Of a stretch of 64,000 bases of DNA, positions 1 to 64,000 are shown piece after piece (the first letter of the stretch is position 1; each line of letters starts with the position of its first letter). The notes under the pieces are model-generated. The model ran no database searches, was not told where the DNA came from, and worked only from the letters and a program-made list of their open reading frames with translations. The translations under genes and the position numbers were made by a program. The DNA comes from Halogeometricum limi (lineage in GTDB: Archaea > Halobacteriota > Halobacteria > Halobacteriales > Haloferacaceae), in NCBI RefSeq assembly GCF_900115785.1, contig NZ_FOYS01000003.1, forward strand, positions 372,001-436,000, read 5' to 3'.

Positions 1-636
1 GGAGTCGAACGCCCGCCACGCGAGGAGGGCACCGACTGCACCGCCGAAGACGGCGAGGCCCGACTGGTTCGCACCCGTGACCGCGAGGGCGGCCAGCGAG
101 AACGCGCCCGCCAGCCAGAACGCCGTGCTGGGTTCGTCGTCCGTGACGTACAACGCGCCGGCGACGAACAGGAGGGCGACGATAACGCCCGCGGTGACGT
201 CCCTGACGTAGTGGACGCCGATGACGACGCGGGACAGCGAGACGAGCGTGATGAGGACGGCGGCGACGGCGTACCGGAGGCGGCGCGTCCCGACGTCGAG
301 CGTGTACGCGAGGAGCGAGTAGCCGATGGTCGACTGCATCGCGTGGCCACTCGGGAAACTGTAGCCGTCGATGGTGACGGCCGCGATGGAGTCGGACGGC
401 CGCGGGAGGGCGAAACCGTTCTTCAGCGTGTAGATGAGGCCCATTCCGGCGAGGAGGACGCCGAGTCCGTGCGCGCCCCGCCGCCTGTCGCCGAACCAGT
501 AGTCGGCGATGAACAGCGCGAACAACACGCCCGCGTCGCCGAGATACGTTACCGCGACGAAGACGGGGACGAGTTCCGGCGGAATCAGTTCTCGAATCGC
601 GGTTCCGAGTTCCTGTCCGACGACCTGTGTCTGCAT
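1..636 (-). CDS. PAP2-superfamily membrane phosphatase (3' end beyond window)
   Basis: Reading the minus strand from the ATG at 634-636 gives 212 open codons to the window edge with no stop, so the C-terminus is missing. The three PAP2 signature motifs are visible: KNGFALPRP (KX6RP) near residue 75, FPSGH near residue 98, and SRVVIGVHYVRD (SRX5HX3D) near residue 140. Several hydrophobic stretches between them are membrane helices. Family members dephosphorylate lipid phosphates such as phosphatidate or isoprenyl diphosphates in the membrane; the substrate here cannot be told. The next gene downstream in transcription is outside the window. Confidence 0.88.
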   Translation of the reverse strand, partial: MQTQVVGQELGTAIRELIPPELVPVFVAVTYLGDAGVLFALFIADYWFGDRRRGAHGLGVLLAGMGLIYTLKNGFALPRPSDSIAAVTIDGYSFPSGHAMQSTIGYSLLAYTLDVGTRRLRYAVAAVLITLVSLSRVVIGVHYVRDVTAGVIVALLFVAGALYVTDDEPSTAFWLAGAFSLAALAVTGANQSGLAVFGGAVGALLAWRAFDS

Positions 637-710
637 TCCCCGAATAGTCGGGCTTCGGCGTAATTGTATGTGGTGGCCGGAAGAAGGCTACATCGACCGC
701 TTCGGTCCTC

Positions 711-938
711 TCAGATGCCGAGCCCGAAGAACGAGAGCACGAGGAGGATACCGATAATCAGCGCCGCGATGGTGACGAGACGCCACGCGACGTTCAGCAC
801 GATGCGCCCGAGGAGGACGACGACGGCGAGTGCGACGACGACGACGAACGCCTGTCCGAGCGTCGTGTCGAGCAGGCCACCCAACTGCAGTGCGAGTGCC
901 GAGAACGCGGCGGGGACGGCGAGGAGTGACGGGTGCAT
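711..938 (-). CDS. Small two-helix membrane protein, unknown function
   Basis: A 75-aa protein made almost wholly of hydrophobic residues, with two predicted membrane segments (about residues 28-50 and 55-73) after an amphipathic N-terminus. It lies 75 bp upstream of the PAP2 gene on the same strand and may be co-transcribed with it. Such short hydrophobic proteins are common in haloarchaea and have no assigned function. The overlapping ORFs on either strand are arginine-rich shadows. Confidence 0.65.
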   Translation of the reverse strand: MHPSLLAVPAAFSALALQLGGLLDTTLGQAFVVVVALAVVVLLGRIVLNVAWRLVTIAALIIGILLVLSFFGLGI

Positions 939-1364
939 AGTGCACGTATCACCGCGAGAACGATTAAGTATGTGGTGGTGCCCGCGCCTCGGTGGACCGT
1001 TTCGAGCGTGGCATCATCGTGTAGATACTAATTCTGATAGCTTCTGGCGTGAGAGATAGTATTTGAAGTTCAAATACCCACGGCGGGCGACGCCGAACCG
1101 TCGTTTCACCCGCCAATCCGCTAGCCGAACCCCCCTTCGGTTCGGCTGGATATCGCGCCGTAGTCGTGCGATTCCGGCTCCGAGCAGTTCACTTTCGCTC
1201 CGCTACGGCCAGCGTTAATGAGCGGCGGACCGTACGTACAGTCAGTGCTGTGCGATTGGTTGGGTGCCGAGCAAACTTCGTATCGAAAATCCGATAATTC
1301 GGTGAGCGAGATACCGATACCGAAGCCTTAACGGACGCACCCAACTTCACAAGCCATCGTTACA
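939..1364. other. Intergenic region upstream of ribonucleotide reductase
   Basis: About 425 bp with no convincing gene. It holds an 8-bp perfect inverted repeat, AGCCGAAC at 1123-1130 and GTTCGGCT at 1140-1147 with a 9-nt loop, which would form a stable hairpin if transcribed; role unknown. A weak TATA-like CCTTAA lies at 1326-1331, about 36 bp upstream of the short ORF at 1365, and could drive a leaderless transcript. I saw no cobalamin-riboswitch-like conserved box. Confidence 0.4.
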
Positions 1365-1433
1365 ATGACTGGAACTGAGTTAGCGACCCGATTCGAAAAC
1401 GCCCGGTGTGGGGTCACTGGGCGGGAGGAATAG
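1365..1433 (+). CDS. Possible 22-codon upstream ORF of the RNR gene
   Basis: ATG at 1365 opens 22 codons (MTGTELATRFENARCGVTGREE split as read, ending TAG at 1431-1433). The stop lies 3 bp before the RNR ATG at 1437, and the ORF's last codons contain the GGGAGG Shine-Dalgarno sequence (1422-1427) of the RNR gene. This arrangement would couple RNR translation to translation of the leader. Whether the peptide is made is unknown; it could be chance. Confidence 0.35.
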   Translation: MTGTELATRFENARCGVTGREE

Positions 1434-1436
1434 TAG

Positions 1437-4400
1437 ATGAGTCACGCGGACCTTTCGGCGGACGAACTCGTCCTGCCCATCAAACGCACGGAGGGGGACA
1501 CGCTCGAAGAACGTCTGACCTCGAACGCCTACAACAACATCCTGCCGGCGCGGTACCTGCGCAAGGACGCCAACGGCGACCTGACCGAGACGCAAGAGGA
1601 ACTGTTCGTTCGCGTCGCGAAGAACATCTCGCTGGCGGAGGCGGTGTACGAGGCGGAGAAACGCGACGTCGAGATACCCGTCACGCCCGAGCAGTTGAAG
1701 CCGGGCCATCCGCGGCGCGACGAACTCGCCGCCGAGGTGTTCGGGAAGGGCGTCACCGCGGAGGACACCGCGGAGGCGACGCTCTCGGTGTACAACGTCA
1801 ACAAGTTCGCCTACGACACCGTCGTCCCGGAACTCCCCGAGGAGATTCGCTCCGTCGTCGAGGAGAAGCGCGACACGTTCCAAGAGATGATGGAGTCGCT
1901 GTCGTTCATGCCGAACTCGCCGACGCTGATGAACGCGGGCGACGAACTCCAACAGCTCTCGGCCTGTTTCGTCGACTCGCCCGACGACGACATCACGGAC
2001 ATCCACCAGACCGCAAAAGAGGCCGCCGAAGTGTTCCAGTCCGGCGGCGGGATGGGGTACGCCTTCTGGCGACTCCGGCCGTACGGTGACGCCGTGGGTT
2101 CGACGGGCGGCATCGCCTCCGGTCCCATCACGTTCATGCGGACGTACGACCAGATGTGCGAGACCATCGCGCAGGGCGGGGCGCGACGCGGGGCCCAGAT
2201 GGGCGTCATGCGCGTCAGCCACCCCGACGTCATCCAGTTCATCCACGCGAAGAACAAGGACGTCTCGCTCGCGCACTCGCTTCGCCTGAACGACCCGGAC
2301 GACTACACGCACAACTCCTTTGCGGACGCACTCGACGAGGCCCGCGAACTCATCGACGACGAGGGCCGCGTCCCCAAGCACCTCCGCAACGCCGTGGAGG
2401 GCCACCTCTCGAACTTCAACATCTCCGTCGGCGTCACCGACGACTTCATGGAGGCGCTGTACGACGACGAGGAGTTCGTCTTCACGAACCCCCGCACGGA
2501 GGAACCCCACGTCGCCACGCCCGAGACGAAGGAAGTGTACGACATGTTCGGTCTCGGCGAACACGTCGAAGTCGGCGAGGTTCTGTCGATTCCCGCGAAG
2601 AAGCTCTGGGACCAGATCGTCGACGGCGCCCACGAGAACGGCGAACCCGGTATCATCTACCTCGAACGCGTCAACAAAGAGCACTCGTTCGACGTGGAGA
2701 AACACCCCGAACACCGTATTCTCGCGACGAACCCCTGCGGCGAACAGCCGCTCGAAGAGTACGAGGCGTGCAACCTCGGTCACATCAACCTCTCGACGCT
2801 CGCAGACCTCGACACGCCCGACTGGCGCGTCTGGTACGACGAGAACGGCGACGACTACGACGACTTCGCGGACGCCGTGGACGCCTTCCTCGAAGACGCC
2901 ATCGACTGGGAGGAGTTCGACCACCGTATCGACAACGGGACGCGCTTCTTAGAGAACGTCGTCACGATGTCGGACTTCCCCGTCGAGAAGATAGAGGAGA
3001 AGGTCCGCGCGATGCGGAAAATCGGTCTCGGCGTCATGGGACTCGCCCAACTGTACATCCAACTGGGCATCCGCTACGGCAGCGAGGAGGGCAACGAAGT
3101 CGCCCGCCAACTGATGACCCACATCAACCACCAGTCGAAGTGGGCCAGCCACGAACTCGCGGAGGCGCGCGGAAGCTTCGAGGACTGGGGCGACTCGAAG
3201 TACGCGAACCCGACGGAGTACCGCGAGTGGTTCGAACACCACACCGGTCTGGACGCCGACGAGTGGGCGGACGGCTTCTCCGTCCGCAACCACAACACGA
3301 CGACCATCGCCCCGACGGGCACGACGTCGATGGTCGGCAACACCACGGGTGGCTGTGAACCCATCTACAACGTCGCCTACTACAAGAACGTCTCCGACGA
3401 CGTGCAGGGCGACGAGATGCTCGTCGAGTTCGACGACTACTTCCTCCGCGTGTTGGAGGCCAACGACATCGACGTCGAGGAGGTCAAACGCGAAGCACAG
3501 GAGCAGATGTCGAACAACGAGTTCGACGGCGTCGATTCGCTGTCGACGGTGCCGGACGCCATCTCGGAACTGTTCGTCGTCACCGCCGACCTCACCGGCA
3601 AACAGCACGCGGCGGTCCAGTGCGCCTGTCAGGAGGGCGTCGACTCCGCCATCTCGAAGACCTGCAACTTCCCGAACAGCGCGTCGAAGGAGGACATGGA
3701 CGAGGTCTACCGCTACATCTACGACAACGGCGGAAAGGGCGTCACCGTCTACCGCGACGGCACGCGCTCGAAACAGGTCCTCACGACGCGCGCGAAGAAC
3801 GCCGACTTCGCCGACGAGGGCGAGGCCGCAGAGACGCTCGTCGAACAGATAGAGGAGGTGTTCGGCGGCATCGGCGGCTTCTTAGAGAACGAGGACGTCC
3901 GAACGGCGCTCGACGGCGAAGTCGAACGCCTCCTCGCCGCCGCGGACGGCGAGGTAAATCTCGGCAAGAAACAGCCCCGGCCGGACGTGCTGTACGGCGT
4001 CACCCAGCGCATCGACACCGGCTACGGGAAACTGTACGTCAACATCAACGAGGACGCGAGCGGTCGGCCGTTCGAGTTGTTCGCCAACATCGGCAACTCC
4101 GGCGGCTTCACCGCCTCCTTCACCGAGGCGCTGGCGAAGACCATCTCGACGGCGCTTCGTTCCGGCGTCGACCCCGAGGAGATAGCCAGCGAACTGCAGG
4201 GCATCCGAAGCCCGAAAGTCGCCTGGGACAAAGGCGAGCAGATAAACAGCATCCCGGACGCCATCGGCACCGCGATGCGTCGCTACCTCGACGGCGAAAT
4301 CGACAAGGGCTACCCGCGACAGAAGAACCTCACCGAAGTCACAGAGGAGGCCGGTGTCGGCGCGGAGAGCGTCGATGCGCCCGAACCCGACGGAGGCGCG

Positions 4401-4577
4401 ACGGTAGCGGACGACCCGAACGGCGAACCCGGTCAGCCGGCGCAGACGGACGCGGATGCGGTCGACGACCTGTTGGCCGCGGGCGAGAGCCCCGAGTGTC
4501 CCGACTGCGGTAACATGACGCTGTACTACTCCGAAGGCTGCAAGACGTGCGAGTCCTGCGGTTGGTCGGAGTGCTGA
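1437..4577 (+). CDS. nrdJ: Adenosylcobalamin-dependent (class II) ribonucleoside-diphosphate reductase
   Basis: This 1046-aa enzyme reduces ribonucleotides to deoxyribonucleotides in the cytosol using a B12-derived radical. Visible family motifs in order are the substrate-site stretch SPTLMNAGDELQQLSACF, the GGGMGY loop, the catalytic NPCGEQPLEEYEACNLGHIN segment (Cys and Glu of the active site), and the phosphate-binding TIAPTGTTS loop. The C-terminal 27 residues form a zinc ribbon with three CxxC pairs (CPDCG, CKTCESCG) and a final Cys, typical of NrdJ. A strong SD (GGGAGG) precedes the ATG at 1437. It ends in a long acidic linker before the ribbon. A very long minus-strand ORF opposite it is a codon-bias shadow. 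Confidence 0.96.
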   Translation: MSHADLSADELVLPIKRTEGDTLEERLTSNAYNNILPARYLRKDANGDLTETQEELFVRVAKNISLAEAVYEAEKRDVEIPVTPEQLKPGHPRRDELAAEVFGKGVTAEDTAEATLSVYNVNKFAYDTVVPELPEEIRSVVEEKRDTFQEMMESLSFMPNSPTLMNAGDELQQLSACFVDSPDDDITDIHQTAKEAAEVFQSGGGMGYAFWRLRPYGDAVGSTGGIASGPITFMRTYDQMCETIAQGGARRGAQMGVMRVSHPDVIQFIHAKNKDVSLAHSLRLNDPDDYTHNSFADALDEARELIDDEGRVPKHLRNAVEGHLSNFNISVGVTDDFMEALYDDEEFVFTNPRTEEPHVATPETKEVYDMFGLGEHVEVGEVLSIPAKKLWDQIVDGAHENGEPGIIYLERVNKEHSFDVEKHPEHRILATNPCGEQPLEEYEACNLGHINLSTLADLDTPDWRVWYDENGDDYDDFADAVDAFLEDAIDWEEFDHRIDNGTRFLENVVTMSDFPVEKIEEKVRAMRKIGLGVMGLAQLYIQLGIRYGSEEGNEVARQLMTHINHQSKWASHELAEARGSFEDWGDSKYANPTEYREWFEHHTGLDADEWADGFSVRNHNTTTIAPTGTTSMVGNTTGGCEPIYNVAYYKNVSDDVQGDEMLVEFDDYFLRVLEANDIDVEEVKREAQEQMSNNEFDGVDSLSTVPDAISELFVVTADLTGKQHAAVQCACQEGVDSAISKTCNFPNSASKEDMDEVYRYIYDNGGKGVTVYRDGTRSKQVLTTRAKNADFADEGEAAETLVEQIEEVFGGIGGFLENEDVRTALDGEVERLLAAADGEVNLGKKQPRPDVLYGVTQRIDTGYGKLYVNINEDASGRPFELFANIGNSGGFTASFTEALAKTISTALRSGVDPEEIASELQGIRSPKVAWDKGEQINSIPDAIGTAMRRYLDGEIDKGYPRQKNLTEVTEEAGVGAESVDAPEPDGGATVADDPNGEPGQPAQTDADAVDDLLAAGESPECPDCGNMTLYYSEGCKTCESCGWSEC

Positions 4578-4612
4578 GTCGGTAACCGTCCGCGACGGCC
4601 CGTTCTCACTTC

Positions 4613-5386
4613 TTACTCGACTCGCTCCACCTGAATGATAGCCACGGGGTCGTCCCAGTCGAACGCCTCCGGCACGTCGCCGATGCCGGTGATTCCCGGA
4701 TGCGGCGTGACGACGCCGTCTTCCGCGATGTCGGGATTACTCTGTCCCGTTCCGTCGATGCCCTCCCGGTTCTCCCCGGTCAGCGACTGCGCCGGCGGGA
4801 CCATGTCGGCGAACATCTCGGTGTTCCGCTCCGTGCCGGCGTCGTAACTCGCCGCGTAGTACGTCCGCGACTCGTTCGTCGCCCTCGGGAGCGGAACGGT
4901 GTCGAGTCCGGCGAAGCCGTCGTTCGTCGCGACGAGCATACTGACGAAACTCAGATAGCGCGCGCTGGCGTCGGCGTCGAGGTGGAGTTCGGCGAAGTAC
5001 GGCAGGCCCGTCTCGCCGGGGTCCGTTCGGGGGACGAGTGGCCCCTCACCGACGGCCACCCCGCGGACGGCGTTCGTCGACTCCGCGAGTTCGGCGAGTG
5101 GACCGAGGTTCCCGTTCTCTGCGACCTGCCGAATCGCGTCGTTCGCGGCGTCGCCGACGGCGAACAGTTCCACGCTCGGACGGTGCGCGACGACGGCGGG
5201 CGGCGTGAACGGCTGGTAGTCCGTCAGGTTCGTGACGGTCACGCGGTAGCGCCGGGCGGCGTTTCCGTTCCCGTTTCCGTCCTGCTGTGCGACCGCCGAC
5301 CCGCCGAGTGCGAGTCCGCCGACGACGGCCACGCCGGCCGCGCCGAGGAACGCTCGCCGACTCGTCGAGAGCTGTTTGTTGGACAT
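4613..5386 (-). CDS. Tat-exported spondin-domain protein
   Basis: A 257-aa secreted protein starting at the ATG at 5384-5386, which has a GGAGGAAAC Shine-Dalgarno just upstream; a longer frame to 5440 lacks one. The N-terminus has a twin-arginine motif (STSRRAFLG) followed by a hydrophobic stretch and an AVAQQ cleavage region. The mature part starts with RYRVTVTNLTDYQPFTPP and continues with a VELFAVGDAAND segment, the pattern of spondin_N domains, which are extracellular domains of unknown ligand in prokaryotes. It stands alone, convergent with nrdJ. Confidence 0.8.
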   Translation of the reverse strand: MSNKQLSTSRRAFLGAAGVAVVGGLALGGSAVAQQDGNGNGNAARRYRVTVTNLTDYQPFTPPAVVAHRPSVELFAVGDAANDAIRQVAENGNLGPLAELAESTNAVRGVAVGEGPLVPRTDPGETGLPYFAELHLDADASARYLSFVSMLVATNDGFAGLDTVPLPRATNESRTYYAASYDAGTERNTEMFADMVPPAQSLTGENREGIDGTGQSNPDIAEDGVVTPHPGITGIGDVPEAFDWDDPVAIIQVERVE

Positions 5387-5520
5387 CTGTTTCCTCCACT
5401 CCGACGGAGGGCGACCGACGGAAAAGCCGTTTTTCGACATTCCTACGCGGTCTCTACGAGGTCAGGGTCGAATCTCACCCACATTTCGGTCGGCCGCCGA
5501 GAACGTCGCCGCGCCGGACC

Positions 5521-5817
5521 TCACTGCACCGTCACGTAGGTGAGGAAGGCGAGGGCGACCAGTTGAAGCGCTCGGAGGGCCAACACGGCCTGTTGGACGT
5601 GTGGGTCGCCGGAGTACAGACTCTGCATGGTGAAGAAGAAGTACACCGCGAGGGCGTTCTCCGCGAGCATGACGACGCTGAACGCGACGAGGCCCAGGAG
5701 GAGGGGGGTTCTGAACGTCCGGTAGTTGTTCACCCACACCGCCGTCAACGCCGCGAGAAAGAGGATGTTCACTCCCGCCAGCGCACTCGCCGCCTGAATC
5801 GTCGTTTCCATTGCCAT
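5521..5817 (-). CDS. Haloarchaeal three-helix membrane protein paired with an HTH regulator
   Basis: A 98-aa hydrophobic protein with three predicted membrane helices (about residues 8-26, 36-62 and 78-97). Its ATG overlaps the stop codon of the upstream HTH gene (TGATG at 5815-5819), so the two are translationally coupled. Such HTH/small-membrane-protein pairs recur in haloarchaeal genomes (DUF7521-like, from memory). The membrane protein may sense something and feed back on the regulator, but that is a guess. Confidence 0.7.
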   Translation of the reverse strand: MAMETTIQAASALAGVNILFLAALTAVWVNNYRTFRTPLLLGLVAFSVVMLAENALAVYFFFTMQSLYSGDPHVQQAVLALRALQLVALAFLTYVTVQ

Positions 5818-6092
5818 CAGTCTACGTGCTCGGTGATCCGTTCGAAGGTGTCTCTGTGTCTCTCGAAGCGGTCCGTGAGGAAGTACAGCTTCGCGTAGTC
5901 GCTGTCGCCGCTTTCGACCACGTCGTGTTCCTCCAACAGGTCGAGGTGGTGGCGAATCGTCCGGTACCCCACGTCGAGTTCCGTCGCCAGTCGGTTCGCG
6001 TTCATCGGCCGATTCGAGAGGGCAAGCACGATGCGGACGCGGTTCTCACCGCCTCGTGTCCCCGCGAACAAGTACCAGAGCGCCTTCTTCAT
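5817..6092 (-). CDS. Winged helix-turn-helix regulator (ArsR-like)
   Basis: A 91-aa DNA-binding protein. The pattern RVRIVLALSNRPMNANRLA, then LDVGYRTIRHHLDLLEEHDVV, is a winged helix with its recognition helix around residues 40-56, as in haloarchaeal ArsR-type regulators. It is the first gene of a two-gene unit with the membrane protein downstream and is divergent from the zinc-finger gene at 6256, so the 163-bp gap probably holds its operator. Target genes unknown. Confidence 0.8.
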   Translation of the reverse strand: MKKALWYLFAGTRGGENRVRIVLALSNRPMNANRLATELDVGYRTIRHHLDLLEEHDVVESGDSDYAKLYFLTDRFERHRDTFERITEHVD

Positions 6093-6255
6093 CGGCTATC
6101 GTCGTCTGTTGTTCGGCGAGCGAGACGATATGTTCTCCGTCCGTGAGGACGTGGGCGACGACGGAACAAGAGCGTTGTTCGAAGTTCGGGTCGAGTCGGT
6201 GCCGAGTCGGCGGCGAACGTCAACCTACTTGACCGAGGCGTCCTTCGTCTCTCTC

Positions 6256-6405
6256 GTGAGCGATACCGAGACGTCGGAGGGAGAGACCGAAGTCGTCCGC
6301 GGGCGTCCGTGCCCGTTCTGCGGCGCGTCGATGGCCCACCGACACTGCAAGTACGTCTGTCCCGAACACGGCGTCGTCTACGACTGCAGCGACACGTTCT
6401 GGTGA
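6256..6405 (+). CDS. Small zinc-finger protein (HVO_2523-type)
   Basis: A 49-aa protein starting at GTG 6256. It has CPFCGASM, then HRHCKYVCPEHG and a final YDCSDTFW, giving a zinc ribbon with Cys/His ligands. The open frame extends upstream to 6031, but that part lacks conserved character, so the GTG is preferred. Haloarchaea carry many such 40-60-aa zinc fingers. From memory the Haloferax homologue sits next to phytoene synthase, as here. Function unknown; protein or nucleic acid binding is plausible. Confidence 0.75.
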   Translation: MSDTETSEGETEVVRGRPCPFCGASMAHRHCKYVCPEHGVVYDCSDTFW

Positions 6406-6598
6406 GTCACCGTCCCGTTTCTCACCCGACGGAACTGTCGGCCGGTCGTCCGATTTCGGCCGAGAACCTTTTGTACTACTACGGTGACGGCATGGGGTTC
6501 AGCACGAACGGTTATGTCACTACAATCACTAGGTAGTAGTGGCAGATGTGCGGTCCCCTCGTAGCCACTCAACGCGTGCCGTCACTCGATATCTCACA

Positions 6599-7630
6599 AT
6601 GGTAAAACAGGACCAGGTCCAGCGGAGTAAGGCGATTCAGCGACAGACGGGGAAGACGTTCCACCTCGCGACGAGAGTGCTCCCCGAACGAGTCCGGCAT
6701 CCGACGTACGTCCTCTACGCGTTCTTTCGCGTCGCGGACGAAGTCGTCGACGCCGAAGAGACGGCCGAACCGGACGTTCAGCGCGAACAGTTAGAACGGC
6801 TCCGTCTGGAGGCACTCGGCGAACGAGACACCGACGACCCGGTGCTCTCGGCGTTCGCCGAACTCCGCGCGGAGTACGGTATCGCAGACGAGGACGTGAA
6901 CACTTTCGTCGAGGCGATGCTGTCGGACATCGAGAAGAGTCGCTACGAGACGTACGAGGAGTTAGAGACGTACATGAACGGCTCTGCGGCCGCCGTCGGC
7001 CGGATGATGACGTGTATCATGCAGTCGCCGGAGGCCGAGAAGGCGCTCCCGCACGCGACGGCGCTCGGAGAGGCGTTCCAGATGTCGAACTTCCTCCGAG
7101 ACGTGCGCGAGGACATCGTCGACCGCGACCGAATCTACCTCCCGCAGGAGACGCTCCGAAAGCACGGCGTCACCGAAGAACAACTCACCTCGTTCCGCTG
7201 TGACCGCCGGTTCCGCGCGGCGATGCGCGAGGAGATTCGACGAACGGAAGCGCTCTACCGAGAGGGCGTGCGCGGCATCGAGTACCTCCCCGAGGACTGC
7301 CAGTTCGCCGTCCTCCTCTCGGCCGTCCTGTACGCCGACCACCACCGCTCGATTCGAAAGCTGGACTACGACGTGCTTTCCGTGACGCCTTCGCTGTCCA
7401 CGGCGCGGAAACTGACGCTCCTCGCGAAGACGCGCGCCTACTGGGCGATAGAGAGAGACCCCGAGACGGTGTTTCGCAAGGTGAGCGTCGTTCCGTACCC
7501 CTCGGACGCAGAGCGAGACGAGCGTTCGCACCACGGCCACTCCGGGACGTCGCACTCGCAGTCTCAGTCCGCGGGTGTCTTCGGCGGCCGTCTCTCGAAC
7601 TGGACCCGACTCTTCTCTCGCAGCGACTGA
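6599..7630 (+). CDS. crtB: Phytoene synthase
   Basis: A 343-aa prenyltransferase joining two geranylgeranyl diphosphates to phytoene, the first committed carotenoid step. The ATG at 6599 (MVKQDQVQRSK) is favoured over an upstream in-frame codon at 6539 because the intervening 20 residues are not family-like. The two aspartate-rich Mg-diphosphate motifs are DEVVDAEE near residue 60 and DVREDIVD near residue 175. The Ser/His-rich C-terminal tail after residue 305 is lineage-specific. It faces the convergent cruF-lyeJ-crtD cluster that turns its product into bacterioruberin. Confidence 0.93.
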   Translation: MVKQDQVQRSKAIQRQTGKTFHLATRVLPERVRHPTYVLYAFFRVADEVVDAEETAEPDVQREQLERLRLEALGERDTDDPVLSAFAELRAEYGIADEDVNTFVEAMLSDIEKSRYETYEELETYMNGSAAAVGRMMTCIMQSPEAEKALPHATALGEAFQMSNFLRDVREDIVDRDRIYLPQETLRKHGVTEEQLTSFRCDRRFRAAMREEIRRTEALYREGVRGIEYLPEDCQFAVLLSAVLYADHHRSIRKLDYDVLSVTPSLSTARKLTLLAKTRAYWAIERDPETVFRKVSVVPYPSDAERDERSHHGHSGTSHSQSQSAGVFGGRLSNWTRLFSRSD

Positions 7631-7645
7631 CGCGACCCGTCTTTC

Positions 7646-8515
7646 TCACCGACCGAATCGGAGTACCCGGGCGTCGAATCGCTCCGTCTTCAGGAGGCCG
7701 ACGCCGAAGACGGCCGCGACGGCGACGGGAATCCAGTTCCCGAACCACGCGTTGATACCGCCCCAGAGAATGACGAACGACACCAGGTCGTCGAGCATGA
7801 ACTCGCACTCTTCCAGACGGGCGAGGAGGACGCGCCTGTCGTAGCCCCAGTCGAGGAGGACGACGGCCACCGTCGCGCTCACGACCCATCCCGCGTAGTT
7901 CGACGGGGGAACGCCGTAGAACCCACCGGGCGGGTCGTACGCCCAGAATCCGAGTGCGACGGCGCCGGGGTCCAACACCACGTCCATCGCGAGGACGGCG
8001 GCCACGACGGTGCAGAGCCTGACGGCGGTGTGCTCGGCGCGGTCACCGAGGAGGAGCAGACAGAGCAGGTAGGCGTTCATCACGAGGGGGACGAAAAACA
8101 CCGGGAGGCCGAGGGGGATTCCGCCCAGCGTCGGCCCGAGGTCGACGCCGTACGAGAAGTTCCCGTACGGGAGTCCCGTGTGGACGCCGGTGTACTCGAT
8201 GGCGTACGCGTAGAGCGTCAACAGGCCGACGCCCGTGGCCGCCCGGCGCGTCGTGTGCGGGAGGACGCCGACGATGAGCGGCGAGCGCATCACGAACGTC
8301 CCGAACAGGATGAGAGAGCCGTGGAAGGCGAGCGGTTCGAGAAGCGTTCCGTCCAGCCACCCCATCGCGCTGGCCAGGAGGAGGACGACGCCGTTCAACG
8401 GGAAGAACACCGAGATGGTGAACCGGTTCTCTCTGACCAGTCGCTCCAGTCGGCGCTCCCACTCGGTCCGCGTGGTTGGGAGTCGGTCGGCGAACGGGAA
8501 CTCCGCTTCACTCAT
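7646..8515 (-). CDS. cruF: Bisanhydrobacterioruberin hydratase
   Basis: A 289-aa integral membrane protein of the CruF/DUF422 carotenoid-hydratase family with about seven hydrophobic helices, including SYGVDLGPTLGGIPLGLPVFF and the DVVLDPGAVALGFWAY segment typical of the family. It adds water to the terminal double bonds of bisanhydrobacterioruberin to yield C50 bacterioruberin. It is the last gene of the crtD-lyeJ-cruF operon; its start overlaps the lyeJ stop by 8 bp, so translation is coupled. Confidence 0.9.
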   Translation of the reverse strand: MSEAEFPFADRLPTTRTEWERRLERLVRENRFTISVFFPLNGVVLLLASAMGWLDGTLLEPLAFHGSLILFGTFVMRSPLIVGVLPHTTRRAATGVGLLTLYAYAIEYTGVHTGLPYGNFSYGVDLGPTLGGIPLGLPVFFVPLVMNAYLLCLLLLGDRAEHTAVRLCTVVAAVLAMDVVLDPGAVALGFWAYDPPGGFYGVPPSNYAGWVVSATVAVVLLDWGYDRRVLLARLEECEFMLDDLVSFVILWGGINAWFGNWIPVAVAAVFGVGLLKTERFDARVLRFGR

Positions 8516-9350
8516 ACAGCATCACCCACAGTGCGCCCATCGTGAGGGCCATCCCGACGAGCGTGTTCAAGGCGGGATACCACCAGTACGCGCGTTCGAC
8601 GGCCACGCCGGACCGAGCGATGCCGAAGACGGCGACGGGGTACGCGAGGAGGAGTGCGCCGAACCGCCAGTCGACGAGGAAGAACGCCCCCGAGGCGACC
8701 AGCCAACACGTCGCGCAGTACAGGTACGTCCGCGACTCGCCGAGGAACGTCGCCGTCGTGCGGATACCCGCCTCTCGGTCCGGTTCGATGTCGGGGATGG
8801 CCGAGAACGTGTGCATCCCCATCGCCCACGTCCACGCGCCGACGATGGCGACGGCCGGCGGGTGGCGACCCGAGACGGCCGCGAACGCCGCCACCCCGGG
8901 GAGGACGTAGAGCCCGTTCGATACCGAGTCGAGAAACGGAGTCGTCTTGAACCGGAACGGCGGTGCGCTGTACTCGACGCCGAGGAGGAAAAAGCCCGCG
9001 AGGTACGGCCACGTGCGGGCCGGGAGGACGGCGAACAGGCCGAGTCCGAGGAGAAACGAGAGCGCGATGGCCGCGACGACGACAGCGTCGCCCCGCCACC
9101 GCGCTTCCCTGTCGTCTTTCTTCGGGTTCTCCTCGTCGACGTCGGCGTCGAACACGTCGTTGACGCCGTAGAGGAGCACGTTCCCGGGGACGAGAAAGTA
9201 CGCGAAGAGCAGCACCGCCGGGAGCGAGAACAACTCGCTCGTCGTCTCCGCGGCGAAGGCGACACCGACGACGACGGGACCCGCGAGGTAGAGCCAAAAG
9301 CGGGGCCGCGAGAGCGTGAACAGGTAGCCGAGTCGGCCGCGCGCGAACAT
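8508..9350 (-). CDS. lyeJ: Lycopene elongase/hydratase (UbiA family)
   Basis: A 280-aa UbiA-type prenyltransferase that adds C5 units to lycopene on the way to C50 carotenoids. The start is set at the ATG overlapping the crtD stop (TGATG), giving MFARGRLGYLF; a longer frame to 9404 runs into crtD and is not needed. UbiA Asp motifs are visible as NDVFDADVDEENPKKDD near residue 60 and DIEPDREAG near residue 185. About eight membrane helices. Middle gene of the carotenoid operon. Confidence 0.9.
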   Translation of the reverse strand: MFARGRLGYLFTLSRPRFWLYLAGPVVVGVAFAAETTSELFSLPAVLLFAYFLVPGNVLLYGVNDVFDADVDEENPKKDDREARWRGDAVVVAAIALSFLLGLGLFAVLPARTWPYLAGFFLLGVEYSAPPFRFKTTPFLDSVSNGLYVLPGVAAFAAVSGRHPPAVAIVGAWTWAMGMHTFSAIPDIEPDREAGIRTTATFLGESRTYLYCATCWLVASGAFFLVDWRFGALLLAYPVAVFGIARSGVAVERAYWWYPALNTLVGMALTMGALWVMLYE

Positions 9351-10852
9351 CAGTCGGCTCGCTCGGCCATCTCTTCGGCCGTCAACTGACCGCTGATGAG
9401 ACACATCGGGACGCCGATACCGGGCGTGGTGAAAGAGCCAGTGAAGTACAGTCCCGGCATCTTCTCGGAGTGGTGCGGCGGGCGGAGCAGCGCCGTCTGG
9501 CGGAGCGTGTGTGCGAGGCCGAGTGCCGTCCCCTGCGTGCTGTTGTACCGGTCCGCGAAGTCGTTCACGCAGAAGGACTCTTCGAGGACGATGCGGTCGC
9601 GCAGGTCCTCGCCGGTGTGTTCTGCGATGTCGTCCAAGACGAGGTTACGGTAGCGTTCTCGCTGTTCGGGCGTGTCTTCGAGTCCGGCGGCGATGGGGAC
9701 GAGGACGAACAGGTTCGAGTGACCTTCGGGCGCGACGGTGTCGTCCGTCTTCGAGGGGACACAGAGGTAGTACGCGGGGTCGCCGGGCCACGCCGGGTCG
9801 TCGAATATCGTCTCGAAGTGGTCGTCCCAGTCCGTCGGGAGGACGAGCGTGTGGTGTTCCAGCGAGGGAACGTCGCCCTCGACGCCGAGATACAGCAGGT
9901 ACGCGGAGGGAGCGTACGTCCGCGAGTCCCAGTAGTTCTCGTCGTACTGGCGCTTGTGCTCGGGGAGCAGTTCCATCTCGGTGTGGCGGTAGTCGGCGTC
10001 GCTGACGACGTAGTCCGAGTAGAACTCGCTTCCGCCCTCCGTCCGGGTGACGAACGCGCCCTCGCGGCCGCGAATCTCGCTCACGGGGCTGTCCACGTGG
10101 AACTCCACGCCGAGTTCCTCCGCGACGGCGACGATGCCGTCGACGACGCCCCCGAGGCCGCCCTCGGGGTAGTAGACGCCCATGTTGAAGTCGACGTGAC
10201 TCATCAGGTTGTAGAGCGCCGGGGTGTTGTTCGGCGCGCCCCCGAGGAAAACGAGCGTGTACTGCATTATCTGCTGGAGTTTCGGGTGCTGGAAGTAGCG
10301 CTCGACGTGGTCCTGCATCGACCCGACGAGCGACAGTCCCCGGGCGTTCTTCATCACGTTCCAGTCGGCGAAGTCCGAGAGCGTCGTCCGGTCGGTGTAG
10401 ACGAAGTGCTCCATCCCGATTTCGTAGTTCTTCTCGGACTTCCGCAGGTAGTCGTCGAACTTCTCGCCCGCGCCGGGTTCGTAGGACTCGAACGTCTCGC
10501 GGTTCCGTTCGAGGTCCGGAACCATGTCGACCCGGTCACCGTCTTTGAAGAAGATGCGGTAGTGCGGGTCCAGGCGGGTGAGTTCGTAGTAGTCGGAGGG
10601 CGTGCGGTCGAACTGACCGAAGAAGTCCTCGAACACGTCGGGCATCAGATACCACGACGGCCCCATGTCGAACCGGAAGCCGTCGCGTTCGAGTCTGCTC
10701 GCCCGCCCGCCCAACTGCTCGTTCTTCTCTAAGAGTGTCACGTCGGCCCCGGCGTCGGCGAGGTAACACGCCGTAGAGAGGCCGCCGAATCCACCACCGA
10801 CGACGACGACAGAAGACCCCGCGAGCGAAGAGAGGTCCGAGACAGAGTTCAT
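9350..10852 (-). CDS. crtD: Carotenoid 3,4-desaturase (phytoene-desaturase family)
   Basis: A 500-aa FAD-dependent oxidoreductase. The N-terminal dinucleotide-binding motif VVVGGGFGGLSTACYLADAG is followed by LLEKNEQLGGRAS, and the C-terminal GSFTTPGIGVPMCLISGQLTA is the FAD-contacting carotenoid-desaturase signature. It introduces double bonds into the C50 bacterioruberin precursor. First gene of the crtD-lyeJ-cruF operon, with a leaderless promoter just upstream. A 420-aa plus-strand ORF across it is a shadow. Confidence 0.92.
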   Translation of the reverse strand: MNSVSDLSSLAGSSVVVVGGGFGGLSTACYLADAGADVTLLEKNEQLGGRASRLERDGFRFDMGPSWYLMPDVFEDFFGQFDRTPSDYYELTRLDPHYRIFFKDGDRVDMVPDLERNRETFESYEPGAGEKFDDYLRKSEKNYEIGMEHFVYTDRTTLSDFADWNVMKNARGLSLVGSMQDHVERYFQHPKLQQIMQYTLVFLGGAPNNTPALYNLMSHVDFNMGVYYPEGGLGGVVDGIVAVAEELGVEFHVDSPVSEIRGREGAFVTRTEGGSEFYSDYVVSDADYRHTEMELLPEHKRQYDENYWDSRTYAPSAYLLYLGVEGDVPSLEHHTLVLPTDWDDHFETIFDDPAWPGDPAYYLCVPSKTDDTVAPEGHSNLFVLVPIAAGLEDTPEQRERYRNLVLDDIAEHTGEDLRDRIVLEESFCVNDFADRYNSTQGTALGLAHTLRQTALLRPPHHSEKMPGLYFTGSFTTPGIGVPMCLISGQLTAEEMAERAD

Positions 10853-10874
10853 ACCGCGACTTAGGGCGAGGAAA

Positions 10875-10883
10875 CTATAAATT
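10875..10883 (-). promoter_or_regulatory. crtD: TATA box of the crtD operon
   Basis: On the minus strand the sequence AATTTATAG lies with its centre about 27 bp upstream of the crtD ATG (10852), the spacing expected for a leaderless archaeal transcript. The plus-strand SDR gene has a similar element, TAGTTTTACC at about 10930-10939, 28 bp before its ATG. Confidence 0.6.
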
Positions 10884-10963
10884 GACTGACTGTGCAGCGG
10901 TCAGAGGTCTCGGTGAGGTTCCGAGAACTGTAGTTTTACCTCCGGTCCGACCCTAGCGAGTTC

Positions 10964-11665
10964 ATGGACGTCGCAGGGAGAACCGTCGTCGTGACGGGCG
11001 CGAGTCGCGGAATCGGGGCGGCACTCGTCGGTGCGTTCGCCGCCGAAGGTGCGCACGTCGTCGCGTGCGCCAGAGACGAAGAGTCGCTGTCGGACGTCGT
11101 CGCCGGCGTCGAAGACGCCGAGGGGTCCGCGGAGGCCGTTCGTGCGGACGTGCGCGACGAGTTCGACGCGGAGCGACTGATGGAGACGGCCGCCCGCGCC
11201 GGGGACGACGGTATCGCCGTCGTCGTCGCGAACGCCGCCGTCAACCACGGCGCGCCCGGCGAGATGCCGATGGGCGAGGAGTCGTACACCCGCTTCGACG
11301 ACACCCTCCGCACGAACGTCAGAGGCGTCTTCTCCACGATTCGCGAGGCACTGCCCCACGCCACCGACGAGACGCGCGTCCTCGTGCCGTCGGGGAGCAT
11401 CGCGAACGACCCGAAACCCGGGATGGGCGCGTACGCCGTCTCGAAAGCCGCCGTCGAAGGACTCGCCCGACAGTTCGCCGCGGACACCGACGTCGCCGTC
11501 GGCGTCGTCGACCCCGGGTTCGTGTCGACTGACCTCTCGGGCGGACAGGGACGCGACCCCGCGGACGTCGCCCCGATGTACGTCTGGGCCGCCACCGACG
11601 CCGACCGAGAGGCCGTAGACGGCGGCCGACTCGGGTTGAAAGACTGGAAGAAGGCCACGAGATAG
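10964..11665 (+). CDS. Short-chain dehydrogenase/reductase
   Basis: A 233-aa Rossmann-fold oxidoreductase. The N-terminal TVVVTGASRGIGAALV is the cofactor glycine motif, NAAV (around residue 92) the structural Asn motif, and YAVSKAAV (around residue 155) the catalytic Tyr-x3-Lys, with an upstream Ser in VPSGSI. The substrate is not predictable. It is divergent from crtD, as in the Haloferax locus I recall, but a carotenoid role is not shown. Confidence 0.88.
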   Translation: MDVAGRTVVVTGASRGIGAALVGAFAAEGAHVVACARDEESLSDVVAGVEDAEGSAEAVRADVRDEFDAERLMETAARAGDDGIAVVVANAAVNHGAPGEMPMGEESYTRFDDTLRTNVRGVFSTIREALPHATDETRVLVPSGSIANDPKPGMGAYAVSKAAVEGLARQFAADTDVAVGVVDPGFVSTDLSGGQGRDPADVAPMYVWAATDADREAVDGGRLGLKDWKKATR

Positions 11666-11747
11666 CGGGCCGACGCTCTCCTCACCGGTCGCGTCCGAGC
11701 CACGCCTCGCCGACGCCGTTATTAAGATACCTGATGGAGTTATTATC

Positions 11748-12605
11748 GTGAGCGCTATTAACCCCGGGGAAGAAATTAACAGCGTGACACGACTCTCGCG
11801 CGTCGGCGTCGCCGCTACCGCCATCTTCGTCGCTCTCTCGGCGTACGCGGCGAGTACGGGCGCGTGGAAGCTCCTCGGCATCACCTGGGTGGCGTTCGCC
11901 GCGATGGCGCTTGCGGCGCCGCTCGGTGCCCGCCACCGAGACGAGGGAGCGAACGCGCTCGTCTGGGGGTACGGCCTCGCAAGTGGCGCGATGGTGACCA
12001 GTGCCGCCGTCTTCTTGGTCCCGCAGGCGATGGGTCACCACCCGCAGTACGGCGGGTTCGGTATCGCCGCCGGACTCCTCGCCGGGTTCGGTTCCCACAC
12101 CGTCGGGCACCGCCTCGCGCACATGGACCTGCCCATCGACCGAACCGTCGCCGAACTGACGGCGCACGCCTTCTCGGCGGGTCTCATCATCGGCATCGTC
12201 TACGGTAACATGCCCGGCCTCGGCCCCACGCTCGGACTGGCTATCGTCTCGCACAAAGGTCCGGCCGGTTACGCCGCGGCGCGTCGCCTCGCCTCGAAGA
12301 ACCGCTCGGCGTCGGCGTTGCTGCTCCCCGCCGCGGCACTCGGTATCGGGGCCATCCTCTCTAGCATCGTCGTCCTCCCCGAGTCCGCGCCGTTCCGCGG
12401 TATCGTCTTCGGGTTCGCGGCGGGCGTGTTCCTGCACGTCGCGATGGACTTCCTCCCGCGATGTGAAATCGGCTCGGAGATTCACGAACACCTCTCCGCC
12501 GAGGGCGACGCGCACGCCCTCCTCGACAGACTCCGGAACCACGCCGTCGCCAGCACCACTCTCGGCGGTGCGGCCGTCTTCGTGGCGTGGCTGTTCGTGG
12601 TTTAG
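11748..12605 (+). CDS. ZIP-like membrane transporter
   Basis: A 285-aa membrane protein with about eight helices starting at GTG 11748. The segments GFGSHTVGHRLAHMD and ELTAHAFSAGLIIGIVYG resemble the His-containing helices IV and V of ZIP metal-ion permeases, and HVAMDFLPRCE the C-terminal helix. Metal uptake or efflux (Zn, Fe or Mn) is likely from family knowledge; specificity cannot be read. Last intact core gene before the island. Confidence 0.65.
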   Translation: MSAINPGEEINSVTRLSRVGVAATAIFVALSAYAASTGAWKLLGITWVAFAAMALAAPLGARHRDEGANALVWGYGLASGAMVTSAAVFLVPQAMGHHPQYGGFGIAAGLLAGFGSHTVGHRLAHMDLPIDRTVAELTAHAFSAGLIIGIVYGNMPGLGPTLGLAIVSHKGPAGYAAARRLASKNRSASALLLPAAALGIGAILSSIVVLPESAPFRGIVFGFAAGVFLHVAMDFLPRCEIGSEIHEHLSAEGDAHALLDRLRNHAVASTTLGGAAVFVAWLFVV

Positions 12606-12739
12606 TCGCGCTCTGCGTCTGCTCTCGTTCGGCTACGCCTCGCGTAAGTTCCGAAACTCTCCGACTTTCGACCCTCCGTTCAGCTACGCTTCACAGAGGT
12701 ACCGATTGCTCGCTCTGCTCGCAACGACCGTACGCTCGG
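12606..12739. repeat. Gap with a 20-bp direct repeat of the purD 3' end
   Basis: CGGCTACGCCTCGCGTAAGT occurs at 12630-12649 and again at 12737-12756, where it encodes the last codons and stop of the purD fragment. The first copy looks like a relic of a second such gene end or a small duplication. No gene was seen between them. Confidence 0.5.
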
Positions 12740-13477
12740 CTACGCCTCGCGTAAGTACCCCCACGTGTGCAGTTTGTCGCCCTCGCCGTCTATCCATCGC
12801 TCGCCGATGTCGTCGCGGTAGTACATGTTCGGGAGGATGACGTCGTCGACGCGGCGGTACGCGCGCGTCCGCGCCTCGGCCATCGTCTGTCCCTTCCCGG
12901 TGACGACGAGGACGACGCCCGACGTGCCGGCGACGCGCCACTGGTCGTCCTCGCACTTCACGTCCTCTATGTGGACGCCCGGCGGCGCGTTCTCCAGTTC
13001 GTGGCGGTCAGTCCACTCGTCGAGTGGCTTCGACTCGAATCCGATTGCGGCGTTTCGCGCGAACTCCGAGAACGTCTGCTCGTCGGTGAAGGGAAACGGC
13101 GGGAGGCAGACGCGGACGGCTATCTGAAAGCCCGAGTGGACCCGGAGCGTCGGCGGGTCCGCGCGTGCGAGTCCCTCGAAGAAGTCGCCGATGGGGGTGT
13201 CCATCGCCTCCTCCATGAGGAAGATGGTGGGGTAGCCGAACCGCGGCGTGAACTCCAGCGGATAGATGCCGCGTCCGTTGACGATGCAGTTGATGTCCAT
13301 GTAGCCGACGTAGCCCTCCGCGCGGAGCTTCGGTTCGAGCGGTTTCAGCGTCCGGTTGAACAGTTCCGTCTCGCCCGTCCACGTCATGCTCGTCCCCATC
13401 TCGCCCGTCGAGGGGCCGACGTTCCCCGGAAACAGCTTCTTGTGCTCGTATTTCCGAGATCTATAGTAGTTAGACAC
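12740..13477 (-). pseudogene. 3' part of a PurD-like phosphoribosylamine-glycine ligase, truncated at the island edge
   Basis: The frame encodes the C-terminal half of an ATP-grasp ligase that makes glycinamide ribonucleotide in purine synthesis: HKKLFPGNVGPSTGEMG, GYMDINCIVNG, EFTPRFGYPTIFLMEE and the C-terminal VVVTGKGQTMAEARTRAY are PurD-like. Full-length enzymes have about 430 residues; about 230 remain, without the N-terminal domain and the first half of the ATP-grasp fold. The first ten codons (MSNYYRSRKY) come from the AT-richer island side and offer an ATG, so a short protein could be made but is unlikely to work. The missing 5' part may lie at the far island end. Confidence 0.7.
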
Positions 13478-13527
13478 TCATCACAGTAGGAAAAATATTG
13501 AGTATGGGGTCAGTTTGAGAACATAAT
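13430..13527. other. Left boundary of the genomic island
   Basis: PurD-like coding sequence ends at about 13450, and the DNA becomes markedly AT-rich (for example AAAAATATT at 13491). No tRNA gene is present here. An exact attachment core cannot be fixed without the other junction. Confidence 0.55.
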
Positions 13528-14790
13528 ATGGATCCATCGTCCGCTGTTTTTCAGGAAGATGCCACGGTCACCATCGAAGGAAAAGATGTCCCTATCAAGA
13601 TCTCCCTATCTGAGTCTGGGAATATCATAGTGGATGTCGTCAGTAGCCCCAAATATGGGATATTTGGCGATACAGGATTCCATAGAAAGAGCGTTCAAGG
13701 AGTGACAGCGTCGGGGGATACTGTAGTGTGTTCAAACGTCTCGATTTCATTAGGGATGAAAGCCGAAAGTGGAAAGAAATCCTACAACTATATAAACGAA
13801 ATCAATGCTGCTTCAGAGATTACGATTGATGGTACTAACAATTATGTCTCGTATTCCGGTGAAGAAGTTACCATCTCTTTCGATGTACTGGGTCTGAGAC
13901 ATTATGTCCCCCATTCAGCGGTCGATGAATTTGAGCTAATAAATAAACCAGATCTGAAGGTCGTTGCTACCCCAGTCAACGACATTGATGAACGAATTGA
14001 GTATATCAAATCACACAAAAGTCTGATTCGGACAGCAGAAGTGAATGTCACACTCGATATAGCTGGAGACATCGCTCACCAGGTGGCTACGGCAGCAGAT
14101 AGGCTGTCTGACGTGTTATCACTATGTGGTTTCGTACAAGGGATTGGCCCCAACTACGTAAAAGCAGAATTAGACTCAATTGACAATCAGTCTGCTCACT
14201 CATACCAGGGTGGTCTTCGGTTTACACAACTGTACTCTACTCAGGGCGATATTGGTGGGTCGCTTGCTTCCGGACGCCTAGCCTGGGGTAACGATTTATC
14301 CACTTATCTCGATGAAGCATTCGACAATTATGACAATACGGTGAAAAACAATCTCCGTGTCCGGCAGGTGTTGGGGTACTATTGGGATGCAATGAACGCA
14401 ACACGTCCCGTTGAAGGACGTCTACTTAGTGTTTGTAGTGGAATTGAATTATTAGCCAAGAGATATTCCGATCTGTATAATCAGCAGGCCAGAACCCAGG
14501 ACCGAATTGAGTACTTGATTGATGAGTTGGACGTCGAAACAGATGATCTCGCAAGTTTCGCAGGGACAACCAATAAATCTGCATCTAAAAAATATTTCTA
14601 CAGCTATTCAAGACACTACGTTGTTCACGGGGATAATAACCCGAGTTCCGGTGAACTTATTTCGGACTTCCAGGCAGCTCTGACCCTTTTACAGCGAATC
14701 ATCCGTAATCAGTTGGTTGGCTCTATGGATATGTCTCAGTTCAGTAGCCTAAACGATATCACCCCCTCAGAGACAATTAGTTTCGTGTAG
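13528..14790 (+). CDS. HEPN-domain protein (ApeA-like), possible RNase
   Basis: A 420-aa protein with a beta-rich N-terminal half of unknown fold and a helical C-terminal third. The C-terminal part contains RHYVVH (Arg362 to His367), the Rx4H motif of HEPN ribonucleases, followed by a helix-rich SGELISDFQAALTLLQRI segment, as in ApeA-like HEPN proteins used in abortive infection. It is visibly AT-richer than the neighbouring chromosome and is the first island gene. Its divergent neighbour is the disrupted purD. RNA cleavage is inferred from the motif only. Confidence 0.6.
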   Translation: MDPSSAVFQEDATVTIEGKDVPIKISLSESGNIIVDVVSSPKYGIFGDTGFHRKSVQGVTASGDTVVCSNVSISLGMKAESGKKSYNYINEINAASEITIDGTNNYVSYSGEEVTISFDVLGLRHYVPHSAVDEFELINKPDLKVVATPVNDIDERIEYIKSHKSLIRTAEVNVTLDIAGDIAHQVATAADRLSDVLSLCGFVQGIGPNYVKAELDSIDNQSAHSYQGGLRFTQLYSTQGDIGGSLASGRLAWGNDLSTYLDEAFDNYDNTVKNNLRVRQVLGYYWDAMNATRPVEGRLLSVCSGIELLAKRYSDLYNQQARTQDRIEYLIDELDVETDDLASFAGTTNKSASKKYFYSYSRHYVVHGDNNPSSGELISDFQAALTLLQRIIRNQLVGSMDMSQFSSLNDITPSETISFV

Positions 14791-14842
14791 AAGAATCTGA
14801 TATCGGGTCGAGTAATTGATAGCTGGCTGACCCTCTAACATT

Positions 14843-16027
14843 TCACTGTTCCTCCGTATTGATACGGATGCGGGAGCAGTTTGGAATGTGTTGAAAGTAA
14901 TTTGAAATGGCGTCTCCGCACCATTCACAGGTCTGGTCTCGCTGGATTGCTGTTTCCTTGTCTATCGTCTGGCGGCAGTGGATGCAGTGGTCCATCTCTC
15001 GTGGGGTCTGTTGGTGACACCGAGGGCATTCGACCGGAGCAGTAGCGTCTGGTTCTTCTTCCTCGTCGATCTCTAAGCCGTGAACACGAGCGACTTCCCG
15101 GCTGGTATCGTCTGCGAACACTGAGACGTATCGGGAGGCGACGTCGCTTCCGCGAGTCCACCCGTGGTGATCCTCAATGTGTGCCTGATTCAGTCCGCGT
15201 GAGGCTAAGTGAGACGCGCTGGATTTGCGGAGGTTCGTGAACGTGACTGGTTTGTCTACTCCGGCTCGGTCGGCAGCGTCTTTCATGGCTGTACGGAGCG
15301 CGTTATAACTGGGAGCCTCCGACTCGGTCAGTTTACTCCAGAGCGGTGCCTCAGGGTCGTTGCTCGGATGGGCGGCAAGCCATCGTTGGAGGAACGGGAC
15401 GCTTGGAATGAGTGGGACGGTTCGCTTCCCCATCTTCCCCTGAACGGTGATCTGGTAACCGTGTTCGTAGTCGGTGACGTCCCCAACCTTGAGAGCGCGT
15501 AGCTCACCGGAGCGCGCACCTGCATCCCATCCAACCGCGATGAGAGCTGCGTCACGAGGGTTGCGGGTAGCTTGTATTAGTGGAAGCACGTCCTCTTTCC
15601 ACTGAAGCATATTGCTTGGTTCCGGAGCCGGGTCGTACGTACTCGGAGTGTTCGACGGGATCCACTCCATCGATTCGGGTGGATCGTCTCCGTTTTCGTC
15701 AGTTGCTCGTCGCCCAAACTGCTTCAACGCGACTCGATAGTCACGATTGGTCTCAGCATTATCGTAGGTGCGGTGAATCCAGCGGACGATCTCTTTTGCA
15801 GCATCCTCACTCTCAAGCGCCTCTACCGGACTGCCACCGTGCTCGCCCATTCTCACGTTATGCCGGAGGAGTTTGAGATGCCGTTGATCCCCGACTTGAC
15901 TGGGTATGAGGAAGAGTTCGTTACTGAACTCCAGGAGTGCCTCCTGATTGGGTTCATCCAGCTCACGTTCCCCATTTCGAATCTTTTTACGAAGCGTTTC
16001 GATTTGCTCGTCAGCGTTCGTCGTCAT
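14843..16027 (-). CDS. Tyrosine recombinase (integrase) with C-terminal zinc ribbons
   Basis: A 394-aa XerC-like recombinase. Catalytic features are Arg172 in GARSGELRALK, the box II segment TNLRKSSASHL (Arg267; the canonical first His is Thr264), His288-Gly289 in DHHGWTRGSD, and nucleophile Tyr300 in SRYVS. The C-terminus adds zinc-binding CPRCHQQ, HCIHCR and CEWCGDA pairs, seen in many haloarchaeal integrases. Its place 1.4 kb inside the left boundary fits a role in mobilising this island. The ATG at 16025-16027 is divergent from the CARF cassette. Confidence 0.85.
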   Translation of the reverse strand: MTTNADEQIETLRKKIRNGERELDEPNQEALLEFSNELFLIPSQVGDQRHLKLLRHNVRMGEHGGSPVEALESEDAAKEIVRWIHRTYDNAETNRDYRVALKQFGRRATDENGDDPPESMEWIPSNTPSTYDPAPEPSNMLQWKEDVLPLIQATRNPRDAALIAVGWDAGARSGELRALKVGDVTDYEHGYQITVQGKMGKRTVPLIPSVPFLQRWLAAHPSNDPEAPLWSKLTESEAPSYNALRTAMKDAADRAGVDKPVTFTNLRKSSASHLASRGLNQAHIEDHHGWTRGSDVASRYVSVFADDTSREVARVHGLEIDEEEEPDATAPVECPRCHQQTPREMDHCIHCRQTIDKETAIQRDQTCEWCGDAISNYFQHIPNCSRIRINTEEQ

Positions 16028-16110
16028 AAACGAACCATTAGAGACTCACAGGAGTCAACGGGCGAATCTTCTGAAATCCGCATATGGTGGTTGAGAATTA
16101 GTCACGCGAA

Positions 16111-16124
16111 CACTATTGATAGTG
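16111..16124. promoter_or_regulatory. Palindrome upstream of the CARF cassette
   Basis: CACTATTGATAGTG is a perfect 14-bp inverted repeat (6-bp arms, TG centre) ending 19 bp before the CARF gene start and 84 bp from the divergent integrase start. It is well placed as an operator for one or both genes; the binding protein is unknown. Confidence 0.4.
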
Positions 16125-16143
16125 GAGTGACTCTTGTGGAGTA

Positions 16144-16614
16144 ATGGCTCAGATCTGGGTGACCAACGGCACTCCTACTATGCCCGGAATTCTGAATCCG
16201 GTGACTGCGGCTTGTGACCGAGGGTACGTCCCGGACGAGGTTTGGGTGCTGTCGAATCCTGGTGTCGCTGAGTATGTCGCTGAGGCCACTGACCGGTTCG
16301 AAGTAATCGTTGATGCGTATGGTGGTGATGCTGATGTCTCTGTTCACGACTTAGACGACGAGACTGATTTCCCCGACATCATCGAGTTCTACCGGTCTAC
16401 TATCGAAGCTGCTCGGGAGACTGGTGATACGATTGCTGTTGATGTCACTCCCGGTCGGAAATTCATGTCTGCCATCGCGTTTCAGGCGGGTTTCAAATTC
16501 GACGCTGACCACGTCTTCTATTTCCACCGGAAAGCGGGGGGCTACTACGGGCAGTTTTACGCCGAAATCCCGCGAACGGCCACTGACCTGATCGATTTCA
16601 AGGAGGTGCTGTAA
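16144..16614 (+). CDS. CARF-like nucleotide-sensor protein
   Basis: A 156-aa single-domain Rossmann-like protein. The N-terminal strand and loop (IWVTNGTPTM), the PDEVWVLSNPG strand and above all VDVTPGRKFMSAIAFQAG (about residues 99-116) match the pattern of CARF/SAVED-type domains, which bind cyclic oligoadenylate or related ligands; the DVTPGRK loop sits where other CARFs have a TGGTK-like loop. There is no effector domain on the same chain. It overlaps the next gene by TAATG, so signal and effector are probably encoded in one operon. A ring-nuclease role is also possible. Assignment by motif only. Confidence 0.6.
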   Translation: MAQIWVTNGTPTMPGILNPVTAACDRGYVPDEVWVLSNPGVAEYVAEATDRFEVIVDAYGGDADVSVHDLDDETDFPDIIEFYRSTIEAARETGDTIAVDVTPGRKFMSAIAFQAGFKFDADHVFYFHRKAGGYYGQFYAEIPRTATDLIDFKEVL

Positions 16615-17651
16615 TGCAGATCGAACGCCAACGGCTGATGGTTCTCCTCAACGCCCTCTACGACCAGGGTGTTGAATCAATTTCCGTCAAACATCCCTGC
16701 GAGGATATTGGCGAACTCGTCCAGATCAACCTGGGGGACGATGGGCAAGCACCGGTTCGGTTCACGCAGGGCACGATGACGTACCAAGACAACCGTGAAA
16801 CGATTCCTGCAAAACACGGAGAACCCGCGTACAACGATCTTCCAGACGCTGAGACGTACACTCGGACGATGGTCGCCAGCGGTCACGTCCCACTCAACAA
16901 CCACGACGCCGTCGAGGAGTTCATTCAACGACACGGGTACGCAGATCTCGAAGCCGGTCACGACCCTGTCGTCCTCGGCTTAGACGCGAACATCATCGCG
17001 TGGCGACTTCCAGAAGTTCTCGGGATCGACAGTAAAACAGGGAACACCGACGAGCGTGATCGACGACCGACCAACGGATACGCACTCGCAACCGGCGTCA
17101 AAGAAGAATTAGACTGGCACTTCAAGCAGTACAACACGCACGAGTTGACGCAAGCCTTCGGGGAGGAATTCGCACGCTTGGACAACCAGCCAGCTGGCGC
17201 GAACCGAGAAGGATTACTCGGTCTGTACGAATACCGTCGCCTCCGGACCAACCGGACCGTCGATATCGTTGAGTGTGACACTGGGGATGAAGCCATCGTT
17301 GAGGCCTACAACGAGTACAATCAGAACAGTCGGAAGCAGGCCATACTCCTCAGCAACGATTACGGGTTCGTCGACAGGAGCCTCGACACCGGCGTTCCAG
17401 CACAACACATTGACTACCCGGTGGACGTCCCACGGAAAGTCACGGGCTCGTGGACACAAGCAGCTGAATTACTGTACTACCTTGCGGTACTGTTCGGCGT
17501 CATTCAACTCCCGAAGGTCACTATTTACGGAGTTTGGAACGGGAAGGATGGTCGCCACTGGCAACACGAACAGATTGATGTCGACTGCCGGAGTCCCAAA
17601 GTCGAACCGCACCTGAAACGAGACCTCACCATCCTCGACGCAACGAACTGA
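16614..17651 (+). CDS. PIN-like nuclease, cassette gene 2
   Basis: A 345-aa protein with an unassigned N-terminal 110 residues and a PIN-type C-terminal domain. Candidate metal ligands are Asp124 in VLGLDANIIAW, Glu164 or Glu165 in GVKEELD, Asp222/Asp225 in CDTGDEAIVEAY, and Asp249 in LLSNDYGF, matching the D-E-D-D order of PIN ribonucleases. The start overlaps the CARF stop, and 2 bp separate its stop from the next ATG. It is the likely effector of the cassette; RNA cleavage is inferred. Confidence 0.6.
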   Translation: MQIERQRLMVLLNALYDQGVESISVKHPCEDIGELVQINLGDDGQAPVRFTQGTMTYQDNRETIPAKHGEPAYNDLPDAETYTRTMVASGHVPLNNHDAVEEFIQRHGYADLEAGHDPVVLGLDANIIAWRLPEVLGIDSKTGNTDERDRRPTNGYALATGVKEELDWHFKQYNTHELTQAFGEEFARLDNQPAGANREGLLGLYEYRRLRTNRTVDIVECDTGDEAIVEAYNEYNQNSRKQAILLSNDYGFVDRSLDTGVPAQHIDYPVDVPRKVTGSWTQAAELLYYLAVLFGVIQLPKVTIYGVWNGKDGRHWQHEQIDVDCRSPKVEPHLKRDLTILDATN

Positions 17652-17653
17652 GT

Positions 17654-18388
17654 ATGCCGGAAGCGCTGGTCAAGGGTGAAACCCACCTCTCGAAGAAAGA
17701 CAAACAGGCTCTACTTGACCTGGACCTGTCAGAGTACGACGCCGTCTTCCGTGAGGGCCACGACAAGAATTACTTCCAGCGAGATATCGACTCCCTCTAC
17801 GCATTGTTTGCCATCGGGCACGTTGTCTATGGTGCGACGTACAGCCGATTGTACCGTTCCAGCAACGAGTTCAAGCAACAAGCCAAGCGACAGGGTCTCC
17901 CAGTCCATGATCGCATCGACGCGGCGGTCTACGAAACCTACGAAATGGTGCCACGATGGCAACGTAGCGGACTCTTCCTCATCTCTCCACTGTTCGCCGG
18001 ACTCATGCTGGGCTTGGTTGCCCAGCCTACAGAGTGGGTGCTGTCCCGAGTAGCGCCGGGACTACTCCGAGAACTGGCTTTCGCTGGTGTAATCCTCACA
18101 CTCCTGTGTTTCGGGTTTGTGTGGGCACTCGCGTACTTCCTCCTTATCGAGGGCCGAGCGATGTATGACCGAGACGCGGCGATGGCGAGAGAACTCGTGC
18201 AGATCACAGAAGCAAACGGGTATCACTCGGTTCTCATCTCGTGCGGTGGAAATCACCGCCCAGGAATCGCTTCGTACCTGCGCGACGAAGGATGGGAAGT
18301 AACAGAAGAGTCCACTGATAGTCTCCTCGGAAGGGTGCTGAATTTCTTGTCAATCAAAGGCTTCCATCGGAAGTGGACGGAGCGGTGA
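17654..18388 (+). CDS. TraB/TIKI-like membrane protein, cassette gene 3
   Basis: A 244-aa protein with GETHLS at residues 8-13 (GxxH of the TraB/TIKI fold), YDRDAAMA near residue 171 (the family's RD..MA helix), and GGNHRPGI near residue 198 (second Gly-His loop). Two membrane helices, about residues 106-123 and 142-165, are inserted between the N- and C-terminal halves. Family members are membrane-linked metal-dependent hydrolases or proteases, some acting on pheromones or Wnt. Co-operonic with the CARF and PIN genes, so perhaps the membrane partner or an independent toxic output. Function inferred. Confidence 0.55.
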   Translation: MPEALVKGETHLSKKDKQALLDLDLSEYDAVFREGHDKNYFQRDIDSLYALFAIGHVVYGATYSRLYRSSNEFKQQAKRQGLPVHDRIDAAVYETYEMVPRWQRSGLFLISPLFAGLMLGLVAQPTEWVLSRVAPGLLRELAFAGVILTLLCFGFVWALAYFLLIEGRAMYDRDAAMARELVQITEANGYHSVLISCGGNHRPGIASYLRDEGWEVTEESTDSLLGRVLNFLSIKGFHRKWTER

Positions 18389-18391
18389 GTC

Positions 18392-18616
18392 TCACTCCTC
18401 AGGATCGACGTGATCCAAAAGCAGGAATCCGTCCTCAACACGAACCAATACTTCATCGGTCTTTTCTGGGTCGATTCCTTGCCGCTCAAGCTCTTCCGCG
18501 GTCAGGAAGACAGGAACCCCGACGGCACCTTGCTCGTCGGTCCGATTAATCTTCGCTCGCCGCAGCTCATCGACGCTTTTTGAGTCATCGATGAACGTGT
18601 CCATATGACGCGTCAT
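18392..18616 (-). CDS. Small AbrB-like or antitoxin-like protein
   Basis: A 74-aa acidic protein whose core (RRAKINRTDEQGAVGVPV, then TAEELERQGIDPEKTDEVLVR) suggests a small swapped-hairpin or antitoxin-type fold, but I do not recognise the family with certainty. It is convergent with the CARF cassette and ends 3 bp from it. Its 5' end overlaps a perfect 12-bp palindrome (18605-18616), and translation may start at either ATG 18616 or ATG 18604. No toxin partner lies next to it. Confidence 0.55.
   Translation of the reverse strand: MTRHMDTFIDDSKSVDELRRAKINRTDEQGAVGVPVFLTAEELERQGIDPEKTDEVLVRVEDGFLLLDHVDPEE
18605..18616. promoter_or_regulatory. Palindrome at the start of the small regulator gene
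   Basis: ATGACGCGTCAT is a perfect 12-bp inverted repeat that covers the first start codon of the minus-strand gene; a likely autoregulatory operator if that protein binds DNA. Confidence 0.35.
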
Positions 18617-18712
18617 CTGGGGACACCTGCGGAGGGGCAGTTACCTGTCTCTATTTCTTTACGAGTGTTCAGCTTCATGGTTATCATCCTGCAATCCGGG
18701 GTAACCTGTATC

Positions 18713-18754
18713 CACTTTTAAAACCTCGTGCTGGGTGAACCGGGGCCGGTTCAC
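18713..18754 (-). promoter_or_regulatory. Promoter region with 20-bp perfect palindrome
   Basis: A TATA-like TTTTAAAAG (minus strand, 18713-18721) lies about 100 bp upstream of the small regulator gene. Just upstream of it is GTGAACCGGGGCCGGTTCAC (18735-18754), a perfect palindrome with 9-bp arms. The position next to the TATA/BRE suggests an operator. Confidence 0.4.
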
Positions 18755-19267
18755 TGTTCAAGCCGAATCCTCGATTTCCGCGGGTAGGAGGTGTCCGTTG
18801 CGGAATTGAGCGAGCGCCAAGAATCCTGCTCGCTGGCGCGTCATTGCTTGTGATCAGCCAACATCAGAAGCAGGCCTCAATGAAAGTTTAAGAATCGCTA
18901 TACAGCGGAAACATATGCGACACAGTGGAGTTCACAGCTCAAGCATCTTGGAAACCGTGCGTAATCCAAATAATGTCTTGGAACTGATTAGAAACCCGCT
19001 CTCACAGACTAGACGGTGCGTAGTAGCGTGCAAGACGGCATGGGTCTCGCTTTTGAGACTGTGTCACCAGTCGATCTAACTGGCAGTGGATTTATATTTA
19101 GGGTGGGGGGCCCTGCAGAAACTGTCGAAGAGAGGCTATTAGAGCTGTTCGAGTGCGTGTGTCATTGTAGGTTGGAAAATGGCTCACAGACAAAACTCGA
19201 CAACACGAGGGGCCAGTCACAGGGCAATCCCTTATCCGTAAATGCAGACTAGTTCCATGCAGCATTC
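18755..19267. other. Intergenic region upstream of the transposase-like gene
   Basis: About 510 bp without a convincing gene; a 78-codon open frame at 19016-19252 has no family features. A TATA-like TTTATATTTA is at 19089-19098 and could start a transcript into the next gene with a leader of about 150 nt. No terminal inverted repeat was recognised here. Confidence 0.4.
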
Positions 19268-21253
19268 ATGCCAGACGGCTCGCCAGTTTCGCACACCGAC
19301 CAGTTCAGTTCCTTACTGCCAAGCGGGACAGGAGAGTACACCGCTCCGACGAAGTACAAAGACCACCCTGAGAAGTCAGAGTTTGGATCGGTCACAACTC
19401 GATTCGACGGTGATATTGAACTCATCCATCCCGCGCCGGACATCGAGACACTACTGCAGACCACACATCTGACAGCACAACTTCATCACTACAACCGCGA
19501 TCAACAGGATGACGACTGGCCGTTCTCAAACGATGGTACAGTACTGTACGACCTCGCCATTCTCGCGGTTATGGACAAGGCCCTCAGTGTCGAGGATCTC
19601 TCGCCAGCCTCATTCGACGTACCGATACGACGATTCAAAATCGTCTTCCTCAAGAAAGCACGGCAACCCGCGACACATCAAGGGTTCTACGACTACATCT
19701 CAGACTCAGACCGAGTGCTAACCGAACTCGGCTACTCTAGCGCATCAGACCTCCCGGGCTATGAAACGCTCCGGTTAGCGTCTGAAGAACGCGTGCCTGA
19801 CGAACTGGACGATGAAGAACAGAACGCGCTTGATGCAGGTGTAATTCGTGCGGTCTATGCGGTGTTCCGCAACGGAATCAAAGTGCCCGCAACAGTGAGC
19901 GACACGTACGGATTCGGTGCCGTCGCTCCACCTCTGTCTGAGCGAGCAGTCCCCCGGACAGACAAGCAGACCGCGCTTCGAAATTGGGTTCAATTTCTTT
20001 TCAACGAAACCATTTCTCCCCTTTCGTTCCACCGATCCCAACCACGCACTGACTTCCAGCAGTATATGGGGCTCTTCGCTGCATCTGCACTATATGACTG
20101 CGGTGTACAGACCGTCGCAAACGTTTCAGACTACAATTACGAGCGAGACATCATCCCAAAAGGCAGCGGGATTGGGAAGTACATTAGAGACGACGATCTC
20201 CCACTGAATGACGCCCAAGCGGTCTTAGCAAACACAGAGAAGCAAGCCATAACAGAACAGTTCGACGCTGTTCACCGTGAAACATTCAAGCTTGCAGACC
20301 GGCTCGAATTCTTCGCGGAGCCGCGCTCCTTAGCAGTCGATCTGTATCGTATCGAGTGGAACGGTGCCGAGAATGATGTCACGATCAACCGCCCTCCGAA
20401 GTCGGAGAATGACAACCGGTCAGAGTGGACGTATGCAGTTCTCGGGATTATTGATACGGAAGCTCGATTCACACTCGGTACACGGTGGCTGCCAGATAAA
20501 TCGAAGTATCCCAGAGTGGTCACTGAGCTCGCACCGATAGCAGAGGAATTCCTTGAGGTTGAAGCGTTGTACGCCGACAGTGAGATGATCTCAGGGGCAT
20601 TGATCGACGCGTTCCGTGAGATTGCAGGCCCCGACTGGGCGGTTCGAGCGCCGAACCGAACCGTGATTAAACAGCTGAAGGGATATACGCCACAAAATCA
20701 CGTCGGGTACGTTCCGGCGGTGTCGTGGAAGACGTCATCGAAACCAGCCGCCGTTTCCTACCCGTACGATAGTAGCAATCCTTCGCTCATCGAGTTCACG
20801 GCCCAGGAATTGAAGCGAGCCGACCCTTCAGATACCGAGGACCAAACGAACCTCTCGGACTTCACGGAGGTTGAAGCGTCGGCTGCGTCTCTCCCGTCTA
20901 CACTGACAGAGCAGTTTGATGAGCCCGACTTGGTACCTGGGGTCGGTAATGCATCGACACACGCGGCATACTTGACTGACCGTTCGTTACCTCCGCATTC
21001 GGGCGGTGGTATCCACTTCCCATACTATCAACGCTGGGCGCTTGAAGAGTCAATAAACCAGATCTCGAATGATTTCATGCCAGTCATCAACAGCAGCAAC
21101 GAGAAGCTTCGCGTCTACGGCGTGAACATCGCCATCCTCTTCCAAAACTGGCACACTATGATCAACCGCGCACCGTCCCCAGAACTCGGGCTTCGCCTCA
21201 CCGTTACCAACCAGGAACTCCTGAGAGCCATTGAGGATGTCGCGTTCGGTTAG
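19268..21253 (+). CDS. Large DDE-transposase-like protein (ISH3/IS4-like core)
   Basis: A 661-aa protein I read as a distant DDE transposase or a domesticated relative. Candidate catalytic residues are Asp396 in LGIIDTEARFTLGTRWL, Asp437 in ALYADSEMISGALIDAF, and Glu593 in YYQRWALEESINQI, the last followed by a YGVNIAILFQNWHTMI segment that mirrors the C-terminal helix of ISH3-type enzymes. It is longer than typical ISH3 transposases (about 390 aa); the N-terminal 300 residues are unassigned. No flanking inverted repeats or target duplications were seen, which favours an immobile, island-borne role. Confidence 0.5.
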   Translation: MPDGSPVSHTDQFSSLLPSGTGEYTAPTKYKDHPEKSEFGSVTTRFDGDIELIHPAPDIETLLQTTHLTAQLHHYNRDQQDDDWPFSNDGTVLYDLAILAVMDKALSVEDLSPASFDVPIRRFKIVFLKKARQPATHQGFYDYISDSDRVLTELGYSSASDLPGYETLRLASEERVPDELDDEEQNALDAGVIRAVYAVFRNGIKVPATVSDTYGFGAVAPPLSERAVPRTDKQTALRNWVQFLFNETISPLSFHRSQPRTDFQQYMGLFAASALYDCGVQTVANVSDYNYERDIIPKGSGIGKYIRDDDLPLNDAQAVLANTEKQAITEQFDAVHRETFKLADRLEFFAEPRSLAVDLYRIEWNGAENDVTINRPPKSENDNRSEWTYAVLGIIDTEARFTLGTRWLPDKSKYPRVVTELAPIAEEFLEVEALYADSEMISGALIDAFREIAGPDWAVRAPNRTVIKQLKGYTPQNHVGYVPAVSWKTSSKPAAVSYPYDSSNPSLIEFTAQELKRADPSDTEDQTNLSDFTEVEASAASLPSTLTEQFDEPDLVPGVGNASTHAAYLTDRSLPPHSGGGIHFPYYQRWALEESINQISNDFMPVINSSNEKLRVYGVNIAILFQNWHTMINRAPSPELGLRLTVTNQELLRAIEDVAFG

Positions 21254-21317
21254 ACCAATCAACCAGAATGGGAATTGTTGAAATCCTTAGTCTCTAACAG
21301 TACAACTTGCCATCATC

Positions 21318-22025
21318 TCATGAAAGGACTTGATCAACTACTTTTGCTAACTTATCTTGATATTCATTCGTTCCTTCTACTCCATCCACATGGCGAACAT
21401 TCCGTCCGATCCCGCTCCAATGATATGATAAAATAATCTGCGTATCATCTGTTTCGCTCTGGTATTCAACCAGAACACGGTTGGACATCTTGCTCGGCCA
21501 ATCCTTAACTTCGTAATGTGCAAAGACAGATTCGGCTGCTGGCTTTCCGAACACAAGCACAATCTCCGGGTCGAGAGCGGTCAACTCTTCTTCAAGATAC
21601 TGCCGACACCAGTAATCTGCGTGATTATTACCCCATTTGTTCTCACCAGTAATCTTTCTACACTTTCTGGCGTTCGTAAAGTAGGCAGGATACTCTGAAT
21701 CTTTGGTGAACCAAAGGTCAGAACTTAGAGAGTCGAAAAATCTCCGAAGACGATTCCCGTCCTTGATCCAGTCCATACCGTTTCGGTTATCATTTCGCTC
21801 TCGGTGTGTTTCCTCAACATGGGCCGGTGGCGGTCCGTCCACTCGTCCAGATTGTGTTCCCCCTGGCTTTTCGGCAACGAAGGCGATATCAGCCGTGCCA
21901 ACTCCATCACCATAATACGGTGGATGCTGTGTATTCCGAGCAGGACAATGTGAACAGCGTCCTTCTTCCTCCCGCCAGTTACTCCAGATATTCTCCAAAG
22001 TTTCTTCAATTGATTCCTGACTCAC
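21318..22025 (-). CDS. Fe-S uracil-DNA-glycosylase-like protein
   Basis: Family 4/5 UDG-like protein that would remove uracil or another modified base from DNA. Four Cys placed as iron-sulphur ligands are visible: RCSHC near the N-terminus, Cys in TNARKCRK and Cys in YWCRQYLEEEL, along with IAFVAEKPGGTQSG (active-site loop, variant of GEAPG) and EIVLVFGKPAAES. GTG at 22025 is the preferred start because a TATA-like ACTATATGG (minus strand) lies about 27 bp upstream; a TTG at 22061 is the alternative. Its place in a defence island suggests action on modified phage DNA, which is speculative. Confidence 0.7.
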   Translation of the reverse strand: MSQESIEETLENIWSNWREEEGRCSHCPARNTQHPPYYGDGVGTADIAFVAEKPGGTQSGRVDGPPPAHVEETHRERNDNRNGMDWIKDGNRLRRFFDSLSSDLWFTKDSEYPAYFTNARKCRKITGENKWGNNHADYWCRQYLEEELTALDPEIVLVFGKPAAESVFAHYEVKDWPSKMSNRVLVEYQSETDDTQIILSYHWSGIGRNVRHVDGVEGTNEYQDKLAKVVDQVLS

Positions 22026-22231
22026 ATCCAATAAAGTTTGACCACTAACCCATATAGTCAAGGGCGAGATAATACGGATCAGTGGGTTCAGACACTACCA
22101 TTACCATCGTCGGCCGAGTCAGGCGAACAATCTTGGCCGCTAAATCCCAGACCTAACGACTTTTCAGCTGGAATCGAGTAGCGTGTATCACGCAGGCATT
22201 TATTGACTGACAGACGTAATGCCGTGGTATC

Positions 22232-23275
22232 ATGCAACACGCGTTTCGGGTCGGGCAGCAATACCGCGACACTGGGAGTTACCGAAACTCGGACGACCAG
22301 TTCCTGCGGTGGATCCGCGGCCCACTCGACAGCGGCATCAAGAATACCGGCGGCATCCGTGATCTCGGCGCGGACCGGTCAGAGACGCCCGCGGCGCTCG
22401 TGCTCGTCTCGAACGATAGCGGCATCTCCCAGCACGATGACCCGTGGGAGGACACGCTCGCTGTCAACGCCGGGTACATCAGCTACTGGGGCGACGCCAA
22501 GGCCTCGAACCCCTACGACGAGTCCACCCAGAACCAGAAAATCAAGGCTGCCTTCGACAACGCTGCGGCCGGGCGGCGCGAGGACGTCCCGCCCGTCCTC
22601 GTGTTCCGCAAGCCTGAATCAGGCGTCGTTGAGTTCTGCGGGCTCTGCGTTCCCGACCACTTCGAAGTCCGCGCGTACCAGGCCGATGACGGGACACAGG
22701 TTCCGAACTACCAGTTCCACTTCTCGATCCTCAACACCAACGCTGTCCCCGTCACGTGGCTGCACGACCGCGCCCAACAAAACGACGACAGCGAGGCACC
22801 GGACGTCTGGCAGCAGTGGGTCCAGACCGGAGAGGTTGCCCAGTGGCCGACCGGCGAACCCCTCGATTCGAGTGGCCGGATTCGCCGCTACGAAACATCC
22901 GAGATCACCGTGAGTGACGCCTTCCGGGTAGACATACTCGACCGCTACGACCACGCGTGCACCCTGACTGGTATTCGAGAAGATGAACTGCTGGATCTCG
23001 CACACATCCTTCCGCGGAGTCAACGCCCCGAACTCGCCGAACATCCGGAGAACGTTCTCGTATTGAACTCGCTGCACCACCGGGCATTCGACGCCGCGCT
23101 GTTCACCATCGACAGCGACTACCGCATCCAAGCAAGCCCCTCATTCGACCCAGCCCATCCATTCCTCCGCGAAACGATCCTTGACCGGGAAGGCGAACAA
23201 CTATCGTTCCCACCCACTGTTCAGATCCGGCCATCCTTCCTCGAAGAACTCAACACCGGCCTCTCGTGGCTATAG
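22232..23275 (+). CDS. HNH endonuclease with N-terminal sensor-like domain
   Basis: A 347-aa protein. The C-terminal third is an HNH nuclease: DILDRYDHACTLTG, then LDLAHILPRSQRPE and NVLVLNSLHHRAFD, with a characteristic LFTIDSDYRI tail shared with the gene at 55494. The N-terminal 220 residues contain GYISYWGDAKASNP and a beta-rich region, which I recall from McrA-type and modified-DNA-dependent restriction enzymes; this is not certain. A TATA-like TTTATTG at 22197-22204 precedes the ATG (22232) at leaderless distance. Confidence 0.75.
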   Translation: MQHAFRVGQQYRDTGSYRNSDDQFLRWIRGPLDSGIKNTGGIRDLGADRSETPAALVLVSNDSGISQHDDPWEDTLAVNAGYISYWGDAKASNPYDESTQNQKIKAAFDNAAAGRREDVPPVLVFRKPESGVVEFCGLCVPDHFEVRAYQADDGTQVPNYQFHFSILNTNAVPVTWLHDRAQQNDDSEAPDVWQQWVQTGEVAQWPTGEPLDSSGRIRRYETSEITVSDAFRVDILDRYDHACTLTGIREDELLDLAHILPRSQRPELAEHPENVLVLNSLHHRAFDAALFTIDSDYRIQASPSFDPAHPFLRETILDREGEQLSFPPTVQIRPSFLEELNTGLSWL

Positions 23276-23360
23276 TTCACGCAGACAACATGGGGCGGTT
23301 AGACTCGGTTTGTATGGAGTCTCGACCCGTCGTCAATATCTAACTCGACCCACGTACGTC

Positions 23361-25082
23361 TCAGTCAAGACGTGAAATCGCCCATCTCGCTCGGTCGCGC
23401 ACTGTCTCGTCAAGATCGTTCTCTTTCACTTCTGCAAGCGTTTCGATAGGCACGCTCACGTACGCGTTCCCGATCAACGAGCACACGTTCGCCCGGACTT
23501 CCGGACTCGGATCCTCCAACGCAGCCGCTAACCGATCCTGTTGTGCTCGAATTGCAGCAGGATCTGCCTCACCTGCTCGCTGGAGCGCAATCGACGCGTT
23601 CACCCGCGCCTGAATATTGTTATCCTCCAACCGCGCAGCGATCTGATCAGCGTACTCAATCACGACCGCCGGATGTTCCTGCGCGAGGTCACCGAGCAAC
23701 CCGACCGCATTATTCCGAACGCGCTTCGCATCAGCGTCCAGTACCGCCACTAACTCAGTCACGATTGGTTCTGCGGCGTCCGGATAGTTCGACGCAATCT
23801 TTCCAAGCGCCGCTAACGCATTCGTCTGCGTCGTCTCATCCTCACTCTGCATTGCCCCAACCAAGGCAGCAATCGCAGGGAACACCTCCTCAGGATGCGC
23901 TTCCGCGACACAGGAGAGTGCGTACACCGCGTAACTCTGTGTTGCCTCCGTCTCTGCGGTCGCCGCTGCTTCTAGAGCGGGAACTGCGTCGAGAACGCTC
24001 GCCGGGTCAGCTTCCGCCAACTCCATCAAGCAGTGCGTCGCAGCCTGCTGGTACATCGAGTCCTGACTCGCGTAGGCCGCCAAGTCACCAACGTGATCTT
24101 TCAGCCCCGTTCGGTCGTCCGTCGCGGCTTCGTGAAGTGCTTGGAGCGCTGCTCGGTCGAGCGCCGACGGCTCGTCAGCAAGGAGGGCAAACGTAGCATC
24201 GATAGCGACCTCACGAGACTCGTCACAGTATTTCACTGCAGCCACGGCCAGGCGGAGTGCTTCACGGCGATCCACGCTCGTCCCATCCGCTGCCGCATCA
24301 GACAGCATCGTTTGGAGCGTGTCTTTGTCCACCGACGCAGGGTCATCTTCGAGTTGCTTTCGCACTGCCGCGAACGCAACCCCCGCGAATGGATCAGCGA
24401 GGCGGTCATACGGGACAGGATGCAACGCCTCAATCTCGGGGAGTCGAACGGAGAACCGCTCGTCGTTCCCGACCGTCTCGAACCAGAACGCTGGCGGGCC
24501 TTTCAACGGCGTCATCGACGGGCGGTCCGGCTCGAAATGCGTGACGAGATGCGTCTTCTGTTCACCGTCCGTCCGGTGTGTGAGTTCAAACACGTACCCG
24601 TCAGCAAGGACCTCTCGAACTGCGTCACCGGATTCAAACCCGCCGTCCGGACTCAGATCAGTTGAGGGCGGTGCTGACAGCCCGAGGTCCCCTTGCCGGA
24701 CAGACTCCACGAAGTCCCACGCGTGGTAATGCTCCCAGCCATCAACGTGCCCCAAATCGAGATCATCAACAGCGATGTACCCCTCGGCATCCGGGAACAA
24801 CTCCGCAAGAATCCGGAGACGCTCCTCGCGTTCAGGCCACCACTCGTAGTACCCGTACTCGTCCTGCTCACCAAGCGCATCGACGTGTCCGTCACGCCTC
24901 CGAATCGACTCCACCGTGCCCGGAATGTCTGCTTCCTCTACGAGGTCCTGATTCCCGATAGCCCAGACTTCGTGACCGGCCACGTGTGCCCAGTATCGCA
25001 CCCACTCCAACGGTACCGCCTCCCGTCGAGGATGCGGATTCACGTCCACCGTCCAGTCTCGGTCAAACGCCAACACGTACAT
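23361..25082 (-). CDS. HAD-like domain fused to HEAT repeats
   Basis: A 573-aa protein starting at the ATG that overlaps the upstream DraG-like stop (TGATG); an in-frame extension to 25151 runs into that gene. The N-terminal 135 residues look like a HAD phosphatase domain: FDRDWT (DxDxT), WAIGNQ (motif II region) and IAVDDLDL (motif IV). From about residue 300 onward are at least six HEAT-type helical repeats, for example AAATAETEATQSYAVYALSC and related units. HEAT arrays bind protein or DNA. Coupled translation with an ADP-ribosyl hydrolase suggests joint action, perhaps on phosphoribosyl or ADP-ribose ends; this is inference. Confidence 0.65.
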   Translation of the reverse strand: MYVLAFDRDWTVDVNPHPRREAVPLEWVRYWAHVAGHEVWAIGNQDLVEEADIPGTVESIRRRDGHVDALGEQDEYGYYEWWPEREERLRILAELFPDAEGYIAVDDLDLGHVDGWEHYHAWDFVESVRQGDLGLSAPPSTDLSPDGGFESGDAVREVLADGYVFELTHRTDGEQKTHLVTHFEPDRPSMTPLKGPPAFWFETVGNDERFSVRLPEIEALHPVPYDRLADPFAGVAFAAVRKQLEDDPASVDKDTLQTMLSDAAADGTSVDRREALRLAVAAVKYCDESREVAIDATFALLADEPSALDRAALQALHEAATDDRTGLKDHVGDLAAYASQDSMYQQAATHCLMELAEADPASVLDAVPALEAAATAETEATQSYAVYALSCVAEAHPEEVFPAIAALVGAMQSEDETTQTNALAALGKIASNYPDAAEPIVTELVAVLDADAKRVRNNAVGLLGDLAQEHPAVVIEYADQIAARLEDNNIQARVNASIALQRAGEADPAAIRAQQDRLAAALEDPSPEVRANVCSLIGNAYVSVPIETLAEVKENDLDETVRDRARWAISRLD

Positions 25083-25990
25083 CACGCCACCTCCACGAGT
25101 CGCTCGGCCAGCGTTTCGAGTTCGTTGGTCTCGTCGATACCACTCAGCCATCGATCCGGAAGCTGGGACGCCCCAAACCGCGCCCCAGCGACTGCACCCG
25201 CAATCGCCCCAATCGTATCCGTATCACCGCCACGATTCACCGCCGTCACAATCGCATCCTCGGCACTGTCCACGAATAACCCGTCGTGAAGTGTCGTCTG
25301 CAGCGAATGCACGACGTACCCTGACGTTTCCAGCGTGCCAGGTGAGTTACCACGAGCGAGTGGTTCGAGCGCCGTCACAAGCTCGCCAGGCGCGTCCCCA
25401 CCGATGAAATCGAGCGCATCCTGCAACGGCGCGTCCGCGTCGTCGAGGAGGCCAGCCACTGTGAGATTCAGGACAGCGCAGCCTTCCGTACATCGCGGGT
25501 CAGCGTGCGTAATCTGCGAGGACTGCCGGCTCACTTCGGCGAGTCGATCCCACTCCGTCGCGTACGGGATGGCGAGCGGCGCGCACCGCATCACACTCCC
25601 GTTCCCCGCGTTCTGCCCTTCCGGACTGTTCTCCCACACGTGCTGGCCCGCATCGTCCCACGCGTCGCCGCGCTTGAGACGACTCAACGCCCGCCGCGTC
25701 ATCCCTCCAATGTCGAACGGCCCGCTGTCGTACCACGCGACGAACCGCTCTGCGATATCCGTCGGATCGAACGTTTGGTGTTCTACCAGACTTCGGGCGA
25801 TGCACAGCGCTTGTTCGGTGTCGTCTGTGATCGTCCCTGCGGGCTGGTTCCACGTGCCGTGCCCGACCATCTCGTCAAGCCGGCCGTGCTCAGCACTGAT
25901 CTCCGACGCAGACGCGAACTCGACTGGCCGGCCAAGCGCATCTCCACACGCTAGCCCAAGGAGGACACCACGCGCCCGGTCCAAATCCAT
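25082..25990 (-). CDS. ADP-ribosylglycohydrolase (DraG/ARH family)
   Basis: A 302-aa enzyme that removes ADP-ribose from proteins or nucleic acids. Di-metal ligand motifs are clear: GLACGDALGRPVEF at the N-terminus, ITDDTEQAL near residue 55, NGSVMRCAPLAIPY near residue 130, and GGDTDTIGAIAGAVAGARFG near residue 240. First gene of a two-gene unit with the HAD-HEAT protein. In defence islands such enzymes can act as antitoxins to ADP-ribosyltransferases, but no transferase is recognisable nearby. Confidence 0.85.
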   Translation of the reverse strand: MDLDRARGVLLGLACGDALGRPVEFASASEISAEHGRLDEMVGHGTWNQPAGTITDDTEQALCIARSLVEHQTFDPTDIAERFVAWYDSGPFDIGGMTRRALSRLKRGDAWDDAGQHVWENSPEGQNAGNGSVMRCAPLAIPYATEWDRLAEVSRQSSQITHADPRCTEGCAVLNLTVAGLLDDADAPLQDALDFIGGDAPGELVTALEPLARGNSPGTLETSGYVVHSLQTTLHDGLFVDSAEDAIVTAVNRGGDTDTIGAIAGAVAGARFGASQLPDRWLSGIDETNELETLAERLVEVA

Positions 25991-26033
25991 ACGTCACTCA
26001 AGAACTACCGCTGAGAAAAATGTAGGGTGGGAG

Positions 26034-26303
26034 TCACTCGCCAGGTTTCGTTCCGGTACGGAGGTTTTCTCGATACTCGGCCCACGCTTGATACATTTCG
26101 AGCCGTTCCTCCTCCGTCATCGTGTCGTGCTTGTCCGCGTCGTAGAACGGGAGTTCGTCCTTTTCGGGCATCTTCATGAGTCTCCCAAGCGGGTAGAGTT
26201 GCTGGTAGTAATTCTCCAGCACCCAGTCTTCGCCGTGTTCGTCGACAGCTTGCTGGATATACGGGGCGGCTTCCGGGTACTCATCGGCGAGTGTCTCAGT
26301 CAT
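26034..26303 (-). CDS. Small acidic protein, unknown
   Basis: An 89-aa charged protein with no recognised family. It appears helical (DEYPEAAPYIQQAVDEHGED, then TEEERLEMYQAWAEYRENL). It lies 43 bp upstream of the ADP-ribosylglycohydrolase on the same strand and may belong to that operon. It shows haloarchaeal codon use and acidity, so it is probably real. Confidence 0.55.
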   Translation of the reverse strand: MTETLADEYPEAAPYIQQAVDEHGEDWVLENYYQQLYPLGRLMKMPEKDELPFYDADKHDTMTEEERLEMYQAWAEYRENLRTGTKPGE

Positions 26304-26354
26304 TGGTAGTCATGTGGTGGGGCTTGTTGGGTTCTGTGAGTCTGCAGATCGGGT

Positions 26355-26711
26355 TCAGGCGGTTGTGAATTCAGTGAGCGAGTGGTTTGGACTGTCTCGG
26401 TTCCGCTTGCCGATCTGGATGAGCTCGAACGTATCTAAGGGATCGTCAAGCTCGTTGGAGAGCTGGGTCTGGACTGCAGTGGAGAAGCTGTCGACAGGAA
26501 TCGCGGTGAGCGCGTGCTGGGTGAGGGAGTAACTGGTTGCAAGGCTCGTCGGGGCGACGACGATGACATTCGACCCATCGACGTCGTCAAGCGCAAGTTG
26601 GGCATCTCGATACTGGAGTACAGTCGCATCTAGTTCATCGACGGGAAAGAGACAGCCAGCAGCACCGTATTCGATACTCTCCCCCGCCGACTCAAAATGC
26701 CCAATAGGCAT
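26355..26711 (-). CDS. Small hypothetical protein
   Basis: A 118-aa protein from the ATG at 26709-26711 (MPIGHFESAGES). A short alternating beta-alpha pattern (SNVIVVAPTSLATSYSL, then FELIQIGKR) is visible; no family recognised. It is on the same strand as the following genes, 51 bp upstream of the 89-aa protein. Confidence 0.5.
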   Translation of the reverse strand: MPIGHFESAGESIEYGAAGCLFPVDELDATVLQYRDAQLALDDVDGSNVIVVAPTSLATSYSLTQHALTAIPVDSFSTAVQTQLSNELDDPLDTFELIQIGKRNRDSPNHSLTEFTTA

Positions 26712-26899
26712 AATCAAATAGAAAACTATGTGTCTAGAGCATTAATCTTGTGGTGGATTGGCGACTTGATCTGCTGCTCACGGGTGTCCTGTTCCCTAGT
26801 TACACCATCCTTGACTTCCTAACCAGATGCTAGCCACCGCGATCTCTATGAATACTTAGAGCGGAGAGGTTCGCATCAAACAAAGCTGATGGATAGTAG

Positions 26900-29800
26900 T
26901 CAGTAGTCTATCCGGAGCTCACCATTATTTTGAATAGTGATTTCACCCCTGTCCGACATAGCGGCTAAGTTCGTGAATCGCTGGTCGATGTACACATGTG
27001 GTGTCCCAACCTGACAGACTGTGACGATACAGTAGTCATCTTGCTGCTCTCGTGCCCGGCCATACTCTGGGATTGTTAAATTGAAACTATCCATAGTGCC
27101 GACTGACGACTTTACTTCAATCCATATTTCGTCATTTTCAGAAGGCTGAATTTGAGCCAATAAGCTGTCCGCCTCGTTTGACATCCTGAAGTCTGCGCCC
27201 TCAACCAAAATATCGGAACCAAGGCTAGTGTCTCGTATATGCAGAACACGAACTGTCCAGTCAGGGCCTGTAATTTCGACTCCGGGCACGGCAGTCCCAT
27301 AACGATCCATTGACAACTGTGATTGCGGTTCAAGACCGTCGGAGTCGTGCGCATGCTCGGGAAGTTCCAGAAACGCGGGATTCCAGAACCACGTCACGGT
27401 ACACGGCTCCTCAGCGAGTGCAGTCCGAAGCTCATCAACCAGCGACGTTAGCACAAACTCCTCTCCCCATAGCCCAGCTTTCCAAGCGGCAGATCCACCA
27501 CCGCCGCCTCCACCTCCGCTCCCAGTGCCTCGCCGGGATTTGCTCCCTTCACCTTGGGAACGATCCCGTGAATCGGGTTTGTTTTCAATAGCGGTCCTAC
27601 TGCCTATCGAAGACGGCGAAACCTGCGATTCGAATGTAGATGACTGCGCGTCCGTATTCCGAGCCCCACTATTATGTCTGTTCTCCGATTCCTGATTTGA
27701 GGAGATTGCTTCGGGAGAGTTGGAATTCGAGTCTGCTGTCGAGCGCCTACCAGAGGAACTGTCTTCCACAGGAGACTTGGAAGAAGTGTCTGAGCCCATC
27801 GGCGGTGACTGGCCCGCCGTTTCAGGCTCGGCCGATGCTGGCTCCGAATTTGAAGACGGGTCCGAGGTTTCTGCGGATCCATCCGATGAGTTAGCCTCCT
27901 GAGGCCCCTCGATGGTGGTTGTTTTCGCGTCTCTCTCGTTCGGTTCGTTGGTAGTGGTAGTTATCTCGTCAGACTCAGACTTCGCAACGGACTCAATTGA
28001 TTCTGGACCAGTGGGTTCCGTCTTGGCGTCTGACTTTTTTTCTTGTGTGTCCGTTTCGAATTTCTCAATCGAATGGTCCGTGAACCAAACGAGATTGATG
28101 TCGTGATCGTCGAGATAGGCCTCAAGAAAGTCTGATTCTGCCCCGACTGCTCCAGATAATAACGATCTGAGTTCTCGATATTGGTCCAGAGGGAGTTGCA
28201 GTTCATCTGCAAGCTTCGTTGCTATGTCGTAGTACGACTCGGCCCCGGATGCTCTGAGAATCCGCGTGTTGGTGTGGTCTATGTAGGATTGCAAGGGAAG
28301 GCGCTCGGAGATCTTCTGATTGTTTAACGTATAGTATCCCTGTAGCGCATCATGCTGTTCGACGTGATACCGGCTAAGTGTCGTAAGCTCGTTTAGTTCG
28401 TCGTCTCGATTCCTGGGACTCGTCTCTATAAAACTTTGAGAGACTGTCAATAGCTTCCGGAGTCGGTCATCGTCAACGACCCTGTTCCATTCATCCGCTG
28501 GTTCCAAATTAGTGGCATCGGCAAGATCAAGCTCCACGGCAGCTCGAAGGTTTTCCAGCCCAAGGACTTCCCACAAAGGGATCAGCCGCTTCTGTGTCAG
28601 GTTTTGTGACTCGGGTTGTTGAATTACTCGGTGACCGATCTCTTGTTCTGTCGCCTCCAGAACACCCTCGTCGTAGCAATAGAAATCGATCTCGGTGAGT
28701 GGCACTGTTGTTCCCGAGTGGGTAGGTACGACAGCCTCTTGGCTAAGCCGTTTTAGTGCAGCTAAGTCGCGGAATTCATGCTCACTCAACTCATCAAGTT
28801 CATTCAATAGTTCTCGAAGAGTCTGGTTCCACGCTTTCGATGTCTCGTCGGTGAACTCCGTACCGGAGTGGCTGGCTAGGAAGTCTAGGCAGTCATCTAT
28901 TTCTACCCGCTTCTGTACGCCGACCCTCTCTTGCAGGAATTGGTGGTGACGGGTGTAGAGTGTTGATATTGAGACAAATTGGTCATCGAGACTGATTCCT
29001 TCAAGCACCACTTGTGGTGGCGTTCGGAATTGTGTCTCGGCTGCCTGAACGTACAGAAACGGAGCTTTCCGGAGTTCCGAAAGCAACCGTTCAGCCTCGT
29101 CGTCCGAACAATCGGCCAGACCAGCCTTGAACTGATCGAGCTGATCGTTAACCGCAGTTCGAATTTCACTCGGCTCACCATCACTCCAGACCGTGGGGGC
29201 CTGTGTGAGTAATTTCAGGACAGACGACGGATCTAACCGAGTGTTGATATTCAGACCATCATAGATCGCGTCTGAAAACGGGAGGTCATTGTTGAGGTAC
29301 CGCACGTCAGGCTGTCCCTGTGTTCGAGGGATGTCAAGCAGCAACACTGATGGGGGGCTTTTCGTTCCTGTTTTTGTTGGACACCATGCTGTGTTTCGAA
29401 TCCGATAAGCGAATTTGGACGGACATTGTGTCTCCTGCGATTTCTTGCGGAACGGATTTCCTTTCCCGTACTGGGCTGTGTAGTAGAGTTTCTTATACAG
29501 ACGATCTTCGTAGTAGTCCCAGCACGATGCAAGCATCGTTGCCAGCTCCCAGGACTGTGCCCCCGATTCTCTCCCTTTATCCGGAATGATGTCCAGCAAC
29601 TCTTCGAATGTGTCGCTGATTTCGTGATCAGAGAGCGCGTACCGATACCCCCTCAGCCATGTATCGTAGCTATCTCCCGAGTGTTTCGGTGCTTGCGGAA
29701 TATTAGTCGATGTGTCACCACACGAATCAAGTTCCGCCTCTAACTCGTCCTTATTACGGAATTTTTCACGTGTTTTCGTACCCTCCTCCGTTACTTCGAG

Positions 29801-31930
29801 TTTGTCTCTCACCCCCGCCTTCGTTAAGAAACTCGACCATGGTGATAGTGAGTCTCCTAACTCACGGTATGATGGCGTCACGAACTGCGCAGAGTCGATA
29901 TCCTCAAGAAGTATTTCCAGATCATAGTCCAAGCCATACGCCTTTGGGAGATAGAGCTCTGATGGCTTTTTATACACAGACTCGTCGCTGCTGGATGATT
30001 TAACCCTCAGCCGGATAGCATTCTTCTTACGCGCAACGCTCCGTCGGTGTTTGTTACTGATAACAAACTCCAGAAATGCATCCAACGTCGAATCAGCCTC
30101 GGCGCTTGGATTCTTAAAAGCATCCGCGATTATCTTGGTGATGATGTATTCATCTGCAACGACCGAGAGCCCTAATGCGTTCTCGAAAAAGGAACGAGCA
30201 TCAGCTGCGACTGCTTTGTGATCCTCCGCCTTGCCATTGCCATCCGGCTCGTCAAAAGTAAGGTCTACAAGCGTGATCCGATCAGTGAAAATCTCGTACT
30301 CATCTCCCCCGCTATCGGGCGGAAGAACCGGATCCGAATCCGTGTCATTGCTGCTGACTACAGCACCGGTTTGGAGTGGAACCAGCGGAATTTGCTTAAC
30401 TGCACTAAGGAACTCTCTCCGCTCATCATTGTAGGATCGTTTATCCCGATATGTGTCTTCCCACAATTCGTTGAAAAGGGCAGCCAAACGTAACAACTCG
30501 GAAGTTGACTTTTTGCGGTAAACATTACTATCCTGCCCAGCTTGGGCAAGACTATCAATCGTAAGCTCCTCAAGCAACCCCAACCCGACGAGATCATTGA
30601 GACACCGCTGCGTCAGCGAGTCTGCAGGATAATTAGTGTCCTCTCCGAGCAATTCTTGAACATCTGACTCAGAGAGCAGCTCTTCCAGTCGGGAGTCAGG
30701 CACAATGATCTGCTCAGGAAGGTAGTATTCCCCATCCTGACCTGGAATGCATTCGTGCTCCCTCAGAACATCCAAGATATCTTCCTGAATGCGCTGAAGA
30801 TGGGAATCAAGTGTTCTTCGAGTTGGCACAAGTTCCAGGAACGTGGTTGTGGATGAATCCCACTCTAAATAATACTCGACTGCCCTTTCAAAGACTGCAC
30901 TCACGAGGCCGAAAATCCACTGGTTGTACGGGCTCTTGGTATTATGCAGGCTGGAACGGTCAGAGTCAAGAAGAAAATCGGCTTGAATATCGAACGGAAT
31001 ATCCAGTTCCGTTTCTGTGGGGAAAAAATTGAACAGCCGACTGGGATCGTCTCCAGAGATTGGATTACCATCCTTATCCACGGGGAACGAAATCTTGATC
31101 GGCACCGGTTCATCTCGGAACTCCTCTTCGTTTTCTAAAGCGCGATGCTTGACTAACTCGGAAAATTCAGCCTCCGGTGGGACCTCCTCAATACCGAAAA
31201 TATGACGTCTCTCATGGAGGGTTTCATTCTCGTAAATCTCAACCTCAGTGAGCGCTCCCCTGGCCGTTTCTTCCCGTCGATAGGTTGTCCGCTCGCCGTG
31301 ATCAACGACACTGATTTTCGAGACGTTCCGGAGATACGGCATCAATCGAGGGAGAGACTCAATCTGCCCCATGAGCTGTGACCGATCATACTCCGTAAGG
31401 TCGGTGAAAGGCAACCTGACCTCGGTCGCAGGTGCGTACTTAATCTCATCAACGGCCGTCTCATCTACGAGATGTAGAGGTAGAACGCATCGGTCCCGCT
31501 TGAAGCCAAAGCGGAGGAATCCCGAACGAATCTGCGGGTGATCCGAGACGCTGAAAACAGACTTGAACCCACGGCCGAAGTGGCCAATATACCCCGGCTC
31601 TTGCTTTGTACTCTGTCCGATATGACATATGGCTTCGAACTCTTCTTCCAGAAGTGGTCGGCCATCATTCCGAACAACGAGTTCATCTTCTGAAATTAAG
31701 ATCTCGACTGTCTCACACTCCTTTACGTCATCAGCATTCTGCAACAGCTCAGGAATCACCTGTGCTGGAGTGTCAAGGTCCCGCTTGACATCCCGGTCGT
31801 AGTTATGAAACAGATCCTGAATGACATCATTGTCACTCTCATATCCCTCTAGGAGAGTCTGCCGGCTTTGCTCTACGAGCTCTCTTGCTTCATGTGGCGT
31901 TTGTGGGTGTTTTGGCGGGATTTCGGGCAT
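26900..31930 (-). CDS. Giant sacsin-type GHKL ATPase with C-terminal DUF3883 nuclease-like domain
   Basis: A 1676-aa protein. The N-terminus carries an Hsp90/sacsin-type ATPase: ELLQNADDVKECETVEI (N-box), LVVRNDGRPL, and IGHFGRGFKSVFSVSD (glycine-rich lid). A long helical middle of about 1100 residues is followed by a Ser/Glu/Pro-rich low-complexity linker (about 1270-1460), an eight-glycine run and a DUF3883-type domain. In that domain GSDILVEG and EIWIEVKSS give the D...ExK of PD-(D/E)xK nucleases. Such ATPase-nuclease giants are found in archaeal and bacterial defence islands. The ATP-driven part probably controls the nuclease; this is inference. Confidence 0.75.
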   Translation of the reverse strand: MPEIPPKHPQTPHEARELVEQSRQTLLEGYESDNDVIQDLFHNYDRDVKRDLDTPAQVIPELLQNADDVKECETVEILISEDELVVRNDGRPLLEEEFEAICHIGQSTKQEPGYIGHFGRGFKSVFSVSDHPQIRSGFLRFGFKRDRCVLPLHLVDETAVDEIKYAPATEVRLPFTDLTEYDRSQLMGQIESLPRLMPYLRNVSKISVVDHGERTTYRREETARGALTEVEIYENETLHERRHIFGIEEVPPEAEFSELVKHRALENEEEFRDEPVPIKISFPVDKDGNPISGDDPSRLFNFFPTETELDIPFDIQADFLLDSDRSSLHNTKSPYNQWIFGLVSAVFERAVEYYLEWDSSTTTFLELVPTRRTLDSHLQRIQEDILDVLREHECIPGQDGEYYLPEQIIVPDSRLEELLSESDVQELLGEDTNYPADSLTQRCLNDLVGLGLLEELTIDSLAQAGQDSNVYRKKSTSELLRLAALFNELWEDTYRDKRSYNDERREFLSAVKQIPLVPLQTGAVVSSNDTDSDPVLPPDSGGDEYEIFTDRITLVDLTFDEPDGNGKAEDHKAVAADARSFFENALGLSVVADEYIITKIIADAFKNPSAEADSTLDAFLEFVISNKHRRSVARKKNAIRLRVKSSSSDESVYKKPSELYLPKAYGLDYDLEILLEDIDSAQFVTPSYRELGDSLSPWSSFLTKAGVRDKLEVTEEGTKTREKFRNKDELEAELDSCGDTSTNIPQAPKHSGDSYDTWLRGYRYALSDHEISDTFEELLDIIPDKGRESGAQSWELATMLASCWDYYEDRLYKKLYYTAQYGKGNPFRKKSQETQCPSKFAYRIRNTAWCPTKTGTKSPPSVLLLDIPRTQGQPDVRYLNNDLPFSDAIYDGLNINTRLDPSSVLKLLTQAPTVWSDGEPSEIRTAVNDQLDQFKAGLADCSDDEAERLLSELRKAPFLYVQAAETQFRTPPQVVLEGISLDDQFVSISTLYTRHHQFLQERVGVQKRVEIDDCLDFLASHSGTEFTDETSKAWNQTLRELLNELDELSEHEFRDLAALKRLSQEAVVPTHSGTTVPLTEIDFYCYDEGVLEATEQEIGHRVIQQPESQNLTQKRLIPLWEVLGLENLRAAVELDLADATNLEPADEWNRVVDDDRLRKLLTVSQSFIETSPRNRDDELNELTTLSRYHVEQHDALQGYYTLNNQKISERLPLQSYIDHTNTRILRASGAESYYDIATKLADELQLPLDQYRELRSLLSGAVGAESDFLEAYLDDHDINLVWFTDHSIEKFETDTQEKKSDAKTEPTGPESIESVAKSESDEITTTTNEPNERDAKTTTIEGPQEANSSDGSAETSDPSSNSEPASAEPETAGQSPPMGSDTSSKSPVEDSSSGRRSTADSNSNSPEAISSNQESENRHNSGARNTDAQSSTFESQVSPSSIGSRTAIENKPDSRDRSQGEGSKSRRGTGSGGGGGGGGSAAWKAGLWGEEFVLTSLVDELRTALAEEPCTVTWFWNPAFLELPEHAHDSDGLEPQSQLSMDRYGTAVPGVEITGPDWTVRVLHIRDTSLGSDILVEGADFRMSNEADSLLAQIQPSENDEIWIEVKSSVGTMDSFNLTIPEYGRAREQQDDYCIVTVCQVGTPHVYIDQRFTNLAAMSDRGEITIQNNGELRIDY

Positions 31931-32237
31931 TTGTCTCTGAGTCAGTCGCTTAGTTGTGACGTGTCAACAATGCGAGAAGCGGGCCCATCAACAATCGGTT
32001 CGCTATTAGGCGTGGTTCCTGTGAATTTCCCTGGATATGGAATCGGGAGTTGACGTACAGTAGAATGACTCAAATGAGTGCCACCAACCATCTGTCGAGA
32101 GACGAGATTGAGAACGAAGGAACGGATTGAGCCCATTAATAGCAGGTTATCCTCAGCAGATACATTTAGATTTGGTGGAGTTTGTCAATTTGAAAGAACT
32201 CCTCGAACGCCCTCTGCATTCCAGAATCCTAATGCCT
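31931..32237. other. Intergenic region upstream of the giant ATPase
   Basis: About 300 bp without a gene. It contains the palindrome ACTCAAATGAGT (32068-32079) and an imperfect palindrome GTTGTGACGTGTCAAC (31953-31968) close to the ATPase start; both are possible operators for the minus-strand gene. Confidence 0.35.
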
Positions 32238-33308
32238 CTACAACGCGGAATTCACCTCCTGTAGCGCGTCGATTGCGTGCTGCAGATGCATACGCAGTTC
32301 ATCGTCGGCACCGCTCTCGGTCACAGCCTGACTTGCATCTTCACCGTTCTCATCCGAGGGCCGCGTTTCAGAGTCCGGCTCTGGCGTCCCCCACGTTTCC
32401 GTGCGGCCCAGCGAGTCAGGGTCTTGTTCGGTCACCGCATCAAGCCGCTGCTGTTCATCGCTCTCTCCCGCCGTTTTGTCGGTCGCTGTGGTGCTGCGTT
32501 CCGACCGGTCGCTGTCGGTCGGTCGCCCGCCGCGACTGAATGCTGACAGTGGGAAGTCGTACGCACAGGCGCGCTTGTGCTTGTTGAACGTCGTCCGGCG
32601 CGACACGTCGAGCACGTCAATGATGTCGCTACGGTCACACCCGCGGTCGAGCGCCTGCCGAACCTGCTCGTCCTCCATCCGCTGGAGCAACAGCTGCGGG
32701 TCGTCCGGGATGTGGCCGCGAGCCGAGTTCTCGATTTGTTCGACGAGCCCCCATTCCCCGGTTTCGACGTCCTTATCCACGATCTGCCGGTCGCGTGTCT
32801 TGACGAGGTTGTCGAGGCCCATCAGCACCCACAGGCGCTCGCGGATAGCTGACACCGACAGGTCCGTCGGGAGTCCGGACGCGATATCGCCCGTTCGCGC
32901 CGGACCGTGATCCGCGACGTACCGCAGGATCTCGATGTCCTGCGGAAGCAGCACGGTCTGATCCGCCTCCGTGATTTCGACCGGTGCGTCGTCTGGTGTT
33001 GCTTTCTGATGGAACCAGCTGTGACACGAGCGGCACAGCAACGTCAGATTCTCTAAGTCGTGCTCGTCCATCCCGTCCGGATTCCGTTCGATGTGGTGGA
33101 CGTGCAGCGTCGCTAATCCGCCTTTCTGCGGCCCGTACCGCCCGCACACTTGGCATCGGTGCCCGTAGTCCGACAACACGGTTGCTCGCGTCTCCGGGTC
33201 CACCGTTTCGTGGCACTCTTCAGGCGTCAATCGCTCCGCCGGTTCACCGCTCAATTCGCTCGTCTCCGGTCTCGTCGCGTCGTGATCGTGTGACTGTGTT
33301 TCTGTCAT
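32238..33308 (-). CDS. HNH endonuclease with winged-helix domain
   Basis: A 356-aa protein. Residues about 40-110 form a zinc-containing HNH domain: HRCQVCGRYG, HVHHIERNPDGMDEHDLENL, LLCRSCHSWFH. A winged helix follows (about 135-200, QDIEILRYVADHGPARTGDIA), then a second HTH-like part (DIIDVLDVSRRTTFNKHKRA) and an acidic low-complexity tail. This architecture recurs on haloarchaeal plasmids and proviruses. It lies 178 bp downstream of the RAMP operon on the same strand, and may or may not be part of it. Confidence 0.8.
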   Translation of the reverse strand: MTETQSHDHDATRPETSELSGEPAERLTPEECHETVDPETRATVLSDYGHRCQVCGRYGPQKGGLATLHVHHIERNPDGMDEHDLENLTLLCRSCHSWFHQKATPDDAPVEITEADQTVLLPQDIEILRYVADHGPARTGDIASGLPTDLSVSAIRERLWVLMGLDNLVKTRDRQIVDKDVETGEWGLVEQIENSARGHIPDDPQLLLQRMEDEQVRQALDRGCDRSDIIDVLDVSRRTTFNKHKRACAYDFPLSAFSRGGRPTDSDRSERSTTATDKTAGESDEQQRLDAVTEQDPDSLGRTETWGTPEPDSETRPSDENGEDASQAVTESGADDELRMHLQHAIDALQEVNSAL

Positions 33309-33486
33309 TCCTTGATTGCGAGTGGTCAGTTCTGCAGCTATTCACACCGCGCGGACGGGAAGTCGTGGAGTATCGCTTCAATCCGCAGCCCGTCGCCCCG
33401 CATCACCGCCCCCTACCACTTACCGGGAATCCGGCGGCACCACCCAGTCCCCCCGAACACCACAGTCAGTTCGACTCACCGGCATC

Positions 33487-34152
33487 TCACATCGACCTCG
33501 TTGGTGTGAGCGATTTCACCTTGAACTCAGACTTCGAACAGTACCGTTCGGCGACGCGACCAAGCGCCCGTGTCCGCAGCACATCCGCCACGTTATGCAG
33601 CACAAGCTCCGCGAACCGTCCGTCCTCGAACGCGGCGACGGCCTCTTTGCTGTCCGCGAACGGGTCCAGTTCACCGTACGACCCGTCGCACAGCACGTCG
33701 TACGCCGTCACGAGATCACCGTTCTCGTCACCATCCACCGTCGTGTTGAAGCGATCCGTGACGACCGGCATCACATCAGCGTACGGCACGTCCACGAACG
33801 GCCATCTTAAATCAGCCGCCGCGAACCGCGTCCGCAGGAACGGCAAGTCGAACCCGCCGTTCCACCGCTCACCATTGTACGCCACGAGCAACACGTCACT
33901 ATCACTGAACCGCTCCGCAACGAACTCCGACACCGCGACCAGCAACTGCTGCTCAGACGCGTGCGTAGACACACGCACGAGCGTCTCCGACACCTCGGAC
34001 TCAACCACCGACTCAATCCCCGGCGCGTCCCGCTCGCCAGTCTGCACGAACACGCGCACACCCATCGGCACCGCGAACCCAACCGTCGTCACCTCGTCAG
34101 CAACGTTGAAGCCAGTCGTTTCGATGTCAAACGCGACTTGCTCCAACACCAT
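33487..34152 (-). CDS. DEDDh-type 3'-5' exonuclease, RAMP operon gene 6
   Basis: A 221-aa RNase H-fold exonuclease. Exo I is FDIETTGFN (Asp and Glu), exo II is YNGERWNGGFD, and exo III is HNVAD (HxxxD), giving the DEDDh set. The ATG at 34152 overlaps the stop of the Cas5-like gene (TGATG); a GTG one codon upstream is an alternative. Translational coupling to a RAMP gene makes it the probable nuclease of the module, in place of Cas10 HD or Cas3. RNA or DNA preference is unknown. Confidence 0.78.
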   Translation of the reverse strand: MVLEQVAFDIETTGFNVADEVTTVGFAVPMGVRVFVQTGERDAPGIESVVESEVSETLVRVSTHASEQQLLVAVSEFVAERFSDSDVLLVAYNGERWNGGFDLPFLRTRFAAADLRWPFVDVPYADVMPVVTDRFNTTVDGDENGDLVTAYDVLCDGSYGELDPFADSKEAVAAFEDGRFAELVLHNVADVLRTRALGRVAERYCSKSEFKVKSLTPTRSM

Positions 34153-35081
34153 CACGCATCACCGCCCGAAGCGGCAGCCGTACGCTCCGGCACCCGATCC
34201 GCACCGCACGGGCGCAGCCGGAACTCGCCGAACCCGAACCGTGAATGCGTCCCGACACGCGTTACACCGTTCTTCGCCGTCCGCACCGCGTCGCCCCCGT
34301 CGTACTCGACGACCTGCCCGTGATCAACCGTCGCCACAGCGTGCGACTCGTCACCATTCACGAGGCGTGTCTCCCGACGACGCAACCCGTCAGCCGGCAC
34401 GCCCCACCACCACGGTACCGACTGCGAATCCGCGTCCGGAGCCTCACTCGCCAGGACGTACGGCGTCACAAGCTCTAACTGCAACCCGTCAGCCTCTCGC
34501 ACCCCAGAGTAATCCAACGCATCGAGATCCACGAGCTGCGTCTCCACCACAGACACCTCCCCGAACCCGTAGTTCCGCGCCCCACCGAGCTGCAATCCAT
34601 CGAGCACGTCCTCGGACACCGGCACGACACCGTCCACGTCACTGTGCACGTAACAGTGCACGTACCACGACACCGAACGGCGTTGCTTCCGCTGGCCTTC
34701 CGGTCGCCCAAACCACGTCTCCGGCGCGAATGCCACACGCCCACCATGCGACTGCACCGGCAGCACGTTATGCGCATCCCGCGGCCGCGACGACAGTAAC
34801 CACCGCTGCGCCGCATCCCTGAACACGAACAAATCCTCATACGCATTCACCTCAGGCAGCGACTTCCCGAGCTTCCCCGCGTACCCATCCTGCGAGGCAT
34901 CCTCCGGGAACTCACCGTACTCACCCGGCACGAACACGCCGTGACTCACGTGCAGCGACCGTCGCGTCCGCTCATCAACACGCGACGCAACCGCATTGAA
35001 CACCGCGTTCCCCGACACGAAGTACGGATGCCCGAAGTACGGCGACTCCACCTCGAACAACACCTGCTGTACCACCGTCAC
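34152..35081 (-). CDS. RAMP-superfamily protein (Cas5-like), RAMP operon gene 5
   Basis: About 309 aa from a GTG at 35081 (VTVVQQVLFEVESP); an earlier GTG at 35123 would add 14 residues read through a direct repeat. It begins with a ferredoxin-like strand (VLFEVESPYFGHPYFVSG) and has two glycine-rich loops, LQLGGARNYGFGEV (about residue 150) and THSRFGFGEFRLRP near the C-terminus; the latter is the hallmark G-loop of RAMPs such as Cas5 and Cas6. No catalytic His triad for crRNA processing is evident, so binding RNA or its 5' handle is more likely. Its neighbours are another RAMP and an exonuclease. Confidence 0.62.
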   Translation of the reverse strand: MTVVQQVLFEVESPYFGHPYFVSGNAVFNAVASRVDERTRRSLHVSHGVFVPGEYGEFPEDASQDGYAGKLGKSLPEVNAYEDLFVFRDAAQRWLLSSRPRDAHNVLPVQSHGGRVAFAPETWFGRPEGQRKQRRSVSWYVHCYVHSDVDGVVPVSEDVLDGLQLGGARNYGFGEVSVVETQLVDLDALDYSGVREADGLQLELVTPYVLASEAPDADSQSVPWWWGVPADGLRRRETRLVNGDESHAVATVDHGQVVEYDGGDAVRTAKNGVTRVGTHSRFGFGEFRLRPCGADRVPERTAAASGGDA

Positions 35082-35118
35082 ACCACCACCCCCGCGAATC
35101 CACTGCCACACCCACCTG

Positions 35119-35191
35119 GACACACCCCGTTTCCAGTGTCATCTACGCAGCGACCACCCACTCCCAGACACACCCTGTTTCCAGTGCCATC
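35119..35191. repeat. Two 25-bp direct repeats, 48-bp period, before the Cas5-like gene
   Basis: Copies at 35119-35143 and 35167-35191 differ at two positions and share the core GTTTCCAGTG flanked by GACACACCC and an imperfect CAT box; 23 bp of unrelated sequence separates them. They occupy the only sizeable gap (150 bp) inside the RAMP operon. They might be a transcript-processing or binding site, or a chance tandem duplication. Confidence 0.6.
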
Positions 35192-35231
35192 GCCGAAATC
35201 ACGCGAACCAGGCTCGCTGCCGCCTGTCCAG

Positions 35232-36023
35232 TCACACGCCACGCGACTCACCTCCCAGGACAGCACCACTCGTCGCCGGCGTCGACGACGTGAACGCCGC
35301 CACGAACTCCTCGATGTACTGGAGCGCCGTCGACCACGACCGAATCCTTCTGAGCTGCGCATCCAACACGCGCCACTCCCTCGACTCACCCACATCAAAC
35401 GGTAGCGCCGGGAGCCGCGACCACACATCCGCAAACGACCGCGCCGGCACATCACCAAGCCGCGCCGCCACCCGGTCACCCGGCTCACCCGTCACCGTCA
35501 ACGCGAACGAGTCCGTCGCCAGCACCGTTCGATGCGGCGTTACTGCATCCGCGTCCGCAACCGCCAGGTACACGTCGCCGAACTCGAACCCAGCCCGGTA
35601 ACTATCCAGCAACGCCGCTACGAGCAACGTGTGGTACTTCAGCGACGTGTACGGGTAATACGGCGACTCATTGACGCCAGCCGGCACCGACGACGCCAAC
35701 CACGCCGCATGCGCCGCCTCAGCATCCGCAATCCCAACCAGTTCCCGCAACGACTCCCCAGCACCCCCAGACACGCTCGTCGACACAACCTCACCAGTCA
35801 ACAACGACACTCGCCGCCACGACGCCTGCGCGTCCAGCGTCTGCTCCGGCGACCCGCGCGGCCGACTCAACAACGCCGCATCCCCATCCGCACCCAACGG
35901 TACGTCCTCGTTCACCTGGACCTCGTTGAACCACAACGCCGCGGCCTCATGTCCCCGCGACCGAGCCTTATGCACGTCGTGCCTGTACACCGCCACCATC
36001 GGCTCGACTCCCGACTCAGTCAT
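35232..36023 (-). CDS. Unknown protein of the RAMP operon (gene 4)
   Basis: A 263-aa protein from the ATG at 36021-36023 (MTESGVEPMVAV), which overlaps the end of the small acidic gene by 8 bp. No family recognised. Notable stretches are SPYYPYTSLKYHTLLVAALL around residue 120, which could be a helix of a RAMP-associated subunit, and LRRIRSWSTALQYIEEF near the C-terminus. The open frame extends upstream to 36260 but is arginine-rich there and is a shadow of the overlapping gene. Its conserved-looking position makes it a likely subunit of the same complex. Confidence 0.65.
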   Translation of the reverse strand: MTESGVEPMVAVYRHDVHKARSRGHEAAALWFNEVQVNEDVPLGADGDAALLSRPRGSPEQTLDAQASWRRVSLLTGEVVSTSVSGGAGESLRELVGIADAEAAHAAWLASSVPAGVNESPYYPYTSLKYHTLLVAALLDSYRAGFEFGDVYLAVADADAVTPHRTVLATDSFALTVTGEPGDRVAARLGDVPARSFADVWSRLPALPFDVGESREWRVLDAQLRRIRSWSTALQYIEEFVAAFTSSTPATSGAVLGGESRGV

Positions 36024-36264
36024 CCTCGCTACCCCGCTGATCCTCGTCACCAGCACGCTCCTGCACTGACCGAAGCTCCGACACCGGCGAACACAACTCA
36101 TCCAACCCATCACCACCCGGAACCTCTTCGTCCGGAGCGCTCTCAGACGCACACCGGTCCTGCGCCGACCGCAGCGACGACTCCACTGGCTGCAACTCAT
36201 CGAGACCCGCATCCTCACCCGCACCATCATCTTCCTCACACGGCGGTTCACGCTCGTCACTCAC
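36016..36264 (-). CDS. Small acidic protein of the RAMP operon (gene 3)
   Basis: An 82-aa, Glu/Asp/Ser-rich protein without cysteines in a zinc pattern. It starts at a GTG overlapping the Cas7-like stop (GTGA) and ends 8 bp inside the next gene. It contains two related segments (LDELQPVESSLRSAQDR and LDELCSPVSELRSVQER), an internal duplication of about 30 residues. Possibly a small-subunit-like or DNA-mimic protein; unproven. Confidence 0.55.
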   Translation of the reverse strand: MSDEREPPCEEDDGAGEDAGLDELQPVESSLRSAQDRCASESAPDEEVPGGDGLDELCSPVSELRSVQERAGDEDQRGSEDD

Positions 36265-37235
36265 GCCGACTCACCTCCAGACTCATCATCACCAGTCGGC
36301 ATCGGCACATCACCATCACGAGCCGCCACACGCGCCTGCAACGTCCTGACGAACTCCGGGCGGCACTCCGACGCCCACACCTCATCTTTCTCTTCCATCG
36401 CTTGTGTCGTCGCCTGTGCGCGATTGAACACGCGGCGCACTTCTGACTCCGTGTACAGCGGATTAATCACCCACACATCACCGATCCCCGCCCCGAAATT
36501 CCGCGCACCACCCAGCTGGAACTCGAACTGGTCACTATGCGCGTCAAGGAACGACACGGCCTCCAACAGCAACCCGACGAACTCTGGCTTCAACTCCCGG
36601 AGCGTCAACTTCCACGTCCCCTCAACGTTCCCGAGCACGCCACGATCCGCTTGCCGCAGCGGCTGCCCACCATCCTCCTCGTTCCGCGACCGCACCTGAT
36701 TCGAGATCTGTCGGAAGTGCGCCTCCGCCTCACCGTCCAAGACATCCACCTGCCGCCGGATCGGCGAAAACGACACCGGGCGACGCAACAACTTCCCCGG
36801 CTTGTCACCGAACCCGCCGAACAAATCATAGAGGACACACCCATCCTCGTGTCCGTCAAGGCATGCGCCCTTTTCATGGTACCCCGAGTCGAGATCACGC
36901 TCGTACACGCTCGCACGCATGTAATCCGCATTCGGCTCACCCGGATGGCACGCCGTCGCTCCAGCTGTCTGGACAACATACTCACACCCGTGCCGCAACC
37001 ACCCGCTCAGAGTGAACGGTGAAATTTGTCCTCCGATCTGGTTCATCGGATCGTCCGCTTCGTACCTGTCTGCCGACGCATGATGCCGATCCGTAACGAT
37101 GCCGTCTCCCGGGGACAGCAGGTCGATTTCGAGCCCAACGTACACGTGCGGCAGCAACATCTCCTCCACTGACCGCGGCATGTCCAACTCGACACCGAGA
37201 TGCGAATCCTCAAATCCCGAATCGCTCGACGTCAT
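36261..37235 (-). CDS. RAMP-superfamily protein (Cas7/Csm3-like), RAMP operon gene 2
   Basis: A 324-aa protein. GGQISPFTLSGWLRHG near residue 70 matches the RAMP 'SSLKGxLR' helix, CVLYDLFGGFGDKPGK near residue 130 matches the Csm3/Cmr4-type LFG loop, and LGGARNFGAGIGDVWV near residue 245 is the glycine-rich RAMP loop. It would form the backbone of an RNA-guided or RNA-binding complex. The ATG overlaps the stop of the zinc protein (ATGA). No Asp equivalent to the Csm3 cleavage residue could be assigned with confidence. Confidence 0.7.
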   Translation of the reverse strand: MTSSDSGFEDSHLGVELDMPRSVEEMLLPHVYVGLEIDLLSPGDGIVTDRHHASADRYEADDPMNQIGGQISPFTLSGWLRHGCEYVVQTAGATACHPGEPNADYMRASVYERDLDSGYHEKGACLDGHEDGCVLYDLFGGFGDKPGKLLRRPVSFSPIRRQVDVLDGEAEAHFRQISNQVRSRNEEDGGQPLRQADRGVLGNVEGTWKLTLRELKPEFVGLLLEAVSFLDAHSDQFEFQLGGARNFGAGIGDVWVINPLYTESEVRRVFNRAQATTQAMEEKDEVWASECRPEFVRTLQARVAARDGDVPMPTGDDESGGESA

Positions 37236-37768
37236 CGCTCACCACCCCAGAACAACCCGCGGACCACATCGTCACCTGGCCGACCTGCACGACGCTGCGC
37301 CTCGCCAAAAGACACCTTGGTCAGCGACCCGGGCGTATCCGGTTTCTCAACGTCAGCCGCAACGTTCTCGGGCGAACTACCGCCGTCAGGAACCAGCCTG
37401 ATCGACTTCATCGACGCCGCACTCACCGCCAGAACATCCGGTTCTAGCAGCACCGGCCACGCCGACTGCGTCGCCCCATCAGAACACCACCCTACTCGGC
37501 CCCCAACAATCAACTCCCGCACACCAACCGTGAACACGCCAGGACGCTCATGCCGACCATCACCACACACCACATGGCCGACCTCGTACCGAACCGACCC
37601 CGCCGGCCGGAACACGTACACAACAACCGCAGCACCCTCGTGAAGAGAGGAACCGCACACTTGACACGTCGCGGCCCCCTCCCCGAGCGAAATATACTCT
37701 ATTTGATGTATGTCTTCAATAAGTGGTCTGTCGCTGCCTTCTTGTGTTTCCGAATTTGATTTTCTCAT
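37232..37768 (-). CDS. Zinc-binding protein, RAMP operon gene 1
   Basis: About 178 aa from the ATG at 37766-37768 (MRKSNSETQ); an in-frame GTG at 37867 would add 33 residues and is possible. Zinc ligands are probably ATCQVCGSS, then VVCGDGRH with a following Cys (GWCSD). The middle is beta-rich (VVVYVFRPAGSVRYEVGHVV). First gene of the six-gene overlapping operon. Not recognised as a known Cas protein; it may be a divergent subunit or nucleic-acid-binding adaptor. Confidence 0.6.
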   Translation of the reverse strand: MRKSNSETQEGSDRPLIEDIHQIEYISLGEGAATCQVCGSSLHEGAAVVVYVFRPAGSVRYEVGHVVCGDGRHERPGVFTVGVRELIVGGRVGWCSDGATQSAWPVLLEPDVLAVSAASMKSIRLVPDGGSSPENVAADVEKPDTPGSLTKVSFGEAQRRAGRPGDDVVRGLFWGGER

Positions 37769-37855
37769 GGGTTCTCGGAGTGTATTCGGAACCCAGCCTG
37801 GGTGCTGCAACACCCGGGCACTTCTGTCGATCAGTGCCCAACGGCTGAGTTCGTG

Positions 37856-37907
37856 TCCATTAGTCACTCGTCTATTGGCATAAGCCTTTGGACAACCGAC
37901 TAATGGA
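37856..37907. promoter_or_regulatory. Inverted repeat in the divergent RAMP/wHTH promoter region
   Basis: TCCATTAGTC (37856-37865) and GACTAATGGA (37898-37907) are perfect 10-bp inverted repeats 32 bp apart. Between them lies GGCTTATGCC (minus strand), a plausible promoter element. The layout suggests an operator bound by the wHTH protein encoded on the right. Confidence 0.5.
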
Positions 37908-37952
37908 AATCCATCCAGCAGTCATATGTGAAATGGCACTCACGTCATTACT

Positions 37953-38183
37953 ATGGGCGACCGGGATCGGGACGAAGAAAGTGGAAAATTTACTGAGGAA
38001 TACCCTGCCCAAGAGTTTCTGGAAGCCTTAGTCAATCTCGGTCCCAGTGGAACGACGGACATTGCCGATTATGTCGGCTGTGACCGTCGAACCGCCTACT
38101 TGAAATTGAAAACACTCGAAGAAGATGGAGAAGTTAGAAGCAGAAAAGTAGGGAATTCGCTCCTCTGGGAGCGCGATGAATAG
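37953..38183 (+). CDS. Winged-helix regulator
   Basis: A 76-aa DNA-binding protein. FLEALVNLGPSGTTDIADYV, then GCDRRTAYLKLKTLEEDGEV and a short wing (RSRKVGNSLLWER), is a MarR/ArsR-type winged helix. It is divergent from the RAMP operon and convergent with brxL, so it may repress the RAMP genes through the inverted repeat between them. Confidence 0.8.
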   Translation: MGDRDRDEESGKFTEEYPAQEFLEALVNLGPSGTTDIADYVGCDRRTAYLKLKTLEEDGEVRSRKVGNSLLWERDE

Positions 38184-38204
38184 TTACCTGCCCATTCTGT
38201 GGAA

Positions 38205-40232
38205 TTACTCTAGTTCGATTGCTTTACTGGCTGCATCGAGCGGATCGGTGTAGAATACGAGCTGGAGCTGATCCAGCAGTTCATCCGGAATCTTTGCCAG
38301 ATCTTCTTTGTTCTTCGCCGGGAGTAACACTGTCTTTGCCCCCGAATCTGCAGCCAACTGCAGCTTATCGATCAAGGAACTCACCGCAACTAATTCACCC
38401 ATGAGACTCATCGCGCCAAGGACAACGGCTTGTGATCGAACTGGTCTATCGAGTATCCCTGAGACTATGCCGACAAGAAGTCCAACGCTCGTTTCGCCGC
38501 CTTCGTTCGCGTCGGATGGATTGAGCACCTGGACGTTGATGTTGTACTCATCCAGCGTTTCATCACGGCGGAGCTCGCGCATATTCGCTTGGAGGTAGTC
38601 GCACGCAGTCTCGAACGACTCTTTCATCTTCTTCCCTGGCGTCCCCGAGATGTTCGTCTTCCCAGAACCGGGGAGTGTCTGGGTTTCGATGCGGAACGGT
38701 GCGTGACGTCCTTCACTTTCGCCGATAGTGTAGACAGTACCTGCTTGTTGCGTCCCGGGGGGAATGAGCGCCTCATCGGCCTCCTCGGGGACCGGAACGT
38801 AGAGTTCTTCCTTCGTGGCTAAGTCCAAATACGAGAACTCGACCGCCCGATACTCCATTCCACCCATCCGCTTCAGCTGTTCTTTGACGCGGCGACGTCC
38901 CTCCATAGCGAATTCGAGGTATTCGCGGAGCTCTTCTTTCGTGTATTCTCCGTGAGGGTGGAGTAATTTGAGCAGACCAGAAACAGTCTTCCGGACGGCC
39001 CTTTCGTCACGTTGGTTCAGGTGGTCTCCGAATGCGAACTCCTCGTTGATCGCATCGCCGTAGGATTCTTTCCGGAGCTCACGGACGAACTCGGCGAAGT
39101 AATCCACGATAAATCCGAACTGATCGCCGAAGAACTCGGAGCGCATCTTCGGGACTTCCCAGCCCGGAAGGTAGTAGTGGAAGCGGTCGATGAGGGCGAG
39201 GTCCTGCATATCATCCGGGAACGGCTCGAAGAGGTGAGAGCTCTTGAGGACACCTTCGACGTCCAAGTCGATGTTTCCAACGTAGACCATCGAGGCCTGG
39301 GCAGTGAGTTCCTCAGTTCCGCGTGAGAAGCTCCCAGACTCCATGTAGTCTTTCAGCATCTGGACTGCTTCCGAGTCGCTGAACTGGAGGCCACCAACCT
39401 CGTCGAAGGCAACAACGTCCCAGCGGCCGACGAGTCCGATGCGTCCCGTGTTGAGGTTCAGAAAGAGCTTCGCAACGGTGGTTTTTCCACCGGAGATGAG
39501 AATCGAGTGGGGACTGATTTCACGGTAGAGATAGCTCTTCCCCGTTCCGCGGGGCCCTAACTCGACGTAGTTGTAGTTGGACTCCACGAGAGGGAGACAC
39601 CGAGTCAGGAAGAGTAGCTTTTCCCGGTCGCTGAACGCGGATGGGTCGTACCCGACACTCTGGAGGAGAAGGTCCATCCACTCGTCGCGTGTGAATTCTC
39701 GACGACGATCCTTCAACTGGTCGAGGTCGAGGTTCGACACCTGGATTGGTTTGAACGACTCGATGCCGAACAGGCTCTTCGGGCTGTTCGCGTTGTCAGG
39801 AAGGTACTCCAGATCGATGATGGCCCAGACACCCCCACCCAGGAGCTTCGGGTGTTTGCTGACGAGATGTTCGTGGACCTCGACATCGTTGAGTCCGAGG
39901 TTGACGAAGGATCCGATGTAGGCGTCTTGCTGCTCGTCGAGTCTGACGGTTACTTTGTCGATGACACGGTACCGCCCTCGCTCGCGTACTTCGCTTTTGA
40001 CGTACTCGGCCTCATCAGGGCGAACGTAGTGCTTCGACAGAATCTGTTTGACTTTTTCGAGCCCCTCCTCCAGTGATTCCTCATCGTCGGTGGCGCAGTA
40101 TTGTCCGATGAGATATTCCAGAACATAGGTGGGGACGTTCACTCCCGACTTGATATCTTGAACGAGATCCTTCCGGACGACGCGTCCGGGAAAGACGTCG
40201 AGAGCTTTCTGATCGACGTCCTCAGTAGTCAT
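38205..40232 (-). CDS. brxL: BREX protein BrxL (Lon-like AAA+ protein)
   Basis: A 675-aa AAA+ protein of the BREX phage-exclusion system. Walker A is GPRGTGKSYLY near residue 222 and Walker B WDVVAFDEVGGL near 270; the C-terminal 170 residues are a Lon-type domain with GGETSVGLLVG (candidate Ser) and SSLIDKLQLAADSGAKTVLLP (candidate Lys). In type 1 BREX BrxL binds DNA as a ring-shaped complex and helps block phage replication. Last gene of the operon, 124 bp after pglZ. Confidence 0.9.
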   Translation of the reverse strand: MTTEDVDQKALDVFPGRVVRKDLVQDIKSGVNVPTYVLEYLIGQYCATDDEESLEEGLEKVKQILSKHYVRPDEAEYVKSEVRERGRYRVIDKVTVRLDEQQDAYIGSFVNLGLNDVEVHEHLVSKHPKLLGGGVWAIIDLEYLPDNANSPKSLFGIESFKPIQVSNLDLDQLKDRRREFTRDEWMDLLLQSVGYDPSAFSDREKLLFLTRCLPLVESNYNYVELGPRGTGKSYLYREISPHSILISGGKTTVAKLFLNLNTGRIGLVGRWDVVAFDEVGGLQFSDSEAVQMLKDYMESGSFSRGTEELTAQASMVYVGNIDLDVEGVLKSSHLFEPFPDDMQDLALIDRFHYYLPGWEVPKMRSEFFGDQFGFIVDYFAEFVRELRKESYGDAINEEFAFGDHLNQRDERAVRKTVSGLLKLLHPHGEYTKEELREYLEFAMEGRRRVKEQLKRMGGMEYRAVEFSYLDLATKEELYVPVPEEADEALIPPGTQQAGTVYTIGESEGRHAPFRIETQTLPGSGKTNISGTPGKKMKESFETACDYLQANMRELRRDETLDEYNINVQVLNPSDANEGGETSVGLLVGIVSGILDRPVRSQAVVLGAMSLMGELVAVSSLIDKLQLAADSGAKTVLLPAKNKEDLAKIPDELLDQLQLVFYTDPLDAASKAIELE

Positions 40233-40356
40233 TATCTACGAGGAACAGAGCCGGGGGCATATTGGTGTCGGTCATGCTAAGTGGAACACCGATACGAATA
40301 ACCAATATCCGCTTCTGGGCTATTCACTCACGCCAATTACTGTGATTCACTGCTGC

Positions 40357-42783
40357 TTAGACGTCGAATCCCATATCGTCGTCTCCGAAGAGTAGATCGA
40401 GCTCTACTGTTTTCCGCGTGATCGTTTCTCGGGTGTCGGTGTCGATGACTTCGAACTGGACGGAACTCTCGCCGGAGATCGCTCCCTGTTTGAGCCGAAC
40501 ACGCTCTCTGTTGGTTCCTGGTGAGATCTCCATCGTTACGGGGTCTGCAACCGGTTCGTCGTCGATGTTCGCGCGGATTTCCAGTATCGGAGCTGGGTCG
40601 AAGGCCACTTGTCCGCTCTTGGCTTCGATCTCGACAGAGATTATCGAGTTCGTGATCGGGTCTGGGATCGAGACGTCGTAACTGATCGACGCGCTTTCTT
40701 CGATCTCGCCAGTGGTCACAGTGAGACACGGGACGAGGAGTTCTTGGAGTGAAATCCCGCCGTGGAAGTACTGCATATTCCCTCCCTGGGCCTTGAAGCA
40801 GGCGACACTCCGTGGGAAGAGCAACTTAAGTTCCGGGGCGTTGATGCCGAGATCGGCCAGCGCATCGGAATCGACCTCGATGAATTCGTCCGTATCGACG
40901 AGTGGAGCATCACTGTCGGCGGCTGCGAATCGTCGTTTGACAACTGGTGCGAGGTCGGGTGATTCGACTTTGAGGTCGTCGGACAACCGATCCGTGTAGA
41001 GGAACCCGTGGTCGCTCGTGATGACGAACCGAGTGTATCCGGCCTGTTTCAGTCGCTGGACTGTCCGTTCGACGTCGTCGACGTGGGAAGCGACCTGGCT
41101 GAAGGCCGCGTCGTCGTCGAGGCTCTCGCCGAGTTTGTCTATCGTTCCAGAGTAGACGACTCGGGGGACAGGATCGGACTCCGTCAAGTCCTCCAACGAG
41201 ATGTTGCTCACCTCGTCCATATCGACCACTTCGAAGCCCGCGGCGCTGAGTCGTTCGACACGGTCTGCTTTCCCTGCCATCTCTTCACCGCCGCTGGTCA
41301 CGACGAGGTCATCATCTTCGAGTGAGAGGCCGAGTTCCCCGGGGAGGTGTGCGGCCATCCCAACCTCGGTGATCGAGGGCAGTGCCGCGCTGACTGCGCT
41401 CAGATCTTGCTCGAAGTCAGTTCGCCGCCCGAGATTCTGTTTGATCGCTTCCGCGAGTTCGTAGCGAAGCCCGTCACAGATGATGATCGCGGTTCCGTCC
41501 TCAAGATCCGCGAACTCATCATAGAACGAGGTCTGGGGTGTCCCGAGGGTCGGATCATCACTCAGGATGTCCGCCAGCGGGCGGTTTACCCCTTGGAGGA
41601 AGGACATGTAGTGTTGCGTGACCCGCTGTTTGACTGTGGTTTCGTTCGGATAGGGGAACGTGGCTTTCTGCGTGGCGTTGATGTACTGCCGATAGGCCGC
41701 ATCGATTTGCCACCACCCGTTGTCACTCGTGTACTTCTGGGCGAGTTCCGAGGAGGAGAGCGTCTTGGCTTCGTCGGCGTCGATGGTTCCGATTCGCTGG
41801 AGGGTTTCGACCGCCAAGACTGGTACCGACCAATCGACGAGGTCCTCGTTGCTCCAGAAGCTATCCTGGCGCTCAGTAACTGTCTGCTGGAGGTCTGCCG
41901 CGATATCGGGGAGGTCGGCGTAGGTCTCCTCAGCGAGTCGTTGCATCACGAGCCGGATGAGACCCATGTCGATACCCTTGAACGCCGTCGTGTCCCAGTG
42001 AATCCGGTCGGAGTCGATGACCGCCTTCGCAAGGTCGTAGTCCTCCGCGATCCGCTGTGCGTAGCGCGTGAACTCGGCAGGAGCGTACTGCTGCCACTCG
42101 TCGCAGAACGCCGCAGCAGCGCGGGTGTCGTCAGCCGCGAGTTCGTCGTACCGTGACGTCGGTGCTCGGCTGGCCACCTCGCCGAAGAGGAGCTGTGTCG
42201 CTAGCTCTTTCGGATCGAGTCCTGCGGTGACACCGTACTCCTCGCGGAGCTGGGCGTCCCAGGCGTCGGCCATCGCGTTGTCCTCGATTGTCTCGCGGTA
42301 CTCTTCCGGGTTCGAAAGGTAGGTTCGAACCCAGTCGTCGGCCGCCGGGCCAGCAGTGTCGAAGAGAACGCAGAAGAACGCCAAGCGTTGAACCTCGCGG
42401 TTCTGTCCCCAGTCCTCGTACGCGTCGGGAATCTCTTCGTCGTGTTCGACGAGGAACTGCGTCACGGGCGTGTCGTCGATGTCCTGGCCGACGCGGTACT
42501 GTCGTCCGAGTGCGTGGACGTCGCGGAACCACTCGGCGTCGTTGCGTGACTCGGGGATGTAGAACAGCCAGTTCCGCTCGTAGTTCGGATCCTCCTCGTG
42601 GAGGCGGCGCTTCAGTTCGAAGTAGCTGCCATCGTAGCGTGCAAGCGTGATACCGTCAAGTGCAGCTTCGACCTCGTCGAGGACGCCCTTGTACTTCTCC
42701 TGGGCATCGTACCACACCCAGACTGGGTGTCGGTCGAACTTCTGCTGGAGTTCAGTGATAATGCTATCCGCGAGATCTCCCAT
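40357..42783 (-). CDS. pglZ: BREX phosphatase-like protein PglZ
   Basis: An 808-aa protein with the alkaline-phosphatase-superfamily core of PglZ: IIICDGLRYELAEAI near residue 432, the SITEVGMAAHLPG segment, and VITSDHGFLYTDRL near 590, whose Asp and His are expected metal ligands. The N-terminal PVWVWYDAQEKYKGVL is also PglZ-like. PglZ is a hallmark of all BREX systems and interacts with PglX. The C-terminal 150 residues form a beta-sandwich-like tail. Preceded by the TBP gene with an 81-bp gap. Confidence 0.92.
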   Translation of the reverse strand: MGDLADSIITELQQKFDRHPVWVWYDAQEKYKGVLDEVEAALDGITLARYDGSYFELKRRLHEEDPNYERNWLFYIPESRNDAEWFRDVHALGRQYRVGQDIDDTPVTQFLVEHDEEIPDAYEDWGQNREVQRLAFFCVLFDTAGPAADDWVRTYLSNPEEYRETIEDNAMADAWDAQLREEYGVTAGLDPKELATQLLFGEVASRAPTSRYDELAADDTRAAAAFCDEWQQYAPAEFTRYAQRIAEDYDLAKAVIDSDRIHWDTTAFKGIDMGLIRLVMQRLAEETYADLPDIAADLQQTVTERQDSFWSNEDLVDWSVPVLAVETLQRIGTIDADEAKTLSSSELAQKYTSDNGWWQIDAAYRQYINATQKATFPYPNETTVKQRVTQHYMSFLQGVNRPLADILSDDPTLGTPQTSFYDEFADLEDGTAIIICDGLRYELAEAIKQNLGRRTDFEQDLSAVSAALPSITEVGMAAHLPGELGLSLEDDDLVVTSGGEEMAGKADRVERLSAAGFEVVDMDEVSNISLEDLTESDPVPRVVYSGTIDKLGESLDDDAAFSQVASHVDDVERTVQRLKQAGYTRFVITSDHGFLYTDRLSDDLKVESPDLAPVVKRRFAAADSDAPLVDTDEFIEVDSDALADLGINAPELKLLFPRSVACFKAQGGNMQYFHGGISLQELLVPCLTVTTGEIEESASISYDVSIPDPITNSIISVEIEAKSGQVAFDPAPILEIRANIDDEPVADPVTMEISPGTNRERVRLKQGAISGESSVQFEVIDTDTRETITRKTVELDLLFGDDDMGFDV

Positions 42784-42864
42784 TAAAACTCCTTTCCTAG
42801 GTTAGGCTGAAGGTTGTTTCGGGTAGTCTTCCGGTCACCTATGGACGACAACCATTCCGTCACA

Positions 42865-43404
42865 TTATACTAGAGCATCTAAATCTTCCTTCAAGCTCTG
42901 AAATGCTTCCTCTGCCATATCAATGTCCTTTGCTCCAGTGACCACCACTTTACCGGATGAAAATATCAAAATCACTACAGGGGTGTCGTCAGGTCGAAAA
43001 ACAAGACCGGGGAACTGTTCAGGCTCATACTCCGTATACTCTAATCCAAGACCAATTGCGAGCGCGTTTAGGTTCTGGACCTGGTCTAATTCTCCCGTAC
43101 ACACGTAATTCTGCATAGAGAACCATTCATCCTCGGGTTCACCGAGAACCCCCTCATCAGTAAGGAGTTTCAGGAATTGCTTTCTACAGCTATATGCTTC
43201 TTCATCGGATTTTGACCCAGTGATAATGTACTTCCCCGTCCTGTATACCGTTATTAGTGGCTCCACTCCTTCGAGCCTTACATACGCTCCTGGATACTTA
43301 TCTGGGTCAAACTCAACTTCCTTGACATCAGTTGCTAGGCGATTTAGATCAATCTCTATCCCTAAATCACCCGACCCTACTGCATTAACTACTTCAAGAT
43401 TCAT
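42865..43404 (-). CDS. TATA-binding protein homologue inside the BREX operon
   Basis: A 179-aa protein with the two pseudo-symmetric saddle repeats of TBP: PGAYVRLEGVEPLITVYRTG, KYIITGSKSDEEAY in the first half, and PGLVFRPDDTPVVILIFSSG, KVVVTGAKDIDMAEEAF in the second. Length matches archaeal TBPs (about 185 aa), and the N-terminus (NLEVVNAVGSGDLGIEIDLN) aligns with the usual start. It is AT-rich, like pglX before it (18-bp gap), and is followed by pglZ. Haloarchaea use several TBPs to direct alternative promoters, so it may drive BREX or host promoters on infection. Role inferred. Confidence 0.88.
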   Translation of the reverse strand: MNLEVVNAVGSGDLGIEIDLNRLATDVKEVEFDPDKYPGAYVRLEGVEPLITVYRTGKYIITGSKSDEEAYSCRKQFLKLLTDEGVLGEPEDEWFSMQNYVCTGELDQVQNLNALAIGLGLEYTEYEPEQFPGLVFRPDDTPVVILIFSSGKVVVTGAKDIDMAEEAFQSLKEDLDALV

Positions 43405-43422
43405 GATTGAAAAGACACTATC

Positions 43423-46400
43423 TCATCGGGAATAGCTGGATTTCAATTTCGGAAGACCTGTTTCGAGCACTTTGTACTGATCCCACTCTTTGATGTTCTC
43501 CCAGATTCCATTTTCCTCGTCAACTTTGACACCGTTATCGATCATTTCGTCGATGGTGGCCCGGAATTGCCTGATATCGTCAAGACTATTCTGGACTTCC
43601 TCCTTTCGGTTTAGTAGCTGTTTATCCGGGTTGGTATCGTTGGTTTGAGCATTCAGCGTATCAAGTTCGTTTTCGAGTCTTTCTATACGAGTATCGAGAT
43701 ATCGCCCCCGAAGTTTTGGAAGAGTATTTCCGTCAATATTGTGATAATAAAGGAAGCAGCTAAACGCACCATTAGGGCTCTCTAACTGCCAGTAAATCGG
43801 AATGCGCTGTCCTCGTCGTCGGTATTCCTTGCAATGATGGTACCGGAAGAAGCGGTCCCTCAGCCACGCAACCGGATCCTTTCCTAGGTCGTCGGCTATT
43901 CTTCTAGCAATAGATTCCGGATTATTGAATGCGAGATCAATACATTTGTTCAGCAGCTCTGGGATGTTGTTGTCGAATTCATCGTCAAACACAAGAATGC
44001 CATCGCTTACGGGTGACAAGCCGTTCAATTCCCACCGACCCATCATACAGCCGAGGAACCCAGATAATAGGTTTGCTGTTCTTTCGGTCTTTTCATCACT
44101 TGTATATAGGTCGTTATTTTTCCTAATATGCGCAATAGTATATGGGGAGATGCCGGTCTTTTCGGATATGTCTCGTATTTCCTCACCGCTATTATTCTCT
44201 ACTTGAGAGATAACTTCTCGAAATTCAGCTTCGGGTACTACCTCCGATTTGACCTCGGCCTCGTTAGAAACCAGATCTCCTGCATTCGATAGGTGGGGAT
44301 ATTGATACAAATTGTCAGGCAGCTCGTCGTAGGCTCGTTCTTTTGTTACCTCGCTCATTCCATAGCTCTCGAATACGATCTCATCTATTCGTCCATGAAT
44401 AACATCTGTCTGAGCATCTAAATAGTCAATTTTGAATAGAATATTCGTATATTCTTTTATATATGAATTAAAATCGAATTCTTTCTTCGTTTCTTTGTAC
44501 GTGTACCTTTCTTTTCGCGCTGCTATGGCTGCTTTGACCAGCTCTTCCGTATCTGTTCCCTGTAATGCAATTGGTCGAATCGGTAACCTCGCACCATCGC
44601 CACTCTTGAAATTCAATCCTGGATTCAGTCCGTTCATGATAAACCTTGAGAGAGAAGAGTTCAGATAGCCGAGTACCCGGTAGTCGCGGTCTCGGTCACC
44701 GGTAAACACGAAGTGTGCCTTATTACTAAATAGATGGTCCGACGAGTGCAGACGGGCAGTGAAATGTTTGGCAAAATCGCGGAAGGTTATTCCATTTTCC
44801 CAATAGAAGTCTTCGTTTCTGATATGGCTTCCGTCATGGTCTCTTATCTTCTTTCCATTTGATTCCCAGAGAGCTACCTGTTCGTAAGATTCACAATAAA
44901 GTTCTCCGTCGCCGCTTTTTGCGATCCACTCGTACTGGTCACCAATCTTGTCAAGATCAATTTCCCACCAGTTTCGAAGGAAAAGGTCGTCATCCCCTGT
45001 AGTTAGCCCCTCCATCACATCTGCCTCGTCTCCTAAGGTCGGTTCGTCAATGAAGAGCTGAAGAACTTCTTGACCAAACCAATAGATAAAGGGGGTTCGG
45101 TCGATCTCTCTGAAGGAGCTCTGGTCCAAAGCATAGATGTCTGTCGATTCGACACCAGAGCGCTGATTTCGTGTAACTCTGTTTAAGCTCTCAATCTTGT
45201 CGTCGGAATCCGTTAAACGGGCGAACTTAGATTTGACTCTCAGATTGTTAGTAATGCGCATTGAGAAGGCGACATTCATGTGGCCTTCATCACGGTGTTC
45301 GAGATGAGCAACATCGGTTATATTCGCTTCATCAAGGATGTAAGGACGAAGTTTCCGGAAGCTATAAAGAAACATAAAACTTTCCATGGTGATCATGGAA
45401 ACATACCCATCATCACCTGCAAAGTCCATACATCGTTCAATAAATGCCGCATAAATATCTCGACTTCCGATATAGTTTTCTTTTATAAAATTCTTTAAAG
45501 AGTCCGACATTTTGTCCCGGTAGAGGTACGGAGGATTACTTAGTACAACATCATACTCGTCTCGAAGGACGTCTAGGAGCTCAACGGTTTTCCCGACTTC
45601 GTTGGCGAACATCTCCTCTACGGGATCATCCTGCTCTAAAGCGGCCGAGGCAATTTCTTGGACGTTCTCAACAAGTCTGTTTTTCAGTTCTTCCCAAGTT
45701 TGCTCTTCTCCGCCAGATACGAACGTCGATTGAGTCGTCAGATTGCCATCGTCAGTGAACTGTGCTTGCCCTTTGGATTCAAACGTATCTCGATAGTCCT
45801 CTAGAAGCTCATCAACTTGGTTCTCAATCCGAACGAGGCTTCCCCATTCGCGGATGTTATCGAAACTACGCCAAATCTGTTCTAAGATCTCTTCTTCTAG
45901 CTCAGAATTCGCTTTATCTAAGACTTCTTTCTTCCTTTCCCCGTTAATCAATACTGCGTCCGCTGAGACGATGTTCAACTGCGGGATTGTAATATCGGGC
46001 GACTTATCTTTTGCCTTCAGATAAAGTGATAATGCGGCTATTTGGGCTGCACCAGAATCAATGTCGATTCCGTAGAGGTTGTTACGGAGGATTTCACGTG
46101 GGATGTACTCTTTCGGAATTTCCCCTTCTTCTAAATACATCTGATAGAAAACGTCGAATGCGTAGAACAGCATATGACCGCTTCCGCATGCCGGGTCAAG
46201 TACTGTGATATCTTCGACCTCTTTCTCTTCTCGGTCAATCAATGATTCTTGCAGTGGAGCGAGATAGAAGCAGTTCTCCTCAGCATCGATATTCGTCCGT
46301 TCACCTTGCATTTCGAGCCATGTTCGACCAAGTGAATTATCGACCATCCACTCAACGATATAACGCGGCGTGAATAGCTGGGTCTTTGTGGCGATATCCG

Positions 46401-47094
46401 TTCCACCGATCTTGTAGTTCTCTTCATCGACGCGCTGGTCAATGTCTTCACGTTCTTCTTCACCGAAGTACTGGTACACCCAACCCAAGGCTTCGTCGCT
46501 CTCCCAAGCTTCATCGTCGATAGCGTCTAATTTATCGAGAATATCCCCGCGTACGTGCGGGTCGAGATCTATAGCGGTGTGGTCGGACTCCTCGAAGATC
46601 ATCCGGATTTCCGCACCAATCTCCAGATACGCAAGGTCAAGTGCGGCACCGAAGCCGTCATCAGGTGCGTTTGTGAGTTCGCCAGCGATTTCGGCCACGG
46701 TGTGGTGCATGTACGACCGGTTGCCGTACTCTGCTCGCTCGGTGATGGTTTCCTCAACGAGGCCGCGAACTTCGATTGTCTTCAGTGCGACAAACCGGTT
46801 GAGGTAGGTCTTCGTAGCTTCGCGGACGTAGTTGGTGATCGACCGCTCCAAATCGCCTTCCGTGGATTCAAGTTCCCGTTCGATGGCGGCATCCAGCGTT
46901 CGTCGAGTGTGGCGGTCTTCTGCTGAGAGATGGGACAGGTCTTCGAGTGGGAGACGCTTGTTCTCGTAGATGCCGTACTTTTCGAGCTGGCGTCTAAGTT
47001 CGTCTTCGAGCGTGTGGCGCGTGCTGAGGATGGTGCTTCGAATAGTCGAGCGCTGATCCGATGAGAGACCGGGTTGACCGTGTGTCGTGGACAT
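43423..47094 (-). CDS. pglX: BREX DNA adenine methyltransferase PglX
   Basis: A 1223-aa class I N6-adenine methyltransferase from the ATG at 47092-47094 (MSTTHGQPG); nine upstream codons are open but not needed. SAM motif I is DPACGSGHMLFYAFD near residue 300, and the catalytic motif IV is SNPPYLYRDK near 520. Long helical N- and C-terminal parts are usual for PglX, which methylates host DNA to mark it as self. Codons and base composition are AT-richer than in brxC or pglZ. A minus-strand TATA-like CAATATAAGA at 47198-47207 could give it its own promoter. Confidence 0.92.
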   Translation of the reverse strand: MSTTHGQPGLSSDQRSTIRSTILSTRHTLEDELRRQLEKYGIYENKRLPLEDLSHLSAEDRHTRRTLDAAIERELESTEGDLERSITNYVREATKTYLNRFVALKTIEVRGLVEETITERAEYGNRSYMHHTVAEIAGELTNAPDDGFGAALDLAYLEIGAEIRMIFEESDHTAIDLDPHVRGDILDKLDAIDDEAWESDEALGWVYQYFGEEEREDIDQRVDEENYKIGGTDIATKTQLFTPRYIVEWMVDNSLGRTWLEMQGERTNIDAEENCFYLAPLQESLIDREEKEVEDITVLDPACGSGHMLFYAFDVFYQMYLEEGEIPKEYIPREILRNNLYGIDIDSGAAQIAALSLYLKAKDKSPDITIPQLNIVSADAVLINGERKKEVLDKANSELEEEILEQIWRSFDNIREWGSLVRIENQVDELLEDYRDTFESKGQAQFTDDGNLTTQSTFVSGGEEQTWEELKNRLVENVQEIASAALEQDDPVEEMFANEVGKTVELLDVLRDEYDVVLSNPPYLYRDKMSDSLKNFIKENYIGSRDIYAAFIERCMDFAGDDGYVSMITMESFMFLYSFRKLRPYILDEANITDVAHLEHRDEGHMNVAFSMRITNNLRVKSKFARLTDSDDKIESLNRVTRNQRSGVESTDIYALDQSSFREIDRTPFIYWFGQEVLQLFIDEPTLGDEADVMEGLTTGDDDLFLRNWWEIDLDKIGDQYEWIAKSGDGELYCESYEQVALWESNGKKIRDHDGSHIRNEDFYWENGITFRDFAKHFTARLHSSDHLFSNKAHFVFTGDRDRDYRVLGYLNSSLSRFIMNGLNPGLNFKSGDGARLPIRPIALQGTDTEELVKAAIAARKERYTYKETKKEFDFNSYIKEYTNILFKIDYLDAQTDVIHGRIDEIVFESYGMSEVTKERAYDELPDNLYQYPHLSNAGDLVSNEAEVKSEVVPEAEFREVISQVENNSGEEIRDISEKTGISPYTIAHIRKNNDLYTSDEKTERTANLLSGFLGCMMGRWELNGLSPVSDGILVFDDEFDNNIPELLNKCIDLAFNNPESIARRIADDLGKDPVAWLRDRFFRYHHCKEYRRRGQRIPIYWQLESPNGAFSCFLYYHNIDGNTLPKLRGRYLDTRIERLENELDTLNAQTNDTNPDKQLLNRKEEVQNSLDDIRQFRATIDEMIDNGVKVDEENGIWENIKEWDQYKVLETGLPKLKSSYSR

Positions 47095-47197
47095 GGATAT
47101 CAGAGGGTTGCGCACTGCCACGAAACGGGCGGGACGGCAGTACGCTGTGTCGGGATTCCCGCCCTCGATGACATACCAGCGACAAGCAGTTGGCGTG

Positions 47198-47207
47198 TCT
47201 TATATTG
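47198..47207 (-). promoter_or_regulatory. Possible internal promoter before pglX
   Basis: CAATATAAGA on the minus strand in the 220-bp gap between the membrane-protein gene and pglX; this is the largest gap in the BREX operon. A start site about 25 bp downstream would leave an 80-nt leader. Confidence 0.35.
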
Positions 47208-47314
47208 TGGGGGTCAGTATCCGTCCCATTGCGTTATCAATACAAACGCGTAATTCTTGGCCGCTCTGTCGAAGAGGTAGAGTCAGATATTGACGAGTAC
47301 GTTCACACCTACGG

Positions 47315-47989
47315 TTAAACGGAAATTACGCTCTTGACACCGCTGACTACGCGGTTCAGTATATTTCTATTTTCACGGGTTTGTGGCTGGACGGTAATCC
47401 CCCCTTCATCAAGATACCGTTCGTACCTTTGGATATGGTTCCCTCTGGGACCGTCAATCCTCTTGTTGTAGTTGACAATCTGACCGAGTTTATTCTCATC
47501 CTGAGTGATTGTCAGATCCGAAACGGTTGGTAGAGGAATGAAAACTCGCGTTTCATCTGCTTGTATGATGGTCTTTTTATCGATCAGACTCGATCTGTGA
47601 TAGATGTAGAGAGACCGACGGTACGCTGTGGAGTTGGAATAATTATGAACCCAAGGCTCGTCGAAATCCATCCTTGACTGATAATCCTCATCTTCGAGTC
47701 GGACATCTGTATTTTTCTTGTATGTGTATATCCCTTCAGAGTCCTTGTACTCCCATTCATCTGGACTGGAGGAATAAACCGTCTCTAAGATCTCATCTTT
47801 CCTCGGGCTCCTGCCCGAAGCCAACGACCAGAGTGCAACCAGCAATGCAGAGGCCGGGATGACGGTTAGTAATGTTCCGAGATTTATTCCGTAGCGTGCT
47901 CCCGCCACTAGAGCGATAGCTATTACAATTCCAATTGGGATGACCCGGAGGAGAAACCGACGGATTTTCCGCTTAGTAGATTTTTGCAT
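47315..47989 (-). CDS. Two-helix membrane protein in the BREX operon
   Basis: A 224-aa protein. A basic N-terminus (KSTKRKIRRFLLRV) leads into two membrane helices (about residues 12-30 and 36-57), followed by a soluble domain of about 160 residues with beta-rich stretches (AYRRSLYIYHRSSLIDKK, ETRVFIPLPTVSDLTIT). I do not recognise the family. AT-rich like pglX and the TBP gene. It lies 21 bp after brxC, so is co-transcribed; membrane-bound BREX accessory proteins are not part of the canonical set. Confidence 0.65.
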   Translation of the reverse strand: MQKSTKRKIRRFLLRVIPIGIVIAIALVAGARYGINLGTLLTVIPASALLVALWSLASGRSPRKDEILETVYSSSPDEWEYKDSEGIYTYKKNTDVRLEDEDYQSRMDFDEPWVHNYSNSTAYRRSLYIYHRSSLIDKKTIIQADETRVFIPLPTVSDLTITQDENKLGQIVNYNKRIDGPRGNHIQRYERYLDEGGITVQPQTRENRNILNRVVSGVKSVISV

Positions 47990-48010
47990 TGTCAGTCAAT
48001 CGTTTCCAGT

Positions 48011-51000
48011 CTACCGGAACCGAATCTCTACGTCTCCGTCTTGATCGAGGAGCGACTCGATCTCTCCCCGAAGTTCGCTGATTGGTGCGTCGATGTCTTC
48101 GGGGTCAGTCACGACGACGCTCCCGAAGATGTCGTCGATGTCGACGCTCTCGCGGACCGTTCCATCGTCGTCGTCATCGTCCAGGTCGTCGATTTGGGTT
48201 TTCGCCCCACTCTCGTACGCGTCGACGGTCTGGATGTGTTCGATGAGGCGAGTGAGCGAGGGATCCGGGTTGATGTGGTCCTTGTTCGAGATGTCAAGAT
48301 CGACCGAGCCGTCGCCCTGCCGCTCCGTCAGATCCGACAGGGCCGAATCGAGATCGGTCTCGTCGATGTCGGAGCCGGCGTATGCTTTCACCGAGTCAAT
48401 GGAGCTGGTGTAGGTTTCGTGCCGTTTCTCGTACAGTGCTTCGTAGGTCGCGGTGAAGGCTTCTGCTGCGGCTCGGTAGTCCGTCTTGACGTTGTTCCAC
48501 TGGCTGATGACGCCCTCGGTGTCCAGCGTGTTCTTGACGCGGTCGGCGGCGTCACGCGCGTCGTCGCTGATGTCCACGAGTGCAGCGTGATCATCCGCCT
48601 CGTCGACGAGTGATTCCCACTCGGTCGTGATGAATCGCTGAATCGTCTCGTACTCTTTCAGGCGGTTTTCGCCCCCGTTCTCACCGCAGAACTCGGCGAC
48701 GTCTTTCGCGGTTTTGGTGAGGCTTTCAAGTTCGTTCTCGAACTCAACGAACTGCTTGATGCGCTTGGCCGACGTGGGCTGCTGGAGTAGGTTCTTCAGT
48801 CTGGTTTGGAACTGCTCGACGTCGTCCGCGAGTGGGAAGTCTACCCGACGGAGCTGCGAGAGGAGGGTGCTGGTGGTCGAGACCCAATTGTTGGCTTCCT
48901 CTCGAATGCCTTCATCGACGGCTTGGTCCGTGGATTTGACCTTGCGGTCGAACAGGCGGTCGAGGAGCTGCTTGGCATCCGTGCGCGTGTCGATATCGAC
49001 GGTCTCGCGCTCGTCGAAGGAGGTGGACTTGAACTTCGTGACCTGGGTGAACAGCTCCTGTGCGCCGTCTTCCGTGTACGTCCCGTAGGTTCGTTCCTTG
49101 TACGTCGGGATGATCGAGCCGTTGCGGAAGAGCACGGCCGCGGCGAGCCTGACGACTTCGCGGCTCCAGCCGTACGGCGGTTCGGCGAAGTGGTCGATTA
49201 GGTCGCTTCCGGTGCGGGACTCGCCTGCTTTCTCACGGCGTTGGATCTCGTCTTCGACTTCGGAGGAGATGCGGGCTTCGGCGATGAGCTCGCCGTCCTG
49301 GACCACACCTAGGTCGGAGAAGACCGACGGGTTCGACGAGCCGTCGAGGTCACCGAAGATCTGCTCGATGTGCCGGTCTTTGACCGTCGCGGAGCCGTGT
49401 TTGAAGCTGGTGAAGACCTTCGGGATGGCGTTGTCCGTCTTCCGGGCGACGAGCGAGGTAAGCGAGGTGCTCGTGGTGTCGAACTCCTCGGTATCGCCGT
49501 TATAGATGAGGACGCCGCGCTGGAAGCTGCGTTTGAATTCCCGTTCGACCTCGTTGCGGAGGCGCTGGAGGTCTTCCTGCTTCTGGCCGAGGGCTTCCTG
49601 TTCCTCCTGGCTGAGTTCGTTGCCGCGCTTTTCTTTGACGACGGTGTTGATCTGGAAGATCGACTTCAGCTTCTCGTAGATGTCGTGCTGTTTCTCGTTG
49701 TCAGCGATCCAGTACAGCGTGCCGTCCTCGCTGAAGCTTTGCGTTTTCAGGCCGTCCGGGTCGAGGTCCTCGTATCGCTGGTAGATCGGCGAGTACGTTT
49801 TGAGGTCGATGTGGCCCTTCGACGTGATTTCCTCGCCGTCGATGCTCAGGTTCACCTGGAACGTCTTCCCCTGGTAGTTGACGCGGGACGTTTCGTCGAG
49901 GATGTCGTTCAGGAAGCGTTTGGACGAGCGCCGGATGTCACCTGGGCCGACTTCGATGCCTTTGATCTCGTTTTCGAGTTCCCGCTCGGTCTCACGGAGG
50001 AACCGGTAGCCTTCTTCGCTCCGACCGACGTAGCCGGCGTTGACGAGAGCGTCGAGCGTCTCTTCGACGTCACCTTCTAGTTGCTGCGTGGGGCCGAGCT
50101 CCGTCTGGAGTGACGTCGCAATGTTGTCGGCCGTGTTCGGAATCCACGGAAGCTGCTGGAGGAGGTACAGGGACTTGAGGACGCGTCGTGCGATTTCCGG
50201 GTCGGCGTCTTTCGGTCGAGCTTCGCGGATCGACTTGACGTCACTGCTGGGGATGTCGTTGCTGATCTCATCGAAGATCATGTCCAGCGTGACGAGCGCC
50301 CCGAGTTCGTCGTTGTAGAGGTGGTCCTCGTCTTTGAGAACGCTCTGGGTGACGTCGATCAGTGTGCGTTCACTCCCTGCGAGCTGGTCGTCCGAGCCCT
50401 TCCCCAGAGCCTTGAACATCTCCGGAAGGATATCGAGTTGGTAGGGAAGGAACGGGTAGCAGTCGATGAAGTTCTCCTCGGTAATCGGCTTCAGGCTCTG
50501 ACTAGAGTCGAGTTTGTATCTCGCGGACAGAATCCCCTCGTGCTGGTCGTACAGATCGCCGAGGATACCTCTGAACTCGCCTTTCTTGCTGAGGACACGG
50601 TCACGGACGACCTTGTCGAGGTTCTCGGAGGTGAGGTCAAATCGATGTGGGAACCGGTCGATGACTTTCGACTCCTCGGCTTCTTTCTCCAAGACACCGG
50701 GGATGAGTTGCTGGAGTTGTTCCTGTGAGGTAACTCCGAGGAAGACCTTGCCTTTGCCTTTCTGTCCGAACTCCTCGACGATACTCTGCAGTTCCAAGAG
50801 CAATTGCCCGTCGTCCCCGATGAACTGCGAAATCTCGTCGATGAACACGAAGTACCGACAGTTGTCGCCGGTATCGGCTTCCCGCTGTTCGACGTAATCC
50901 ACGATGTCTTCGGCGAGCGTGGACGCGTTGATCAGAACGTTGTCCTGAACGTCGTCGATTGCGCGGGCCGCATCATCTTCATCATCGAACTCATCGGTGG

Positions 51001-51655
51001 CCTCGACTAATGCGGTCTCCATGTCGGACCGGACGAACATGGCGTCCTTGCGGGCTTCCGTCCAGTCTTTCCCGGTGTTCGCTTCGATGGCGTCGACGAA
51101 CTCGTCGTACACGCCACGTGATTCGAGTTCCTGCTCCATTTGCGCGACCCAGGGCATCGAGGCGTAGCCACGGGAGATGTTGAATTCGCGGTGGATAATC
51201 TCCGTGATGGACTCGCTCCCGGATGCGTCGGCTTTCGCGCCGATCTGGAACATCAGCACCTCGGAATCGAACTTCTGGGTGACAGACGAGACCGCTCCGT
51301 CGAGCATCTCGTTGCCCTCGATTCGATCCCGGAACATCTCGGCAGCGTGTGTATCCTCGAACTCACGGTTTTCGAGGATGTGCCCGAGGATTTTCATGTA
51401 GTGGCTTTTCCCCGAGCCGAAGAAGCCGGACACCCACATCCCGACGTCTTCGGTCTGTGCGTGTTCCGTATCGATGACGGCCTCTAACGCGTCCGAGAAG
51501 TGCCGTTCGAGCTGTGGCGTAAGGATGTACTCTTCGAGTTCTTTCTTGACGACGCTCGGATCGTCGTTATCGACTTTGACGACCCGGTCGATCTTCCGGT
51601 TGATCGGCCGGTAGAAGATCTCGTGAATCTGGTGTGATGTGGTAGTGTCACTCAT
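48011..51655 (-). CDS. brxC: BREX ATPase BrxC
   Basis: A 1214-aa P-loop protein. The N-terminal IHEIFYRPINRKIDRVVKVD is typical for BrxC/PglY, Walker A is SGFFGSGKSHYMKIL near residue 80, and YFVFIDEISQFIGDDGQLL near 265 is the Walker B region. A long helical C-terminal part ends in an acidic DDDDDDG stretch. BrxC is a core BREX component of unknown precise activity that binds other Brx proteins. The start overlaps brxB by 8 bp. Confidence 0.92.
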   Translation of the reverse strand: MSDTTTSHQIHEIFYRPINRKIDRVVKVDNDDPSVVKKELEEYILTPQLERHFSDALEAVIDTEHAQTEDVGMWVSGFFGSGKSHYMKILGHILENREFEDTHAAEMFRDRIEGNEMLDGAVSSVTQKFDSEVLMFQIGAKADASGSESITEIIHREFNISRGYASMPWVAQMEQELESRGVYDEFVDAIEANTGKDWTEARKDAMFVRSDMETALVEATDEFDDEDDAARAIDDVQDNVLINASTLAEDIVDYVEQREADTGDNCRYFVFIDEISQFIGDDGQLLLELQSIVEEFGQKGKGKVFLGVTSQEQLQQLIPGVLEKEAEESKVIDRFPHRFDLTSENLDKVVRDRVLSKKGEFRGILGDLYDQHEGILSARYKLDSSQSLKPITEENFIDCYPFLPYQLDILPEMFKALGKGSDDQLAGSERTLIDVTQSVLKDEDHLYNDELGALVTLDMIFDEISNDIPSSDVKSIREARPKDADPEIARRVLKSLYLLQQLPWIPNTADNIATSLQTELGPTQQLEGDVEETLDALVNAGYVGRSEEGYRFLRETERELENEIKGIEVGPGDIRRSSKRFLNDILDETSRVNYQGKTFQVNLSIDGEEITSKGHIDLKTYSPIYQRYEDLDPDGLKTQSFSEDGTLYWIADNEKQHDIYEKLKSIFQINTVVKEKRGNELSQEEQEALGQKQEDLQRLRNEVEREFKRSFQRGVLIYNGDTEEFDTTSTSLTSLVARKTDNAIPKVFTSFKHGSATVKDRHIEQIFGDLDGSSNPSVFSDLGVVQDGELIAEARISSEVEDEIQRREKAGESRTGSDLIDHFAEPPYGWSREVVRLAAAVLFRNGSIIPTYKERTYGTYTEDGAQELFTQVTKFKSTSFDERETVDIDTRTDAKQLLDRLFDRKVKSTDQAVDEGIREEANNWVSTTSTLLSQLRRVDFPLADDVEQFQTRLKNLLQQPTSAKRIKQFVEFENELESLTKTAKDVAEFCGENGGENRLKEYETIQRFITTEWESLVDEADDHAALVDISDDARDAADRVKNTLDTEGVISQWNNVKTDYRAAAEAFTATYEALYEKRHETYTSSIDSVKAYAGSDIDETDLDSALSDLTERQGDGSVDLDISNKDHINPDPSLTRLIEHIQTVDAYESGAKTQIDDLDDDDDDGTVRESVDIDDIFGSVVVTDPEDIDAPISELRGEIESLLDQDGDVEIRFR

Positions 51656-52217
51656 GTCCGATCACCCTTGCGCGGTAATATGTTCCTTCAGATTCATCGA
51701 GGAATCTTAAGCTCTTGTCATCGACTTTCGCCGGGTAGCAGAACACGATGGGCGTGTCGTCCGGTGTATTCGTCTCTAATTGACCCATGAGTGTGGAGGC
51801 ACTGGCGAACGGGTACAGAATACCCATCCGGTAGATAATCACCGTGTCAGCGTCTTCTGCAGCCGTTGCGATGGCGGACGCTAACTGCCCCATCTCGCCA
51901 TCATCAAGAAGCGACGATTTCAGTCCGTCGAGTAAACGGTCTCGATCCCGACGTTCGAGATCGATCACGTTCTCCAAGATACCGCGGTCTTCGAGGATGC
52001 TGAAGACCAGTTCGCGCATATCGATTCCTGCGACGGTTTGGTCGTGGTACTCCAGTTTCTCGATGAGGTTTCGAACCTCTTCGTCGACTTCGAGTTCGTC
52101 ACCAGGGTCGTAGGTGAAGACGATGAAGGGGACCCCAGCGCGCTTTCCGACTTCGTCTCGATCATCTCTGACGAGTCGTTCTACTTCTTCGAGCCGTGCC
52201 TGAAAGTCAGAAAGCAT
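51648..52217 (-). CDS. brxB: BREX protein BrxB (DUF1788)
   Basis: A 189-aa protein with the DUF1788 pattern: FIVFTYDPGDELEVDEEVRN, then VIIYRMGILYPFASASTLM and PIVFCYPAKVDDKSLRFLDE near the C-terminus. BrxB is a small conserved partner of BrxC and PglZ. It overlaps brxA by 11 bp and brxC by 8 bp, so translation is coupled. Confidence 0.9.
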   Translation of the reverse strand: MLSDFQARLEEVERLVRDDRDEVGKRAGVPFIVFTYDPGDELEVDEEVRNLIEKLEYHDQTVAGIDMRELVFSILEDRGILENVIDLERRDRDRLLDGLKSSLLDDGEMGQLASAIATAAEDADTVIIYRMGILYPFASASTLMGQLETNTPDDTPIVFCYPAKVDDKSLRFLDESEGTYYRARVIGHE

Positions 52218-53019
52218 CTATTAGGTCCTCGATGCTGTCATGCTTTGTAATTAGTCGTTCTGTCGAGCCGCGCTTCTCGTAGCTCACATACTGCGGTGAG
52301 ATGTCTCGAACCCGGCGCTGGACTTCCGATTCGTTCATAAGGAATAACTTCCAGTCGTCGTGTTCGATGACGTCTGATGCGGACTTCGCTCCCTTCTGAA
52401 AGAGCCGGTAGACGACGTACGCGACAGTCTCGTCGGGGACATAGGTGACGGCGAATTCCTTGCGTTGGGTGCCTTCTAGAAGCCCGTAGTTCCGGAGTGC
52501 GGTGAGGTACTTCGTGGCGGCTTCGTTGATCGTCGATTCGGACCGGTCACGCAGGTCGGCGTAGTCCTCTTGAATCGATTCGATGAACGTGACGATGTCC
52601 GTAGCTTGAACGGAGAGGGTTCCCCGTTCGAATTCAGGGTACAGGAAATCGAGGGTGACGAGGTGGATGAATGGATCTTGCGCGAATTCGTAGTAGAGAC
52701 ACCAGTCGGTTACGTCGCTCTGGACATCAGCCGACATGATCTTCATCAGCGGTGTCTCTGTGTACTCCTCTTTATCAGGGATGTGGCGACGTGTAACCTC
52801 GCGGAGAATGTTTGTTCGATACTCGTCCGTATTCTTGTTCAGGATGTTCTCTTCGACGACCCGTCGCTCCAGTTCTTCGTACGACTCGCAATCGACGTAC
52901 GTGCGAAGGATGCGTTTCGTCTCGTCAATGTACGTACTGTGATGGGCGATTTTCGGATCGAGACTCGCCGCCGCGTCTGTTTCTTCGTCATCCTTGGGCT
53001 CGATATGCTCGTTACTCAT
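52207..53019 (-). CDS. brxA: BREX protein BrxA (DUF1819)
   Basis: A 270-aa helical DNA-binding protein of the DUF1819 family: TKRILRTYVDCESYEELERR, ILREVTRRHIP, and LMKIMSADVQSDVTDWCLYY are characteristic, and residues 185-265 include a winged-helix-like part (AATKYLTALRNYGLLEG). Second gene of the operon, 9 bp after brxE. Confidence 0.88.
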   Translation of the reverse strand: MSNEHIEPKDDEETDAAASLDPKIAHHSTYIDETKRILRTYVDCESYEELERRVVEENILNKNTDEYRTNILREVTRRHIPDKEEYTETPLMKIMSADVQSDVTDWCLYYEFAQDPFIHLVTLDFLYPEFERGTLSVQATDIVTFIESIQEDYADLRDRSESTINEAATKYLTALRNYGLLEGTQRKEFAVTYVPDETVAYVVYRLFQKGAKSASDVIEHDDWKLFLMNESEVQRRVRDISPQYVSYEKRGSTERLITKHDSIEDLIDAF

Positions 53020-53028
53020 ATGGATGTC

Positions 53029-53679
53029 TCACACGCTTTCCGATTTAATTTCTGACTTCAGGGGGTAGTACGGTACGCAGAGGCGGTCGGTGTTCTGCCC
53101 GTACCCCTGCAAGAGGGTGGCCAGCAGCCGCCATTTCTCGGGTTCAATCTCGGACTGGGTGTACCCATCTTCCCCGACACAGAATGAATCACCGCTTCCT
53201 GGGTCGTTAAGCGTAGTAGATGCTGCTGTGATGTTTGATCCAGTTTGCTCGATGATTCGGTCTGTCCACCCTTCACTCAGTGATTGAACTGAGATGCTCT
53301 CAAGGGCTTCTAGGGGCTGGTCATCCGAAGCATCGATGTCTTCAATGGCTGCAGAGATGCGTGATTCCACTTGCGGGCCGAACGAGAACAGAGAGATAGT
53401 ATCTGCAGGGAGGTGGTCTGATTCTGCTTTGCGACCGACTTTCGATGCGAGGGTGATTCGAGATTGGAGTTGCGTTTTCGGTGTTACTTCGTCGAGTCGT
53501 GCCCGGCCCGTCTCAGACAGGACACGTGAGTCCCACCAGCCCTGGTTGTTCGACTCACCCACACGCTCTATCAACAGACGTGAGGCGATCAAGTCAAGAA
53601 AGAACTCGTCATCAATACCCGCCTCGTGGAGGGCCTCTTTAGTCGAGACAAACGCATCGGCGAAATCAGTTGAAGTCAT
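53029..53679 (-). CDS. brxE: BrxE-like protein, first gene of the BREX operon
   Basis: A 216-aa protein from the ATG at 53677-53679 (MTSTDFADAFVS). LIASRLLIERVGESNNQGWW, then DSRVLSETGRARLDEVTPKT is the pattern I recall for BrxE, a protein listed for type 6 BREX. A minus-strand TTCTAAG at about 53704-53710 sits 28 bp upstream, fitting a leaderless operon promoter. A longer frame to 53754 is possible but enters that promoter. Family call is from memory of the N-terminal motif only. Confidence 0.65.
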   Translation of the reverse strand: MTSTDFADAFVSTKEALHEAGIDDEFFLDLIASRLLIERVGESNNQGWWDSRVLSETGRARLDEVTPKTQLQSRITLASKVGRKAESDHLPADTISLFSFGPQVESRISAAIEDIDASDDQPLEALESISVQSLSEGWTDRIIEQTGSNITAASTTLNDPGSGDSFCVGEDGYTQSEIEPEKWRLLATLLQGYGQNTDRLCVPYYPLKSEIKSESV

Positions 53680-53799
53680 ATTTACATCCACAAGAGGTGG
53701 TGGCTTAGAACCAACGCCTCCCGTTTTCTGTAGGGGAAACTGTGCATCCAGCACATCGCGGGTTTAATATCGCCCGACAGAGGTTGGATAGTGTATACG

Positions 53800-55116
53800 A
53801 TGGGTTCCGGGAATGAGCTGACTGAACTCTACGATTCTCTCTCTGTTCTGTATGGGTCGCTGCCTTCTGGAGTTGATTCGGAGTGGAGGGTTGCGTTGCG
53901 GTCTGTGTTGTACGGGGGCGACCTGCTTGCAAGTGAGGCGTCGTGTTACGGGGCGCAGCAGAAAGAGCGGAATTTGGGGAAACGGAAGGACTACGCGCGG
54001 CGTCATGGGAATGGGGATCGGGTAACAGAGTTTTCGGCAATCACGGTGGCAGAGACGCGAGAGGAGGATCACCGGTATGTCCCGGCAGGTGCGAAGTTAC
54101 CGCTTGCGCCGGAGTCGGGGGAAGTGCTTCCGGTAAACGTCTCCCCAGAGGAGGTCGATTGGGCAATCTCGCTGCTGGCTGAATTCCCAGCGGAACCCGC
54201 GGCTGATCGGCCTGGTGACGGCGGTGACGTGTTGCTTGATCGAGAGCGAGTTCATCGAGCGCGTCAAGCGACAGGAGCAGGAGATCGTGGTGATGAGACG
54301 ACAGTGCTGTTTGTGAGTGATACGCATCTCGGGTACGAGAATCGTGCGGAGACGGGCAGTGGGAAGACCGTGTCATGGATTGGTGAGATTGATAGTCGGG
54401 ATACGATTCGGCGGATTCGAACGATTGCAATGGAGCGTGACGTTGATGCGGTGATTCACACCGGGGATGTGCTGGATCACGAAGTGGATGCGGTGACGCT
54501 CGACGCTGCTGAGTCGAGTTTGCGTGACTTGGCTCTCAGTGGTATCCCAGTGTACTGTATTCTCGGGACGCACGATCACAACGCTGCGATTCCGTACTAT
54601 TCGAACTCTGTAGATGGGGTTGCATGGCTGAAAGACCAAGTGCGGAACGAGTATCTTATCGAGTTATCGTCCAGCCCGATGTCGGTTGCTGGCGGGCCGC
54701 TTGACGCATACGGGGTCTCAGCGGAGAACGTTGGGCTCGATGATGTTGGGAAGTACGAGTCGCTTGGCTGGCGTCCATCGGAGATCGCGTTCGGCGCGGC
54801 GTCGCCGGGGCCAAATGTGCTGTGTCTCCACGACGGGGTGACGCCGTACCGGAATCGTTCGAACGCGGATGTCGATCTCGACGAGTTACTCGCGCAGTCA
54901 CGCGTCTCGTTCGACTGTGTGCTAGTGGGTGATGAGCATCGGCCCAAGTACGATGACTTCGATACCGGGTACTCATTCGAGACTGAGGATGGAACGCCGG
55001 TGTTGTACACAGGACCGGCCGCACGCGTCGGACCGGCATACCGTGATAACGACGCGTTCGTGACAGAACTCTCGATTTCTGATGCAGGAGTAACAACGAC
55101 GCGGCACTCGATATGA
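53800..55116 (+). CDS. Metallophosphoesterase with N-terminal helical domain
   Basis: A 438-aa protein from ATG 53800, which has TTTAATA at 53763-53769 upstream. Residues about 1-165 are an unassigned helical and linker region. The calcineurin-like domain follows: TVLFVSDTHLGYENR (DxH), AVIHTGDVLDHE (GD), YCILGTHDHNAA (GNHD variant with Thr for Asn), NVLCLHDGV, and VLVGDEHRPKY (GxxH). It resembles Mre11/SbcD or YhaO nucleases. Divergent from the BREX operon. The Asn-to-Thr change in the third motif may alter activity. Confidence 0.78.
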   Translation: MGSGNELTELYDSLSVLYGSLPSGVDSEWRVALRSVLYGGDLLASEASCYGAQQKERNLGKRKDYARRHGNGDRVTEFSAITVAETREEDHRYVPAGAKLPLAPESGEVLPVNVSPEEVDWAISLLAEFPAEPAADRPGDGGDVLLDRERVHRARQATGAGDRGDETTVLFVSDTHLGYENRAETGSGKTVSWIGEIDSRDTIRRIRTIAMERDVDAVIHTGDVLDHEVDAVTLDAAESSLRDLALSGIPVYCILGTHDHNAAIPYYSNSVDGVAWLKDQVRNEYLIELSSSPMSVAGGPLDAYGVSAENVGLDDVGKYESLGWRPSEIAFGAASPGPNVLCLHDGVTPYRNRSNADVDLDELLAQSRVSFDCVLVGDEHRPKYDDFDTGYSFETEDGTPVLYTGPAARVGPAYRDNDAFVTELSISDAGVTTTRHSI

Positions 55117-55172
55117 CTGGGCAGTCGTAGATACCCCAGTGCTGATAAGCACCACTGCCGTCTCATCTGATA

Positions 55173-55415
55173 ATGCAGCGCTTCTCTGAGGGGGATCGGG
55201 TCCGGGTCGATATTCCTGATGAGAGAGATCCTGATCATCAGGTGTATCACGGCGAGCACGGCCGAGTCGTTGCAGTGTTGAGTGATGATGCGGATTCGCT
55301 CACCGCTGACGAGCGGGATGCGCAACTCTACCGGGTTGCGTTTGATTCTGGTGAGATGTCTGATTTCCGGTGGCGTGACTTGCGGCCACCAATCGACGAC
55401 TCCTCACAAACGTAG
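55173..55415 (+). CDS. Small SH3-like protein
   Basis: An 80-aa protein beginning FSEGDRVRVDIPDERDPDHQ, then HGEHGRVVAVLSDD and ending WRDLRPPIDDSSQT. The GDRV...GxV pattern is typical of small SH3/KOW-like barrels that bind nucleic acid or protein. Its last 13 residues resemble the tail of the small protein at 62429-62575. Located between two nuclease genes. Confidence 0.6.
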   Translation: MQRFSEGDRVRVDIPDERDPDHQVYHGEHGRVVAVLSDDADSLTADERDAQLYRVAFDSGEMSDFRWRDLRPPIDDSSQT

Positions 55416-55493
55416 TTTCAGGCAGCTCTTGACCAGCTTCAGATCTGCTCTCTCGGGGAAAGGATCATCATCCGGCTCTGTCACTGTTTCTTC

Positions 55494-56480
55494 ATGCCTC
55501 CGGATCGGCTCCGTAGTATCGTTCCGATGTTTGGCGGTGGGTCCCGGTACGTTGAGACGCTGGATGCGATTCTTGAGTTCGTCGAAGCGCATCAGCCGAC
55601 GTCTGATGAACTCGTCGGGTGGCACCGTGGGTCGTTCCAGAACGTGTCCAGTCGGGATTCGATTATGCGACGGGTGAGTTATCTCCAACAGGTCGGATTC
55701 CTCCGCCAGGTGAACGACCATTGGGAACTCGGTGGTGCTGGTCGGGAGTACGTTGAGCAGGGTGATGTGGCGACGCTGCTGCGGATTATGTGTGATCGGA
55801 ACGTCGGGCTTCGGAGTCTCATGTATGCGTTGGCTGCTGGGCCGATGACGCTCGCAGAGGTGAGTGAACAGCAGCTCGACACACATCCAGAGTTAGGGTG
55901 GAGCCGTGGAGAAACAGACATGGCGAAGCAGCGGGTGAATTGGCTGAGGAGCATGGGCCTCGTCGAGAAGCGCGGCGACGAGTACGCGTTGACGGATGAT
56001 GGCCTACAGTTCGTTGAGAGCGCGGTGGCGGAGTGGGCTGATTCGGACTGGACACCGTCGGTGAGCGATGCCGAGGTGCGTGCTGGGACGTACGAAACGA
56101 CTGTCCATGCACGGTCGGTCGATCCGGAGTTCCGTGCGGCAGTACTGTCCCGGCACGACCGTACGTGCCCGGTTTCTGGGGTGGATCATCCTGGCCTGTT
56201 GGACGTGGCGCACGTCCTGTCGTGGAGTGACTATCCGGAGTACAGGGCAGATCTCTCGAACGTGTTGGCACTCAGTAAGACGCATCACGCGGCGTTCGAC
56301 CGGGAGCTATTCACTATCGACCAGGATTACCGGCTGTGCGTGAATCCGAGGTTCGAGACCCAAAGTGATGTGCTCCAAAGCACGATTATCGACCGTGCAG
56401 GAGAACGGATCTCGATTCCAGAGGAGAGTTTGAAGCCGCAGTATGTTGCGCAGCACAACGCGGCGCTTGAGTGGGTGTGA
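55494..56480 (+). CDS. HNH endonuclease with N-terminal winged-helix domains
   Basis: A 328-aa protein. The N-terminal 200 residues contain two winged-helix-like units (RDSIMRRVSYLQQVGFLRQV and EVSEQQLDTHPELG, QRVNWLRSMGLVEK). The C-terminal HNH nuclease has AAVLSRHDRTCPVSG, LLDVAHVLSWSDYPEYR, SNVLALSKTHHAAFD and an LFTIDQDYRL tail, closely parallel to the gene at 22232. The N-terminal arrangement is like ASCH- or HTH-type restriction subunits. Likely cleaves DNA; specificity unknown. Confidence 0.75.
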   Translation: MPPDRLRSIVPMFGGGSRYVETLDAILEFVEAHQPTSDELVGWHRGSFQNVSSRDSIMRRVSYLQQVGFLRQVNDHWELGGAGREYVEQGDVATLLRIMCDRNVGLRSLMYALAAGPMTLAEVSEQQLDTHPELGWSRGETDMAKQRVNWLRSMGLVEKRGDEYALTDDGLQFVESAVAEWADSDWTPSVSDAEVRAGTYETTVHARSVDPEFRAAVLSRHDRTCPVSGVDHPGLLDVAHVLSWSDYPEYRADLSNVLALSKTHHAAFDRELFTIDQDYRLCVNPRFETQSDVLQSTIIDRAGERISIPEESLKPQYVAQHNAALEWV

Positions 56481-56615
56481 GTCTGTTTACAGCTGAACGG
56501 AATCTCGCTCGTACGAAGCGAGTCGTTGTCAAGACGATGGCGTTTACCGAAATTCCTCGACTGCTCTCAATTTGAGCGCTGGGCTTATGTTAATCTCTTC
56601 TGATGTGATTAGCAG

Positions 56616-57902
56616 ATGGCATCAGTAGAGGTTCTTTGTGTAGCTGATATTCATATCGGGCGTCGTCCAAGCCGGCTCCCTGACCGATTCGATCCGGCCG
56701 ATTTTTCTCCCCGTACAATCTGGGCTGATCTCGCGGAGTCGGCTGTTACTCAGGGGGTTGATGCGGTCGTCGTTGCGGGTGACCTGGTTGACCAGGAGAA
56801 CAGGTATGCGGAAGCGTTCGGTGCCGTTGAGTCCGTGGCGACCAGACTTGCAGAGGCTGGTATTCCCCTCATTGCTGTCGCTGGGAACCACGACGCCGAC
56901 GTGCTCCCGGACTTGGCTGAGGCAATCGATAATCTCCAGTTGCTTGGCCGGGATGGGTCCTGGGAGCGAACAGCTTTGACCGACGTCGAGGGTGAACCGA
57001 ATCTTCACGTGGACGGGTGGTCGTTCCCCGGTCGGTACTACCACGAGAATCCGTTGGATGCGTATGACCTGGCTGATGAGGGCGTTCCACGTCTTGGAGT
57101 CGTCCACGCAGATGTTAGTGGTGAGGATCGGTACGCCCCGGTCGCCGTGGATGACTTGGCGACGAGTGGGCATTCGGCGTGGGTTCTTGGCCACCTCCAC
57201 GTTCCAGGGCTCCGTCACGAGAACCCGCCAGTCCTCTATCCAGGGTCGCTCCAACCGTTGGATCCGAGCGAGACTGGCGGTCACGGTGCGTGGCTCGTCT
57301 CGGTCGAGACTGACGGGACAATAGAGACAGAGCCGCTCAGGTCAGCGACACTGCAGTACAAGGAGGTCGTCGTCTCAACGGACCCCGATCAGGGGTTCCA
57401 CGACATCGTCGATGCTACCCACGAGCAGTTACGTGAGACAGCCACGAAGTGCGGCTCCGAAACCGAGCTCCTTGCGGTCACAGTAACGGTTTCTGGACGA
57501 ACGGACGCAGATACTGATCTCCGAAGTCGACGCGGGGAGCTTGAACAGATCGAGCTCACGGACGGCGGGACGGCGGTGCGTGTTATCGACGTGACTGTCG
57601 ATACGAAACCGTCGATTGATCTCGCTGCTCGCGCTGGCGACGATGACCCTGTCGGGTACTTGGCCGGATTGCTGCGTGCCCTCGATGATGACGAACCGTT
57701 GGACCCGTATCGGGATGTCATAGAGGCTGCTCACACGAGTGTCCGCGAGACCCACGACTCGAACGCGTATCGGGAGCTCAAGAGCCACGACGAGACGTAC
57801 ACTCGCCCTACGGAAGCTGAAACGAAGGAAGTACTCCGCCGACAAGCTCGGCAGCTCGTCGACGCGTTCGTCGAGCAGCAGGGGGTGCCTGCAGATGAGT
57901 GA
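56616..57902 (+). CDS. Mre11/SbcD (YhaO)-like nuclease
   Basis: A 428-aa metallophosphoesterase with a full motif set: VLCVADIHIGRRPSRL, AVVVAGDLVDQENR, LIAVAGNHDAD, LGVVHADVSG and AWVLGHLHVPG. Residues after about 260 form a capping/C-terminal region. It overlaps the downstream Rad50-like gene (TGA of this gene lies within its second and third codons), so the two form an Mre11-Rad50-type pair acting on DNA ends. A likely TATA element (TTATGTTAA) lies near 56586. Confidence 0.85.
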   Translation: MASVEVLCVADIHIGRRPSRLPDRFDPADFSPRTIWADLAESAVTQGVDAVVVAGDLVDQENRYAEAFGAVESVATRLAEAGIPLIAVAGNHDADVLPDLAEAIDNLQLLGRDGSWERTALTDVEGEPNLHVDGWSFPGRYYHENPLDAYDLADEGVPRLGVVHADVSGEDRYAPVAVDDLATSGHSAWVLGHLHVPGLRHENPPVLYPGSLQPLDPSETGGHGAWLVSVETDGTIETEPLRSATLQYKEVVVSTDPDQGFHDIVDATHEQLRETATKCGSETELLAVTVTVSGRTDADTDLRSRRGELEQIELTDGGTAVRVIDVTVDTKPSIDLAARAGDDDPVGYLAGLLRALDDDEPLDPYRDVIEAAHTSVRETHDSNAYRELKSHDETYTRPTEAETKEVLRRQARQLVDAFVEQQGVPADE

Positions 57903-60900
57903 GCCGATCCCGACTGACGCTGACCAGACCGGTTCAGGCCGTGACACAGGGGAAGGCCGAGAGACCCCGGTCGCAATTAACGCTGTTACCCTCGACCGTG
58001 CGCCCGGGTTTGAGACGGCTGGATTCTCGCTTGACGGGTTTTCGCCGGGAGTCAACGTTGTGTACGGCGCGAATGCGGCTGGTAAATCGACGCTGGCGGA
58101 GGCGATCCGCTGGTCGTTGTGGCCCGATGAGGCCCCGTCGTCGGCGACTGTTCGGACTGACCTGACCTACGATGGTGAGTCGCGGCGGATTGAACTGCAC
58201 GGTGGCGTCAGTGAGCACTTTCGTGATGGCGAACCCGCTGACGCGATTCCGGTGCCGTCGCTGGATGGTGGTCGTCGGTACGCATTGTCGTTGCACGATA
58301 TGCTGCAAGAGGAAACGGACGACGGCGAGTTTGCGAGCGTCATTCAGCGCGAATCAACTGGCGGGTTCAATATCGACGCTGTCCGTAGCGATTTTGGCCT
58401 GACTGACGGGGCTAGCCCGGCCACACGAGGCATTAGTGCCACGAAAGAGGCGGCGGCAGCCATCGACAAGGTCGAGGAACTGCGGCGAAACGCGCCGAAT
58501 TTGGAAGCCGAACGGACCCGTCTCAGTCAACTCAAAGAAGAGCTTGCGGCGGCCGCCGATGCGAGTGAGCGCGTTGATCTGCTTGAGACGGCGATTGAGT
58601 TCCGGAAGGCGCAGGACGCCTACGACCAGCGGGCGGATGAAGTAGCATCGTACCCGGAGGAGCTGGCGTCGTTCGATGGTGATGAATTGGGCCGGCTCGA
58701 CGATCTTGACGAGCAGATAGCGCAACAGAAACGCGTTGAGCAGGAGGCCGCGGTGAAATACCGCGAGGCCGCTGACAAACTGGCCGGCACGGAACTCCCG
58801 GAGGACGGCGTTACCGATGAGGTGTTGCAGACGCTTCGAGAGTACCGGGATGACCTCGATGATGCTGAAGATGATCGTGACCGATTGCAACGTGAAGTAG
58901 CTGATGCAGAAGCTAAGCGCAGTGAGGTACGGGAGAAGATTCCCCTGGACCTTGACGGTGAGACGCTCCGTGAGGTCGATACGGATGATCTTGCCGAGCT
59001 TCGGTCGTTCGTTTCGAAGGTAGCGGAAGTCGACGGGAAGGGGCAGGTTGAGGCTGCTATTGATGAGTGGCTCGCTGGGGAGTCGAATGAATCTGCAGAT
59101 CGTGGAACGCTGGAAAGCGGGCGGAATGCGCTTGAGAACTGGCTCGCAGCCCCGCCAGAACAAGCTACTGACGAGCCGAGTAGCCGAGGCCCTGTTGCAG
59201 CGGCCATCACGGCGGGGCTCTTGACGGCGCTGTCAGGTGTCGTGATCGCGCTGACAGTAAATCCTGCTGGGGGCCTGCTGACGATCCTCGGGCTCGCCCT
59301 CGCTGGCTACGCAGCTTTCTCTGCGAGGAGTGACGATACTGGAACGGACAATACTGCCAGAGCAACCCATGCGGAGACGTTCCGGCAGACTGGACTTCCA
59401 GAGCCAGATTCGTGGGAACCTGACGCTGTCAGGGACCGGGTAGCTGACCTTCGTGACCGACTGCGTGTCATCGAAGTGGACGAGCAGGAGGCTCAGAAGC
59501 ACGATGAGCTCCGTGCGCAGTTCGATATCGACGACGTCAGGGATGAACTGGAGACGGCGCGTGAGCGCCTTCGGGACCGGTTCGATACTGAGATCGACGA
59601 CGACATTGAACTGGCGGTGACAGTCGAGCGTGTTGAGCGGTGGCAGGCTGCTGATGAAACCGTCGCTGGGAAACAGGCGGCGCTACAGGAAGCCAGCGAT
59701 CAGGTCGAGACGTATCGGGAGCAGTTCTGCGCGACGATCAAGCCCTACACGACCGGCGCGTACTCCTACGTGGTCGAAACGAGTGCCGATGCGACGGCTG
59801 CTGTTGAGAGTCTCGAACAGCGACAGCGCGACTACGAGAGTGCGACTCAGCGACTCGCAGAGGTAGACGGGAGTGTCGCTGCGGCCCACAAGGAACTCGA
59901 CCGGTACAGGGCCGACCGAGAGGTATTATTCACCGAGCGTGGCTTGGAGCCTGGCGACCGGGAGCGGCTCGCAGCGCTGTGTGAGCAATACTCGGAGTAC
60001 GAATCAGCCGTTGAGGCGAAAGGTACTGCGGAGACCACACTTGAGAATCGCCGTTCAGACCTTCGTGACCACGATGCTTACGAGGAAGAGATCGAAGAAC
60101 GAGACAGGGGCGACTTAGAACAAGAGGTAGACGAAAAACGGGAGATTGCGAACCGGTACGACGAGCTCTTACAGGACAAAACGACGCTGGAAAAGGAAAT
60201 CGAGGATGCGAAGGCGTCGACGGAGATTGCTGACGCTGTTCAAGAACGACGTGAAGCGTTGCGAGGTCTTGAAGAAGCGCTCGACGCGGACGTGGCCGAC
60301 GCAGTCACGGATACACTCCTTGAGTTCGTCGAGGCGGAGACAGTTACCAGCAACCAGGAGCCGGTGTTTCAGCGGGCGGACGATCTCTTGCGGCGGATTA
60401 CTGACGGGCAGTTCGAGCTCAGACTCGATGACGGTACGTTCAGGGCATTCGATACGGGAGAACAGCGACGCGTTGACCTAAACGATTTGTCGAGTGGGAC
60501 GCGCGTGCAGGTCCTGCTCGCGGTTCGGGTCGCTTTCGTCGAACACAGAGAGCAGGAGACTGCGCCCCCGTTGTTACTTGACGAGACGCTGGCACCGTTC
60601 GATGACCAACGAGCTGAAACGGTCCTTGACACCGTGATTGACCTGGCCCGGGCAGGGAGGCAGGTATTCTACTTCACGGCCCGGCACGACGAACGCGCAC
60701 GGTGGGAGACGCGGCTTGAAGAGTCGGACGTCGAGTACAGTCTCCAGCAGTTGACGGCGAGCGACGGGCACGACCCGATTGCGGAACCACCGACACTCGA
60801 AACACGTGGTGTAGTCGACGTACCGGCCCCGGACGGCGACGACCACCAGTCGTACCGTGAGCAACTGGGTGTACCGACGTTCGACCCGCGACAAGGAGCG

Positions 60901-61455
60901 GCGTCGGCACCGCTCTGGTACGTGACTGAGGACCCGGAAGTATTGTACCGACTGCGTACCGCAGGTATCGAACGCTGGGGGCATCTCCGATCGTTACTGG
61001 AGATCGGTGCCGTTGATGGCCTCCTGTCGGACACGTCCCGAGAGCAGGTCCGCCGACACGGTGCGGCACTAGAATCGTTCGTCGAGGCGTACACAGTTGG
61101 GCGCGGGAAGGCGGTTGACCGTGATGTCTTGGAAGCCAGTGGAGCCGTTAGTAATACGTTCATCGACAAGGTGAGCGAGCTGGCAGACAGTGTCGATGGG
61201 GATCCAGAAGAGATTCTTGATGCGCTGCCGGATGTCAGCCACTTCCGCCATGATAAAATTGAGGAACTCCGGGAGTACTTCCGCCAAGAGAACTACCTTG
61301 ATCCGCGCCCGAAGCGACCAGACGAACAGATCCGGTCAACAGTGGTCGACACGTACTGTCAGCACGGACTCGAACCATCCACGGCAGCAACGGCTGCAGA
61401 TAGGCTCCTTGATCGGATTTCAGCAGGCCCCGACCCGAGTGAGAAAGCGGACTGA
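57895..61455 (+). CDS. Rad50/YhaN-like ATPase with a membrane hairpin
   Basis: An 1186-aa SMC-type ATPase from the ATG at 57895 overlapping the nuclease stop; an upstream frame to 57739 lies inside that gene. Walker A is YGANAAGKSTLAEAI near residue 57; long coiled coils follow. At about residues 433-480 two hydrophobic helices (AAITAGLLTALSGVVIAL, then LLTILGLALAGYAAF) split the coiled coils, as in YhaN-type proteins rather than canonical SbcC. The ABC signature is DLSSGTRVQVLLAVR and Walker B PLLLDETLAPFDD near 893. The last 200 residues add a helix-hairpin-helix-like region. No CxxC zinc hook was found. Confidence 0.82.
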   Translation: MSEPIPTDADQTGSGRDTGEGRETPVAINAVTLDRAPGFETAGFSLDGFSPGVNVVYGANAAGKSTLAEAIRWSLWPDEAPSSATVRTDLTYDGESRRIELHGGVSEHFRDGEPADAIPVPSLDGGRRYALSLHDMLQEETDDGEFASVIQRESTGGFNIDAVRSDFGLTDGASPATRGISATKEAAAAIDKVEELRRNAPNLEAERTRLSQLKEELAAAADASERVDLLETAIEFRKAQDAYDQRADEVASYPEELASFDGDELGRLDDLDEQIAQQKRVEQEAAVKYREAADKLAGTELPEDGVTDEVLQTLREYRDDLDDAEDDRDRLQREVADAEAKRSEVREKIPLDLDGETLREVDTDDLAELRSFVSKVAEVDGKGQVEAAIDEWLAGESNESADRGTLESGRNALENWLAAPPEQATDEPSSRGPVAAAITAGLLTALSGVVIALTVNPAGGLLTILGLALAGYAAFSARSDDTGTDNTARATHAETFRQTGLPEPDSWEPDAVRDRVADLRDRLRVIEVDEQEAQKHDELRAQFDIDDVRDELETARERLRDRFDTEIDDDIELAVTVERVERWQAADETVAGKQAALQEASDQVETYREQFCATIKPYTTGAYSYVVETSADATAAVESLEQRQRDYESATQRLAEVDGSVAAAHKELDRYRADREVLFTERGLEPGDRERLAALCEQYSEYESAVEAKGTAETTLENRRSDLRDHDAYEEEIEERDRGDLEQEVDEKREIANRYDELLQDKTTLEKEIEDAKASTEIADAVQERREALRGLEEALDADVADAVTDTLLEFVEAETVTSNQEPVFQRADDLLRRITDGQFELRLDDGTFRAFDTGEQRRVDLNDLSSGTRVQVLLAVRVAFVEHREQETAPPLLLDETLAPFDDQRAETVLDTVIDLARAGRQVFYFTARHDERARWETRLEESDVEYSLQQLTASDGHDPIAEPPTLETRGVVDVPAPDGDDHQSYREQLGVPTFDPRQGAASAPLWYVTEDPEVLYRLRTAGIERWGHLRSLLEIGAVDGLLSDTSREQVRRHGAALESFVEAYTVGRGKAVDRDVLEASGAVSNTFIDKVSELADSVDGDPEEILDALPDVSHFRHDKIEELREYFRQENYLDPRPKRPDEQIRSTVVDTYCQHGLEPSTAATAADRLLDRISAGPDPSEKAD

Positions 61456-61518
61456 GAGCACCCTCGATTCATGACTATCCGATTATCCTAAGCATCGGGA
61501 TAACGGGTAGAATAAGCG

Positions 61519-62256
61519 TCAGACGATGTCGGTGGCGGGCCGGCGGTAGGTATCGTCGAGGCTGGGACCACCAAGGGCGGTGTAAAGGTTGATGAGGTCC
61601 GCGACGTCGCTGATGCAGTAGTCTCTGAGGAGTTGTGTGAGTTCGCGGTGGACGCTGGTATGTTCGATGCCGGCTTCGACGTTTTGCACGTATTTCTCGC
61701 CGAGGACTTGCCCGATGTGCTTGCCTTGGACAGCTTTCCCGTCTATTCCAGAGAGATAGTTGTCGGGGAAGTCGTAGTCGTCGTACCAGACGCTGTCGTT
61801 GTCAATCCCAGTAAGGTCGTAGGCCTTCCAGTCAGGAAGGATTTGCTGGTCGTCCCAGAGCTCGGCTTCGTACTCGTTGGCAGCCGCGAGCGCGACATCA
61901 ACGTGGTTCTCGAACAAGGTCTCTGTGCGTGTCAAGAAGTCTCGGTCAGCACTACCATCGATGTCGCGGGCCCAGTTCAGCAAGTGCGTGCCGTCGAACC
62001 AGGTACCATTGTACGTCAGGAGACGATCTACGCTGCGGTCAGCACACCACGCGAAGAGCCGCTCGTAGAGGTCAATCGTATACTGGTCGTCCCAATCGCC
62101 GCTCCGAAACAGCACTTCGGTTTCTGGTGTGTCGTTCGGGTCGTCAGCGTACGCAAGGCTGACAGCGAAGAGTTCGAAGTACTGGGTGTCGTTCGAGTTG
62201 TCGGGCGGCTCTTCGAACGGGCTCGCGGTTTCGATGTCAATGACAAGTGTGCCCAC
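61519..62256 (-). CDS. DEDDy-type 3'-5' exonuclease
   Basis: A 245-aa RNase H-fold exonuclease from GTG 62256. Exo I is LVIDIETASP, exo II YNGTWFDGTHLLNWA, and exo III YCISD (YxxxD). It resembles the predicted RNase H-like family found near archaeal defence genes and is distantly like the RAMP-operon exonuclease, which has His instead of Tyr in exo III. It is convergent with the Rad50-like gene. Substrate unknown. Confidence 0.78.
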   Translation of the reverse strand: MGTLVIDIETASPFEEPPDNSNDTQYFELFAVSLAYADDPNDTPETEVLFRSGDWDDQYTIDLYERLFAWCADRSVDRLLTYNGTWFDGTHLLNWARDIDGSADRDFLTRTETLFENHVDVALAAANEYEAELWDDQQILPDWKAYDLTGIDNDSVWYDDYDFPDNYLSGIDGKAVQGKHIGQVLGEKYVQNVEAGIEHTSVHRELTQLLRDYCISDVADLINLYTALGGPSLDDTYRRPATDIV

Positions 62257-62428
62257 CTAAGCAGACCTCCTGATGTGATGCGCGTCGGACAGTACCATGT
62301 TTGTTGTGGATGCCGATCTGGAGTCCGGCAGTTCAGTGGTGAACACTCCACTAAATTTCAGAAGCACTAGCTGAAAGTTCGGGGAGCCAGTTGAGGTATT
62401 GCGGATACTGTTTGTCTGATGTGAAGAG
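62257..62428. other. Short intergenic region with a possible 30-codon ORF
   Basis: A 30-codon frame at 62278-62370 (+) encodes a VCCGCR cluster and could be a micro zinc protein, but support is weak. Confidence 0.25.
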
Positions 62429-62575
62429 ATGAGTCCCGGTGAGATGAGTGACAGTGTTGCTTGTGCCAGATGTTGTGACACCGTTCGTGAGGAGAAGGCT
62501 GGTGACTGTGACGTCTGGGTTGTCAACCGGGGGCGTGACTTACGACCCCCGCTCGATGACTCGCAGCAGGCGTAG
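62429..62575 (+). CDS. Small Cys-rich protein
   Basis: A 48-aa ORF from ATG 62429 (or 43 aa from ATG 62444) with CARCCDTV and a later Cys (GDCDVW), a possible zinc knuckle. Its tail GRDLRPPLDDSQQA closely resembles that of the 80-aa SH3-like protein at 55173-55415 (WRDLRPPIDDSSQT), and the DNA in this stretch is also alike, which argues that it is real or a diverged fragment of a related gene. Confidence 0.45.
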   Translation: MSPGEMSDSVACARCCDTVREEKAGDCDVWVVNRGRDLRPPLDDSQQA

Positions 62576-62579
62576 TCGG

Positions 62580-64000
62580 TTATTCCTCCCACTCGATGGG
62601 GCGTTCGATGATCGGGTCGTCGTCGAAGTCGAAGCTGCGGAGGTCTACCTGGACGTTCCGTTCGCGTGTTTCGCGTTGCCGGTTCCGTAGCCGGCCGAAT
62701 GGTTGTGGTATTTCGAGGAGCTCTGCGTCACCGCTGTTGCCGAGTCGAATGTTTCGGGCGACGTAGAGGTAGTAGTACTCGCTGAGTGGGCCGCCTGCCG
62801 CTTTCCATTCGTTCCACGAGAGGGACGGTTTGCGTGTGTTCAGGCCGGAGGTTTTGAGCTCGATGCAACGGTCGATCACTGCGTCACCGTTGTCGTCGGT
62901 TCGGATCGTTAGGACGTCGAACCCGGGCCAGTCGCGGTCGAGCGGGTTTTCTGCGGCGGATAGGCCGCGTTGGTCTGCGAACCGATAAATCGCGGATTCG
63001 AGGAGCTCGGAGTGTTCGCGGTGCTTCAGGTATTCTTCTGGTGTGTGAACGTCGAAGACTTTCGATTCCGGGTTGGGTTCGTCGGCATCCGCGAGCCGCG
63101 TTCGTTCTGCATCAATCGTAATTGCCATACCGAACGCGTCGATCTCGTCACGATACTCTTGTGACGCAGCTCCACCCCCACCGCTATGATTACTGGACGT
63201 GGACTGCTCGTTCCCCGAGTCCTGGCGACCACCGTTATCGGGTGAGTTTGTGGAGACGTCGGCGTTCCGGAGTGATTCGGCGATTCGCCGGTCGCCGATT
63301 CGAGTGACGGCGTCGATACTGGGGATGCGCGAGGAGTGTGTGCTGGTTCCAGCTGTGCCGGTGGATGATTCCGATCCGCCGTTAGCTGCTGCGGTATGTG
63401 TGTTGGTGGTGGAATCGAATGCGCCGTCATTGTCTGGTTCAGGGCCGGGTGGGTGATCTGCATCGCCGTCGCCTGTTGGCGAGTCCTCATGGTCACTTTC
63501 GAAGAGTGCTTTCCGAGTCGCTTCGATTTGGCCGTTCGGGACTTCGCTCCCGACGGTTCGGAGTCGCTCGTGTAACGCGATAGCTGGCGTGTCGTTCTCG
63601 AACGCGTAGTCCACGAGGTTGTTGACCGCTTCGTAGTACTGTGGAACATCAAGCCGGTCAGTATACGCACCGGTGAGTGCATCGACGAACGCCTCTCGGT
63701 TGAGTGTCGCGTCGATGAGGATCGTGGTAATCGTGTCGCCGTCGCGTTCAATGTGGTACGGTTGCGGTTTCGGGTCGAGATTACGGTTCCAGCTGCCGTC
63801 GGTGAGCGTGATGTTGAGATCGAGGTCGGTGACGAACACGATGTTCTCGAAGAATGACTTGGTTCGGGTCGTGTCTTGGTCGACGAGCGCGGATGATGGT
63901 CGGTTCGTTCGGAGCCGTAGGACGAGCGCGGCAAGGACGGTCTGGAGCCACGTGGTGTCGATTTCGAAGCCAGAGACAGATGTCGGGAGAGGGCGTTCAT
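62580..64000 (-). CDS. DUF3883 nuclease-like protein, 5' part beyond window
   Basis: At least 472 aa, open to the right edge without a stop; a GTG at 63839 is in frame but the reading frame continues upstream with protein-like sequence (SFFENIVFVTDLDLNIT), so the true start lies outside. The N-terminal part visible is helical, a Ser/Asp/Asn-rich linker and a Gly-rich run follow, and the C-terminus has WPGFDVLTI and CIELKTS, the D...ExK of PD-(D/E)xK nucleases in DUF3883. The layout repeats that of the C-terminal third of the 1676-aa ATPase at 26900-31930, so this is probably another giant ATPase-nuclease. Confidence 0.7.
   Translation of the reverse strand, partial: ERPLPTSVSGFEIDTTWLQTVLAALVLRLRTNRPSSALVDQDTTRTKSFFENIVFVTDLDLNITLTDGSWNRNLDPKPQPYHIERDGDTITTILIDATLNREAFVDALTGAYTDRLDVPQYYEAVNNLVDYAFENDTPAIALHERLRTVGSEVPNGQIEATRKALFESDHEDSPTGDGDADHPPGPEPDNDGAFDSTTNTHTAAANGGSESSTGTAGTSTHSSRIPSIDAVTRIGDRRIAESLRNADVSTNSPDNGGRQDSGNEQSTSSNHSGGGGAASQEYRDEIDAFGMAITIDAERTRLADADEPNPESKVFDVHTPEEYLKHREHSELLESAIYRFADQRGLSAAENPLDRDWPGFDVLTIRTDDNGDAVIDRCIELKTSGLNTRKPSLSWNEWKAAGGPLSEYYYLYVARNIRLGNSGDAELLEIPQPFGRLRNRQRETRERNVQVDLRSFDFDDDPIIERPIEWEE

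What the first reader, a model, noticed from the sequence alone, without database searches (positions are those of the whole stretch)
33487..37768. Cas10-less RAMP operon with its own exonuclease
Six overlapping genes encode a zinc protein, a Cas7/Csm3-like RAMP (LFG loop, G-rich loop), a small duplicated acidic protein, an unknown 263-aa protein, a Cas5-like RAMP with two G-rich loops, and a DEDDh exonuclease. No Cas10, Cas3, Cas1, Cas2, Cas6 catalytic triad or array is in the window. It resembles what I recall as 'HRAMP' (haloarchaeal RAMP) loci from CRISPR classification surveys, whose function was unknown. The gene overlaps (ATGA, GTGA, TGATG) show one translational unit, and the exonuclease appears to be the effector. 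Seen: motifs and overlaps. Inferred: an RNA-binding complex with exonuclease output.
Basis: partly seen in the sequence, partly recalled or inferred. Interest (0 to 1): 0.88.

Follow-up and report, generated by a model that had tools for sequence, protein, structure and literature searches.

The report
Array-less CRISPR relative with leader RNA
This salt-loving archaeon carries a CRISPR-derived protein machine without any CRISPR array; the tools show that it probably keeps a shrunken form of the 'missing' Cas10 protein and is headed by a conserved folded RNA that recurs in more than half of haloarchaeal genomes and is absent from the RNA family library, which gives concrete leads on how such array-less systems are run.

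Summary
The operon is real and is a haloarchaeal RAMP (HRAMP) locus. The 324-aa protein folds as Cas7; the 309-aa protein is a Cmr3/Csm4-type Cas5. 'Cas10-less' is probably wrong: the 263-aa protein looks like a shrunken Cas10 (model matches Csm1/Cas10 chains, Z 12.8 over 242 of 263 residues; six colinear motifs) without the GGDD cyclase half. The gap before cas5 holds a missed seventh ORF. No Cas1 or typical CRISPR repeat was found in the genome.

New: a ~90-nt structured leader RNA (three-way junction, strong covariation, a competing pairing beside the start codon) heads the operon. It occurs in 216 of 391 haloarchaeal genomes, in none of 101 other genomes of the phylum searched, and is absent from Rfam 15. 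It also precedes other small, often zinc-finger genes, so it is most likely a cis-acting expression switch that HRAMP uses; a role as the complex's RNA partner is not excluded. Defence function is inferred, not shown.

The parts
37857..37906 (.). Promoter region: palindrome CCATTAGTC...GACTAATGG around a TATA-like box, probable operator of the divergent wHTH (function inferred)
   Evidence: sequence; similar palindromes in relatives
37766..37878 (-). Structured leader RNA: P1 37852-37843 with 37798-37789; P2 37839-37834 with 37821-37816; P3 37815-37811 with 37804-37800; competing strand A' 37774-37769 next to the AUG
37232..37768 (-). zn: zinc-ribbon-like protein, 178 aa, first gene of the operon
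36261..37235 (-). Cas7-like RAMP protein, 324 aa
   Evidence: model and fold searches
36016..36264 (-). Small acidic protein with a duplicated LDEL..-type motif
35232..36023 (-). p263: probable shrunken Cas10 (HD-like part and Palm-1 remnant, no GGDD)
35078..35242 (-). Seventh ORF (54 aa) in the gap before cas5, with two DNA repeats CACTGGAAACRGGGTGTG at 35186-35169 and 35138-35121
34152..35081 (-). Cas5-like RAMP protein of the Cmr3/Csm4 type, 309 aa
33487..34155 (-). DEDD-type exonuclease, 222 aa (DIE, FD, HNVAD motifs)
32238..33308 (-). HNH nuclease with helix-turn-helix-like C-terminal part, 356 aa; last gene of the cassette
37953..38183 (+). Divergent wHTH regulator, conserved upstream of most clade A operons

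Best explanation
The operon encodes a stripped-down type III-derived ribonucleoprotein: a Cas7 backbone, a Cas5 cap, a mini-Cas10 that keeps an HD-type motif but has lost the cyclic-nucleotide synthase half, plus a zinc protein, a DEDD exonuclease and an HNH nuclease. Its mRNA begins with a conserved folded leader RNA. Proposed working: the leader is an expression switch. When P1 forms (strand A with B) the start of the first gene is free; when B pairs with the copy of A beside the AUG, translation is shut. Together with the divergent wHTH this keeps a nuclease complex off until needed. The complex then binds RNA that does not come from a CRISPR array and brings the nucleases to invader nucleic acid. 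Shown by computation: protein identities, operon layout, leader RNA, its covariation and spread. Inferred: the switch, RNA binding, defence.
For: Cas7 fold; Cas5 = Cmr3 profile in 34/34 members; mini-Cas10 fold and colinear motifs; nuclease domains; conserved order zn-cas7-p263-cas5-exo-HNH in about 59 loci. Leader RNA: 95.9% of pair cells kept, 193 double-sided changes against 51 +- 10 in shuffles; competing pairing 24 against 8.4 +- 2.4; P2 stem 5.0 against 4.31 +- 0.06; always ends at a start codon; 216/391 haloarchaeal genomes, 85/103 with cas7 against 131/288 without, p 4e-11. No Cas1, PF10040 Cas6 or I-B repeat in the 99.8% complete genome. BREX next door in 10 of 59 clade A loci.
Against: The leader RNA is not HRAMP-specific, so it need not have to do with the complex itself. 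In many sequences A' matches B at only three of four core positions, so the switch is less certain than the junction fold. Profile-profile comparison of the 263-aa family with Csm1 was not significant (p 0.27, aligned only at the HD motif). No expression, RNA-binding or infection data.
Confidence: 0.6

Rival explanations
1. The leader RNA is cleaved off and is the RNA component (fixed guide or scaffold) of the HRAMP complex, rather than a switch for the first gene.
For: The genome has no canonical crRNA source found and only one copy of this RNA, at the HRAMP operon; nearly all clade A loci carry it; HRAMP genomes are enriched for it.
Against: It occurs in 131 genomes without a detectable cas7 and in front of unrelated genes; it always ends at a start codon and its last strand covaries with P1, as a cis element would; only about 10 of 43 clade B loci show it within the stretches fetched.
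Confidence: 0.12
2. The exonuclease is the sole effector of an RNA-binding RAMP complex that lost Cas10.
For: Tight linkage and overlap with cas5 in about 52 of 58 clade A loci; invariant catalytic motifs.
Against: Absent from 43 clade B loci and 6 clade A loci; an HNH nuclease usually accompanies it; p263 looks like Cas10.
Confidence: 0.1
3. The repeats between p263 and cas5 are a degenerate CRISPR-like array giving guides.
For: Repeats at a fixed place, specific to these loci, 1-5 copies with differing sequence between; strong DNA-level conservation.
Against: 28 of 32 spacings are multiples of three and a +1 frame stays open to the cas5 start in 31 of 35 loci; absent in many functional-looking loci; the window's gap has no phage match.
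Confidence: 0.04
4. The 263-aa protein is not Cas10-derived; the structural match reflects a generic helical arrangement.
For: Foldseek E is only 0.12, HMM searches find nothing, profile-profile p 0.27.
Against: All first 27 Foldseek hits are Cas10 chains; VIA Z up to 12.8 over 242 residues stands well above the usual 7-8 background; six colinear motifs; it sits where Cas10 would in a Cas7-Cas5 operon.
Confidence: 0.13

Closest known systems
HRAMP (haloarchaeal RAMP; Makarova et al. 2019, reviewed in PMC8730458 and PMC12669027)
   Same: Diverged Cas5 and Cas7, uncharacterised protein, nucleases, no array, haloarchaea
   Different: Here the third core protein is assigned as a shrunken Cas10, and a DEDD exonuclease plus HNH pair, a translated repeat gap and a structured leader RNA are described. 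The 2019 paper could not be read here
Type III CRISPR-Cas (Csm/Cmr)
   Same: Cmr3/Csm4-type Cas5, Cas7 fold, Cas10-like HD and Palm-1 part
   Different: No GGDD cyclase half, no Cas6, Cas1 or array found; added exonuclease and HNH
Type VII CRISPR-Cas
   Same: Reduced type III derivative with Cas7, Cas5 and a Cas10 remnant (PMC12669027)
   Different: Type VII keeps arrays and the C-terminal part of Cas10 fused to a beta-CASP nuclease; here the N-terminal part is kept and the nucleases differ
Riboswitches and structured 5' leaders
   Same: Junction fold plus a competing pairing beside the start codon
   Different: No Rfam family matches; ligand unknown; found only in haloarchaea so far

Membership tests
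HRAMP | Cas7 homologue | tested here: met
   Model matches Cas7-family subunits of CRISPR complexes, Z up to 11.1
HRAMP | Cas5 homologue | tested here: met
   34/34 members match Cmr3 profiles, best 2.3e-8; fold not modelled
HRAMP | Uncharacterised conserved third protein | tested here: inconclusive
   A conserved 263-aa protein is present in nearly all loci; identity with the published family could not be checked because the 2019 paper is not held
HRAMP | Associated nucleases, often HNH or PD-(D/E)xK | tested here: met
   HNH Pfam E 4.9e-10, linked in most clade A loci
HRAMP | No CRISPR array | tested here: met
   No Cas1, no PF10040 Cas6, no I-B-type repeat in the genome; other repeat types not searched exhaustively
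HRAMP | Restricted to haloarchaea | tested here: inconclusive
   All relatives found are haloarchaeal, but genomes outside were covered only by one pattern-based scan
Cas10 (263-aa protein) | Cas10 HD/Palm fold | tested here: met
   VIA Z 12.8, 242 residues, rmsd 4.8, Csm1 chains; Foldseek alone E 0.12
Cas10 (263-aa protein) | Significant sequence-profile similarity to Cas10 | tested here: inconclusive
   Six colinear motifs in a MAFFT alignment with eight Csm1 proteins, but profile-profile p 0.27 and no PADLOC hit
Cas10 (263-aa protein) | GGDD cyclase motif | tested here: not met
   Absent; the protein ends before Palm 2. So it is not a full Cas10, at most a derivative
CRISPR array (repeats before cas5) | Non-coding repeats separated by unrelated spacers | tested here: not met
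   28 of 32 spacings multiples of 3; +1 frame open to cas5 in 31 of 35 loci
Riboswitch (leader RNA) | Conserved covarying fold with a competing pairing that could act as expression platform | tested here: met
Riboswitch (leader RNA) | Specific small-molecule ligand and regulated expression | not testable with these tools
   needs experiments

The most novel reading that the evidence does not exclude
The leader RNA is the missing RNA partner of array-less HRAMP complexes: a fixed, non-CRISPR guide or scaffold cut from the 5' end of the operon's own message, with the same RNA fold elsewhere in haloarchaeal genomes marking further partners or natural targets beside start codons.
Probability: 0.12. 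Interest if true: 0.95.

Novelty: new variant of a known kind. Interest (0 to 1): 0.77.

Why it matters
How HRAMP works is an open question in CRISPR evolution. A shrunken Cas10 would tie HRAMP to type III and make its HD site a mutational target. The leader RNA is a strongly covarying structured RNA found in more than half of haloarchaeal genomes that no Rfam model covers; few natural RNA switches are known in archaea (own knowledge), and this one can be tested at once by probing and reporters in Haloferax. It offers either a way to keep a nuclease-rich cassette silent or a first candidate RNA partner for an array-less system.

Tried and rejected
(1) Mini CRISPR array: CACTGGAAACRGGGTGTG repeats before cas5 looked like one, but spacings are multiples of three and a +1 frame is open to the cas5 start in 31 of 35 loci, so the region is translated. 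In other loci the gap carries hairpins with constant GTGGTGG loops and variable stems (mean stem 5.6 against 3.8 +- 0.18 with shuffled mates); unexplained. (2) Guides against phages: the window's gap has no match in the phage records. (3) Cas7 and p263 profiles against PDB sequences: nothing significant. (4) p263 against Pfam, NCBIfam and PADLOC: nothing; hhalign with Csm1 not significant. (5) Rfam on the leader, also with a permissive threshold: nothing. (6) Leader as an HRAMP-only RNA: rejected by its wide occurrence. (7) Literature: a survey of structured RNAs in CRISPR operons does not mention HRAMP (PMC9067536); the 2019 HRAMP paper is not held.
Full report
WHAT IS THERE. Upstream lie a divergent wHTH gene and a BREX system (brxL 38205-40232, pglZ, pglX, brxC, brxA). 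Downstream lies a TmtA-like protein with a sacsin domain. The genome (3.6 Mb, 99.8% complete) has one cas7 of this kind, no Cas1, no PF10040 Cas6 and no match to a haloarchaeal I-B repeat. The PF10040 control did not ring in Haloferax volcanii, so the Cas6 test is weak.

RELATIVES. 103 of 391 haloarchaeal genomes have a cas7 relative. Gene-order analysis of 103 distinct loci shows two clades. Clade A (cas7 62-90% identical, about 59 loci) has zn-cas7-[small]-p263-cas5-exo-HNH and usually the divergent wHTH. Clade B (cas7 53-62%, 43 loci) has cas7-p263-cas5 and no relative of this exonuclease or HNH within the stretch fetched. One outlier (L181, 45%) has exo and HNH. The exonuclease is present in about 52 of 58 clade A loci with enough sequence, a few as fragments. 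So the core is Cas7, p263 and Cas5, and the nucleases are clade-specific additions; other nucleases of clade B were not characterised. In 10 clade A loci the cassette is near brxL (window, L105, L113, L009, L011, L014, L015, L140, L151, L013). In L105, DNA identity to the window is 94% over pglZ and 91% from brxL through cas7, but 71-75% over p263, cas5 and the exonuclease and 81% over HNH, which suggests partial replacement within the cassette.

PROTEINS. The Cas7 model (pLDDT 74) hits Cas7-family subunits of type III, IV, I-D and VII complexes: best Foldseek E 5e-6, VIA Z up to 11.1. All 34 Cas5-like proteins tested match PADLOC Cmr3 profiles, best 2e-8. The p263 model is confident (pLDDT 88.5). 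Foldseek finds nothing at E below 0.001, but its first 27 matches are all Cas10 chains of Csm or Cmr complexes; VIA-align gives Z 12.8 over 242 of 263 residues. An alignment with eight archaeal Csm1 proteins shows six colinear motifs: RHDVHK with LHDIGK; GADGDAALLSR with ADWLSSGER; RLSLLTGE with PLxSIFS; YTSLKYHTLLVAAL with ISLYDHLKTTAAIA; the strand before GGDISGIQ; and LRRIRSWSTALQYIE with KRLRGRSFWLTLL. The protein ends before the GGDD cyclase half. Profile-profile comparison alone was not significant, so the claim rests on fold plus motif order; I put it at about 0.85. The HH pair of the Csm1 HD site is not evident, so HD activity is open. The exonuclease has invariant DIE, FD and HNVAD motifs; H-x3-D is the DEDDy spacing with H in place of Y.

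THE GAP BEFORE CAS5. The 150-nt gap in the window carries two copies of CACTGGAAACRGGGTGTG, 48 nt apart, with 0.03 expected by chance in the window. About 20 clade A loci carry 1-5 copies at the same place. I first took this for a mini array. It is not: 28 of 32 spacings are multiples of three, and in 31 of 35 loci with a long gap the +1 frame is free of stops up to a stop that overlaps the cas5 start. It is therefore a translated, highly variable ORF. Its composition (rich in Gly, Arg, Cys and Trp) is unlike typical acidic haloarchaeal proteins (own knowledge), and the repeat is conserved at the DNA level in more than one reading frame. In other loci the gap holds hairpins with a constant GTGGTGG loop and variable complementary stems. 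A translational-coupling bridge or an RNA-binding platform are possible; neither was tested.

THE LEADER RNA. Upstream of the true zn start codon nearly all clade A loci have a 90-nt element: P1 (10 bp in the window) encloses two hairpins P2 and P3, followed by about 25 nt ending GAACCC-AUG; the window sequence folds 3.65 sd better than shuffles. A covariance model built from 57 sequences finds it in 216 of 391 haloarchaeal genomes and 72 of 86 genera. In a sample of 120 genomes of the phylum the nine with matches are all haloarchaea; none of the 101 others matches. On 96 aligned sequences P1 and P3 keep 95.9% standard pairs, with 193 double-sided changes against 51 +- 10 in shuffles and at most 30 in slid controls. 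The alignment was fitted to these helices, which favours them, but the earlier MAFFT alignment shows the same changes. P2 is supported by a mate-shuffling test. The 3' strand of P1 (GGGUUC) can also pair with the GAACCC beside the AUG; this pairing was not in the model and covaries too (24 against 8.4 +- 2.4 double changes), with clear cases such as GGGC/GCCC, GGUU/AACC and AGGU/ACCU, though many sequences keep only three of four core pairs. Rfam 15 has no match, also at a permissive threshold. In every match inspected the element ends at the start codon of an ORF. Besides HRAMP zn these are SWIM zinc-finger proteins, small zinc-ribbon-like proteins, a ~100-aa family and others. It occurs in 85 of 103 genomes with cas7 and 131 of 288 without (p 4e-11). 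About 10 of 43 clade B loci showed it upstream within the stretch fetched.

INTERPRETATION. The most economical reading is a haloarchaeal cis-acting leader, riboswitch-like or protein-bound, that HRAMP clade A uses to control translation of its first gene, in a cassette also guarded by a wHTH regulator. A second reading, that the leader is the RNA partner of the complex, is not excluded: the genome offers no canonical crRNA source that I could find, and the leader is single-copy there. Defence function is inferred from type III ancestry, nucleases, patchy and plasmid distribution and the BREX neighbourhood. What RNA the complex binds remains unknown.

KNOWN VERSUS NEW. HRAMP itself is known: PMC8730458 describes its composition and PMC12669027 lists it as array-less and derived from type III. 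New as far as the held literature shows: the Cas10 assignment of the third core protein, the translated repeat gap and the leader RNA family. The original 2019 HRAMP paper could not be read, so priority on the first two needs checking.

Noticed in passing
window 35078-35242; L008, L110, L120, L124, L131, L133, L136, L143 between p263 and cas5: Variable translated gap with DNA-level repeats (CACTGGAAACRGGGTGTG) or hairpins with constant GTGGTGG loops and variable complementary stems; function unexplained.
   Followed up: partly
window 38205-53754; L105, L113, L009, L011, L014, L015, L140, L151, L013: BREX system next to the HRAMP cassette; brxL is 93-99% identical between loci where HRAMP genes are much more diverged.
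   Followed up: partly
L253 positions 52, 6875, 8628, 9722: Four copies of the leader RNA within 12 kb, at least two in front of SWIM-like zinc-finger ORFs.
   Followed up: no
window 26900-31930: Large TmtA-like protein with sacsin and NOV domains next to the cassette, a likely further defence gene.
   Followed up: no
window 37765-37706 and the same position in L222, L226, L227: The first ~15 codons behind the leader share a QE-like pattern and in several loci a GC hairpin (GCCGGA...TCCGGC), so the RNA element may extend into the coding region.
   Followed up: partly
window 36016-36264 and relatives: Small acidic protein made of one or two copies of an LDELQPP..ELR..QE-like motif, perhaps a short docking peptide.
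   Followed up: no
L182 and L183: Incomplete HRAMP loci without cas7 in the ORF scan: p263-cas5-exo in L182, leader, zn and a p263 fragment in L183, each with a type-1 repeat hit.
   Followed up: no

Follow-up and report, generated by a model that had tools for sequence, protein, structure and literature searches.

A restriction-associated TATA-binding protein in a haloarchaeal BREX operon, from a lineage linked to DNA methyltransferase systems

A type 1 BREX operon in the window, the 64,000-nucleotide stretch of Halogeometricum limi DNA analysed here, carries between pglX and pglZ a gene for a TATA-binding protein (TBP) of a divergent lineage, the restriction-associated or TbpC-like TBPs. We are nearly certain of this identity and of the association of the lineage with DNA methyltransferase systems. 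For the whole picture we favour, tentatively and at somewhat less than even confidence, an optional, exchangeable accessory of methyltransferase-based defence that would act as a dedicated transcription factor for its own locus.

The window protein has a genuine TBP fold. The preliminary description had read both saddle repeats from the sequence, and the two tandem repeats are borne out by Pfam, in which the PF00352 match falls into two stretches, and by a structure model (Table 1). The AlphaFold model was computed from an alignment of 10 TBPs (pTM 0.82), used in place of a single-sequence prediction that gave a pLDDT of only 36, and its superposition on solved TBPs spans 176 residues at 1.6 Å. 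The best sequence match in the PDB is the TBP of Methanocaldococcus jannaschii (2e-34). In the sequence alignment, the protein carries the stirrup EYEPEQF together with asparagines N7 and N99, which in solved TBP complexes contact TFB and the DNA minor groove, respectively. Its intercalating residues read YY/FF (first repeat/second repeat), with tyrosine at both first-repeat phenylalanine positions, which makes it a TBP homologue whose DNA face has changed and not a canonical TBP. The same genome has two further TBP genes, both of the housekeeping type. GC content is 45% in the TBP gene and 47% in pglX, and 58% in the window.

The host operon contains the complete BREX type 1 set, with brxA, brxB, brxC, pglX, pglZ and brxL all present according to Pfam and PADLOC. 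Read along the minus strand, the genes are a brxE-like ORF, brxA, brxB, brxC, a 224-aa ORF, pglX, TBP, pglZ and brxL. As the preliminary description had it, the TBP gene lies between pglX and pglZ on the same strand with short gaps, which measure 18 bp from pglX to TBP and 81 bp from TBP to pglZ. The brxE-like ORF has no family match of its own in Pfam or PADLOC.

Table 1. Features of the BREX operon, in window coordinates
Feature	Coordinates	Strand	Evidence
Restriction-associated (TbpC-like) TATA-binding protein, 179 aa, ATG start	42865..43404	-	Pfam PF00352 1e-43; pLDDT 93.6; Z 22 against solved TBPs; YY/FF
pglX, BREX-1 adenine-specific DNA methyltransferase, GTG start as listed	43423..47121	-	PADLOC PglX 4e-156; Pfam Eco57I 4e-28
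pglZ	40357..42783	-	Pfam PglZ 6e-22; PADLOC PglZ 1e-64
brxL	38205..40232	-	PADLOC BrxL 3e-286
224-aa ORF between brxC and pglX	47315..47989	-	Weak PDC-S50 similarity, PADLOC 4e-8; no Pfam match
brxC	48011..51655	-	PADLOC BrxC 4e-176
brxB	51648..52217	-	Pfam BrxB 5e-17
brxA	52207..53019	-	Pfam BrxA 6e-15
brxE-like ORF, 241 aa	53029..53754	-	Haloarcula halophila homologue at the same place annotated BrxE
Exchangeable cassette: pglX and flanking slots, TBP in the pglX–pglZ slot	42784..48010	.	DNA homology to seven relatives breaks at both edges

The TBP gene is part of a segment that differs between otherwise similar operons. Seven relatives were compared (loci L042, L045, L046, L049, L051, L052 and L053). 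Their BREX core shows 78–95% DNA identity to that of the window up to the start of pglZ (42783; 42823 in one), the alignment picks up again at the brxC stop (48011), and inside these limits alignment is restricted to the two ends of pglX. The window TBP gene has no counterpart at the DNA level among these relatives; L049 holds a very different TBP in the corresponding position, and L052, with a core nearly identical to that of the window, has none. Elsewhere, the slots flanking pglX hold Mrr-like, NucS-like, GmrSD or SMC-type proteins or unknowns, or are empty; the occupants of these BREX slots include nucleases and ATPases. From the homology breaks around pglX and the varied slot contents, we conclude that the TBP belongs to an exchangeable pglX cassette. 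Related proteins without an assigned family recur between pglX and pglZ of BREX-1 loci L037, L046 and L053; those of L046 and L053 have 353 aa with FYKYGKPVG near the N-terminus, and a Pfam scan of the L037 and L046 copies gave no match.

Two other parts of the window on the minus strand also merit description. Beside the BREX operon, at 33487–37867, lie proteins without Pfam match together with an RNase_H_2 exonuclease-like protein, a module that may resemble CRISPR-type RAMP modules; by sequence similarity, such a module also occurs beside BREX in Haloarcula japonica (L070, 15513–19462) and beside a type IIG–TBP pair (L142, 4333–6691). Further along, at 26900–31930, a protein of 1676 aa that has sacsin and NOV_C domains is probably the product of another defence gene.

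TBPs recur at haloarchaeal BREX loci. In a class-wide BREX-1 census of 391 genomes, full-length BrxL is present in 22 (23 copies, our own included), along with one split and one fragmentary copy. We retrieved 25 BREX-1 regions, and with the window 24 loci show a pglX–pglZ junction: a TBP stands beside pglX or pglZ at 7 of these (window counted) and is lacking at 17. Haloarcula halophila has a TBP in the same slot that is 88% identical to that of the window, and the BREX-1 locus of Haloarcula japonica has two TBPs. Given the H. halophila counterpart and the 7 of 24 junctions, the placement is not a chance event. On the H. halophila plasmid NZ_CP119561.1, two BREX-1 operons (L047 and L058) are separated by about 298 kb; their pglX genes differ in the middle, and their TBP proteins are identical. 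BREX-5 PglX was found in 61 of the 391 genomes; in a sample of 40 regions, corresponding to 47 of the 77 listed matches, four have a TBP and 36 do not. The TBP is divergent from pglX in two named BREX-5 plasmid loci, one of which shares its contig with one of the four. The search of other haloarchaeal BREX loci proposed in the preliminary description thus returned TBPs in both types, and the gene is not, as had been allowed for, confined to this strain.

The link between TBP and BREX that had been proposed holds in that the gene lies inside a BREX operon; it proves too narrow, because the partners are DNA-methyltransferase defence systems generally, namely BREX-1, BREX-5, type I, type IIG, methyltransferase–helicase and DUF1156 systems and viral loci. 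Plasmid relatives of the window TBP are encoded in methyltransferase–helicase–TBP operons; at the locus of one relative, type I R and TBP come after a methyltransferase, and further relatives adjoin a DUF1156 methyltransferase or an N-6 methylase. In halovirus HRTV-9, a type IIG gene lies 16 bp upstream of the TBP gene, and in halovirus HJTV-2 the TBP is found at a restriction–modification (R-M) locus. Two plasmid TBPs have no adjoining methyltransferase, and both are canonical FF/FF. The plasmid records inspected were 15 of the 79 with a TBP match.

The association also appears in loci that were not selected for it. Across 26 genomes of the class, we compared TBPs at least 64% identical to an own housekeeping TBP with those at most 45% identical. 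An Eco57I or N6_Mtase domain lies within 7 kb of 20 of the 23 divergent TBPs, several of which are partial matches, and of none of the 41 housekeeping-like TBPs; one own housekeeping-like TBP (C4) has a methyltransferase domain 7.5 kb away, just past the limit. With an independent profile, an NPPY-type methyltransferase is found within 6 kb of 50 of the 60 closest relatives of the window TBP (outside H. halophila, among the 391 genomes) and of 0 of 20 controls, all from the window's family. The remaining ten relatives comprise six that adjoin the helicase of the system, two near N6_N4 methyltransferases and two at contig ends; one of the two N6_N4 loci also has, on our reading, a cytosine-type methyltransferase. 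In the converse count, such a TBP is present at 14 of 66 methyltransferase loci, which makes it optional, and at 7 of 13 strong HsdM-type genes.

Within these loci, the TBP gene most often follows its partner. Scored with our own methyltransferase and helicase profiles, 44 of 74 TBP ORFs follow a methyltransferase or helicase gene on their own strand, with 26 of the 44 within 30 bp or overlapping; another 11 precede such a gene on that strand, 13 are in divergent and 2 in convergent orientation, and for 4 these profiles give no partner. A dedicated TFB partner is not typical, as one TFB query matched only L134 and L146 among 80 TBP and 25 BREX regions. We also searched 69 genomes from elsewhere in the phylum, outside Halobacteria; the best matches there, with no more than 46% identity across most of their length, resemble ordinary TBPs. 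A scan of viral contigs with the window TBP alone as query found nothing, and the marine viral TBPs L215–L221 have no such methyltransferase adjoining. A second viral pair is on the viral contig of L213, where an Eco57I/TaqI_C methyltransferase gene is followed 16 bp later by a TBP frame, 52% identical, that contains a stop codon.

The restriction-associated TBPs are set apart from housekeeping TBPs by their place in a tree and by residue pattern. A quick tree, with long branches and unsure details, splits 95 of them from 22 housekeeping rows by a branch with support 98. The window TBP groups with the YY/FF TBP of pHS4/pNRC100, apart from the housekeeping rows; the residue pattern suggests that this pHS4/pNRC100 gene is tbpC. 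The BREX-1 TBPs fall at four separate places in the tree, some very diverged, which points to repeated recruitment. In residue tallies that count near-identical rows, YY/FF is found in 67 of the 95 restriction-associated TBPs, and FF/FF in none of them versus all 22 housekeeping TBPs; both stirrup glutamates are kept in 92 of the 95 and both asparagines in 84. The dN/dS ratio has a median of 0.12 and a highest value of 0.26 over 106 close, non-independent pairs of restriction-associated TBPs, and a median of 0.058 over 182 housekeeping pairs; between the window and H. halophila TBPs it is 0.12. The restriction-associated TBPs are under purifying selection, which speaks against decay. Where a locus has two or three such TBPs, 12 of 13 loci have exactly one YY/FF protein and at least one different protein, and three second proteins show the opposite change, FF/S(P/A). 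Two-TBP systems, usually with one YY/FF member, include L168, L181, L182, L185, L188, L040 and others.

One candidate promoter signal was set aside. A 21-bp element, TAGTCTAAGTAAAGACTATAT, lies upstream of methyltransferase–helicase(–TBP) operons, with 30 sites in 29 of the 391 genomes and 0 for the reversed control. By our comparison of positions, 13 of the 30 sites share a contig with such a TBP, about 7–9 kb away, and 4 more are in genomes where contig ends may cut the operon. Downstream of the remaining 13 sites, four stretches contain a methyltransferase and a helicase, both complete, and no TBP; nor is there a TBP in the nine others (two of the 13 stretches are short, 1.3 and 4.2 kb). 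In 18 of 20 loci read, the element is followed by a small ORF (63–71 aa as called) and then the methyltransferase; in the remaining two, it precedes a 70-aa ORF related to the small one and then a different gene. Because the element tracks this small gene and not the TBP, we rejected it as a TBP-specific promoter and dropped it as evidence on the TBP. At L078, L082, L083 and the 30 sites, an inverted repeat, TAGTC-N8-GACTA, and then TATAT precede by about 30 bp the small ORF, which itself stands ahead of a large methyltransferase gene. The element looks like an operator of the small protein, which in our reading may resemble AbrB/MazE regulators (best Pfam E value for MazE, 0.77). Inspection by eye of 11 divergent intergenic regions gave no motif common to all, and we found no TBP-specific promoter motif that might serve as an autoregulatory operator.

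Local control of transcription by the restriction-associated TBP is quite possible, and we rank it first among the functions considered. The protein would retain an altered form of binding to TFB and TATA-like DNA; serving its own defence locus as a dedicated transcription factor, it would tune the expression of methyltransferase and restriction genes as these genes move between hosts, a role that would parallel those of C proteins and BrxR in bacteria. The downstream same-strand placement, frequently with overlap or a minimal gap, and the divergent arrangements both fit local control. The existence of the same BREX cores and methyltransferase–helicase operons without TBP argues against a required factor. 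Because the same systems occur without it, one of them behind the same promoter element, we place only modest weight on a dedicated factor; these TBP-less cores and operons also lead us to rank a transcription-acting effector second and a complex subunit third. The kept TFB stirrup and the altered DNA contacts would fit both promoter switching and a decoy, the two functions that the preliminary description had offered.

An antiviral effector seems rather unlikely: here a 'poison' or alternative TBP would join host TFB at the promoters of the invader, giving a poor or altered initiation complex, and would retard early viral transcription while methylation-based exclusion is at work. Its appeal lies in the combination of a kept TFB stirrup with a changed first intercalating pair, in the optional presence of the TBP, in BREX slots shared with Mrr-, NucS- and GmrSD-type effectors and in a DUF262 gene that follows the TBP in two plasmid loci; by analogy, the nuclease and ATPase slot occupants would favour an effector over a regulator. 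However, there is no sign that the protein prefers promoters of invaders, the host too should be burdened if the TBP is made constitutively beside the methyltransferase, and the same gene pair is carried by a halovirus. We would give about the same limited credence to a broader proposal, in which a general transcription factor has been drawn into haloarchaeal immunity: the dedicated TBP lineage, carried along with methyltransferase defence systems and their viral copies, would be an immune component whose alternative TFB–TBP complexes, at times with two distinct TBPs from a single system (three pairs have complementary changes, one per repeat), would skew how the invader or the defence locus is transcribed. 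A structural role, in which the TBP would be part of the methyltransferase or helicase complex and bend or mark DNA for it without acting in transcription, is unlikely: it would explain the 26 of 74 ORFs close to or overlapping an upstream same-strand partner gene, the kept DNA-contact asparagines and the methyltransferase as the neighbour common to all system types, but it is hard to see what such a complex would do with the near-invariant TFB stirrup, 13 of the 74 are divergent from the partner, and the same complexes exist without TBP.

Least probable, and in our view quite improbable, is a mobile or decaying spare TBP that accumulates in defence islands, the 'nonfunctional' option of Becker et al. 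2014. The four tree places of the BREX-1 TBPs, with some very diverged, agree with such hitchhiking, as do the partial copies among the TBPs and the stop codon of the viral L213 copy. The low dN/dS values, the conserved Tyr–Tyr replacement (unlike random loss), the overlap of TBP genes with partner genes and the lack of linkage for all 41 housekeeping-like TBPs argue against it. There remains a deletion of tbpC in strain NRC-1, from a 2007 paper by Coker and DasSarma. In the available part of that paper, the deletion had no apparent phenotype (PMC2121645), which agrees with hitchhiking. On pNRC100 of NRC-1, however, the methyltransferase of the operon with the TbpC-like TBP is split by ISH3, whereas it is whole in strain R1; because the partner operon carries this insertion, the knockout strain may be a poor test.

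Spare haloarchaeal TBPs have so far been discussed as environmental promoter switches; our data say that most of the divergent ones among them belong to restriction and BREX loci instead. The TbpC question of 2014 thereby gains a concrete, testable answer. If the function is confirmed, a core initiation factor would be built into a methyltransferase-based antivirus system. A divergent TBP can serve as a marker for finding such defence systems.

In line with the remark of the preliminary description that BREX operons are not known to carry a general transcription factor, the text of a 2026 BREX survey (PMC12839542) contains neither TBP nor TATA, and our literature searches, mostly of papers outside subscription journals, returned no report of a link between TBP, methyltransferase and defence. 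The texts of two R-M surveys (PMC6471742, PMC10609329) and of a halovirus paper (PMC8651126) are likewise without TBP or TATA. Precedents for a TBP fold recruited into a conflict system are the TOTE and TALON systems, which, in the accessible part of the source, combine a TBP domain with TPR and OB or cold-shock proteins (PMC12458937). The window locus differs from these in being methyltransferase-based and without TPR or OB/cold-shock partners; in the eight operon ORFs scanned with Pfam, the TBP included, no TPR or cold-shock domain was found at E 0.001, and brxL was scanned with PADLOC.

Bacterial R-M systems have controllers, the C proteins, of the helix-turn-helix type. C proteins and BrxR resemble the window TBP as small DNA-binding proteins whose genes adjoin methyltransferase or restriction genes and are frequently coupled to them; in the part of the source available, BrxR is helix-turn-helix (PMC9122589), whereas the window protein has the TBP fold. 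The comparison with C proteins is one of working only, as the window protein lacks a helix-turn-helix. With BREX types 1 and 5 the locus shares the host operon core, and differs in having a TBP as accessory. A close likeness is to the TbpC-like homologues of Becker et al. 2014 (PMC4230888), which, in the portion available, have lost the first Phe pair and keep the C-terminal one, as in the window TBP; TbpC is described there as possibly nonfunctional or very specialised, and restriction, methyltransferase and helicase are not mentioned with these TBPs in that portion. The relative on Halobacterium pNRC100/pHS4 is 52% identical to the window TBP and also YY/FF. What distinguishes the TbpC-like TBPs as described here is that they are tied to methyltransferase systems.
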